A DNA stretch of 40,890 bases from Alphaproteobacteria bacterium (GTDB lineage Bacteria; Pseudomonadota; Alphaproteobacteria; CAAHEQ01; UBA3637): NCBI GenBank assembly GCA_015062245.1, contig SUVA01000009.1, positions 1 to 40,890 of the forward strand, read 5' to 3'. The notes under the pieces are model-generated. The model did not search any database. It saw only the letters and a list, made by a program, of their open reading frames with translations, and was not told where the DNA came from. Shown here in pieces: positions 1 through 40,890 of the stretch. A program made the translations under genes and the position numbers. Positions within the stretch are counted from its first letter, which is position 1. Every line of letters starts with the position of its first letter.

Positions 1-2
1 TT

Positions 3-920
3 GGTGATACTAAATACGGGACATTTGGCACACCGGAAAAAGTCAATGATGAACAATTTACAATGCAAATTACCGATATGGATTCGGCGGTTTGTGAACA
101 GATGGAAAAGATGGCGGGCGGTATGGTGCGTGAAGCCGAATGCAGAGGCACAACATTGACCTTAACCTATAATAATAACTTATCCAGCGAGAAAGTCGCC
201 GCCGATTATAATGGCGATGAAACGGGTGAAGAATGCACCGATGCCGGTTATAAATGGTGTTCAGAATTATCCACGCCCGCTTGTAAAAAAGATTGTTGTT
301 CAGGAATAACCTTAAATAGCTGTCAAGAAAGTTGTGATTCATCCACAGGCGAAATCACCAACAAAGAAGATGGAACAGATTGCACCACAGCAGATAACAA
401 TGATGGAACATGTAATGATGGCGTGTGTGAGGAAGCGACGGCCGATTATACGGGTGTTAAATGTACAGATTATCAAAACAACACCGAATGTGGTGGTGTG
501 GGATCAGGTTGGTATTGTGCATTTAGTCCATCCCCTGAGTTATATGCGGATGGATGTAAAACAGATGCAGATCGCGGAGATGGTGTTTGTACAGCCGTTG
601 GCAGTGGTACATCTATCAAAGGTGGGGCTTATTTAAAGAGTCCTGGTACTATGGATTGGTGGAGTGCATACAGTTGGTGTAAAGGGAATGACATGGAACC
701 GCTAACGGGGACAATAGCCGGTAAATCTTTAACCAGTTATTATGAAAACTGGGATGGTAATGGTTCCCTCTATCAATACTTTGAGGAAGGTATTTCTTTT
801 TGGACGGGGCATGTCTCTGACGATCCCTGCGGTGCGTGGGGCGTTGGTGCTTATTCTGACTACGAGCTCATCACCGCCGAGGTCTACCGCAACTACAACG
901 ACTACGCCTTGTGTGAGTAG
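3..920 (+). CDS. Pilin-like cysteine-rich surface protein, 5' end missing
   Basis: The reading frame is open from base 3, so the true start lies outside the window. The first visible residues (KYGTFGTPEKV, then a segment ending SAVCEQMEKMAGG) resemble residues 87-120 of the pilin-like protein at 13865-14938 (SYGTFSKTVTEKG, then SDVCDQLKKGG). The missing part is therefore probably a prepilin N-terminus. After that comes a Cys-rich region with many C-x-C and CC pairs. The last ~90 residues (WWSAYSWCKGND, FWTGHVSDD, YALCE) have the spacing of a C-type-lectin-like fold, but this is only a guess. It is likely secreted or pilus-tip exposed and disulfide-bonded. A strong terminator follows at once, so it ends its transcript. 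Confidence 0.7.
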   Translation, partial: GDTKYGTFGTPEKVNDEQFTMQITDMDSAVCEQMEKMAGGMVREAECRGTTLTLTYNNNLSSEKVAADYNGDETGEECTDAGYKWCSELSTPACKKDCCSGITLNSCQESCDSSTGEITNKEDGTDCTTADNNDGTCNDGVCEEATADYTGVKCTDYQNNTECGGVGSGWYCAFSPSPELYADGCKTDADRGDGVCTAVGSGTSIKGGAYLKSPGTMDWWSAYSWCKGNDMEPLTGTIAGKSLTSYYENWDGNGSLYQYFEEGISFWTGHVSDDPCGAWGVGAYSDYELITAEVYRNYNDYALCE

Positions 921-940
921 TGTTCTCGGCTTTTTAAATA

Positions 941-966
941 CAGCCCCGAGATCTCGGGGCTGTTTT
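941..966 (+). terminator. Rho-independent terminator
   Basis: A perfect inverted repeat (CAGCCCCGAG / CTCGGGGCTG) is followed by TTTTA, 20 bases after the stop codon of the upstream gene. Confidence 0.85.
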
Positions 967-995
967 ACCCCTAAAACGCCCATACAAAGGTTTGC

Positions 996-1024
996 TTGAT
1001 TTTTTTGTGAAAATGGTGTATAAT
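996..1024 (+). promoter_or_regulatory. Sigma-70-type promoter for the 1053 gene and uvrA
   Basis: TTGATT at 996-1001 and TATAAT at 1019-1024 are separated by 17 bases. The predicted transcript starts about 20 bases before the AAGGAG ribosome site of the 1053 gene. Confidence 0.75.
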
Positions 1025-1052
1025 ATCGCACCAAAAAACAAAGGAGTCGGCT

Positions 1053-1346
1053 ATGTATTTACAACAGGTGGTGGATTTAAAATCTTTAACAGCAGATAAA
1101 AAACAAATTTTAAACACTCAACTCGCCCTTATGGACGAAAAGTTTTGCACGCCTTTTTTATATTGTTTGGCCCATGCGATTGATCCGGACAAAAAACCGC
1201 TGTGGCAGGAAAGGTATTTGCGCAAAAAAACACAAAAAGCCAATATTAAAGATTTGTTACAGGTGCAAAAAGCTTTGATGGATAAAAAAATCCCCTTTAA
1301 AACAACTTTGCGTATAGCACCGATTTGGGAAAGAACAATCCGATAA
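1053..1346 (+). CDS. Small hypothetical protein upstream of uvrA
   Basis: This 97-residue protein is not recognised. It is Lys-rich and predominantly helical, has no signal peptide or membrane segment, and carries two Cys residues near position 30-37 (FCTPFLYC). A clear AAGGAG ribosome site lies 7 bases before the ATG, with a good promoter upstream. uvrA starts only 16 bases after the stop, so the two genes are almost certainly cotranscribed. That suggests a cytoplasmic role, but linkage to DNA repair is inference only. Confidence 0.7.
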
Positions 1347-1362
1347 AAACAGAGGAGGGGGT

Positions 1363-4149
1363 ATGGATTTTATCAAGATTCGCGGTGCCCGTCAACATAA
1401 CCTGAAAAACATTGATGTGGATATTCCCAAAAATAAATTGGTGGTAATTACCGGCGTGTCGGGCAGTGGTAAATCTTCTTTGGCCTTTGATACCATCTAT
1501 GCCGAAGGGCAACGCCGGTATGTGGAAAGTTTATCCACCTATGCCCGCCAGTTTTTGGATTTACAAAGCAAGCCTGATGTGGATTTAATTGAAGGTTTAT
1601 CGCCCGCCATTTCCATTGAACAAAAAACAACAGGGCATAATCCCCGTTCCACCGTGGCCACCACAACCGAAATCTATGATTACATGCGTCTGTTGTGGGC
1701 CAGAGCAGGGACACCTTATTCACCGGCCACAAACTTGCCGATTGAAGCTTTAACAACCTCTCAGATGACGGATATTGTTTGTGCCTATCCCGATGGGCAC
1801 AAGTTGATGTTGTCGGCGCCGGTTGTGCGTGGGCGTAAAGGGGAATACAAAAAAGAATTTGCCAATTGGCAAAAAATGGGCTATGTGCGTGTTCAGGTGG
1901 ACGGCACCGTTTATCCCATAGAAGAAGCGCCCGCTTTGGATAAAAATAAATCACACCATATTAATGTGATAATTGACCGTTTAATTGTGAAGACCGATAT
2001 GCAAACACGGGTATCGGCCAGCATTGAAAAAGCCCTTTCTTTGGCGGACGGTTTATTAAAAATTGTGGATTTAACCGATGAAAGCGAAAAGATTTTGTCG
2101 GCCAAATTTTCATGTCCCGTTTCGGGTTTTACCATTTCTGATTTGGAACCACGCCTGTTTTCGTTTAACAACCCTCAGGGGGCTTGTCCTGTTTGCGGGG
2201 GATTGGGGATGAAATTATCGGTGGATCCCGCTTTGGTGATTCCCAATACGGCATTATCCGTCAATCAGGGTGCCATTGCCCCTTGGACACTAAAAAACGG
2301 TGATATCGGGCGCTGGTATGGTTATGCCCTGCGTCCGTTGGTTGTTGGTTTGAATTTAAATTTGGATACACCTTGGTGTATGTTGGATGAAGAAACAAAG
2401 CACGCCATTTTATATGGTTTTCACAAAAAAGGTGCCCGTTTTGAAGGTGTGATTCCCAATATGGAACGGCGTTATTTGGAAACAGATTCGGATGAAGCCA
2501 GATCTGAAATTGCCCGATTTATGATGAATAACCCCTGTGATGAATGTCATGGAATGCGTTTAAAGCCTGAGGCTTTGTGTGTGAAAATTGCGGGTAAGAA
2601 TATATCACAAATAACAGGTCTTTCCATTTCTGCGGCGTTGGATTGGTTTAAAAAAGTGCCATCACATTTATCCAAAGAAAAAAAGACCATTGCCGAAAGA
2701 ATTTTAAAGGAAATCACAGAACGTTTAACCTTTTTAAACAATGTGGGTTTGGGGTATTTGCCTTTGGATCGCATTGCGGGAACTTTATCGGGTGGGGAAG
2801 CACAACGCATTCGTTTGGCCAGCCAAATCGGCACAGGTTTGACCGGTGTTTTATATGTGTTGGATGAACCGTCTATCGGCTTGCATCAACGGGATAACGA
2901 TAAATTGTTATCCACACTTTACCGTTTGCGTGATTTAGGCAATACCGTTGTGGTGGTGGAACATGATGAAGATACCATGCGGGCAGCCGATTATTTGTTG
3001 GATATCGGGCCTGAGGCCGGTCGCCATGGCGGACGTTTGGTGGCCCATGGAACACCCAAGCAAGTTCAGGAAAATCCTTTATCTGTGACAGGGCAATATT
3101 TATCTGGTATGCGTCAGATTTTGATACCCAAAAAACGCCGAAAGGGTAATGGTCATTTCCTGTCGGTAGATGGGGCCACTTTGCACAATTTGAAAAATGT
3201 CAGTATTTCCATTCCTTTGGGGACTTTAACCTGTGTGACGGGTGTTTCAGGCGGTGGTAAGTCATCTTTGGTGATTGAAACATTGTATAAAAACCTGCAT
3301 AACCTGTTGATGAAAACACGTGAAGTGGCAGGACCGTGCAAATCTATAAAAGGCGTGCATCATATTGACAAGATTATTGATATTGACCAAAGTCCCATTG
3401 GGCGGACCCCACGCAGTAATCCGGCCACTTATACGGGGATGTTTTCGCCCATTCGTGATTGGTTTGCGGGATTGCCTGAATCCAAGGCTCGGGGCTATAA
3501 AGCCGGTCGTTTTTCCTTTAATGTGGCCGGGGGCCGGTGTGAAGCCTGTGAAGGTGATGGGGTCAAACAAATTTCCATGAACTTTTTACCGGATGTTTAT
3601 GTCAAATGTGATGTGTGTGAAGGCACACGTTATAACCGTGAAACTTTGGAAATTAAATATAAAGATAAATCCATTGCGGATGTGTTAAATATGACCGTGG
3701 ATGAAGCGGCCGAATTTTTTGATGCCATGCCCTCCATTCGTGATAAATGTTTATTGTTGAAAAAAGTCGGCTTGGGCTATATGACTTTGGGGCAATCGGC
3801 CGTCACTTTATCGGGTGGGGAAGCGCAACGCATTAAATTGGCCAAAGAATTATCCCGAAAATCCACAGGAAAGACTTTGTATATTTTGGATGAACCGACA
3901 ACAGGTTTGCATTTTGCCGATATTCAAAAATTATTAGAGGTCTTACAGGCTTTGGTAGATGCCGGTAATACGGTGGTTATTATTGAACATAATTTAGATG
4001 TGATAAAATCGGCCGACTATATCATTGATATGGGCCCCGAAGGCGGGCAGGGCGGTGGTCAGGTTGTGGCCACGGGAACACCTGAACAAATTGCCAAAGT
4101 GGATGCCAGTTATACGGGTAAATATTTGAAAAAGATGTTGAAAAATTGA
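1363..4149 (+). CDS. uvrA: Excinuclease ABC subunit A
   Basis: This is the damage-recognition ATPase of nucleotide excision repair, which loads UvrB at lesions. The 928 residues are close to the usual ~940. Two ABC cassettes are visible. The first has Walker A GVSGSGKS at 31-38 and signature [12 protein letters not shown] near 480. The second has GVSGGGKSS near 630 and [12 protein letters not shown] near 820. Each has an [14 protein letters not shown] Walker B. Zinc modules are CPVCGGLG in the first half and CEACEGDG...CDVCEGTR in the second. The first zinc site begins CPVSGF rather than CPxCG, a form I associate with alphaproteobacterial UvrA. The start follows a GAGGAGGGG ribosome site. A promoter for the next gene overlaps its stop codon. 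Confidence 0.98.
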
Positions 4150-4174
4150 TTTTTTTTATCATCTGTGATATACT
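4146..4174 (+). promoter_or_regulatory. Extended -10 promoter overlapping the uvrA stop codon
   Basis: TTGATT at 4146-4151, a 17-base spacer ending in TGA (extended -10), then TATACT at 4169-4174. Transcription would start near 4181. That is downstream of an in-frame ATG at 4165 and upstream of the ATG at 4198, which supports the latter as the true start. Confidence 0.7.
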
Positions 4175-4197
4175 ATGGTATGTATTTGGAAAACAAA

Positions 4198-5547
4198 ATG
4201 CTGAAAATTTTGGTGTGTCTTTTATGCTTTTATTTAACAGGTTGTCAAATGGCGATGGATTTGGCACCCGTGATTAATCGTGAAGACAGAGCTGATGTTT
4301 CTTTGGGTAAAGATAAGGGTCGGCCGATTGCCTATGATTCAGCCATTATTGAATTAAAGCGTGGGACAACCTATATTGCGTATCCTTATTGGCGTTGGAG
4401 TTTTGATAATGTCAATCTGACATGGTTGGATCAATGTAATGTCAGTTTGAAAAACAGATTTTCCGCCTCAACCGAGGAATGGTCAACGGGTGAAAGTGCT
4501 TTTGGCGGTTGGGATAGCGAAGCTTCCATCTTTGTGGAAGCACCGTTAAAAGAGTTAGGCTATGATGTGGTATCCCATCAAAAAAGCGCTTTTCGCAAAA
4601 GATATGAAAAGCACCGTTCTGAATTATTATTATCGGCCCATATCAAGCAAATCAAATCCAACATTTGCAATGTGTTTAATATTTTGTATTTTAAGGATGC
4701 AGATTTAATTGCCGGTAATGCTACGATTTTGGTTCATTGGGAAGTTTTTGATAAATTAAAAGATGAAGTGGTGGCCACTTTTGATACCTATGGTATGGGC
4801 GTGGTTGAAAAGCCCACGAAAAATGGTGAACAGTTGATTTTGTTGCGTGCATTGGAAGACGCCACCGATAATTTGGCCCGCAGGGATGATTTTATTCAAT
4901 TGGTACGTGGTCAATCGGATATACGTCAATTATTAAAAATGGAAAAAGAACAAACACCCATTATGGTTAAAATCAAAAAGCCCAGAACAAAAATGCTCTA
5001 TGAAAATGCAACACTTTTAAAAAGAGCTGTGGTTCAGGTCGGGGATGATGGTACAGGATTTTTTATTTCGCCGGACGGTTATATTTTAACCAATTTAAAA
5101 AATGTCGGCAACGCCAAAATGATTGCCATTGTCAACAGTCATGGTGTGCGTCAAAGTGCAAAAATTGTTCGTCGTAATGAACGATTAAATGTGGCTTTGT
5201 TAAAGATGGATTTGAAAAATCATGCCTTTTTGGATGTTGCCGACGAAGAAATACCCAAAGCTTTAAAAGAAGTTTTTACGATTGGCAATCCGGCCGATTA
5301 TACGGCCCGTTCCACTTTGGCCCGTGGTATGGTCAGTTCGTGGCGTATGAAAACTAAAAAAGACCAACACTTTATTCAAGCATCCATCCCCACCACCCAA
5401 GGTTATGCCGGTGCGCCTTTGATGGATGAATACGGTCATGTCTTGGGCATTCACGACGGGCGTAATTTGGACGAAACAACCTTTTCTTACTTTATCCCGA
5501 TTCATGATGTGTTAAGGGCGTTAAAAATTCAATTAAAACAAGATTAG
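4198..5547 (+). CDS. Lipoprotein with a catalytically dead trypsin/HtrA-like domain
   Basis: The start at 4198 gives a textbook lipoprotein signal (MLKILVCLLCFYLTGC, lipidated Cys16). The N-terminal ~270 residues are not recognised; they contain tryptophan-rich and beta-rich stretches (YPYWRWSFDNVNLTWLD). The last ~190 residues follow the HtrA/trypsin pattern: GTGFFISPDGYILTN, then VALLKMD, then a GYAGAPLMDEYGHVLGI loop. Each catalytic position is changed. The TN-x-H segment reads TNLKNV, the D-[LIV]-A-[LV]-L segment reads NVALLK, and GNSGGPL reads GYAGAPL. It is therefore probably a non-enzymatic binding or scaffold protein at the envelope. It is convergent with the Lon-like gene, the two stops overlapping by 4 bases. 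Confidence 0.75.
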   Translation: MLKILVCLLCFYLTGCQMAMDLAPVINREDRADVSLGKDKGRPIAYDSAIIELKRGTTYIAYPYWRWSFDNVNLTWLDQCNVSLKNRFSASTEEWSTGESAFGGWDSEASIFVEAPLKELGYDVVSHQKSAFRKRYEKHRSELLLSAHIKQIKSNICNVFNILYFKDADLIAGNATILVHWEVFDKLKDEVVATFDTYGMGVVEKPTKNGEQLILLRALEDATDNLARRDDFIQLVRGQSDIRQLLKMEKEQTPIMVKIKKPRTKMLYENATLLKRAVVQVGDDGTGFFISPDGYILTNLKNVGNAKMIAIVNSHGVRQSAKIVRRNERLNVALLKMDLKNHAFLDVADEEIPKALKEVFTIGNPADYTARSTLARGMVSSWRMKTKKDQHFIQASIPTTQGYAGAPLMDEYGHVLGIHDGRNLDETTFSYFIPIHDVLRALKIQLKQD

Positions 5548-7829
5548 TTTTGTTTTTGATTTTTCATAAAGGCCTCATGCCATGCCTTTTGAACTTCCTT
5601 GTCAATTTCAGATATTTTTAAACCTGTTAAAATTTCCAAGGCATCATCAATATGTTGGACGGTGTATATGTGGAAAATGTTTTCTTTAACGGCCTGACGG
5701 ACCCGTGGTGAGAGCATTAAATCCTGTTGACAAGATTTTGGTATAATCACCCCTTGTTTTTTGGTTAAACCGATTTTTTGACAGGCATCAAAGAATCCTT
5801 CAACTTTTTCATTGATGGCACCCACTGATTGAATTTGCCCGAATTGATTGACCGATCCTGTCATGGCAATGGATTGGTTTAAAGGGATTTTTCCGATTGC
5901 TGAAATTAAAGCGCACAGTTGGGATGAGCTGGCCGAATCGCCCTCTATTCCTTGATATAATTGTTCCCATACCAAAGTGGCATCCATATAAAAGCCTTCT
6001 TTTTGGCCGTATCGTGCCATTAAATAAGCCCCCAAAATCAAAACACCTTTGCTGTGAATGTTGCCACCTAATGTGATTTCACGTTCAACATCTTCTATTT
6101 TACCACTGCCCAAATGAACGGTGCAGGTTATTTTCGCCGGATGGCCATAGGAAAAATCGTTTCCGCCGGTTACGGCCAATCCGTTGATTTGACCGATTTG
6201 CATGCCGGATAAATCCAACTGAATGAGATTGCGTTTAAAATTATTCAGCCAAATTTGATGGGCCACGGCCGTTCTGTCATCATGGTTTTGAATGGCATTC
6301 ATCAGGTCTTGTTCCTGAACAGTTTTGCCGATGGCAATAAAATCGGCTTCACGCATTAAATTGTGAACCAATGAAAAGTGGGCAGTTAAAAATCTTTGAT
6401 CTTGTGTTAAACGACCGGCATATCCCAATAACAAATTCATGGCCTGTAAAGAAAAAGGTTTTAAATTATTTTGCAAAATAAAATCTGTTAAAACCTGAGC
6501 ATAAAGTTTTTCATTTTCTTTGGTGCGTGGCAATTTATCATCAAAACAGACGGGGATTTTAAACAGGGCCGAAAAATCTTCTTCTTCCGACAGTTTATGG
6601 AATAGCTGAACATCACCCACCAAAATAACCTTGATGTTTAAAGGAATATCCTGAGGTTGCAAAGTGCAGACACTCATCAAAGTTTTGTCATCATTGGGGG
6701 CTTGCATGGTAATTTTTTGATTGAATAAAGCCTGTTTTAAAACACGCCATGAAATTTTGGATTCAAGAATATCTTTTGCCTCAATGATTAAAAAACCGCC
6801 GTTGGCTTGATGCAAAGCCCCTGATTGAATCATGGTGTGGTCTGTAATCAACGAACCGGATTGTTGTTGGCGTTCAATTTTACCGATTAAATCATTCAGG
6901 GTAAATTGCCCCATATGAACAACCGGCATACCGAAATTGTGGGGTAAACTTCTTAACACGTTGATACGTAAAAAATTCCAAGCAGAATCCGTGTTTAAGG
7001 TGGATAAAGCGGTAATGTTTTTTAATAAATGCTCTTCGGCCTGTTTCAAAAAAGAAACAATGTCTGATTTTTGGTATTTTTTCAAGTAAGGCTGGAATAC
7101 ATTTTGCACCAATTGACTTAAAGTTTCTTTTTTTAATTCATCAATTTGTTTTTGTTTTTCCAAAGTCTGGTCGGGTAAATTTTTCAATTCATCCAACATC
7201 ATTTGGCGTGCATCGGCCATCTTTTCCATGATGGGTGCACGAATTTCAACGGGCATAGCATTAAAATCCTGTGGCGTTAAAATTTGACCGTTTATGACAG
7301 GGTTTAATTGCAAACCGTTCGCCGTGTGAATAACAGCCACATTTTCATTGTTTATCTTTTGCGACAGGAAATTTAACTTGGATTGATAATCGTCATTAAA
7401 ACGTTGTTCAATTTGTTTTAAATGAAATTGATAGTTTTCGCTGTTTAAAACGATTGATATGTCTTTTTTTAACCGGCCGATGATATCTTCCATATCCTGT
7501 GCCAAAACAGGGGCCTGTCCGGCTTTTAAGGAAAAACTTTTCGCCAAAGCGGGTTGATTGAAATCTGATGTATAAATCCAATCATCGGGGGTGGTTTGAT
7601 GGGAGGCATATTGGCGCACAATATCCAACGTTAAACTGGTTCTGCCCACACCCTTTGGCCCCATGCAAAACAGATGGCTTTTATTATCCTTTAACTGAAT
7701 GCCGAAATTTAAAGCTTTTAAAGCACGGTCCTGTCCGATTATTTGACGGCACGGTTGAACGGGCCAATCTTTTTTGGTCAAGCTTCCTGATACATATAAA
7801 TCCTTTTCATTCAGTTTTTGAAATGTCAT
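5544..7829 (-). CDS. Lon-related ATP-dependent protease (COG1067 type)
   Basis: This 761-residue cytoplasmic AAA+ serine protease belongs to the Lon-like group without the Lon N-terminal substrate domain. A nucleotide-binding loop GPKGVGRTS is at 57-65, followed by a long helical insertion (~100-290) and a second AAA half with GGFLIIEA near 345. The C-terminal Lon protease domain has the catalytic Ser in EGDSASSS (about S632) and Lys in GAINEKVEG (about K675). Their 43-residue spacing equals that of E. coli Lon. A GGGGAG ribosome site precedes the ATG. The gene is divergent from dnaN across a 169-base, very A/T-rich spacer. Substrates are unknown; members of this group are often stress-linked. 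Confidence 0.92.
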   Translation of the reverse strand: MTFQKLNEKDLYVSGSLTKKDWPVQPCRQIIGQDRALKALNFGIQLKDNKSHLFCMGPKGVGRTSLTLDIVRQYASHQTTPDDWIYTSDFNQPALAKSFSLKAGQAPVLAQDMEDIIGRLKKDISIVLNSENYQFHLKQIEQRFNDDYQSKLNFLSQKINNENVAVIHTANGLQLNPVINGQILTPQDFNAMPVEIRAPIMEKMADARQMMLDELKNLPDQTLEKQKQIDELKKETLSQLVQNVFQPYLKKYQKSDIVSFLKQAEEHLLKNITALSTLNTDSAWNFLRINVLRSLPHNFGMPVVHMGQFTLNDLIGKIERQQQSGSLITDHTMIQSGALHQANGGFLIIEAKDILESKISWRVLKQALFNQKITMQAPNDDKTLMSVCTLQPQDIPLNIKVILVGDVQLFHKLSEEEDFSALFKIPVCFDDKLPRTKENEKLYAQVLTDFILQNNLKPFSLQAMNLLLGYAGRLTQDQRFLTAHFSLVHNLMREADFIAIGKTVQEQDLMNAIQNHDDRTAVAHQIWLNNFKRNLIQLDLSGMQIGQINGLAVTGGNDFSYGHPAKITCTVHLGSGKIEDVEREITLGGNIHSKGVLILGAYLMARYGQKEGFYMDATLVWEQLYQGIEGDSASSSQLCALISAIGKIPLNQSIAMTGSVNQFGQIQSVGAINEKVEGFFDACQKIGLTKKQGVIIPKSCQQDLMLSPRVRQAVKENIFHIYTVQHIDDALEILTGLKISEIDKEVQKAWHEAFMKNQKQN

Positions 7830-7998
7830 AATCTCCCCACTTTTATTTTAATGTATAACCTTTTTTTTAAAAAAACAAAAGCAAAAAATGAAAAAAATAA
7901 AAAAAAGGATTAAAGATGCATTTTTTTGTGGTATTTTTTTGTAAAATTCGCTATATTCCAAGACATATTTATAAGCATTTTGATGAAAGGATACGGAT

Positions 7999-9105
7999 AT
8001 GTTTAAAATTACGGTAAAACAGGCGGATTTGTTAAAGGCTTTATCGCATGCCCAAAGCATTGTTGAACGGCGTCAGACAATCCCCATTTTATCCAATGTT
8101 TTGTTGGAAACTCAGGAATCGGGAATTTTGTTGCGTGCCACGGATAATGAAATTGAAATTTCGGAAAAAGTGGCGGCTCAGGTGTCAGAAGTCGGGGCTA
8201 TTACCATGCCGGCCCATAAATTGTATGATATCGTTCGCCGTTTGCCCGATGACGGAGAATTGACATTGGCCTATGCCGAAACAACGGGTCAGGTAACTTT
8301 ATCGTGTGGTCGTTCCCGTTTTGCTTTGGCCAGTTTGCCGGCTGAAAACTTCCCGACAATGGCCAAAGAAGAAGCCCCCTTTACCTTTACATTGGCAACT
8401 TCGGATTTATCGGCCATGATTACCAAAACAGGTTTTGCCGTTTCGGTGGAAGAAACACGCTATAACCTGAACGGTATTTATTTGCACACCAAAGAAGATA
8501 ATTTGGTGGCTGTTGCCACAGACGGGCATCGTTTGGCCTGTACCAAGCGGATTTTACCCGAAGGTGCCAAAGATATGCCGGGTGTGATTATTCCCCGTAA
8601 AACAATCAATGAAATTACCAAATTGTTGGGTGAAAACGCCAATGAAGTGGTGATTTCTTTGTCGGCCAATCAAATCCGTTTTGGTCTTTCAAATGTGGAA
8701 TTGTCTTCCCGCTTGATTGATGGAACTTATCCCGACTACGAAAAGGTGATTCCGGCCAATAATTCCCGTTCAATGATCGGTAAAACAAAAACTTTGTCCG
8801 GTGTGATTGAACGTGTATCGGTGGTTTGTGAAAAATCCCGTGGTATTAAATTGAATATCAAACCTGATTTATTGATGGTTTCGGCCACGGCCACAGACGA
8901 AGGTTCGGCCGAAGACGAATTGGATATTCAATATACCGGTGATGAAATTGAAATCGGCTTTAACTTCCGTTATTTGTTGGATATTTTATCCCAAATCAAA
9001 GGCGAAGAAAGCGAAATGCGCTTTGAAGACGGTGTGTCGCCTGTTATTTTGCAGGATGTCAAAGATACCGATACATTGTATGTTTTAATGCCGATGCGTG
9101 TGTAA
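7999..9105 (+). CDS. dnaN: DNA polymerase III beta sliding clamp
   Basis: The 368 residues match the family length. The opening FKITVKQADLLKALSHAQSIVERRQTIPILSNVLLE and the C-terminal PMRV tail are typical. The clamp dimer encircles DNA and tethers polymerase III and repair factors. A GAAAGGA ribosome site precedes the ATG. The upstream spacer holds a TATATT at 7952-7957 that could be a -10, but no convincing -35 at 17 bases. recF follows after 9 bases, as in the widespread dnaN-recF-gyrB cluster; dnaA is not adjacent here. Confidence 0.98.
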   Translation: MFKITVKQADLLKALSHAQSIVERRQTIPILSNVLLETQESGILLRATDNEIEISEKVAAQVSEVGAITMPAHKLYDIVRRLPDDGELTLAYAETTGQVTLSCGRSRFALASLPAENFPTMAKEEAPFTFTLATSDLSAMITKTGFAVSVEETRYNLNGIYLHTKEDNLVAVATDGHRLACTKRILPEGAKDMPGVIIPRKTINEITKLLGENANEVVISLSANQIRFGLSNVELSSRLIDGTYPDYEKVIPANNSRSMIGKTKTLSGVIERVSVVCEKSRGIKLNIKPDLLMVSATATDEGSAEDELDIQYTGDEIEIGFNFRYLLDILSQIKGEESEMRFEDGVSPVILQDVKDTDTLYVLMPMRV

Positions 9106-9114
9106 GGGGTACGC

Positions 9115-10248
9115 ATGAAGACGGGTCTTCAAAGACTCAGGCTCACCAATTTTCGTTCCTATCCGACTTTGGATTTAAAGCTGGATACGTCGGGCGCACC
9201 TGTGGCATTGTGTGGTCCCAATGGTGTGGGTAAAACAAATGTATTAGAGGCGATATCTTATTTAACGGCCGGTCGTGGTTTGCGTTCGGCAAAATTGACC
9301 GATTTAGCCCGCCGTATGGATAATGAAGTTTATCCGTTGTGGAGTATTGTGGCCGATATTTATACCCCTACCGGTAATCATAAAATCGGCACCGGTATGG
9401 TGGAAGGTCATGAACGGCGTCAGATTCGTATTGATGGTAAAACCACCACAAAGCAATCGGATTTGGCCGAAGTTTTTCGTTGTTTGTGGTTGACACCGGC
9501 TCAGGACAGGTTGTTTTGTGGTGATCCAAAAGCACGTCGGCGTTTTTTGGACAGAATTGTTCAGGCTTTTGACCCCAACCATGCCAATCGTTTGGCCGAT
9601 TATAGTACCGCTTTAAAACAATGGGTGTGTTTGCTCAGGCAAGGGTGCTTTGATAATACATGGTTGAACGGTTTGGAAAGTCAGTTGGTGGAAAATGGTA
9701 TTGCCATAGCGGCCAGCCGTTTGGATATTGTTTCACGTTTATCGGGTTATTTGAATGTAACCGAGGATAAATCTTTTCCTTCGGCCGAAATTCAATTGAC
9801 GGGCATGTTGGAACAGGCTTTGATTACCGGACGAGCGGTGTTGGTGGAGGATATGTTTGCGGGGCATTTGAAAAACGCCCGCAAAACCTGTGCCGAAGGG
9901 GGGAATTTAACCGGTCCGCATACGGCTGATTTTATTGTGATTCACAAACAACAAAACCGTTCGGCCGATTTATGTTCCACAGGCGAACAAAAAGCATTGT
10001 TGTTATCCATTATTTTGGCGGAAATGCGTGCCCAAATGATGGAACAAAATCAATGTCCTGTTTTGTTGTTGGATGAGGTGGCGGCCCACTTGGATAAAAA
10101 TCGCCGACATACGTTATTTGAAATTTTATTGACTCGTCCGGCTCAGGTATTTATGACCACCACAGATAATGAAATTTTTTCAAATTTTACTGGACAAATT
10201 CATCAATTTGATGTACAAGATAATCAACAGATTTTAAAGGTTGCCTGA
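9115..10248 (+). CDS. recF: DNA replication and repair protein RecF
   Basis: This 377-residue SMC-like ATPase helps RecOR load RecA at single-strand gaps. Walker A GPNGVGKTN lies near residue 34 in the typical context NFRSYP...NVLEAISYLTAGRGLRS. The signature region is STGEQKALLLSIILAE and Walker B is VLLLDEVAAHLD. The gene is closely spaced with dnaN and followed 11 bases later by an unrelated exported-protein gene. Confidence 0.97.
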   Translation: MKTGLQRLRLTNFRSYPTLDLKLDTSGAPVALCGPNGVGKTNVLEAISYLTAGRGLRSAKLTDLARRMDNEVYPLWSIVADIYTPTGNHKIGTGMVEGHERRQIRIDGKTTTKQSDLAEVFRCLWLTPAQDRLFCGDPKARRRFLDRIVQAFDPNHANRLADYSTALKQWVCLLRQGCFDNTWLNGLESQLVENGIAIAASRLDIVSRLSGYLNVTEDKSFPSAEIQLTGMLEQALITGRAVLVEDMFAGHLKNARKTCAEGGNLTGPHTADFIVIHKQQNRSADLCSTGEQKALLLSIILAEMRAQMMEQNQCPVLLLDEVAAHLDKNRRHTLFEILLTRPAQVFMTTTDNEIFSNFTGQIHQFDVQDNQQILKVA

Positions 10249-10259
10249 AAGGGAAAAGG

Positions 10260-13570
<3,311 letters not shown>

Positions 13571-13590
13571 TTATCGGATGTAAAAAACAA

Positions 13591-13618
13591 AATCCCCGAA
13601 ACCATCGGGGATTTTTTT
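13591..13618 (+). terminator. Rho-independent terminator after gyrB
   Basis: The stem AATCCCCGA / TCGGGGATT with a 5-base loop runs into a T tract, about 20 bases after the gyrB stop. Confidence 0.9.
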
Positions 13619-13632
13619 ATCGCATAATCCGC

Positions 13633-13661
13633 TTGACAAGTGTGAGAAAGTATGCTAGTGT
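13633..13661 (+). promoter_or_regulatory. Extended -10 promoter for the leader peptide and pilin-like gene
   Basis: A consensus TTGACA (13633-13638) is followed by a 17-base spacer ending in TGC and by TAGTGT (13656-13661). The weak -10 hexamer is offset by the TGn extension and the perfect -35. Confidence 0.7.
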
Positions 13662-13695
13662 GGGGATAAGTGATAAAAACGGGAGGCTATTCAAA

Positions 13696-13767
13696 ATGAT
13701 TTTAAACCACGATAAAGGTATAAATAGATGGACCTTGTACACACACACATTTAAGTTTGAATATTAA
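13696..13767 (+). CDS. Possible 23-residue leader peptide
   Basis: The ORF starts 35 bases after the -10 and has a GGGAGG ribosome site (13681-13686) at good spacing. It encodes a short peptide with W-T-L-Y-T-H-T in the middle. The stop codon abuts the first of two stem-loops, the second of which resembles a terminator. That order (promoter, short ORF, hairpins, structural gene) is what attenuation leaders look like. No run of a single regulatory amino acid is obvious, so the sensed signal cannot be named. It may alternatively be a small functional peptide. Confidence 0.45.
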   Translation: MILNHDKGINRWTLYTHTFKFEY

Positions 13768-13820
13768 GTTGTGCCTTGGCACAACCGACCCACTGTATGA
13801 CAAATACAGTGGGGTTTATT
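13768..13820 (+). promoter_or_regulatory. Tandem stem-loops, candidate attenuator
   Basis: Hairpin 1 (13768-13785) is GTTGTGC-CTTG-GCACAAC, a 7-bp stem closing a CUUG tetraloop. It begins immediately after the leader stop codon. Hairpin 2 (13789-13813) is CCCACTGTAT-GACAA-ATACAGTGGG, a perfect 10-bp stem followed by GTTTATT, so it is terminator-like though with a poor U tract. The pilin-like gene starts 45 bases later. Confidence 0.55.
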
Positions 13821-13864
13821 CGTTTAAATAATCATCAACAACAATTTAAAAAGGAGAATAAAAA

Positions 13865-14938
13865 ATGACGGTAATAAATAAAACAAACAAAAATTATAAA
13901 AGAAGCCAAAAGGGGCGCAGTATGGTTGAAATGCTGGGCGTATTGGCTATTGTGGGCGTTTTGTCCGTGGGCGGTATATCCGCCTATGGTGTCGCCATGA
14001 AAAAACACAAAGCCAATGAATTATTGCATCAGGCGTCAATGCTGGCCACCACTGTATCCGCCCAAGCGATGACCAACAATGGCACTTTGCCCACAACGAT
14101 TATGGATTTCGGTTCAAGCAGTTATGGTACTTTTTCAAAAACGGTTACGGAAAAAGGAAATCAGTTTGTTTTGACTATTGAAGGATTGGATTCGGACGTA
14201 TGCGATCAATTAAAAAAAGGTGGTATAATTCAAAATGTACAATGTGTTGATTCAACGAAAGAGACAGGTAAAAAAGATGCCCAGATAAGTTACTACAAAA
14301 ATTTGGCTACAAATGAAAAAGATGGTTATGCCGGTGGTGCTTATGGTCCGCAAGTGGATGGAAATGGTTGTTATGAAGTATCGTATAAAGGCGGCCGTTG
14401 TTGTGATATAGATAAAACAGTCAAGGTATGTCCAGGTGATGCCAAGCCAGATACATCATGCACACCAAATCCGCCACGGGTGGCTGATCACATCTGTTCA
14501 TGTGAGGATGGTGGTGCAGGTAAGGATGGTGACGGATGGTATTGTACCCCTGGTGGTACATGGATGTGTCCTTCAGGGGCAGAAATCTGCACCGATGGTC
14601 CACTAGAAGGTCGATGTGAATATGAATGTTCATGTGATGCTCCTCCTGAAGGAGAGGATGGATGGTCGTGTGATACGGAATCTGGTGTAAGATCCTGTCC
14701 AAATGGACAATGTACTGCGGGCGCGTACGCAGGTAAGTGTATGAAATCATGTTGTTCAGATCCACAACCATATGAAGGTTGGGAGTGTCAGGCAGATGGA
14801 ACATGGAACTGCTTCTATATGACATGTGGTGCGGGCCCTGATGCAGGAAAATGTGTTGAAGATGAAAGTACCTGTCCTTGTCGTGAAGGATGTAATGATT
14901 GTGGTTTTGGTGGTTACTGTCGTGACGACTACAATTAA
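13865..14938 (+). CDS. Pilin-like protein with Cys-rich tandem repeats
   Basis: The 357-residue product has a prepilin-type N-terminus: a basic leader ending KG at 16-17, predicted cleavage before R18, Glu22 at mature position +5, then the hydrophobic helix MLGVLAIVGVLSVGGI. The family normally has Phe at +1; here it is Arg. Residues 45-170 form a pseudopilin-like region. From about 211 a module of ~40 residues repeats three times plus a degenerate fourth: C-S-C, then GW-x-C, then W-x-C-P, then C-T-x-G-P-x-x-G-x-C. It is probably assembled on a type IV pilus-like or pseudopilus fibre at the cell surface, the repeats being disulfide-bonded. An AAGGAG ribosome site precedes the ATG. It is paralogous to the partial gene at 3-920. 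Confidence 0.8.
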   Translation: MTVINKTNKNYKRSQKGRSMVEMLGVLAIVGVLSVGGISAYGVAMKKHKANELLHQASMLATTVSAQAMTNNGTLPTTIMDFGSSSYGTFSKTVTEKGNQFVLTIEGLDSDVCDQLKKGGIIQNVQCVDSTKETGKKDAQISYYKNLATNEKDGYAGGAYGPQVDGNGCYEVSYKGGRCCDIDKTVKVCPGDAKPDTSCTPNPPRVADHICSCEDGGAGKDGDGWYCTPGGTWMCPSGAEICTDGPLEGRCEYECSCDAPPEGEDGWSCDTESGVRSCPNGQCTAGAYAGKCMKSCCSDPQPYEGWECQADGTWNCFYMTCGAGPDAGKCVEDESTCPCREGCNDCGFGGYCRDDYN

Positions 14939-14950
14939 CTTTTGCTCATT

Positions 14951-14980
14951 CCCCCGCTATTTCGGCGGGGGATTTTTTTA
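14951..14980 (+). terminator. Rho-independent terminator
   Basis: The stem CCCCCGC / GCGGGGG is followed by a run of T, 12 bases after the pilin-like gene. Confidence 0.9.
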
Positions 14981-15034
14981 TTTGCATTTTGATTAAATTT
15001 ATTATTTAATATCCAAAAGTAAAAGGAATTATTG

Positions 15035-15451
15035 ATGGCAAAAGTTTTTGTTTCCGGATGTTTTGATGTGTTGCACAGCGGACATGTGCGTTTTTTTGAA
15101 GAAGCGTCCCAATATGGTGATTTATATGTTTCCATCGGTTCGGATAAAACCGTTTTTGAATTAAAAAATCGCCCAACCCTTTATAATGAACAAGAACGCC
15201 TGTATATGGTGTCGTCATTAAAGTTTGTGCATCGGGCTTTTGTGGCATCGGGTTCGGGCAAGTTGGATTTTGAAAATGAAATTCGTCAAATAAAACCGGA
15301 TATTTTCTTTGTCAATGAAGACGGCCATTCGGATGAAAAGCAAAAATTTATTGAATCTTTGGGTGTTCGCTATGTTGTCAGCAAGCGTCAGGCAAAGGAA
15401 AATTTGCCCATTCGTTCCACAACATCCATTCGCCAAAGTATCAATCGCTAA
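15035..15451 (+). CDS. Small nucleotidyltransferase of the cytidylyltransferase-like family
   Basis: The 138-residue protein has the HxGH nucleotide-binding motif in SGCFDVLHSGHVRFFEEA and the C-terminal RSTTSIRQSI, equivalent to the ISTT[KR] signature. These are found in TagD-type glycerol-3-phosphate cytidylyltransferases and the adenylyltransferase half of HldE. Such enzymes transfer NMP from NTP to a phosphorylated sugar or polyol for envelope polymers. The exact substrate cannot be told. ATG at 15035 is chosen over TTG at 15032 because AAGGA lies 7 bases upstream of it. The gene is convergent with the M48 protease, overlapping by 4 bases (CTAA). Confidence 0.8.
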   Translation: MAKVFVSGCFDVLHSGHVRFFEEASQYGDLYVSIGSDKTVFELKNRPTLYNEQERLYMVSSLKFVHRAFVASGSGKLDFENEIRQIKPDIFFVNEDGHSDEKQKFIESLGVRYVVSKRQAKENLPIRSTTSIRQSINR

Positions 15452-16752
15452 TTGTCTTTTTTATCCAATTTTATTTGGGCCAATAAATCATTTAAATGTT
15501 GGTGGGCCACAGAATTTTTATCCAACTTTTTTAATGTTTTTTTGGCGGTTTTTTCGGCCTGTTTTGTTTTGCCTGTCTGATAATAGTATTCGGCCATGGC
15601 GTATTGGGCCAAGTCAGGTTTATTGAGCCGATTATAGGCACTGGCCATCAATCGCCAAGCAAGAGCCGAATCCCCCTCTGTTATAACGGCTTTATTTAAC
15701 AGGTCTAATGCTTTTTGCGCATTATTTTTATCCTGTTTTTCCAACCTTGCTTGAGCCAATGCAATCCCAATTAAAGGCGCATCATTTAAATCATAGGCTT
15801 TTTGATAGTTTTGGATGGCTTCATCTATTTTTCCTGTTTCAAACTTAAATTGCCCCTTTAACTCATATAAATAAGGATTATCGGGTTCTTGTTGAATTAA
15901 AGTATCCAACTTTTTAAAGGCCTCATCCAATCTGTGCGCCCGATAATCAATAATGCTTTGGGCGTATAAATCGTTGTTTGTGGTGCCGTTATATTGCAAC
16001 AAAGCTTGCTTTTCATCCATCATAAAGGCCACCAGTTTGGCACGAATCCGATTAAAAGAATCATCATTTGTTTCGGCGGGGGTGTTTTTTAAAAAGTGGG
16101 CGATATTTTGTTTGCGGTCAGATGTCAGCGGGTGAGTCCTTAAATATCCTATTTGATATTCATCGGCATTTAAACGTTCTTCGGCCTGAATTTTTCCCAT
16201 GATATTGTTAAATCCATTCATGGAATAGCCCAGTTTTTGAACGATATCCACAGCAATTCGGTCGGCCGAACTTTCTTCCACTTGGCGATAGGCACCAAAA
16301 GTCCCCATAGCCGAAGTTTGTGAGCCCATCATTACCGCTATGCCGGCATCGGGGCGACCGCTGGCCACCGCCAAAACACCACCTAATAAAGTTGAAATCA
16401 AAGCTGTTTTTTGGGCTTTTTGATATTCGGCGATACCACGGGTAACGTGTCCGCCGACAATGTGCCCCGTTTCATGCGATAAAACAAAAATTAAATCGTC
16501 AATATATTTTGATTGTGTAATCAATCCTGTATGAATAAAGATGGTTTGCCCCCCGGCCACAAAAGCATTGATGGTGGGATCGTTGATTAAAACAACTTCG
16601 GCATTTTCAGGGGGCAGGTTGGCCGCCTTAAAAATCTGTTGCACATAATCGGTTAAGGTTTCTTCTGTTTCTGTATCCCGAATTAAATTTAACGCCCAAG
16701 CTTTGGAAACACAAAAAACAATTAAAACAAAAATACAAATCAGTTTTTTCAT
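15448..16752 (-). CDS. Periplasmic M48 metalloprotease with TPR repeats (BepA-like)
   Basis: The 434-residue protein has a Sec signal (MKKLICIFVLIVFCVSKAWA). The zinc protease motif HETGH is at 93-97 and the third ligand lies in EESSADRIAVD (about E160). The C-terminal half (~250-425) consists of tetratricopeptide helices (ALAWRLMASAYNRLNKPDLAQYAMAEYYYQTGKTKQAEK). This architecture matches BepA/YfgC, which supports outer-membrane protein and LPS-assembly quality control in the periplasm. It is translationally coupled to ruvX by an ATGA overlap. Confidence 0.9.
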   Translation of the reverse strand: MKKLICIFVLIVFCVSKAWALNLIRDTETEETLTDYVQQIFKAANLPPENAEVVLINDPTINAFVAGGQTIFIHTGLITQSKYIDDLIFVLSHETGHIVGGHVTRGIAEYQKAQKTALISTLLGGVLAVASGRPDAGIAVMMGSQTSAMGTFGAYRQVEESSADRIAVDIVQKLGYSMNGFNNIMGKIQAEERLNADEYQIGYLRTHPLTSDRKQNIAHFLKNTPAETNDDSFNRIRAKLVAFMMDEKQALLQYNGTTNNDLYAQSIIDYRAHRLDEAFKKLDTLIQQEPDNPYLYELKGQFKFETGKIDEAIQNYQKAYDLNDAPLIGIALAQARLEKQDKNNAQKALDLLNKAVITEGDSALAWRLMASAYNRLNKPDLAQYAMAEYYYQTGKTKQAEKTAKKTLKKLDKNSVAHQHLNDLLAQIKLDKKDN

Positions 16753-17165
16753 TTTTTTAAATCGTCTAAAAACATTTGTAAAATAATGCGGGCGCTTTCG
16801 GCATCCAAGATATTCTTGCGTTTATCGGGGCGCATATAAAGCGTATCACGCAAAAAATCCTCAGCCCGTTTGGATGTTAAACGTTCGTCCACCCAAAAAA
16901 CAGGCAGATTAAATTCACTTTGTAATTTTTGGGCAAACAGTCGTGCATTATCGCAAACCACCCCTTCTGTCCCGTCAGGTTGCAGGGGCAGGCCCATCAC
17001 AAAAGCCTGAATTTGTTTGGCCGGCACGATATCTTTTAATTCTTTGAATTGATGAATGATTTTAAAGGCTTTGGCCACCTTTGACGAAGTATCGCCCACA
17101 GCCAAACCAATACGTTTTGTACCATAATCTATCCCTAAAAAAGTTTTTACTTGTAATTTATTCAT
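16749..17165 (-). CDS. ruvX: Putative pre-16S rRNA nuclease / Holliday junction resolvase-like RuvX (YqgF)
   Basis: The 138-residue RNase H-fold protein has GIDYGTKRIGLAVGD, GLPLQPDG, VDERLTSKRAE and DAESARIILQ, covering the acidic catalytic residues of the YqgF family. The family is implicated in 16S rRNA 5' maturation and described as a possible resolvase. The start at 17165 is preferred over an ATG at 17201, because the longer form would add an unconserved basic extension and overlap the divergent promoter. It is the first gene of the two-gene minus-strand unit with the M48 protease. Confidence 0.9.
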   Translation of the reverse strand: MNKLQVKTFLGIDYGTKRIGLAVGDTSSKVAKAFKIIHQFKELKDIVPAKQIQAFVMGLPLQPDGTEGVVCDNARLFAQKLQSEFNLPVFWVDERLTSKRAEDFLRDTLYMRPDKRKNILDAESARIILQMFLDDLKK

Positions 17166-17179
17166 TTTTCGCCTACAAT
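17151..17179 (+). promoter_or_regulatory. Promoter for the rpiB-nrdR-nusB operon
   Basis: TTGTAA at 17151-17156 and TACAAT at 17174-17179 have 17-base spacing. It overlaps the 5' end of the divergent ruvX gene. Confidence 0.6.
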
Positions 17180-17205
17180 ATCTGTATAACAATAAAGGCA
17201 AAAAA

Positions 17206-17658
17206 ATGCAAGAAAAAAAGATTATATTGGCGTCGGACCATGGTGGCGTGCGTTTAAAAAATCATCTGCGTGATTGGTTAAAGGCTCAATCTTATCAGGT
17301 GATAGATTGCGGATGCCAAGCGGATGAATCAGTGGATTATCCTGATTTTGCTTTGGCGTTGATTCATCAAATGCAATCGGATGAAAATGCCCGTGGTATA
17401 TTGGTTTGCACAACCGGTATCGGTATGTCCATGATGGCCAACCGATTTGATTTTATCCGTGGTGCTTTGGTGCAAAATACGGATATGGCCAAAATGTGCC
17501 GATCCCATAATGATGCCAATGTGTTGATTTTTGGTGCCAAATATACGGATGAAAAAACCGCCCAAGAATGTGTTGAAATCTTTTTAAACACGCCTTTTGA
17601 AGGTGGTCGCCATGCTCGCCGAGTAAACAAATTAAGTTGTTCAGGGGGGCAAAAATGA
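17206..17658 (+). CDS. rpiB: Ribose-5-phosphate isomerase B
   Basis: The 150-residue protein interconverts ribose-5-phosphate and ribulose-5-phosphate in the pentose phosphate pathway. [10 protein letters not shown], the anion-hole segment [13 protein letters not shown] with the catalytic-type Cys, and [12 protein letters not shown] with the His-Asn-Asp stretch identify the RpiB/LacAB family. Its TGA overlaps the nrdR ATG (ATGA), so the two are coupled. Confidence 0.94.
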
Positions 17659-18119
17659 AGTGTCCTTTTTGCGGTTGCCCCGATACTCAGGTGAAAGATT
17701 CCCGCCCCAACGAAGATGCCACAATGATACGCCGGCGTCGGGAATGCCCCAAATGTCATGCCCGCTTTACCACATCCGAAACGGTTCAATTGCGTGAATT
17801 GATTGTGATAAAAAAGGATGGTTCGCGCAAACCCTTTGACCGTGATAAGTTGTTGCGTTCCATTGTTTTGGCGGTACGCAAACGTGATGTAACTTTGGAA
17901 CAGGTGGAACAGTTGGTCAACAACATTGTGCGTTCATTGGAACAATCGGGTGAAGCCGAAATCCAATCAGCTGAAATCGGCCGTTATGCCATGCAAAGTT
18001 TATTGAGTTTGGACAAAGTGGCCTATATTCGCTATGCATCTGTTTATAAAAATTTCACGACGACCCGTGATTTTGAAGACTTTGTGAAAAATCTGACCGG
18101 TCGGCGCAAAAAAGTTTAA
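17655..18119 (+). CDS. nrdR: Transcriptional repressor NrdR
   Basis: NrdR represses ribonucleotide reductase genes in response to ATP/dATP. The 154-residue protein has an N-terminal zinc ribbon (CPFCG...[10 protein letters not shown]) and then an ATP-cone ([20 protein letters not shown]). The start at 17655 is used because it begins [17 protein letters not shown] as in the family and has an AGGGGGG ribosome site. The upstream in-frame ATG lies well inside rpiB. No NrdR box near a reductase gene is visible in this window. Confidence 0.96.
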
Positions 18120-18133
18120 AGGAAAGGAAAAAT

Positions 18134-18604
18134 ATGTCAAATTCAAAGCAATTATTTACCAATGCCCGGTTAATGGCGGTTCAGGCGGTTTATGCCCAAA
18201 AACAATCGGGTGAATCTTTTGATAAGGTGATCAGCCGTTTTTTGCTGGGCGAAATGGGCGGTGAGCTGATCAGCGAAGAAAACGGATCGGAAAAATATAT
18301 CACATTGGCCGAAGCCGACCAAAGTTTATTTGCGCATTTGGCCCAATACGTGCGTGATAATGAAAAACAATTGAATGAAATGATTGACGGGGCTTTTTCG
18401 GACAAGATTCAATCCGACAAAGTGGATTTGACTTTGCGTGCCATTTTGATGGTAGGTGTTGGGGAATTTTTTGTCAATCCCGATTTGGATGCCCCGATTA
18501 TCATCAATGAATACACCGATATTACCCGTTCGTTTTATGCGGGACCTCAGGTTAAAATTGTGAATGCGATTTTGGATAAAATGGCCAAAGTTTTGCGTTC
18601 ATAA
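18134..18604 (+). CDS. nusB: Transcription antitermination protein NusB
   Basis: The 156-residue all-helical RNA-binding protein joins NusE (S10) in rRNA antitermination. ARLMAVQAVYAQKQSG at the N-terminus, LRAILMVGVGEFF in the middle and APIIINEYTDITRSFYAGPQVKIVNAILDKM at the end are the conserved blocks. AAGGAAAGG precedes the start. It ends the rpiB-nrdR-nusB unit. In many alphaproteobacteria glyA and riboflavin genes lie within this cluster; here glyA is about 3.7 kb further on. Confidence 0.95.
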   Translation: MSNSKQLFTNARLMAVQAVYAQKQSGESFDKVISRFLLGEMGGELISEENGSEKYITLAEADQSLFAHLAQYVRDNEKQLNEMIDGAFSDKIQSDKVDLTLRAILMVGVGEFFVNPDLDAPIIINEYTDITRSFYAGPQVKIVNAILDKMAKVLRS

Positions 18605-18645
18605 GTTGGTATTTTCAAAAAAAAGCATATTTTTGTTCTTTTTTC

Positions 18646-18674
18646 TTGCACTTTTTGTAAAAGATTGCTAGTTT
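18646..18674 (+). promoter_or_regulatory. Extended -10 promoter for the pilus gene pair
   Basis: TTGCAC at 18646-18651, a 17-base spacer ending TGC, then TAGTTT at 18669-18674. The layout is the same as the promoters at 13633 and 22213. Confidence 0.6.
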
Positions 18675-18692
18675 TTACAAAAAGAGGGAAAT

Positions 18693-20204
18693 ATGCTTTA
18701 TTTAGTTTTTGTTTTAACTTTTTTGTGTGGCATTTTATTTTATTCACTTTCGCCCCGTGATGACCATCTGAAGTGGGATATGCACCGTGCGGAAGGTTTT
18801 ATTGCCGGTTTTTTGGCGCAACACCAATCCGCCAAAGATTATATTGATATGTGGTTGGGTGTTGATTACAAAAACAAAGCTGATGGTATAACGAATTTTA
18901 ACTTGAATAAAGAAACAGATGGTGATAATTTTGATTTTTTGTTGTTTGCCCCCGTGGGAACAGCAATTGATATTGATAAAAATGCGCAAGGTAGAGCACC
19001 CAATATACAAAGCAATAACGGCTCCGGTTATATTCAAACGGCTGTTTTTTGTTTGGATGAATCTGACCAATTGATTGATTGTAATGGTGGTGGAGGGGAT
19101 GTATCTGATGTTTATTTGGCCTCTTACAGTCAGGTTTTTAAGGATGGGGCTGACAATGTTTTTCATCGCCCCACATGGTGGCCATCGGAAGAAAGTAATC
19201 GGCAACGCCGTTTTGGTTCGTGGCGCCGTTCCATCACCCACCGAACCCGTGGCAGTTACAGTTGCGGTGTTTTAACCTGTACCGGATGGGATGTGGATAA
19301 CGATTGCACCAGATGGTGCATTGATAACGGCCAAAGGATTTATTTGCCAAACGGCCAATGCGCAATGACGGTTCCGACATCAATTGTTGAAAGATTGAAT
19401 GATACGGCCGATCTTTCGGACGATAAGTTAAATGATATTTTATTTTGTTTAACACGACTGAAAAAAAATCCCTCGGAATATTATGTGGCAGGGTTAACCG
19501 CCCTTTATGACGGCATTAACAATCAGGAAACGGGTGCCGAAGGGGAAAGATATTCTGGTGAAGCAAACTTCTGGCCTGATTTAATAACAATTGAAAGTGC
19601 ATATACAGACGTATCTGGAAGTGAACAACATGTTACATTTGCTGGTGATACTCCCGCTGTTGCAACCGATAGTTCAAATGGTGGTGTAAAATTTCCCAAT
19701 ATCAATATTCGAGATCCATTTACTAATTTTACTTTAACGCTTTTATTAAAAGGTTATCAAGAAGATGCAAATTTTAATATTGATGTTCTTAATTTGGGGA
19801 ATTTAAAATTGCGCTTAAAAAATGATGACGGTTCTTATACCGTTCAGATTTTGGATTCTGATGGCGAAGTAGCAAATCGGTCATTGTCTTTAAATCCGAA
19901 CGAAATAATCTCTTTAACGGTTATAGGGTCATCTGATGATTTAAAAGTTTATGTAAATGGGTATGACGAAGCGGCCTTTACGGTTGGCGATAATGCAGGT
20001 TATGTAAGCCCTGCTGAAACGCCTTTGGCAATCACCCATGGAACGGGTGGCGGGCTGATTTACGGCGTTCGCTATTATTCGGGCAAGCGTTTAACAACAA
20101 CCCCCCAAGAACGCAACGGCCGTTTGGTGCCGTCCGAATTGGGCAAAAATTTTAATGTTGATTCAAAACGATATGGTATCGGAACACAGGAAAATCCGTT
20201 TTAA
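18693..20204 (+). CDS. PilM-like membrane-anchored protein with LamG-like C-terminal domain
   Basis: The 503-residue product starts with a short hydrophobic anchor (MLYLVFVLTFLCGILFYSLS). It is followed by a helical segment (HRAEGFIAGFLAQHQ) resembling PilM proteins of thin type IVb pili. A Cys-rich middle (SCGVLTCTGWDVDNDCTRWC, about 190-230) follows. Roughly residues 290-470 look like a concanavalin A/LamG beta-sandwich (FTLTLLLKG, DDLKVYVNGYDEAAF, GGGLIYGVRYYSGKRLT), a fold often used for carbohydrate or protein binding. It is probably anchored at the inner membrane or pilus base, with the LamG domain outside the cytoplasm. A GAGGG ribosome site precedes the start, and the PilV-like gene follows after 22 bases. 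The PilM assignment is tentative. Confidence 0.6.
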   Translation: MLYLVFVLTFLCGILFYSLSPRDDHLKWDMHRAEGFIAGFLAQHQSAKDYIDMWLGVDYKNKADGITNFNLNKETDGDNFDFLLFAPVGTAIDIDKNAQGRAPNIQSNNGSGYIQTAVFCLDESDQLIDCNGGGGDVSDVYLASYSQVFKDGADNVFHRPTWWPSEESNRQRRFGSWRRSITHRTRGSYSCGVLTCTGWDVDNDCTRWCIDNGQRIYLPNGQCAMTVPTSIVERLNDTADLSDDKLNDILFCLTRLKKNPSEYYVAGLTALYDGINNQETGAEGERYSGEANFWPDLITIESAYTDVSGSEQHVTFAGDTPAVATDSSNGGVKFPNINIRDPFTNFTLTLLLKGYQEDANFNIDVLNLGNLKLRLKNDDGSYTVQILDSDGEVANRSLSLNPNEIISLTVIGSSDDLKVYVNGYDEAAFTVGDNAGYVSPAETPLAITHGTGGGLIYGVRYYSGKRLTTTPQERNGRLVPSELGKNFNVDSKRYGIGTQENPF

Positions 20205-20226
20205 AGTGAAGAAGCAGGAGGTTAAA

Positions 20227-22098
20227 ATGTTGGGAACAAAATTTTCAAAAAATAAAAAAGCGCAACACGGTTCCGTGATGTTGGAAGTCATTGCCGTTTT
20301 GGCCTTGATGGGTGTGATGGGGTCTATGTTGTTTCGCCAAATATACCAACGCAACCAAGAATTACACAACATTCAAATGGCATCGGAAATCCGCACGGTC
20401 AAGGAAGCTTTTTCCGCCTATATTCAAGCCTATCGTGCCGTTTTGTTGGAAGAATGCACTTTGGACCCTGATAATCCCGTAGAGAACCTCGGTACTTGTG
20501 CGCTAGACTCTGAAGAGCTTGGCGAAGCGATTGCTGATTATTTACCCGCCGGTTGGTTTGTTGCTGATGAGCCAGAGGTTGATGGGCCACAGGATTATTA
20601 TACCTTTTCTTTGTGGACATATCAACAGGCTGATTCCAGTGCTAAACAGGTGATTTTTGGCATTATTGCCCCGAAAGAAACAACATTACCGACAACCGGT
20701 TGGAATTTTAAGCGGGCGGCCCGTGTGGCGTTATTGGTGGGTGCCGATGGCGGGGTTTATGATAACACAATCACTGGAAGTATTGCCGGTTCTTTGGGGG
20801 CTTGGACATTGGGTGTTGCCCCACAGATGGCTCTGCAATCACCCACCTATGTGGCGATGACGGGGTTGGATGTATTTACCCCTGAATATGAACTACCCGA
20901 AGGCAAAGTGACTTTGCCCCATGATTGGAGTTTGGCGACCGAAAACTTGGGTGCATGGAATGCTTTTTATGCTGGTATGGATTCCTCTAGTCCTTGCTAT
21001 TCCATAGGTCATGAGATATATAACCCAACGGTAGGAAATGATACGTTTAACAATTGCAATCCGTTGTTTAAGGTGGATTGGGGGACAAAAAAAGTCTTTG
21101 TCAACAATGATTTGGAAATCGGCTCAGGTACGACTACGAATTTAACTTTGACGCAAGAAGGCGTAATAAAGCAAGCGGGTGGTTTGACCATTGATGCCGA
21201 TGGGCGTATTATTTCAAATGATAAATTGGCCTCGGTTACAGGAGAATTAAATGCAAATGATCCGTATGTGATAGATCCGAAATATACCTCAGTTATGGGG
21301 GATATTCGGTTGGTCAGTCGTGGTGGTGTGCGTTTGTCCGACATCCTGCCAAAGTACATTTTGAAAGAACAAGGCAATGTTTCTTGTGCTAATTATACAA
21401 CAGGCTATGGTAATTGTGGTGCTGCTATCGCAATGCCCACTTGTCCGACAGGATACCAAAAATCTTTGGTTGTTATGCCTTTTTTGGTTTCCAAGGATAG
21501 TACAGCAGGCGATCAAGAGGCAACATTTCCTGCACAAATATTACATGCAGATAGAACAGATACCGTAACTTTCTCTACATCAAATTTAGAAGTTGAAAAT
21601 TTACAAGGGGATATTAGCGGTGATGTTTCAGGTAGCATTCCAGCAACTGGTGGTGCAATAACGAATGGTAGATTGAGTAATGGCGAATTAACAGATGGTC
21701 AATTTACGGGCGGAACTTTTACAGCAAATGATGCTGTTTTATCCGCAGTGCCAGCACCAAATCCGATGTCTGTGAAAATATCTGTCAACGGCACTAATTG
21801 GCAAATTCAGAGCAAATATGAAAGAAATATCGCTCTGGCTAATCAAAATTCAGTAGTTATGCAATATCAAACATATTGTGTCTATAATAACACAGGGGTT
21901 AGTGCAGATATGACGCAAGCCGAATGTACGGCCGCCGGATTTACATGGAATAGCGATAGCGCAGATGGTAAGATACCACATTGTAGCTATGTGTACTCTG
22001 TTGCAAATATCAACGCAATGACTGACGCTACAAAAAAAGTGGCCACATGTAAAGCCGCCGGATTTACATGGAATGGCACAAATTGCACTAATCCTTAA
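20227..22098 (+). CDS. PilV-like minor pilin / adhesin
   Basis: The 623-residue protein has a prepilin-type N-terminus: basic leader ending HG, predicted cleavage before S, Glu at mature +5 (SVMLE), then the hydrophobic VIAVLALMGVMGSMLF. This resembles PilV tip adhesins. The long central region is beta-rich with Gly/Thr-rich turns, including an ISGDVSGSIP, TNGRLSNGELTDGQFTGG segment that looks like a short beta-helix. The C-terminus has two copies of C-x-AAGFTWN linked to a Cys. The start at 20227 has a consensus AGGAGG ribosome site; an ATG at 20155 lies inside the upstream gene. It probably forms the tip of a pilus with the PilM-like product. Confidence 0.65.
   Translation: MLGTKFSKNKKAQHGSVMLEVIAVLALMGVMGSMLFRQIYQRNQELHNIQMASEIRTVKEAFSAYIQAYRAVLLEECTLDPDNPVENLGTCALDSEELGEAIADYLPAGWFVADEPEVDGPQDYYTFSLWTYQQADSSAKQVIFGIIAPKETTLPTTGWNFKRAARVALLVGADGGVYDNTITGSIAGSLGAWTLGVAPQMALQSPTYVAMTGLDVFTPEYELPEGKVTLPHDWSLATENLGAWNAFYAGMDSSSPCYSIGHEIYNPTVGNDTFNNCNPLFKVDWGTKKVFVNNDLEIGSGTTTNLTLTQEGVIKQAGGLTIDADGRIISNDKLASVTGELNANDPYVIDPKYTSVMGDIRLVSRGGVRLSDILPKYILKEQGNVSCANYTTGYGNCGAAIAMPTCPTGYQKSLVVMPFLVSKDSTAGDQEATFPAQILHADRTDTVTFSTSNLEVENLQGDISGDVSGSIPATGGAITNGRLSNGELTDGQFTGGTFTANDAVLSAVPAPNPMSVKISVNGTNWQIQSKYERNIALANQNSVVMQYQTYCVYNNTGVSADMTQAECTAAGFTWNSDSADGKIPHCSYVYSVANINAMTDATKKVATCKAAGFTWNGTNCTNP
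21931..22074 (+). repeat. 21-bp direct repeat within the PilV-like gene tail
   Basis: Identical 21-base copies at 21931-21951 and 22054-22074 encode the repeated AAGFTWN. The spacing of 123 bases keeps the reading frame. No inverted copy is visible nearby, so there is no evidence for a shufflon. Confidence 0.7.
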
Positions 22099-22103
22099 AA
22101 AAT

Positions 22104-22171
22104 CTGTCATGCCCCATTTGATGGGGGATCCATTCCCACAACTGTCATGCCCTGCCTGATCGGGCATCCAT
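22104..22171. repeat. Two tandem palindromic intergenic repeats (REP-like)
   Basis: The copies at 22104-22133 and 22142-22171 share CTGTCATGCCC at the left and GATCCAT or GCATCCAT at the right. Each has an inverted core (GCCCCATTTGATGGGG; GCCCTGCCTGATCGGGC). They look like members of a dispersed palindromic family rather than a terminator, as no T tract follows directly. Confidence 0.65.
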
Positions 22172-22212
22172 AAAAATATATTCTTTATTCCCTCTTTAAA
22201 ATAAAATAATCC

Positions 22213-22241
22213 TTGCCTTTTGGGGCGTAAAATGCTACCCT
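22213..22241 (+). promoter_or_regulatory. Extended -10 promoter for glyA
   Basis: TTGCCT at 22213-22218, a 17-base spacer ending TGC, then TACCCT at 22236-22241, 37 bases before the glyA ATG. Confidence 0.55.
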
Positions 22242-22277
22242 TCAAACATATAAAAATATCAAATGAAAGGATTACCA

Positions 22278-23591
22278 ATGTATGCTCAATTGTCCGGAAT
22301 TATTGATTTAGTGGCTGATGTTGATGCCGATGTGGCTGCTTTGATTGCCGCCGAAAATTTACGCCAAAATGAAACGATTCCCTTGATACCGTCCGAAAAT
22401 ATCGTGTCCGATGCGGTGGCGGCCGCTTTGGCGTCTTGCTTTACCAACAAATATGCCGAAGGTTATCCCCACAAATGGAAAGACGGTGTGGCGCAAACCG
22501 CCAACGGCCGTTATTATCAAGGTCAGGCCAATACCAACCAATTGGAACGTTTGATTATGGAACGGGCTTTGAAATTATTCGTGGGTGATGATGCCGATAA
22601 ATATCACGCCAATGTTCAGGCTTTGTCGGGGGCACCGGCCAATTTGGCGGTGCTGTCGGCCTTTTTAAATCCGGGCGATACCTTTATGGGCTTGGCTTTG
22701 GATAACGGCGGGCATTTAACGCACGGACATAAGGTCAATATCACGGGTAAGTTTTTTAATGCCGTGCAATATGGCTTGAATGATGAAGGTTTGTTGGATT
22801 ATGACCAAATTGAAAAGTTGGCCATGGAACATAAACCTAAAATCATTATTTGTGGGGCAACGGCTTATCCTTTGACCATTGATTTCAAACGTTTTGGTGA
22901 AATTGCCCAAAAATGTGGCGCTTTGTTGTTGGCCGATATGTCGCATATTGCCGGTTTGATTGCGGGTGGGGCGCACGAATCGTGTTTTCCCTATGCCGAT
23001 ATTATGACCACCACAACACATAAAACTTTGCGTGGGCCACGGGCGGGGCTGATAATTTGTAAAAAAGAATTGGGCGAAAAAATTGATAAAGCCTTATTCC
23101 CCGGATTACAAGGTGGTCCGCATATGAATACAATGGCGGCTTTGGCTGTGTCGTTAAAGGAAGCCTTGGATCCGGCCTTTAAAGATTATGCCCATCAGGT
23201 GGTGGTGAACGCCAAAGCTTTGGCCGAAGATTTAAAATCAGCGGGCTTTAAATTGATTGGCAACGGTACACAAAACCATTTGATTTTAATGGATGTGATT
23301 CACAGCGATGATGCCGTTAAAGTGGATGATGCCGGTTTGTTTGCCGAACAATTGGAAAAGGCGGGTTTGGTGGCCAATAAAAACACTGTGCCGGGGGATT
23401 TAAAACCTTGGTTGCCTTCGGGGATTCGTTTGGGAACGCCGGCCGTAACCACTTTGGGAATGCGTGAAAATGAAATGCATCAAATTGCGGGCTTTATCAT
23501 TCGTGTGGCTTCGGCCAAAGGTGATGAAGTAAAACTGAACGCCATTGCCGAGGAAGTCAAGGCATTTTTGCGCCCCTTTACAAAAGGCTGA
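22278..23591 (+). CDS. glyA: Serine hydroxymethyltransferase, divergent form
   Basis: This PLP enzyme converts serine and tetrahydrofolate to glycine and 5,10-methylene-THF. The 437 residues include the PLP lysine in TTTTHKTLRGPR (K249), DMSHIAG (220-226) and the substrate loop NKYAEGYP (58-65). In the common bacterial form YAEGYP is followed almost directly by RYYGG. Here about a dozen extra residues (HKWKDGVAQTANG) precede RYYQGQ. The region SGAPANLAVLSAFLNPGDTFMGLALDNGGHLTHG also differs from typical proteobacterial GlyA, so horizontal acquisition is possible. AAAGGA precedes the ATG at 22278. Confidence 0.93.
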   Translation: MYAQLSGIIDLVADVDADVAALIAAENLRQNETIPLIPSENIVSDAVAAALASCFTNKYAEGYPHKWKDGVAQTANGRYYQGQANTNQLERLIMERALKLFVGDDADKYHANVQALSGAPANLAVLSAFLNPGDTFMGLALDNGGHLTHGHKVNITGKFFNAVQYGLNDEGLLDYDQIEKLAMEHKPKIIICGATAYPLTIDFKRFGEIAQKCGALLLADMSHIAGLIAGGAHESCFPYADIMTTTTHKTLRGPRAGLIICKKELGEKIDKALFPGLQGGPHMNTMAALAVSLKEALDPAFKDYAHQVVVNAKALAEDLKSAGFKLIGNGTQNHLILMDVIHSDDAVKVDDAGLFAEQLEKAGLVANKNTVPGDLKPWLPSGIRLGTPAVTTLGMRENEMHQIAGFIIRVASAKGDEVKLNAIAEEVKAFLRPFTKG

Positions 23592-23617
23592 TTTTTGGTG
23601 TTGAATTATTTAAGACC

Positions 23618-23646
23618 TTGACAAGAATGGCTTGTTTTGGTAAAAT
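23618..23646 (+). promoter_or_regulatory. Strong sigma-70-type promoter for the paralogue pair and cysS
   Basis: A consensus TTGACA (23618-23623) and TAAAAT (23641-23646) are 17 bases apart, 27 bases before the next start codon. Confidence 0.75.
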
Positions 23647-23672
23647 AATGTGTGAAAAAGCGAGGTTTGAAA

Positions 23673-24098
23673 ATGCCCTTGGATATTGTTCAAAGCGTGC
23701 AAAAAACACTTCAAAAATATGATTGGGACAGTTCTTTGTTCCACCCTGAATTAGCGGGGCATGTGCGCTATTTGAAAAATGATAAATCGTCTAAAATTTG
23801 GCAAAGCTATTGCGGTGATTGTCGAGGGGTGGCCATGGAAACGGATAAAGAAAGATTGGCATTGGGACAGGCGGTGTATTATGTTGATGGAAAACCAGTG
23901 CTGTCTTATTCCATTGTGTCTGTGCCAACGGATAAAGAAGGGGGATTTAATTATCGGGCGGTTGTTATCGGGGATAAAAAACAAACTTATGGAAGAGAAT
24001 CTTATGTGCATCGTTTTATACATAAGCATCCGGAATTTCCTGTGGTATTAAGCCAAGCTGTTAAAAATGTGAATTTACAAAAAAATCAAGGACGCTAA
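23673..24098 (+). CDS. Hypothetical protein, first of a tandem paralogue pair
   Basis: This 141-residue soluble protein is not recognised. Its N-terminal motif VQKTLQKYDWDSS recurs as VQKTLDKYQWDNP in the next gene, so the two derive from a duplication. It has no signal peptide or membrane segment. Basic and aromatic residues alternate in the middle. The start at 23673 follows a CGAGG ribosome site and a strong promoter. The stop codon is adjacent to the next ATG, implying tight cotranslation. Confidence 0.65.
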   Translation: MPLDIVQSVQKTLQKYDWDSSLFHPELAGHVRYLKNDKSSKIWQSYCGDCRGVAMETDKERLALGQAVYYVDGKPVLSYSIVSVPTDKEGGFNYRAVVIGDKKQTYGRESYVHRFIHKHPEFPVVLSQAVKNVNLQKNQGR

Positions 24099-24605
24099 AT
24101 GCAAATAGATACAAAAAAAACAGTTCAAAAAACGTTGGATAAATATCAATGGGATAATCCGGTTGGTTGGAAAAGGGATTCTTTGGGTGAATTTTCACGG
24201 GAAGTTTATAAAAAAAATAATCTGACAATTCGTCAAAAAATGAATGACGGATATCAAACGGTTTGCTTTGAAATGCCTGATTTTACGATGTATGTTTCAT
24301 CCGGTATGCATTCGGATTTAATGACAATGGGAAATAATAAAAAAGTGCGCTATTATTCTTTGGATGTTGAAACGACTTTGAGTGAAAGAAAACTTTATCA
24401 TTCAATGCAGGATGAATCCGGTTATAAAAGTATCAAAGGAGAACGTCAATTTATTTTGAACTTTTTGGAAAAAGTCCCTGACGCATATTTTGTGTTGGAT
24501 AAAGATGAAAACGCATCGCATGTATCTTATTGTTATATGCGCCCGATAAATAATGTTGTAAAACACAGAAAGCCCCTGTGTCGTATGGGAAAGGAAAGAA
24601 CATGA
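24099..24605 (+). CDS. Hypothetical protein, second of a tandem paralogue pair
   Basis: This 168-residue soluble protein shares the N-terminal VQKTL-x-KY-x-WD motif with the preceding gene and diverges afterwards (FEMPDFTMYVSSGMHSDLM, RQFILNFLEKVPDAYFVLDKDENASHVSYCYMRP). It starts immediately after the previous stop. Its last 4 bases overlap the cysS start (ATGA), and the cysS ribosome site AAAGGAAAG lies within its end. The pair probably belongs to the cysS transcript. No function can be assigned. Confidence 0.65.
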   Translation: MQIDTKKTVQKTLDKYQWDNPVGWKRDSLGEFSREVYKKNNLTIRQKMNDGYQTVCFEMPDFTMYVSSGMHSDLMTMGNNKKVRYYSLDVETTLSERKLYHSMQDESGYKSIKGERQFILNFLEKVPDAYFVLDKDENASHVSYCYMRPINNVVKHRKPLCRMGKERT

Positions 24606-25996
24606 AACTTTATAACACCATCAATCGCCGTGTGGAAGAATTTGTACCGTTAAAACAAGGGGTGGCCACAATGTATTGTTGTGGTCCGACCGTGTACAGC
24701 TATCCGCATATCGGCAATTTAAGAACTTATTTGAATGAAGATTTTTTGCGCCGTACTTTGATGCGTGCCGGCTATGATGTGCAACATGTGATGAATATCA
24801 CGGATGTAGGGCATTTAACGTCGGATGAAGATACCGGTGAAGATAAAATGTTAAAGGCCGCTGAACAGGAAAAAATGGATGTGTTGGCTTTGGCCCGCAA
24901 ATATGAAGATTCATTTTTTTATCAAAGTCAGGCTTTAAATATTTTGCGTCCGACAAAGGTGTGCCGTGCCACCGAACATGTTCAGGACATGATTGAATTT
25001 GTTCAAAAATTACAGGAAAAAGGTTTGGCCTATGTATCGGGCGGTAATGTTTATTTTGATACTGTTCAATTTGGCCATTACGGTGAATTATCGCATAAAG
25101 ACATTGATGGTTTGCAACACGGTGCCCGTGTGGAAGAAGACGCCAATAAACGTAATCCGACCGATTTTGTTTTGTGGTTCACTTCATCCAAGTTTGAAAA
25201 TCAAATTTTACAATGGGATTCCCCTTGGGGACGTGGTTATCCCGGTTGGCACATTGAATGTTCGGTGATGTCTTCCAAATATTTGGGTGAATACATTGAT
25301 ATTCATTGTGGTGGTGTGGATCATGTGGCGGTTCACCACGAAAATGAACGGGCTCAATCCGAAGGTTGCTTTGGTCATAAATGGGTCAATTATTGGGTTC
25401 ACAATGAATTTTTGCAATTAAAGGATATTAAAATGTCCAAATCTTTGGGCAATATTCTGACGGTGGATTCATTAAAGGAAAAAGGCTATCATCCTTTGGC
25501 TTATCGTTATTTGGCGATGACGGCCCATTATCGTTCTTTGTTGCAATTTACATTTGATGCTTTGGATGCGGCCCAAAAATCATTTGATAATTTGACCGCC
25601 CGTGTGGTTGAAATCAAAAAAGATTTATCCGGCGTGGTGGATGAAGAGGCCAAAAAACGCCTGTTGGAAAAATTTGATAAAGCCATCTTTAATGATGTGG
25701 CTATGCCTCAGGCCTTGGCGGTGATGTGGGAAGTTGTAAAAGACGGCTCATTAAATTCGGCCACCAAATGGGCGATTTTATCCGAAATGGATTCTGTTTT
25801 GGGCTTTTCGATGGACGAAATGCAGGAAAAATCATATGAGATTGATTCTGAATTACAGGCTTTGTTGGATGAACGCAAAAAAGCCCGCCAAGAAAAAAAT
25901 TGGGCTAAATCTGATGAAATTCGTGATACATTAAAGGCCAAAGGCTGGGCGGTCAAAGATTTGCCCGACGGAACGGCTCAATTGATAAAGGTGTAA
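24602..25996 (+). CDS. cysS: Cysteinyl-tRNA synthetase
   Basis: This class I aminoacyl-tRNA synthetase charges tRNA-Cys. The 464 residues match the family. The HIGH-type motif is PHIGN at 35-39, the KMSKS motif is at 277-281, and the zinc site uses the N-terminal CCGPTVY Cys, the Cys in GWHIECSVM and the His-rich GGVDHVAVHHENE. The start at 24602 gives the canonical MKLYNT opening. It is translationally coupled to the upstream paralogue pair, and a 66-residue ORF follows 1 base after its stop. Confidence 0.98.
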   Translation: MKLYNTINRRVEEFVPLKQGVATMYCCGPTVYSYPHIGNLRTYLNEDFLRRTLMRAGYDVQHVMNITDVGHLTSDEDTGEDKMLKAAEQEKMDVLALARKYEDSFFYQSQALNILRPTKVCRATEHVQDMIEFVQKLQEKGLAYVSGGNVYFDTVQFGHYGELSHKDIDGLQHGARVEEDANKRNPTDFVLWFTSSKFENQILQWDSPWGRGYPGWHIECSVMSSKYLGEYIDIHCGGVDHVAVHHENERAQSEGCFGHKWVNYWVHNEFLQLKDIKMSKSLGNILTVDSLKEKGYHPLAYRYLAMTAHYRSLLQFTFDALDAAQKSFDNLTARVVEIKKDLSGVVDEEAKKRLLEKFDKAIFNDVAMPQALAVMWEVVKDGSLNSATKWAILSEMDSVLGFSMDEMQEKSYEIDSELQALLDERKKARQEKNWAKSDEIRDTLKAKGWAVKDLPDGTAQLIKV

Positions 25997-25997
25997 T

Positions 25998-26198
25998 ATG
26001 ATTGATGCAAAGACATTAAAGGTTTTGGATGAAGCTTTGGATATTGCTTTGGCTGATTTGGTTGAAGAAAATGCCATGGATAAAACATCGCCGTATGTTC
26101 AAAAGTTTGTTAAGGCGCAAAAAGTTGTTCGCCGGGAAATTGAACAAAGTGCAAAAATCAAATCCGTCTGTTTTAAGCGCTTGAATCAACGTTCTTAG
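25998..26198 (+). CDS. Small helical protein downstream of cysS
   Basis: The 66-residue product is predicted to be all-helical and charged (LKVLDEALDIALADLVEE...). It starts 1 base after the cysS stop with an AAAGGTG ribosome site, so it is likely cotranslated. It is not recognised. Its 3' end overlaps the convergent transporter gene by 26 bases, which is unusual but tolerable. Confidence 0.55.
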   Translation: MIDAKTLKVLDEALDIALADLVEENAMDKTSPYVQKFVKAQKVVRREIEQSAKIKSVCFKRLNQRS

Positions 26199-27078
26199 TT
26201 TTCCAATTACTTAAAACGATACCGGCCATAATAATGAAAGCGCCGATGAGTTGTAAAAAGGATATTTTTTCATCCAAAAGTATCCAACTTTCCAATGTGG
26301 AAAAAACAGGCATTAAATAATAGGTTAAGCCAACTTTAAAAATATCACTTTTTTCCAAAGCTCTGTTCCAACATAAATATGCCAAAGTTGAACTGAATAT
26401 ACCTAAAAACAGTAAAATCAAAACGACTTTTAATGTCAAGTTGGTATGAAATGAAAGTGGGTTTGAAAAACAATCCCAAACAAACATTGGCACGCAAAAT
26501 ACTGTCCCCCAAAACAGGCATAAACTTAAAAAAGAAAATTGATGTAATTCTTTTGGTTTTTGGGATGCTAAAAAACTGTAAAATCCAAAAGTGACGGCCG
26601 TTCCCAACATCCATAAATCACCAATACGCCAACCGATATCGCCCAGCTTATCGCTTCTGGCAAACAGGACGACCCACAATACGCCAACCAAAGTACATGA
26701 TAGGCCCATAAATTGAATGCGATTTAATCTTTGATTTTTTATCAACCATGCCCAAAACAACAAAAACAAAGGCCCTGTGGCCCCGATTAAAGATAAAGTA
26801 ATCGGCCGAACGGTTTGCCCCGCATAATAAACGCAGGTGTTGCTGATGGTAATCCCCCAAAAAGCCGACCATAAAATCAGGCTTTTGTTTTTCAAAATTT
26901 CCTGACGATTGTGTATGATATATTTTATGGTAAAGGGCAAGATTAAAATAGTGGCGATAATCCATCGGAAAAACGATATCTGCCAAGGTGTCAAAGCGTT
27001 CACCAATACATCAGCAATGATGACGTTAAAGCTCCAAAAAAAGACAGCCAATACAGCCAAGAAATAATAAAAATTCAT
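26173..27078 (-). CDS. EamA/DMT-family membrane transporter
   Basis: The 301-residue protein has about ten hydrophobic helices arranged as two EamA repeats. Examples are FYYFLAVLAVFFWSFNVIIADVLV and LTLSLIGATGPLFLLFWAWLI in the first half, and LTYYLMPVFSTLESWILLDE followed by LIGAFIIMAGIVLSNW at the end, the last a classic EamA signature. It is a drug/metabolite-type exporter of the inner membrane with unknown substrate. GGGGGA precedes the ATG. Confidence 0.88.
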   Translation of the reverse strand: MNFYYFLAVLAVFFWSFNVIIADVLVNALTPWQISFFRWIIATILILPFTIKYIIHNRQEILKNKSLILWSAFWGITISNTCVYYAGQTVRPITLSLIGATGPLFLLFWAWLIKNQRLNRIQFMGLSCTLVGVLWVVLFARSDKLGDIGWRIGDLWMLGTAVTFGFYSFLASQKPKELHQFSFLSLCLFWGTVFCVPMFVWDCFSNPLSFHTNLTLKVVLILLFLGIFSSTLAYLCWNRALEKSDIFKVGLTYYLMPVFSTLESWILLDEKISFLQLIGAFIIMAGIVLSNWKTKNVDSSA

Positions 27079-27185
27079 TTTTCCCCCGTTAAGATTTAAT
27101 GTTTGTTTCGTGTTTATTCAATAATTAAAATTAAACATTCAAGAGGTTTGTTTTGATATTGTTGTCAGTTGTTTTCAAAAAAACA

Positions 27186-27214
27186 TTGACTTTTGGGGAT
27201 GTTTCGGCTATAAT
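27186..27214 (+). promoter_or_regulatory. Promoter for tRNA-Lys
   Basis: TTGACT at 27186-27191 and a perfect TATAAT at 27209-27214 have 17-base spacing; the mature tRNA begins 11 bases later. Confidence 0.8.
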
Positions 27215-27224
27215 TTATTTTGTG

Positions 27225-27300
<76 letters not shown>

Positions 27301-27306
27301 TTGATA

Positions 27307-27340
27307 AAATCGGAAGGTTATACTTTCGGTTTTTATTTTT
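27307..27340 (+). terminator. Rho-independent terminator of tRNA-Lys
   Basis: AAATCGGAAG pairs with CTTTCGGTTT across a 6-base loop (two G-U pairs), followed by TTATTTTTAT. Its presence shows the prophage did not disrupt the tRNA transcription unit. Confidence 0.7.
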
Positions 27341-27615
27341 ATCTGAATAGCGGCTTCAGCCCGCAAAATCTGCACTGGTTTTGTTTTTTATATGTGACCT
27401 AAAAAGTGTGACACATTTTACTGCACTAGGGTTATTTTTACTCAAAATCCCCCAAATGTATACATTCCGGTTGTGACACGATTTTTTTAGGTCACAATCC
27501 CATCTCCCTTTTGTTTTCAATGTTTATAATTTTTATAAGACTTCAACTTTTCGATGTAGCTTTTCCACAGGATACACATCATCGAACTAAAATATTTTCA
27601 AATTTTTTTCATTTT
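27341..27615. promoter_or_regulatory. Non-coding prophage left end with inverted repeats
   Basis: No supported gene lies between the tRNA terminator and the ORF at 27665. A 13-bp inverted repeat (TGTGACCTAAAAA at 27393-27405, complement at 27484-27496) spans 104 bases. The right arm lies within a tighter palindrome, TTGTGAC-N13-GTCACAA (27471-27497). CTGCACT occurs twice (27370 and 27421). This region probably contains the attachment junction of the serine recombinase and/or operator sites. Confidence 0.5.
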
Positions 27616-27649
27616 TGAGAACGATTTTTTGATTTGTGGGCTTGTTCTG
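27616..27649 (+). repeat. 34-bp direct repeat, copy 1
   Basis: It matches 30613-30646 at 32 of 34 positions and lies 16 bases upstream of the 27665 ORF. The common core begins GAGAACGATTTTTTGATTTG. It may be a phage-specific promoter/operator or a duplication border. Confidence 0.75.
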
Positions 27650-27664
27650 TTTAGGAGGTTGAAA

Positions 27665-27817
27665 ATGACCGAAATAGAAAAGTTCGTTAAATTGATTCTG
27701 CCATATTTTGTTGCTTTTATGAAAGAGCAAGAAAGTGAAAAAATTATGCAGAAAGGACTGGATAAATCTAAAAATCCAAGCATTCATTGTGACCAGAAAG
27801 GAACTAACAATGATTGA
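27665..27817 (+). CDS. Small prophage protein preceding the integration genes
   Basis: This 50-residue ORF has a consensus AGGAGG ribosome site 7 bases upstream of its ATG. An amphipathic N-terminus (EIEKFVKLILPYFVAFMK) is followed by a hydrophilic tail. It is not recognised. Its stop overlaps the next start (ATGATTGA), so it is the first gene of a three-gene coupled integration module. Confidence 0.6.
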   Translation: MTEIEKFVKLILPYFVAFMKEQESEKIMQKGLDKSKNPSIHCDQKGTNND

Positions 27818-28220
27818 AGATGATTTAAAAAATCTTGCTGAAATGACATTACCTGAAGCCAAAAACTTATTCAGGGATTACTTCAACTGTAATCCACCTA
27901 AAAGGTCAAGGAGCTTTTACAATTATGTTATTGGGTACCGGATGCAAGAATTGGCCTTTGGAGGATTGTCCATGGACACTAAAAAATTACTCCTCAGTTT
28001 TGACACAAAAGCTCAATCAACGAAAAAGAAATTGCTGGCCCCTGCTGGTACCTCTATCATCAAAAACTATAAAGGGAAAGATTACGAAATTCGTATTTTG
28101 GAACATGGTTTTTGCTTTGACGGAAGACATTATAAAAGTTTGTCGGGAATTGCCAAAAAAATTACAGGAATGAGAATTTCTGGAAAAGTGTTTTTTGGAT
28201 TTACTGAAAGGAAAAGATGA
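27810..28220 (+). CDS. DUF2924 domain protein, partner of the serine recombinase
   Basis: The 136-residue protein shows the DUF2924 pattern: SFYNYVIGYRMQELAFGGLS, then an AGTSIIKNYKGKDYEIRILEHGF stretch, then YKSLSGIAKKITGMRISGKVFFGF. The family is regularly found beside large serine recombinases in alphaproteobacterial mobile elements; its function is unknown, a role as recombination accessory or directionality factor being plausible. The start at 27810 (AAGGA upstream) is chosen over 27735, which lies inside the previous gene. It overlaps the recombinase start by 4 bases. Confidence 0.85.
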   Translation: MIEDDLKNLAEMTLPEAKNLFRDYFNCNPPKRSRSFYNYVIGYRMQELAFGGLSMDTKKLLLSFDTKAQSTKKKLLAPAGTSIIKNYKGKDYEIRILEHGFCFDGRHYKSLSGIAKKITGMRISGKVFFGFTERKR

Positions 28221-29917
28221 TGGAAGAACAGAAGAAAGTTAGATGTGCAATCTATACCCGAAAATCAACAGAGGAAGGTTTAGATAAAGAATATAATACG
28301 TTGGAAGCTCAGCGGGATGCCGGATTGAGTTATATTAAAAGTCAATCTTATCAAGGATGGGTTGCGCTGGAAGAGCGATACGATGATGGGGGATATTCCG
28401 GAGGGAACATAGACCGTCCCGCTTTGCAACGTCTTTTGGAAGATGTAAAGCAGGACAAAATTGATATGATCGTCGTTTATAAAATTGACCGTCTGACACG
28501 TTCCTTGATAGATTTTTCAAAACTAATTGAAGTCTTGGATGCCCACAAATGTTCCTTTGTATCTGTTACGCAAAATTTTAATACCTGTGATTCAATGGGA
28601 CGCCTGACTCTTAACATTCTTCTTTCTTTTGCTCAATTTGAAAGGGAATTGGATGCTGAACGTATTCGGGATAAAGTAGCAGCCTCTAAAAAACGGGGAA
28701 TGTGGATGGGGGGAGTTGTTCCCCTTGGGTACGATGTTGTGGATAAAAGGTTAGTTATCAACAAGAAGGAGGCTAAATTGATTAAACTGATTTTTGATAA
28801 ATACTGTGAATTAAAATCCGAGCGAACTGTAACTCGATTTTTAAATCAAAATGGATACAAAAATAAACCGAGATTACAACGTGCCAAGGGGGTGGTTGAA
28901 GCAAAACAGTTTAGTCATTTGGGAGTTAACTTCATCTTGAGTAACACGATTTATTTAGGAAAAGTAAGACATAACGGTGTTCTTTATCCGGGGCTTCATG
29001 AAGCAATTATTTCTGAGGAACAATGGAATAAGGTTCAGATAATTAAAAAACATAATTCAGAACATCGTTTTCAACTTGGTCCAGAACGAAAATCACGATT
29101 ATTACAGGGTCTGATTGAGTGTGGCTGTTGTCACTGTGCAATGATGCCAACTCATACCACTAAAAACAAAAAAAGGTATGAATACTATGTTTCATGGCGT
29201 GCGGCTAAGGAAGGGTATAATTTATGTGAGTTAGGTAATATTCCAGCAGGAGAACTTGAGAAATTTGTTTTAACCAAAGTTCAGGACATTTTGAAATCAC
29301 CTAAAATTATAGATGAGTTAGCTCGACAACTAAAGAATACTATGCCTGAAGTAGGTGTAACAGAGATTTTTAACCATCTGAAAAATCCTTCGTTATTTTT
29401 TGATAAGCTTCCATTGAAGGTGATAAGAGAAATTTTAGAAATGACGATTTCGAGAATTATACTCCATAAAGATTGCATCATTATCCGCTTATTTCCTTTT
29501 GGAAGAGAAGCATTAAAATTTACCCGTAACAGAGAATTTAGAGTTTGTGAATCAAACAATGATATGGTGGAACTGGTTTACAATATTTCGTTTGCTAAGA
29601 AAAGAGGACGGTTAACAATTTTGCCGCCAAAAGATGAAGAACCAATTGTAGATGACACTCTGTTTCAAGCATTAGGTAAAGCGCATGTATGGCAAAGTAA
29701 AATAGATGCAGGCTCCTCATTTACAGCTCTTTCAAAAAAAGAGGGATTGGATCGAAGCTATATGGCCCGTGTTATGAGTTTAACACGACTAGCACCTGAT
29801 ATTATTGAAGCGATTATTGCAGGTAGACAACCTCTATCGCTCAAAATTTCAGACCTTATAAAAGATCCCATTCCTGTTTCTTGGGTTGAACAACGAAAAA
29901 AATATGGATTTATTTAA
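28217..29917 (+). CDS. Large serine recombinase (phage integrase)
   Basis: The 566-residue enzyme integrates and excises the element by 2-bp staggered cuts through a Ser-DNA intermediate. The catalytic N-terminal domain has YTRKSTEEG (nucleophile S17), DDGGYSGGNIDRPALQRLL, VVYKIDRLTRS and FERELDAERIRDKVAASKKRG. The recombinase domain spans about 175-280. A zinc ribbon begins LIECGCCHCAMM near 302. The last ~80 residues include a helix-turn-helix-like end (FTALSKKEGLDRSYMARVMSLTRLAPDIIEAI) typical of the alphaproteobacterial group. It is coupled to the DUF2924 gene by an ATGA overlap. Confidence 0.95.
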   Translation: MMEEQKKVRCAIYTRKSTEEGLDKEYNTLEAQRDAGLSYIKSQSYQGWVALEERYDDGGYSGGNIDRPALQRLLEDVKQDKIDMIVVYKIDRLTRSLIDFSKLIEVLDAHKCSFVSVTQNFNTCDSMGRLTLNILLSFAQFERELDAERIRDKVAASKKRGMWMGGVVPLGYDVVDKRLVINKKEAKLIKLIFDKYCELKSERTVTRFLNQNGYKNKPRLQRAKGVVEAKQFSHLGVNFILSNTIYLGKVRHNGVLYPGLHEAIISEEQWNKVQIIKKHNSEHRFQLGPERKSRLLQGLIECGCCHCAMMPTHTTKNKKRYEYYVSWRAAKEGYNLCELGNIPAGELEKFVLTKVQDILKSPKIIDELARQLKNTMPEVGVTEIFNHLKNPSLFFDKLPLKVIREILEMTISRIILHKDCIIIRLFPFGREALKFTRNREFRVCESNNDMVELVYNISFAKKRGRLTILPPKDEEPIVDDTLFQALGKAHVWQSKIDAGSSFTALSKKEGLDRSYMARVMSLTRLAPDIIEAIIAGRQPLSLKISDLIKDPIPVSWVEQRKKYGFI

Positions 29918-29994
29918 AAGCGAATCGGGCTATTTTTATTTTAAATTTTCAAGAAACTTTTTTTAAAAAATATACCAGTTTATTTATATAGGAT

Positions 29995-30119
29995 TATCAT
30001 TATATATATCATTGACATATAATGATATTTCTTTGTATCCAAAAGTCAATATTTGATTGTAAATGCATACTTTTGGATGAGAAAATATAGACCTGTTCAA
30101 CTTAAATGAAAGGTCTATA
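29995..30119 (+). promoter_or_regulatory. Three successive inverted repeats upstream of the sigma-like gene
   Basis: IR1 is TATCATTATAT / ATATAATGATA (29995-30005, 30017-30027). IR2 is CCAAAAGT / ACTTTTGG (30039-30046, 30069-30076). IR3 is TATAGACCT / AGGTCTATA (30086-30094, 30111-30119). IR3 ends 1 base before the ATG, and its right arm includes the AAGG ribosome site, so the hairpin would block initiation. A TTGACA (30012-30017) lies in the loop of IR1, but no good -10 follows at 17 bases. Confidence 0.6.
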
Positions 30120-30120
30120 A

Positions 30121-30615
30121 ATGAAAATATTGTTAAAAACGACAGGTCTCCCTGAATTCGTTCAAATTACTATTGCTCGTGAAGGCAGAAGACTTCTCAG
30201 TCACAAATTATTTTCCTCGAATGAAAAGGAGGACATCATCCAGGAACTTATCCTTTATTATCTAGAGCATTTTCACCGACAGAAAATCCCCCACGAATCT
30301 TATGTGGTAACATCGTTAAAAAATCAAGCCACTAAATTGATAAGGACCAAAGCTCGCCAGCGCTTTGGTCTTTTTCTTTCTTTGGACGATGTGGAAACAG
30401 ATCCGCGAGAAGTGGCAGATGATAATGATATTTCCCGAGAAGATATAAGGATCCTGCTTAATGATTTAACGAAAGGATTGAGTCCCAAAGAATACACTCT
30501 GTTGAATTTGGTCAAAGAGGGATATTCCCTGGATGAAATCGCTTCCAAATACAGCGTTTCCAAAAACACGATTTATAAAATTTTTGAAAAAATCAAAAAA
30601 AATTATAAAAAGTGA
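30121..30615 (+). CDS. Sigma-factor-like phage regulator
   Basis: The 164-residue protein has an ECF-like layout. An N-terminal segment resembles sigma region 2 (KEDIIQELILYYLEHF, then YVVTSLKNQATKLIRTKARQ, about 36-80). After an acidic linker comes a region 4-type helix-turn-helix (LSPKEYTLLNLVKEGYSLDEIASKYSVSKNTIYKIFEKIKK, about 119-160). It may redirect host RNA polymerase to phage promoters or act as a DNA-binding activator. Its leader is strongly structured. A 34-bp repeat copy overlaps its stop codon region, just upstream of the next operon. Confidence 0.75.
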   Translation: MKILLKTTGLPEFVQITIAREGRRLLSHKLFSSNEKEDIIQELILYYLEHFHRQKIPHESYVVTSLKNQATKLIRTKARQRFGLFLSLDDVETDPREVADDNDISREDIRILLNDLTKGLSPKEYTLLNLVKEGYSLDEIASKYSVSKNTIYKIFEKIKKNYKK

Positions 30616-30646
30616 GAACGATTTTTTGATTTGCGGGCTTGTTTTG
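30613..30646 (+). repeat. 34-bp direct repeat, copy 2
   Basis: This second copy of the 27616-27649 repeat overlaps the final codon of the sigma-like gene and lies 32 bases upstream of the replication operon start at 30678. The two differ at only two bases, both C/T. Confidence 0.75.
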
Positions 30647-30677
30647 AATGTAAAGCAAAAAGATGAAAGGAGCCAAA

Positions 30678-30878
30678 ATGCATTACAACCAAAATAGGAC
30701 GACTTATGAGCGGATCAGAAAATTGCCAGCATTGACCCTCATTAATATGAGCTGGGATGAGCTAAAAAAAATTGAAAAGGATATTAAACAGGAGCTGAAT
30801 CGTGTCACGATGGCCCTTAAATGGATCCAAGGTATCCAGCGTGTAAAACAGTCCAAGGAGGTGGATAATGATTGTTAA
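30678..30878 (+). CDS. Small phage protein opening the replication operon
   Basis: The 66-residue helical protein (ELKKIEKDIKQELNRVTMALKWIQGIQ) is possibly a coiled coil. Its start has an AAAGGAG ribosome site at 30666-30672. It overlaps the next ORF by 11 bases, with that gene's AAGGAGG inside its own end. It is not recognised. Confidence 0.65.
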   Translation: MHYNQNRTTYERIRKLPALTLINMSWDELKKIEKDIKQELNRVTMALKWIQGIQRVKQSKEVDNDC

Positions 30879-31515
30879 AATGTCTTTTCTCCTTTATACC
30901 TCGTTCTACAATGCCATCAAAAATCTTGATGACATCAGCGCTGGCCGATTATTTAAAGGAATTTTTGAATACCATATGTTCAAAAAACTCCCCGTTGGTC
31001 TTTCGGAACGTGGCCTGGGGTGCTTTGAAATAATGCAACCTATCTTTGATCAAAACATTGATGAATACCGAAAACGCTCTGAGCGCAACAAGAAAAATAT
31101 CCAAAAGCGCTGGAAAAAGCAGGCTGATTTCACGGATGTTATCGGTGGAAATGATACGACTGGTATAAGTGGTATGTATAATGATAATGTAAATGGTAAT
31201 GATAATGGGAATGAAAATGTAAATGTAAATGATAATAAGAAGGTTAAAAAGAAGAAGAATGAAAAAAAGAAAAAAGAGAAAAAAGAAATCCCGTTCATAA
31301 AACCAACCATCGAGGAAGTTCGGGCATACTGTGAGGCTCGTCAAAATGGAGTGGATGCTGAACACTTCTACAACTTCTACGAGGCCAAGGACTGGATGCT
31401 TGGCAAAAATAAAATCAAGAACTGGAAATGTTGTGTTCATACGTGGGAGCGCAGGAACAAAGACGTGCCTCCAAAACAGGCAACAGACATTGATGCATGG
31501 CTGGAGGCTTTATGA
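30868..31515 (+). CDS. DUF6291-like phage replication protein with Asn/Lys-rich linker
   Basis: The 215-residue protein begins MSFLLYTSFYNAIKNLDDISAGRLFKGIFEYH, the hallmark of DUF6291-type proteins found near phage replication genes. Residues ~95-140 form a low-complexity hinge, first Asn/Asp/Val repeats and then Lys/Glu. A C-terminal domain (PTIEEVRAYCEARQNGVDAEHFYNFYEAKDW...IKNWKCCVHTWER) resembles the tail of phage replisome organisers. It is probably an origin-binding or initiator-like factor. The start at 30868 is preferred over 30880 for its better spacing to AGGAGG. It overlaps the next gene at TTTATGATG. Confidence 0.75.
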   Translation: MIVKMSFLLYTSFYNAIKNLDDISAGRLFKGIFEYHMFKKLPVGLSERGLGCFEIMQPIFDQNIDEYRKRSERNKKNIQKRWKKQADFTDVIGGNDTTGISGMYNDNVNGNDNGNENVNVNDNKKVKKKKNEKKKKEKKEIPFIKPTIEEVRAYCEARQNGVDAEHFYNFYEAKDWMLGKNKIKNWKCCVHTWERRNKDVPPKQATDIDAWLEAL

Positions 31516-32078
31516 TGGAAGAAGAAGACAAAATGGAAAAAGCCAGCCTTCAAACCAAAACGGTTTTGAAGATTTTTGCGGATATTTATGGAATTCCCAG
31601 CTGGCAAAAAAATCCCAAGGATGGACAGGATGTTGGTAAAATCATCAAGCTGTGGAACGAAACACTTCATGGTTATTCCCTAGCCCAGGTGGAGGAAGCG
31701 GCGTTTCATATAGTGCGCCAGCAAAAGTCTATGCGTTTTCCAACAATCAGTCATATGCGGGCGCAGTTGTTTGATAAAAGCAAAGAAGAAGACATCAAGC
31801 AAAAAATTGCCGAAATAGAAAAGAAACTCCGTGAACCCCGTGAAGAAACGGATCCAATCCGTAAAAGAATGTGTTCTTTTTACGTGGGTGGACATAAAGT
31901 TCTGCCGGGTGTTTATGAGTGGGCAGCCAAACAGGTGATAAATGATGTGGAACGTACTTATCCGGAGCTCAGATTTTCTAGTTATGGCCCATTGGTTAGA
32001 AAAGCTGAGGAATTGGGTTGGCTGGATAGCGGCAAGATCATTGATTATTGCAAAGAGATCGGAGGTTATAATGACTGA
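31512..32078 (+). CDS. Putative phage helicase loader-like protein
   Basis: The 188-residue soluble protein has an N-terminal block (VLKIFADIYGIPSWQ...IIKLWNETLHGYSLAQVEEAAFHIVRQQKSMRFPTISHMRAQLF) whose spacing resembles phage helicase loader/inhibitor (G39P-like) N-domains. A charged helix follows, then an unrecognised C-terminal part (PGVYEWAAKQVINDVERTYPELRF). Its position directly after an initiator-like gene fits that role, but the assignment is inference. GGAGG lies inside the end of the upstream gene; the downstream start overlaps its stop (ATGACTGA). Confidence 0.5.
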   Translation: MMEEEDKMEKASLQTKTVLKIFADIYGIPSWQKNPKDGQDVGKIIKLWNETLHGYSLAQVEEAAFHIVRQQKSMRFPTISHMRAQLFDKSKEEDIKQKIAEIEKKLREPREETDPIRKRMCSFYVGGHKVLPGVYEWAAKQVINDVERTYPELRFSSYGPLVRKAEELGWLDSGKIIDYCKEIGGYND

Positions 32079-32472
32079 ACTGACTTTGGATGAAATCAAG
32101 GACACTTTGGAAACAGCGGCTTATGTGGAACGTCTGATGCCTCCAGTTCGCCCGCCCAAGTATCGTTCTTGTATACCCGAGATTATTTATACGCCCCAAG
32201 AGTTAGCCTTCATGGATCGGCGACTGGTTCGTCCTCGCCCAACACAGGCACAGGTGGGCCTGTGGGAGATGGTGGTTTTGGAATGGTTACCCCTCCTTAC
32301 CCCCTATGAGCACAACTTGGTTTGGAAGCGAGCCAACCGTTTACCTTGGAAACTCCTTTGCCGGGAATTGGGGCGCACGCGTGTTCATCTGTGGCGGATT
32401 TACGATCGTGCTTTGATGAAAATTCAGATGAAACAAAAATCAAAAAAATGTTGTCAACATAAAAAGACTTAA
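32071..32472 (+). CDS. DUF6362 family prophage protein
   Basis: The 133-residue protein carries the DUF6362 pattern: MPPVRPPKYRSCIPEI, then WEMVVLEWLPLLTPYEHNLVWKRANRLPWKLLCRELGRTRVHLWRIYDRAL. The second part is a helix-turn-helix-like DNA-binding region. Such proteins are frequent in alphaproteobacterial prophages and may be late regulators. The start at 32071 follows a GGAGG ribosome site. It is the last gene of the overlapping 30678-32472 operon. Confidence 0.8.
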   Translation: MTELTLDEIKDTLETAAYVERLMPPVRPPKYRSCIPEIIYTPQELAFMDRRLVRPRPTQAQVGLWEMVVLEWLPLLTPYEHNLVWKRANRLPWKLLCRELGRTRVHLWRIYDRALMKIQMKQKSKKCCQHKKT

Positions 32473-32497
32473 CATTTTTCCAAAAAATCGCTATATT
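32469..32497 (+). promoter_or_regulatory. Promoter of the SAM synthetase transcript
   Basis: TTAACA at 32469-32474 and TATATT at 32492-32497 are 17 bases apart, overlapping the end of the DUF6362 gene. It predicts a ~150-base leader before the ATG at 32653. Confidence 0.6.
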
Positions 32498-32509
32498 TTG
32501 AGTACAATC

Positions 32510-32551
32510 GGGAGTGGAATGCGAACAAGCACCACTCCCCTTGATTTTTTT
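32510..32551 (+). terminator. Terminator-like hairpin near the start of the metK leader
   Basis: GGGAGTGG (32510-32517) pairs with CCACTCCC (32532-32539), and a T tract follows at 32545-32551. It can end the upstream operon. Because it lies just after the predicted start of the metK transcript, it could also act as an early attenuator. Confidence 0.6.
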
Positions 32552-32577
32552 CATTAAATTTGGCAAAATAAACCTAA

Positions 32578-32644
32578 CCTCATCGGGTGATGAGGTGATG
32601 TGGATTTAAGCCGACTTGTCCCACTAAAGCGGACTAAACAGGAG
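32578..32644 (+). promoter_or_regulatory. Structured leader, candidate SAM-II/SAM-V-like riboswitch
   Basis: A perfect hairpin CCTCATC-GGGT-GATGAGG (32578-32595) is followed by interleaved pairings. GTGG (32600-32603) pairs with CCAC (32621-32624), and TTTAagCCG (32605-32613) with CGGacTAAA (32630-32638). That order is an H-type pseudoknot. The blocks GTGG, ATTT, AGCCG, CTTG, CCAC, TAAA and CTAAA appear in the order I recall for SAM-II riboswitches. The AGGAG ribosome site of the SAM synthetase starts 2 bases after the last pairing. The resemblance is judged from memory, without a covariance search. Confidence 0.4.
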
Positions 32645-32652
32645 AAAGCTTT

Positions 32653-33654
32653 ATGCGTAAAACAGCAGAAGCGGTGTCGATTGGCCACCCAGATAAAACA
32701 GCCGATTACATTTCAAGTTATATTTTAGATCGTTTAATTGAACAAGACCCCGAGGTCAGGTATGCCGTTGAGGTGATGGTGAAAGATAACAACGTCATCT
32801 TGGGGGGAGAAGTGACCGGCCATGTGGATATGGCAGGGATTAAGGATCATGTCCGACAAGCCTTGCGCGAAGTCGGGTATGATGAACGCTATGCCACGAT
32901 TTGGGGGAAGCACGCCATTGACATTAACCAAATCAAGATCCTGAACTTGATCGGGGTGCAATCATCCGATATTGGTCAGGGTGTCCAGCAAAATGGCTGG
33001 GGTGACCAAGGGGTATTTGTGGGTTTTGCTTGTCAGGGCGATGGGCTTATCAACAGCGAACTGTTCCTGGCCAAAAAATTAAACAATTCTCTTTACATGA
33101 AAGCACGTCAAAGTGATAACTTGGGGATTGACATTAAAACGCAGATTACCTTGGCGGACGATGGCCATGTTGAAACTGCGATTGCGGCAGTACCCATGTT
33201 AAAACCTGAAAGCCTGGAAGAGTTCATCTGTGACACTTTGGGGGAAGTCCCCGACAAGATCATCGTAAATGGAACGGGCGTGTATCAAACCCACTCGGCC
33301 ATTGCTGACTGTGGGATCACGGGACGGAAACTGGCCTGTGATTTTTATTCCACTGCTTGCCCGATTGGAGGTGGAAGTCCTTGGACCAAGGATGCCAGCA
33401 AGGCTGATTTAACCTTGAACCTCTACGCCCGCCGGTTGGCTGTTCAATACTTGGCAGATAATGATGCGTGTTTTGTGTTCCTGTCCTCCTGCATTGGACG
33501 GGCAGAACTCCCCAGTGCTGTCATCAAAACGATCAAGGGGAATGAACGCAAAGAACTCAACCTGTCCATCAACAAAACACCAACTGAACTGATTGAAAGT
33601 TTAGACCTCAGAAAGCCCGTGTTTGCGCGGCTTTGTCTGAATGGTTTAGTCTAA
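32653..33654 (+). CDS. metK: Prophage S-adenosylmethionine synthetase
   Basis: MetK makes SAM from methionine and ATP. The 333-residue protein keeps the main active-site blocks: GHPDK at 11-15, GGEVTG at 51-56, GDQG at 117-120, GITGRK at 221-226 and GGGSPWTKDASKAD at 239-252 with the catalytic-type lysines. It is shorter than the usual ~380-400 residues. The central region is compact, and it ends soon after the DLRKP equivalent of the E. coli DLRPYG segment, lacking the C-terminal AYGHFGR region. It may therefore be a minimal but active form; this needs testing. Its location between phage replication genes and a SAM-dependent methyltransferase suggests local supply of methyl donor. Confidence 0.9.
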   Translation: MRKTAEAVSIGHPDKTADYISSYILDRLIEQDPEVRYAVEVMVKDNNVILGGEVTGHVDMAGIKDHVRQALREVGYDERYATIWGKHAIDINQIKILNLIGVQSSDIGQGVQQNGWGDQGVFVGFACQGDGLINSELFLAKKLNNSLYMKARQSDNLGIDIKTQITLADDGHVETAIAAVPMLKPESLEEFICDTLGEVPDKIIVNGTGVYQTHSAIADCGITGRKLACDFYSTACPIGGGSPWTKDASKADLTLNLYARRLAVQYLADNDACFVFLSSCIGRAELPSAVIKTIKGNERKELNLSINKTPTELIESLDLRKPVFARLCLNGLV

Positions 33655-33698
33655 TCTCAAGCCCCTGCTACCCTGGGTCCTTCCTCATCTTACTCGCT

Positions 33699-33728
33699 AT
33701 GCGGGGACGCAAGCCGCGGCATTTTTTT
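33699..33728 (+). terminator. Possible terminator after metK
   Basis: ATGC (33699-33702) can pair with GCAT (33719-33722), with GG/CC inside, and a T tract follows. The stem is imperfect. Confidence 0.4.
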
Positions 33729-33808
33729 AGCGAAACGCCTTTTTGTTTGGTGGTCGGGGGTATCTCAAACACCAGTAATATCAACGCCTTTGAGGGGTAG
33801 TCCTCTCT

Positions 33809-33843
33809 TTTGGGTGGTCACCTATACGATTTGGGTGGTCACC
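33809..33843 (+). promoter_or_regulatory. Twin operator-like repeats before the methyltransferase
   Basis: The 14-base sequence TTTGGGTGGTCACC occurs at 33809-33822 and 33830-33843, 21 bases apart start to start (two helical turns). Each contains the palindrome GGTG-N2-CACC. A partial third copy, TTTGGTGGTC, is at 33746-33755. The second copy ends 11 bases before the AAGGA ribosome site. Confidence 0.6.
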
Positions 33844-33865
33844 CTTTCTTTTTTAAGGAATTAAC

Positions 33866-35089
33866 ATGCATTTTCAAGAAAACTTTCCGGTGGATCAACT
33901 GATCCCCTATGCCCGTAATTCTCGGACACACAACGAAGAACAGGTCACACAAATTGTGGCCAGCATCAAGGAGTTTGGATTCACAAACCCCATTCTGATT
34001 GATAAGGACAATGTCATCATTGCCGGTCATGGCCGGTTAATGGCCGCCCAAAGGATGGGCCTGAAAACGGTACCCGTCATCCAACTGCCCCACCTGACAG
34101 AAACGCAACGCCGCGCTTTGGTCATAGCCGACAACAAAATTGCAATGAATGCCGGCTGGAACGAAGAAATGCTCCACTTAGAATTGGAGGATTTAAAGGA
34201 AGAGGATTTTAATTTGGACCTGTTGGGCTTTAATCCGGACGAATTGAAAGAGATTGAACTGTTCGGGGAAACTAACCCAGAGGTCTCTGACAAGGATGAT
34301 GAGGTACCTGAACCACCCGAAGAGCCGATTACCAAAAGAGGCGATGTTTGGATTTTGGGTAAACACCGGTTGATTTGTGGGGACACAACCATGATTGATG
34401 ATATCAAAAAGCTGATGCAAGATGATATCGCCGATATGATCTTTACCGATCCCCCCTATAATGTGAACTATGGGGCCACAATGAAGGATGCGCTCCGGTA
34501 CCATTCCAGTCCCAATCACGATCGGCGGATCATGAACGATAACTTGGGCGAGGACTTTGGCCAGTTCTTGACAGACAGTTTATCCAATATGTTGATGTAT
34601 TGCCGGGGGGCCGCTTATGTATGTATGAGTTCCTCAGAGCTGCATACCCTTTACAATGCGTTTGTAGCGGCAGGGGGTAAATGGTCCACCTTTATCATTT
34701 GGGCCAAAAATACCTTCACCTTGGGTCGGTCAGATTACCAACGGCAATATGAGCCTATCCTTTACGGTTGGGTTAAAGATAAAGAACACCACTGGTGTGG
34801 GGACAGAAATCAGTCCGATGTTTGGGAATACAACAAGCCCGTCCGGAACGATTTGCACCCGACTATGAAACCGGTGGAGCTGGTTATGCGGGCCATCGAA
34901 AATAGCTCCAAACTGGGGGATATTGTTTTGGATGGATTTGGGGGCTCTGGATCCACGCTGATTGCCTGTCAAAAGCTAGGCCGAGTCGCTCGAGTCGTCG
35001 AATTAGATCCGAAATACTGCGATGTGATCATCAAACGCTGGGAAGAAATGACTGGCAAAAAGGCTGTTCTGTGGGAGAATGAAGAATAG
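33866..35089 (+). CDS. ParB-like/DNA methyltransferase fusion (N6-adenine or N4-cytosine)
   Basis: The 407-residue protein has an N-terminal ParB/sulfiredoxin-like nuclease-fold domain (residues 1-95: QLIPYARNSRTHNEEQVTQIVASIKEFGFTNPILID, then AGHGRLMAAQRMG). A C-terminal beta-class type methyltransferase follows, with DPPY at 195-198 before the SAM-binding FGGSGST at 358-364. It transfers methyl groups from SAM to DNA bases. No restriction enzyme is adjacent, so it is an orphan modification enzyme, common in alphaproteobacterial phages. Possible roles are protection from host restriction or marking phage DNA. Its neighbour metK makes its cosubstrate. Confidence 0.93.
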   Translation: MHFQENFPVDQLIPYARNSRTHNEEQVTQIVASIKEFGFTNPILIDKDNVIIAGHGRLMAAQRMGLKTVPVIQLPHLTETQRRALVIADNKIAMNAGWNEEMLHLELEDLKEEDFNLDLLGFNPDELKEIELFGETNPEVSDKDDEVPEPPEEPITKRGDVWILGKHRLICGDTTMIDDIKKLMQDDIADMIFTDPPYNVNYGATMKDALRYHSSPNHDRRIMNDNLGEDFGQFLTDSLSNMLMYCRGAAYVCMSSSELHTLYNAFVAAGGKWSTFIIWAKNTFTLGRSDYQRQYEPILYGWVKDKEHHWCGDRNQSDVWEYNKPVRNDLHPTMKPVELVMRAIENSSKLGDIVLDGFGGSGSTLIACQKLGRVARVVELDPKYCDVIIKRWEEMTGKKAVLWENEE

Positions 35090-35201
35090 TCGGACAATAT
35101 GCTGAAAAGAAAGTTGCAGGCGCATATTGGCGGTATTTTCCCGCATCATTTGGCTGATTTTTAATTATCATTATTTATCAAGTAGTTATTGTTAAAAATA
35201 A

Positions 35202-35222
35202 TGCAGAAATAACTGGATATAA
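35202..35222 (+). promoter_or_regulatory. Shared regulatory motif, upstream of the small-gene cassette
   Basis: TGCA-N6-ACTGGATATAA reads on the plus strand here and on the minus strand at 37426-37446, in each case upstream of a gene reading away from the motif. TATAA may be part of a -10. A 7-bp inverted repeat AGTTATT / AATAACT overlaps it on the left. Confidence 0.5.
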
Positions 35223-35299
35223 ATTCGAATAAGAGCGATTGTTGTGTTGTAAGCAAAGGCATGATGGCCCGCGCAAAAACTAAAATAAAAGGATACGAA

Positions 35300-35611
35300 A
35301 TGAAGACAGTTAAAACTTACATGGTCAGAAAGCCCGCAGACCTCGACGAAGTAAAGAGCATAACCAGAGCCAACAGCGACAGACTTGAAACTGTGGCGGT
35401 GGTTGAAATCATTAACCTGACACCAGCCGAACATAAAAGAGTATGCAAGAACCCATTAAACGACTACGGCTTCTTAAAAGGCAAAGGCGGCTACTCTAGT
35501 GAGCATGAATATCGCCAGGTGGTTGAGATTACAGCAGACGGCCAACCGACACTTTACGCCGACCCGTCTGGTTCAAGCTACTGCCGCTACTTAGGCATAG
35601 AGGTTAAATAA
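35300..35611 (+). CDS. Small accessory prophage protein A
   Basis: The 103-residue soluble protein (opening MKTVKTYMVRKPADLDEVKSI) is not confidently recognised. A conserved-looking segment LTPAEHKRVCKNPLNDYGFLKGKGGY lies in the middle. ATG at 35300 is chosen for its AAAGGA ribosome site; an in-frame ATG at 35261 would add 13 basic residues. It is the first of five closely spaced genes. Codon choice (GCC, GAC, AAC, AGC) differs from the host genes upstream. Confidence 0.7.
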   Translation: MKTVKTYMVRKPADLDEVKSITRANSDRLETVAVVEIINLTPAEHKRVCKNPLNDYGFLKGKGGYSSEHEYRQVVEITADGQPTLYADPSGSSYCRYLGIEVK

Positions 35612-35621
35612 GGAGGTCGAT

Positions 35622-35918
35622 ATGATGAATAAAAAAGCAAACCTGAACCAAGCCTTTAAAGAGCTCCGTAAGCTCGGATATTTTGCAAGACAAAACTTTA
35701 TGTGCTGTCAATCCTGCGCTTGGGCCGCGGTACCGATGGATGCCAAAAAGGTGGTCTTTTACCACAGGCAAGATACCGAGGAATTAAACAAGACCGGTGA
35801 ATGTTACCTTGCCTGGTCCGGTGACCGGGACGAAATCGCCGAGGTCTTGGAACGCAACGGGGTCTTAAAGACAAAGCCCGAGGACGAAGGCAAAAGATTT
35901 GAAATCAGCATTAACTAG
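35622..35918 (+). CDS. Small accessory prophage protein B, DUF6891-like
   Basis: In this 98-residue protein the pattern LRKLGYFARQNFMCCQSCAWAAV, VFYHRQDTEELNKTGECYLAWSG resembles DUF6891-type proteins: a short helix, a CC-x2-C cluster, then H-x-QDT. The Cys cluster may bind metal. AAGGAGG precedes the start. It lies 10 bases after protein A. Its function is unknown. Confidence 0.7.
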   Translation: MMNKKANLNQAFKELRKLGYFARQNFMCCQSCAWAAVPMDAKKVVFYHRQDTEELNKTGECYLAWSGDRDEIAEVLERNGVLKTKPEDEGKRFEISIN

Positions 35919-35930
35919 AAAGGAAAAACA

Positions 35931-36422
35931 ATGACTGAGATTTTAAAGACACAAAACAAAACCTGGGGATTTTGGGGAACCGCCAGCAACCATATAGAAC
36001 ATAAAAAGGAAATGCAGGCATTTTGGGATAAGGCCGCCGAGATAATCCAATCCAAGGGCTTAACCCCGCAACAAACCTTAGGGCTGATGGACAGTCGCTG
36101 GGGCCGCCACATCGCTGACGAGTTTGCCGAAGAACTCAGCACTAACCTGGAAACATTCGCCTCAGTATTTAAACGGCAAATGAGCACGATCCGCCTGATT
36201 AAGGAGTTCCGCTATTATGTGGACCCGAAAGCATTCCCGGACGTAAAGCCTCGCGCTTATGAGAATTTCGCCAAGGATTTAACCAAACTCTGCAAGACCT
36301 ACGGCGTAACGATTAAATGCATCGGCGGCGTGGTCCTGCACTCGCAAGACGAACTGAAAAAGCTCCTTGGTTATAGCTCAGATTTAGATAGCGGTGATAT
36401 TTACCCGATTTGGAAGGATTAA
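35931..36422 (+). CDS. Small accessory prophage protein C
   Basis: This 163-residue soluble protein is predicted to be largely helical (HKKEMQAFWDKAAEIIQSKGLTPQQTLGLMDSRWGRHIADEFAEEL). It has a C-terminal alpha/beta-like end (LCKTYGVTIKCIGGVVLHSQDELKKL). It is not recognised as a named family. An AAAGGA ribosome site precedes it and it is 12 bases from gene B, so it is part of the cassette operon. Confidence 0.65.
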   Translation: MTEILKTQNKTWGFWGTASNHIEHKKEMQAFWDKAAEIIQSKGLTPQQTLGLMDSRWGRHIADEFAEELSTNLETFASVFKRQMSTIRLIKEFRYYVDPKAFPDVKPRAYENFAKDLTKLCKTYGVTIKCIGGVVLHSQDELKKLLGYSSDLDSGDIYPIWKD

Positions 36423-36424
36423 AA

Positions 36425-36796
36425 ATGTATAAGAATGTACCCAAAACATTACAGATAAAAATAAAAAAGGCCGCCGATATTATTAACAGCCACAATGGGG
36501 TTGTAGATACGATGTTGGTCGCAAAGGGAAAAGATTTTTATGGATATCAGCCTTATCCCCAACCGAAAAAGGAACCTGCTTCTAAGGTGCCTAAAGAACG
36601 GATGGAGGAACTCAGCCACGCCTTCGAAGAAGCTCAAAAAGCACTTACAAAAGAGAAAGTTGAACTTCTTGTTTGTTTTGTATCCTTAAAAGAAGGAGGC
36701 GTAGCGGTCTTTGTAGCTCAAAAAGCAGTTGATCGCCGGCTGAGCGTTTTTGAAGAACTGAAAAAAATGGAGGAACACCATGCCAAAATATCCTGA
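36425..36796 (+). CDS. Small accessory prophage protein D
   Basis: The 123-residue protein has a Lys/Pro-rich middle (GYQPYPQPKKEPASKVPKERMEEL) and a C-terminal helix, with no signal peptide. The start at 36425 has AAGGA upstream and sits 2 bases after the gene C stop; the ATG at 36410 would overlap gene C. Its end overlaps gene E by 17 bases. It is not recognised. Confidence 0.6.
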   Translation: MYKNVPKTLQIKIKKAADIINSHNGVVDTMLVAKGKDFYGYQPYPQPKKEPASKVPKERMEELSHAFEEAQKALTKEKVELLVCFVSLKEGGVAVFVAQKAVDRRLSVFEELKKMEEHHAKIS

Positions 36797-36977
36797 TATT
36801 ACGGTCCAGCTGACCGGTAAAGACGGGAATGCATTTAATATATTAGGTATATGTTTGCGGGCGATGCGCCGGGCCGGATTAAGCCAAGAAGAACGCGATA
36901 CCTTTCAGGCGGAAGCAACATCCGGCAATTATGACCACTTACTTGCCACCTGTATGGAATGGTTTAACGTAGAATAA
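36780..36977 (+). CDS. Small accessory prophage protein E
   Basis: The 65-residue protein (MPKYPDITVQLTGKDGNAFNILGICLRAMRRAG, then EATSGNYDHLLATCMEWFNVE) resembles a small conserved protein I have seen in many bacterial mobile elements. Its role is unknown. GGAGG precedes the start, inside gene D. It is the last gene of the cassette, ending at a bidirectional terminator. Confidence 0.7.
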   Translation: MPKYPDITVQLTGKDGNAFNILGICLRAMRRAGLSQEERDTFQAEATSGNYDHLLATCMEWFNVE

Positions 36978-36985
36978 TTGGAAAT

Positions 36986-37023
36986 AAAAAAACTGGGATT
37001 TTTTGAAAAATCCTAGTTTTTTT
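36986..37023. terminator. Bidirectional terminator between convergent units
   Basis: AAAAAAACT-G-GGATTTTT pairs with AAAAATCC-T-AGTTTTTTT around a short loop. It has A and T tracts on both sides and so serves both the plus-strand cassette and the minus-strand DUF3489 gene. A further ATCCCAG copy at 37028-37034 can compete for pairing. Confidence 0.8.
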
Positions 37024-37038
37024 GTAAAATCCCAGTCG

Positions 37039-37368
37039 CTACGCGTTGGCCTTTAGATAATAAGTCCGGATGCCATCCTTCTTTTCAGAGGTCAACTTTA
37101 CGTCTGTTTGCTTTTTAACAAACAGGGACATGGCCCCACGCACGGAGTTTTCTTTCCAGTTCAGCTGAGTGGCTATCTCTTTTAAAGTAGCCCCTTCCGG
37201 ACGGGACAGCATGATAACCATCATGGCGTTTTTATAATGGACGGAGAGATTTTTTACGGTCCTTGTGTCCTCCTCTGACAGGGTTGCCAAGGCTTCAGTT
37301 AATTTATTTCCAAGCTCTTTATCTGTAATAACTTGAGAGGTAGGTTGTTTCTTTTTTTGTGTTGTCAT
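37039..37368 (-). CDS. DUF3489 winged-helix-like protein
   Basis: The 109-residue protein has the DUF3489 block: AMMVIMLSRPEGATLKEIATQLNWKENSVRGAMSLFVKKQ...VKLTSEKKDGIRTYYL. This is a compact helix-turn-helix domain after a basic N-terminal tail. It is probably a DNA-binding regulator. ATG at 37368 has AAAGGA upstream and is preferred to 37398. It converges on the 35300-36977 cassette, and its own upstream region carries the same TGCA-N6-ACTGGATATAA motif, so it may control both units. Confidence 0.75.
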   Translation of the reverse strand: MTTQKKKQPTSQVITDKELGNKLTEALATLSEEDTRTVKNLSVHYKNAMMVIMLSRPEGATLKEIATQLNWKENSVRGAMSLFVKKQTDVKLTSEKKDGIRTYYLKANA

Positions 37369-37425
37369 TTTTGATCCTTTCTGTTGAATGTTTAACACGA
37401 CTACAATGAATGCTTGGAAATAAAA

Positions 37426-37446
37426 TTATATCCAGTAAATAATGCA
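37426..37446 (-). promoter_or_regulatory. Shared regulatory motif, upstream of the DUF3489 gene
   Basis: This is the minus-strand copy of TGCA-N6-ACTGGATATAA. Here it continues to TATAAT (37425-37430 on the minus strand), a good -10, 57 bases before the DUF3489 ATG. No clear -35 is visible. Confidence 0.5.
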
Positions 37447-37461
37447 AAAAAGTGAAGAAAT

Positions 37462-37980
37462 ATGGGAAAAAAAGTATCACTTCGGGAATATGCCCGGATA
37501 CGGGGGGTCCAGTTGAGCGCTGTACAAAAGGCAATCCACGCTGGTCGCATCCAAACCCAACCAAATGGGAAAATTGATGTGGATGAGGCCAACCGAGACT
37601 GGTTCATGAACACGGATCCGGCCAAAAGTCATAAAACGGACCCATTGTTCCAGGAACAGGAACCGCAGGTTGCCTCTTTTCGGCAAAATGCCAATACATT
37701 TCAGCAGGCAAAAACAGCCGATGTTTATTACCGGGCTATGTTGGCCAAAGCCAAATGGCGGATGATTACAGGGGAAACGATAGACCGTAAAAAAGCGGGC
37801 GCTTACGCCTTTAATTTGGGGCGCTCTTTAAGGGATTTATTTATTGCATTTCCCACACGATACGGGGCATTAATTGCCTCAGAACTGGGAACAGATGAAC
37901 ACAAAACGGTGACGATATTAGATGAATATGTCAGAAAACTTTTATCAGAAAGCAAAGACCTCATCAACCGAGAGCTTTGA
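37462..37980 (+). CDS. Terminase small subunit, Nu1-like
   Basis: The 172-residue protein begins with a winged-helix DNA-binding segment (KVSLREYARIRGVQLSAVQKAIHAGRI, then a Gly/Lys turn) of the Nu1/excisionase-like type. A linker follows, then a helical C-terminal part (VYYRAMLAKAKWRMITGETIDRKKAGAYAFNLGRSLRDLFI) usual for lambda-type small terminases. It binds the packaging site and recruits the large subunit. It overlaps terL by 59 bases. Only a weak GAAG ribosome site is seen. Confidence 0.8.
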   Translation: MGKKVSLREYARIRGVQLSAVQKAIHAGRIQTQPNGKIDVDEANRDWFMNTDPAKSHKTDPLFQEQEPQVASFRQNANTFQQAKTADVYYRAMLAKAKWRMITGETIDRKKAGAYAFNLGRSLRDLFIAFPTRYGALIASELGTDEHKTVTILDEYVRKLLSESKDLINREL

Positions 37981-39868
37981 TGCAAATGCCTTTATTGATG
38001 CTGAATTTTTTCGTGGGGTAGAACCGGATTCTTATATGTCGGTATCGGATTGGGCTGATGCATACCGGATTTTATCCAGTAAGTCTGCCTCGGAGCCTGG
38101 GCGCTGGCGAACAGAACGTACTCCTTATTTGAAAGAAATCATGGATTGCCTGTCGCCCAGAAGCCCCATTCAAAAAATTGTCTTTATGAAAGGGGCGCAG
38201 ATCGGCGGGACAGAATGCGGTAATAACTGGATCGGCTATATTATGCATAAAGCCCCCGGTCCAATTATGGCAGTCTCCCCTACGGTGGAAATGGCTAAAC
38301 GTAATTCCAAACAACGGATTGATCCACTGATTGAGGACTGTCCCCCTTTAAAAGGGATTGTCAGCTCTCCCCGTTCCCGGGATAAAGGTAATACCATGCT
38401 GTCAAAGGACTTTCAGGGGGGCGTGTTAGTGATGACCGGAGCAAACTCGGCGGTGGGCTTGCGTTCCATGCCGGCCAGATACTTATTTATGGATGAAATT
38501 GATGGTTATCCGCATGATTTAGATGGTGAAGGTGATCCGATCCTGTTGGCTGAGCGGCGGACGGCTACCTTTAATAAACGTAAAAAGATATTCTTAGTTT
38601 CCACGCCCACAATCAAGGGATTATCCAACATTGAGCGGGAATTTAGCCTGTCGGATCAGCGCTATTACATGGTCCCGTGTCCTTTTTGCGGAGGTTTCCA
38701 ACGTTTAGAATGGGACAACATCCGCGCCGAAAATGGCAAGGTGGCCTACGAATGTTGTCATTGCCATCAACTAATTGGCGAACATTATAAAACACAAATG
38801 CTTGCCCAAGGGCATTGGCAAGCAACTGCCACCGGGGATGGATTAACCGCAGGTTTCCACTTATCCTCACTTTACTCGCCGGTCGGGTGGCTTTCATGGA
38901 AAGAATGTATGGACATTTTTGAAAAGACCAAAACAAATCCGGCACTGGTTCAGGGATTTCGGAATACCATTTTAGGCGAAACTTACGAACAGGAAAGCGA
39001 TGCCCCCGAGTGGCAACGTCTTTATGAAACCCGCGAAACCTACCCAATCGGGACGGTTCCGATGGGTGGATTGTTCTTGACAGCCGGTGTGGATATTCAA
39101 AAAGACCGTATTGAATGTGAGGTTGTTGCTTGGGGCCGGCAAAAACAGAGCTGGTCTGTTGATTATTACGTTTTAGATGGCGACACGGCTAAACCTGAAG
39201 TTTGGGCCAAACTCACTGAAGTCATTAATAAAGACTACCCTCACGAAAGTGGGATCACAATGCCCATCCGGGTAATGTGCGTTGACTCCGGTTACGCCAC
39301 ACAGGATGTTTACAATTTTGTGCGGCGCTTTAATCAGGCAGTTTGGGGGGGATCGGGTGCTAGAGCCAGCTTACCTCGGACAGTCGTTGCGATTAAAGGG
39401 CAAAGTCGTGATACAGCAATGCTTTTGTCCACCTCTAAAGCCGACACCAAGAAAAAGGGCTTGAAGGTCTGGAACGTATCCGGTCCGGTGATCAAGACCG
39501 AGCTTTACCGGTGGTTAAAGATGGAACGGGTTGGCGAAAATGCAACTGATTTTGGAAAATGCCATTTCCCTCAATATGCCGAGGAATATTTCCGCCAGTT
39601 AACAGCTGAGCGCCAAATCATCAAGATTTCCAATGGCTATCCAAAACCTGTTTGGGAAAAGGATCCTGCCAGACGGAACGAAGCGCTGGACTGCCGGGTT
39701 TATGCAAGAGCCGGTGCGGCCATATATGGTCTTGATCGGATATCAGAAAAAGGCTGGCAAGAACTGGAGGCTGTTATTCCGCAAACACCAAACCAAAAGG
39801 TAAAAGTTAAAAAACAACCTAAATTTATACAACTTCAACCAACAAAGGTGAATGATCCATGGTTATAA
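37922..39868 (+). CDS. Terminase large subunit, lambda gpA family
   Basis: The 648-residue protein translocates DNA into the prohead and cuts at cos or pac sites. It has WADAYRILSSKSASEPGRWRTERTPYLKE at 44-72, the Walker A-like MKGAQIGGTE at 89-98, Walker B LFMDE at 188-192, a zinc-type CPFCGG...CCHCHQL and a C-terminal nuclease domain (TAGVDIQKDRIECEVVAWG). The start is uncertain: ATG at 37922 and 37928 both lie inside the small subunit gene and lack a clear ribosome site, so initiation may depend on translation of the upstream gene. Confidence 0.95.
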   Translation: MNMSENFYQKAKTSSTESFDANAFIDAEFFRGVEPDSYMSVSDWADAYRILSSKSASEPGRWRTERTPYLKEIMDCLSPRSPIQKIVFMKGAQIGGTECGNNWIGYIMHKAPGPIMAVSPTVEMAKRNSKQRIDPLIEDCPPLKGIVSSPRSRDKGNTMLSKDFQGGVLVMTGANSAVGLRSMPARYLFMDEIDGYPHDLDGEGDPILLAERRTATFNKRKKIFLVSTPTIKGLSNIEREFSLSDQRYYMVPCPFCGGFQRLEWDNIRAENGKVAYECCHCHQLIGEHYKTQMLAQGHWQATATGDGLTAGFHLSSLYSPVGWLSWKECMDIFEKTKTNPALVQGFRNTILGETYEQESDAPEWQRLYETRETYPIGTVPMGGLFLTAGVDIQKDRIECEVVAWGRQKQSWSVDYYVLDGDTAKPEVWAKLTEVINKDYPHESGITMPIRVMCVDSGYATQDVYNFVRRFNQAVWGGSGARASLPRTVVAIKGQSRDTAMLLSTSKADTKKKGLKVWNVSGPVIKTELYRWLKMERVGENATDFGKCHFPQYAEEYFRQLTAERQIIKISNGYPKPVWEKDPARRNEALDCRVYARAGAAIYGLDRISEKGWQELEAVIPQTPNQKVKVKKQPKFIQLQPTKVNDPWL

Positions 39869-40098
39869 ACATTGAAATTTTGAAAACAAGACTGATTGAG
39901 GCAGAAGAAGCCTACCATAAACTGCTCATCGGAGCCAAAGAAGTTTCGGTTAATGTCGGCAATTTCGGTTCGGTGACCTACAACCAAACCTCACGAGCGG
40001 CTTTGGAAAGTTATATCTCAAGTCTAAAATCTCAAATTGCGGCGGCCGAAGGTAAAACGACAACCTCTCGCAGACGTATGATAAAGGTGGCATTCTAA
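39859..40098 (+). CDS. Head-tail joining protein, gpW-like
   Basis: The 79-residue protein has a helical hairpin pattern (LKTRLIEAEEAYHKLLIGAKEVSVNVGNFGSVTYNQTSRAALESYISSLKSQIAAA) typical of lambda gpW. That protein plugs the connector so DNA stays in the head and tails can attach. It overlaps terL by 10 bases and its stop overlaps the portal start (TAATG), which is the lambda A-W-B order. Confidence 0.85.
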   Translation: MVINIEILKTRLIEAEEAYHKLLIGAKEVSVNVGNFGSVTYNQTSRAALESYISSLKSQIAAAEGKTTTSRRRMIKVAF

Positions 40099-40890
40099 TG
40101 ACAGACACATCACATAAATCAGCCTCGCACTCTTTACGAGAGATTGCTTCTTGGCTCCCCGGACGTGGGTCGGCGGACAGCGACCTATTACCGGAATTAA
40201 ATACAATTGTTGCCCGTTCAAGGGATTTGGCCCGTAACCATGGTGTGGCTTCGGGTGCCATGCAAACCTTATCCGATAACATTGTCGGTACAGGGTTTCG
40301 CTTGTCGGTCAAGCCGGATTATAAAGCATTAGGTAAAACCAAAGAATGGGAAGAAGAATGGCAATTAAAGGTGGAAGGTCTTTGGCGTTCATGGGCAGAA
40401 ACATTTAACTGCGATGCCGCCAAGAAGTTAAACTTTCATGGCCTAACGACACAAGTTTTCAAGTCCTGCCTTATCAATGGCGAGGCTTTGGCTTTGCCGT
40501 TATGGTTGAAAGACAGACCTTTTTCAACGGCCATACAGTTGGTAGAGCCTGACAGATTATCAAACCCCAATAATGTCAGCGATACCAAAACACTCCGAGG
40601 TGGTATTGAAATTGATAAGTATGGAGCCCCCATTGCCTATCACATTCAAAAAGACCATCCGGGCGATTATTGGACAGGAATTGCGTCTTGGGAGCGTATT
40701 TCGGCTTTTACTCCTTTTGGCCGAAGACGAGTTCTACACGTTCACGATATCAGCCGAATTGGTCAAAATCGTGGAAAGCCTGTCCTAAGTGCCATTATGC
40801 CGATGTTCAAAATGCTCGATCATTATGAGCGGTCAGAACTGCAGGCCGCCATTGTGAATGCAATGATTGCCGCATTTATTGAAACGCCGA
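40098..40890 (+). CDS. Portal protein, lambda gpB family, 3' end missing
   Basis: The open frame runs to the window edge with 264 residues visible. Motifs are LNTIVARSRDLARNHGVASGAMQTLSDNIVGTGF, LWRSWAET, INGEALALPLW, QLVEPDRLSNP, GGIEIDKYGAPIAYHI and HVHDISRIGQNRGKPVLSAIM. These fit the Phage_portal_2 family. The portal forms the dodecameric DNA entry ring. It follows gpW directly with a TAATG overlap. Confidence 0.92.
   Translation, partial: MTDTSHKSASHSLREIASWLPGRGSADSDLLPELNTIVARSRDLARNHGVASGAMQTLSDNIVGTGFRLSVKPDYKALGKTKEWEEEWQLKVEGLWRSWAETFNCDAAKKLNFHGLTTQVFKSCLINGEALALPLWLKDRPFSTAIQLVEPDRLSNPNNVSDTKTLRGGIEIDKYGAPIAYHIQKDHPGDYWTGIASWERISAFTPFGRRRVLHVHDISRIGQNRGKPVLSAIMPMFKMLDHYERSELQAAIVNAMIAAFIETP

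Follow-up and report, generated by a model that had tools for sequence, protein, structure and literature searches.

Prophage and phage copies of metK, the gene for SAM synthetase, have been described in streptococci. In the streptococcal phage Phi1207.3, a methyl-supply role for the enzyme was proposed in 2014 (PMC4260502), and in Phi1207.3 and Javan-type phages only a few genes separate metK from the ParB-domain or adenine DNA methyltransferase and terminase genes downstream of it. Earlier work on Phi1207.3 and many Streptococcus phages has thus already placed a phage metK next to a methyltransferase, and this arrangement is not new. In the S. agalactiae prophage 12/111phiA, metK is retained in the lysogen and has been studied by deletion and complementation; deletion altered biofilm and growth, and plasmid-borne metK restored these in part (PMC8223999). 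That system resembles ours in the retained prophage gene but differs in being a streptococcal prophage and in its phenotype, which is aggregation and biofilm rather than DNA methylation. In pig-gut prophages, metK ranks with the most frequently reported metabolic genes (PMC12454387).

The RNA elements closest to the leader described below are the SAM-V (RF01826; PMC2704228, PMC6061858) and SAM-II (RF00521) riboswitches. SAM-V is reported before metY, bhmt, mmuM and metH, and SAM-II before metA, metX and metY. In the SAM-V crystal structure, U47 and A50 hydrogen-bond SAM and the triple U20:A48.U9 lies at the sulfonium (PMC6061858). In Rhodobacterales, an alphaproteobacterial group, the SAM-SAH riboswitch regulates only metK (PMC4239095). 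Riboswitches in phages are reported as rare (PMC9004378), and we found no example of SAM-V or SAM-II before metK or in a phage in the open-access literature.

Here, we describe a prophage metK whose sequence context suggests that it is probably part of a self-regulated SAM-synthesis cassette, moving between phages and chromosomes of the host family. What goes beyond published work is that the enzyme belongs to a separate clade, that this clade supplies the only MetK type in 16 of 27 good genomes of the host family, and that metK carries a predicted promoter, leader and terminator. If this reading is true, a SAM riboswitch variant exists in phages, where it governs a metabolic gene, and the locus would offer a clear case of a phage-type version displacing an essential, normally vertically inherited enzyme.

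Results

A prophage metK beside a DNA methyltransferase gene

The window (the whole stretch of DNA analysed) is an entire contig of 40,890 bases, and the prophage is cut by the contig end, so its right part is missing. An initial annotation had placed a MetK-like gene and a ParB/DPPY methyltransferase gene within phage gene order, and this was borne out by the serine recombinase (from 28217) on one side and the two terminase genes (from 37462 and 37922) on the other (Table 1). The IMG/VR viral contig 3300032167_007982 is 100% identical to the window across 11,987 bases. The 333-residue MetK-like ORF is complete at the position originally given and carries the motifs that had been named in it (GHPDK, GDQG and GGGS...KD). 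The DUF6362 ORF was listed from 31942, and the internal ATG used in Table 1 was picked via comparison with relatives.

We considered whether the window copy might be the chromosomal metK of a host that lacks any other, which the initial annotation had named as the outcome that would overturn its reading. This was rejected because the gene has phage neighbors and because the host carries a second, chromosomal short metK beside ftsH/tilS-like genes (G000:C17:92690-93688). The prophage copy therefore looks redundant in this host.

Table 1 Features of the prophage metK locus in the window
Feature	Coordinates	Strand	Basis
Host tRNA-Lys (CTT), the final feature clearly of host origin before the prophage	27225..27300	+	ARAGORN; Rfam tRNA 73.1 bits
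Serine recombinase, the prophage integrase	28217..29917	+	Pfam Resolvase, Recombinase, Zn_ribbon_recom
DUF6291 protein, upstream gene kept in the phage metK neighborhood	30868..31515	+	Pfam; same order in related phages
DUF6362 protein, immediately 5' of metK in most related phages	32071..32472	+	Pfam and comparison
Predicted metK promoter, TTGATT-17-CAAAAT	32541..32569	+	8/12 consensus
Conserved leader RNA, SAM-V/SAM-II-like pseudoknot	32566..32648	+	Alignments, pair counts, covariance model R1 (97.4 bits), subthreshold Rfam SAM_V matches in four relatives
Leader helices	P0 32578-32595; P1 32600-32603/32621-32624; PK 32618-32620/32632-32634	+	
Ribosome-binding site AGGAG, two bases 3' of the pseudoknot-region UAAA	32640..32644	+	Sequence, alignment
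Short-type methionine adenosyltransferase (MetK-like), 333 aa, ATG start	32653..33654	+	
Hairpin resembling a terminator (13 pairs followed by TTTCTTTTTT), in the gap that separates metK from the methyltransferase gene	33812..33844	+	
ParB_N and N6/N4 DNA methyltransferase (N6_N4_Mtase), 407 aa, DPPY motif, PHROG 498	33866..35089	+	Pfam, PHROG
Terminase small subunit	37462..37980	+	PHROG 57
Terminase large subunit, GpA type	37922..39868	+	Pfam, PHROG

The prophage enzyme has a MAT fold and a conserved active site

Pfam searches detected S-AdoMet_synt_N (2.7e-22) and S-AdoMet_synt_C (6.1e-14) in the window protein, both above cut-off, with the central MAT domain in the expected order at 25.6 bits against a cut-off of 29 (superfamily PF00438/PF02772/PF02773). 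The protein also matches solved MetK proteins by sequence, as well as the full-length profile of PHROG 1569 (4.7e-67, residues 3-332 to profile positions 3-336 of 346); if the assignment is true, this PHROG, currently listed as unknown function, becomes an annotated family. The cut-off of the NCBI metK equivalog TIGR01034 (309.4 bits) was reached by neither the window copy (165.8) nor the chromosomal copy (164.2), and we thus call the protein MetK-like rather than a member of that equivalog. Structure prediction recovered the MAT fold. The model, built from an alignment of 32 relatives (window and fetched loci), has a mean pLDDT of 85.7, with a weak stretch at residues 219-241 (pLDDT under 50). 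Its best match to a solved MAT has a Z of 34.1 over 315 residues at 2.3 A (4le5), and all top matches are MATs.

We then compared 17 positions taken as catalytic or substrate-binding in E. coli MetK (E. coli numbering). E8, H14, D16, K17, E42, E55, Q98, D118, D163, K165, D238, R244, K245, K265, K269, D271 and I302 are unchanged in 37-38 of the 38 short-type proteins, the single missing sequence being an N-terminal gap. All of the catalytic residues (H14, D16, E42, E55, Q98, D118, D163, K165, D238, R244, K245, K265, K269 and D271) are present in the window protein. Across the 38 proteins, position 40 (A in E. coli) holds A or G, and position 230 (F in E. coli) holds Y or F; three further positions differ from MetK, namely S186 (A in all), R229 (variable) and R272 (L or V). 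The window protein shares its fold, active-site residues and, with a central domain that scores below cut-off, apparently its domain order with canonical bacterial MetK (TIGR01034; E. coli 7LOO), but it is only ~31-34% identical to it and about 50 residues shorter, and it has the short-type signature GGGSPWTKDxSKADLT where canonical MetK has GGGAFSGKDPSKVDRS, with R272 and S186 replaced.

The shorter C-terminus had been noted early on as a reason to question activity. The shortening is present, but we rejected truncation as its cause: the same end is common to short-type relatives, even where such a protein is the sole MetK of its genome, so it is a family trait and not damage. The dN/dS of the window metK is 0.034 to L041 and 0.111 to L042, and near copies of metK are under purifying selection. 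From these sequence features, we infer that the enzyme joins ATP and methionine into SAM.

Short-type MetK proteins form a deep clade shared by phages and chromosomes

The window protein and its relatives cluster with full support (100/100), and the branch that leads to them is very long. With a profile of this clade, full-length members reach about 570-630 bits, and canonical MetK proteins from the family and class stay under 190. One more short-type member was found in another alphaproteobacterial family (G291), and 60 genomes sampled across the phylum yielded no further member (top outside score, 195 bits). Short-type MetK is a separate deep clade that, among the data searched, occurs only in gut Alphaproteobacteria and their phages.

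When the tree was rooted with canonical MetK, two phage copies branched first (L008, then L079), and the remainder was grouped at 98/87 and 90/92. Eighteen chromosomal copies form one nested group (81/87), and two others (L042, L109) fall within phage clades; the starred branches of the tree imply three or more switches between a phage and a chromosomal setting. Since the root branch is very long, the root position is unsure, and phage-to-host is likely, though not established, as the main direction of transfer. The opposite history, in which short MetK arose in bacterial chromosomes and was picked up several times by phages, gains from that uncertainty and from the first tree, where chromosomal copies L052 and L006 also sat in the basal polytomy. 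We consider it unlikely given that phage copies come first in the rooted tree, with the 18 chromosomal copies nested, and that L042 and L109 lie inside phage clades.

Short and canonical MetK are mutually exclusive in the host family

The host family was sampled with 43 genomes, all draft assemblies, 27 of which we classed as good (completeness of 90% or more, contamination of 5% or less). Among the good genomes, 16 had short MetK only, 6 had canonical MetK only (in one of these, G018, metK is apparently split by a frameshift), 5 had no detectable MetK and none had both. Short and canonical MetK are thus mutually exclusive in these good genomes of the family. In G003 and G005, the chromosomal short metK lies beside pheST-like genes. 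The pheST-like and ftsH/tilS-like names come from reading the translations, and chromosomal or prophage setting was decided by eye from neighboring ORFs together with phmmer against a small reference set.

The five genomes without detectable MetK are 92-100% complete. We rejected an archaeal MAT as a substitute because none was found in the MetK-less genomes tested, all of which keep the SAM-using RsmH. We also rejected the EamA transporter encoded in the window as a SAM importer for these genomes, since several of them had no match to it.

These genomes bear on the idea that the cassette serves the host between infections (lysogenic conversion), where it would supplement or stand in for a metK prone to loss in this reduced-genome lineage. 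Five genomes without detectable bacterial MetK would fit this idea, as would the deletion phenotype of the S. agalactiae prophage metK (PMC8223999) and genome G007, where the prophage is reduced to recombinase and metK and this is the only metK found. However, at 91% completeness the G007 assembly may have missed another copy, and the clearly intact metK prophages sit in genomes that have a chromosomal short copy (G000, G013, G028, G029 and G058). We therefore regard lysogenic conversion as a somewhat doubtful account of the cassette.

A broader history would be that a phage-borne MetK cassette with a SAM-sensing leader replaced housekeeping metK in most of this gut alphaproteobacterial family, that phages, decayed prophages and chromosomes are still exchanging it, and that enzyme and riboswitch were domesticated as one mobile unit. 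We put this at slightly under an even chance.

A conserved leader precedes short metK

Immediately 5' of metK lies the sequence GTGGATTTAAGCCGACTTGTCCCACTAAAGCGGACTAAACAGGAG. A scan of the collected loci recovered 25 distinct leaders that are intact, plus a decayed one, and all 25 intact leaders have GGATTTA-n5-AnTTGTCC...GGACTAAA in common. Type A leaders (16 intact) abut metK and carry an extra 5' hairpin, P0. The nine type B leaders, all from genus g2, are set back from metK by about 139-157 bases, and in at least one of them a terminator-like hairpin follows (fold of L048).

We next asked how far base pairing is conserved. In 17 type-A rows, whole-structure covariation was 0.446, compared with 0.185 in shuffled and at most 0.177 in slid alignments, and all seven P0 pairs had changed on both sides. 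P1 scored 0.444 across both leader types (0.261 shuffled, slid maximum 0.231), with no excess of pairs showing two-sided changes (4, versus 4.7 in shuffles). Each of the inner four P1 pairs is formed in 22 or more of the 24 rows. The outer ones are formed in fewer (columns 7/35 in 7 rows, columns 8/34 in 12), which makes the outer stretch mostly a type-B extension. Pairing in the pseudoknot is nearly invariant among leaders and differs only against the published SAM-V sequence. Single-sequence folding of the leader was unremarkable (z -1.4), using a program that is blind to the pseudoknot.

In the 43 family genomes, the core motif occurs in 25 places, 22 of which are ahead of short metK (one a decayed copy); of the other three, one lies at the edge of a contig and two are chance-like matches without the second half. 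A reversed control pattern occurred twice. The leader is thus limited to short metK within the host family. Across 190 alphaproteobacterial genomes, covariance model R1 matched the home family, gave one strong match (G207, family f39) and one weak match (G080), and found nothing else. Among the matches listed from a motif scan of IMG/VR, a complete leader was present in the window's phage only. Of the 14 metK copies in phages or prophages, eight (L047, L049, L051, L053, L079, L093, L096 and L008) have no such leader, and it is also missing from six chromosomal copies (L061, L062 and L068-L071, with limited flank in L062). Some leaderless copies carry other structured or terminator-like sequence at the leader site.

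The leader resembles SAM-V and SAM-II riboswitches

Like SAM-V and SAM-II, the leader is a predicted H-type pseudoknot shortly 5' of the start codon, with P1 immediately before AUUU, then UUG...CUAAA and then the ribosome-binding site. The equivalents of SAM-V U8, U9, U10, U19, U20, G21, U47, A48, A49 and A50, set by eye from the order of elements (positions from PMC6061858), are identical in 25/25 intact leaders. In contrast to SAM-V, A18 is usually C and the P2 pair A23-U44 is C-G, which preserves the helix; type A leaders further differ from both SAM-V and SAM-II in the added P0. With cmscan, leaders of four relatives matched SAM_V over the full model at 24.0 and 23.9 (L002 and L109), 18.0 (L057) and 17.3 (L094) bits. 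Because even the best of these is below the gathering score of 41 for Rfam SAM_V (RF01826), we call the leader SAM-V/SAM-II-like and do not file it in that family. The window leader had no Rfam SAM match, even with a 101-base query, nor did the one type-B leader tested, and Rfam scans of the leaders gave no SAM-SAH match.

A conserved metK cis-regulator that does not sense SAM, and that could bind a protein or another metabolite, would agree with the failed SAM_V gathering score. It would also agree with the strong R1 match in G207 (44.9 bits), which has a P1 of different sequence (AAAGCGG/CCGCTTT) and precedes a 159-aa ORF without a Pfam match. We nevertheless consider such a regulator improbable, because the leader is identical at the positions for which the SAM-V crystal structure shows contacts with SAM (PMC6061858), the order of elements is the same and the target is a SAM-making enzyme.

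The sequence of the leader instead points to a SAM-sensing riboswitch, and both SAM binding by the RNA and the direction of the switch are predictions from this likeness. In the mechanism that we propose, MetK would make SAM from ATP and methionine, and abundant SAM would bind the leader pseudoknot, hide the ribosome-binding site and turn off MetK synthesis. When SAM drops, for example as the neighboring methyltransferase modifies replicating phage DNA, translation would resume. Cassettes of this kind would move between phage and chromosome, and the short-type enzyme is now the sole MetK in most family members. If this mechanism is right, the regulatory RNA predicts metK expression only under SAM shortage, and the reason for a phage metK thereby becomes testable. 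The cassette may benefit phage or host.

metK and its predicted control signals form a probable mobile unit, probably transcribed apart from the methyltransferase gene

The -10 box of the predicted promoter is equally far from the leader in most relatives, several of which match 9-11/12 of the consensus. With its own predicted promoter, leader and terminator, metK is probably not co-transcribed with the methyltransferase gene. A predicted promoter and a terminator-like hairpin of its own would make it a candidate phage moron, an independent transcription unit within a phage genome. Two other genomes retain parts of this region. In G007, window positions 32521-33853 are kept as a near copy right after a recombinase gene. 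In G006, an eroded copy has ends that match 32503-32774 and 33698-33854, and an extra, 93%-identical copy (32561-33604) lies elsewhere in the chromosome. The G007 copy and the eroded G006 copy coincide with the interval from the DUF6362 gene to the methyltransferase gene, which contains the predicted promoter, the leader, metK and the terminator-like hairpin.

A methyltransferase gene recurs near phage metK

The initial annotation had called for a search for metK-methyltransferase pairs in other phages, and such pairs proved recurrent: a methyltransferase gene is nearby in the phage contexts of the clade that have enough flank. The order DUF6291-DUF6362-metK-methyltransferase is found in prophages of G013 (two), G028, G029 (two) and G058 and in viral contigs L093, L094 and L095, with two genes inserted before the methyltransferase gene in one G029 prophage and two genes inserted in L094. 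L097 and L098 start within metK and retain the metK-methyltransferase pair, and L096 and L008 have the methyltransferase gene immediately upstream of metK instead. L079 ends shortly after metK and lies outside this comparison.

This pairing is what would be expected if phage MetK chiefly feeds the phage's own DNA methyltransferase during replication, where more SAM would allow fast methylation and evasion of host restriction. The same pairing is seen in distant metK phages (Javan244, Javan630, phi1605 and NatCom_35866), and a methyl-supply role has been proposed for Phi1207.3 (PMC4260502). However, the two genes seem separately transcribed, with a terminator-like hairpin between them, and the host already has a chromosomal copy. 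Moreover, a SAM-repressed leader would keep expression low until SAM is already scarce, and non-phage copies are retained without a methyltransferase gene. We thus hold this explanation to be plausible but rather less than an even bet. For the original proposal that phage MetK boosts methyl supply, the recurrent pairing speaks in its favor and the separate transcription signals speak against it.

In a wider search, tblastn matched 132 phage records, 90 of them from Streptococcus. We rejected the notion that all 132 are phage genes, as metK has housekeeping neighbors in the records from Salmonella (L092) and Acinetobacter (L087). In H. pylori, prophages are often found inserted next to the metK of the host (PMC11321410); together with these neighborhoods, this habit indicates that such matches are or may be host DNA. 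Javan244, Javan630 and phi1605 have metK, an adenine methyltransferase gene and a terminase gene annotated. MetK of Phi1207.3 and the Javan-type phages is nearer to the canonical enzyme (Javan244 is 49% identical to that of Salmonella and 33% to the window protein) and falls outside the short clade.

Mosaicism of the window prophage

Comparison with two prophages from another genus (L055 and L056) revealed DNA identity of 84-92% in one segment of the window but of only about 70% in metK and the methyltransferase gene. This difference indicates, as judged from sequence comparison, that the prophage is a product of mosaic exchange, with a putative breakpoint close to where the methyltransferase gene ends. 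The window MetK matches PHROG 1569 over its full length, despite which PHROGs version 4 lists the function of this family as unknown.

Features and their coordinates
Feature	Location	Coordinates	Strand
EamA transporter	window	26173-27078	-
MetK matching PHROG 1569	window	32653-33654	+
Segment of high identity	window	35298-36986	
Subthreshold PhotoRC-I match	window	39899-39936	
Region with terminator-like hairpin	L049	8150-8298	-
Region with terminator-like hairpin	L047	7905-8045	-
SAM-V/SAM-II-like leader	L267	157-241	
Eroded metK cassette	L043 (G006:C70)	8868-9985	
Prophage remnant	L041 (G007:C57)	5509-8443	
Apparently split MetK	L072 (G018)	7217-8214	
EamA relative	L068	5515-6426	
EamA relative	L069	3213-4124	

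Leaders and decay of metK copies

Two prophage metK copies (L047 and L049) lack the SAM-V-like leader, and the region upstream of the L049 copy folds much more strongly than shuffled sequences (z -5.9). Both carry a terminator-like hairpin immediately 5' of the ribosome-binding site. A leader of the same type as the SAM-V-like one (44.9 bits) was found in another alphaproteobacterial family upstream of a 159-aa ORF, for which a Pfam search returned no match. The subthreshold match to the PhotoRC-I RNA (23.4 versus 45 bits) is probably due to chance.

The leader and terminator region remain recognizable in the eroded G006 cassette; an intact phage-type metK is present at another site in G006. 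In the G007 remnant, a serine recombinase is directly followed by the metK cassette, the remaining phage genes having been lost. In G018, MetK reads as a pair of ORFs that overlap in different frames, apparently as the result of a frameshift.

Host-family genomes without MetK

Bacterial MetK was not detected in five near-complete host-family genomes searched whole (G001, G008, G017, G019 and G059); those tested among them lack archaeal MAT and encode RsmH. These hosts might import SAM.

Separately, an EamA transporter gene adjoins the window prophage, and relatives adjoin chromosomal metK in G015 and G024 (L068 and L069).
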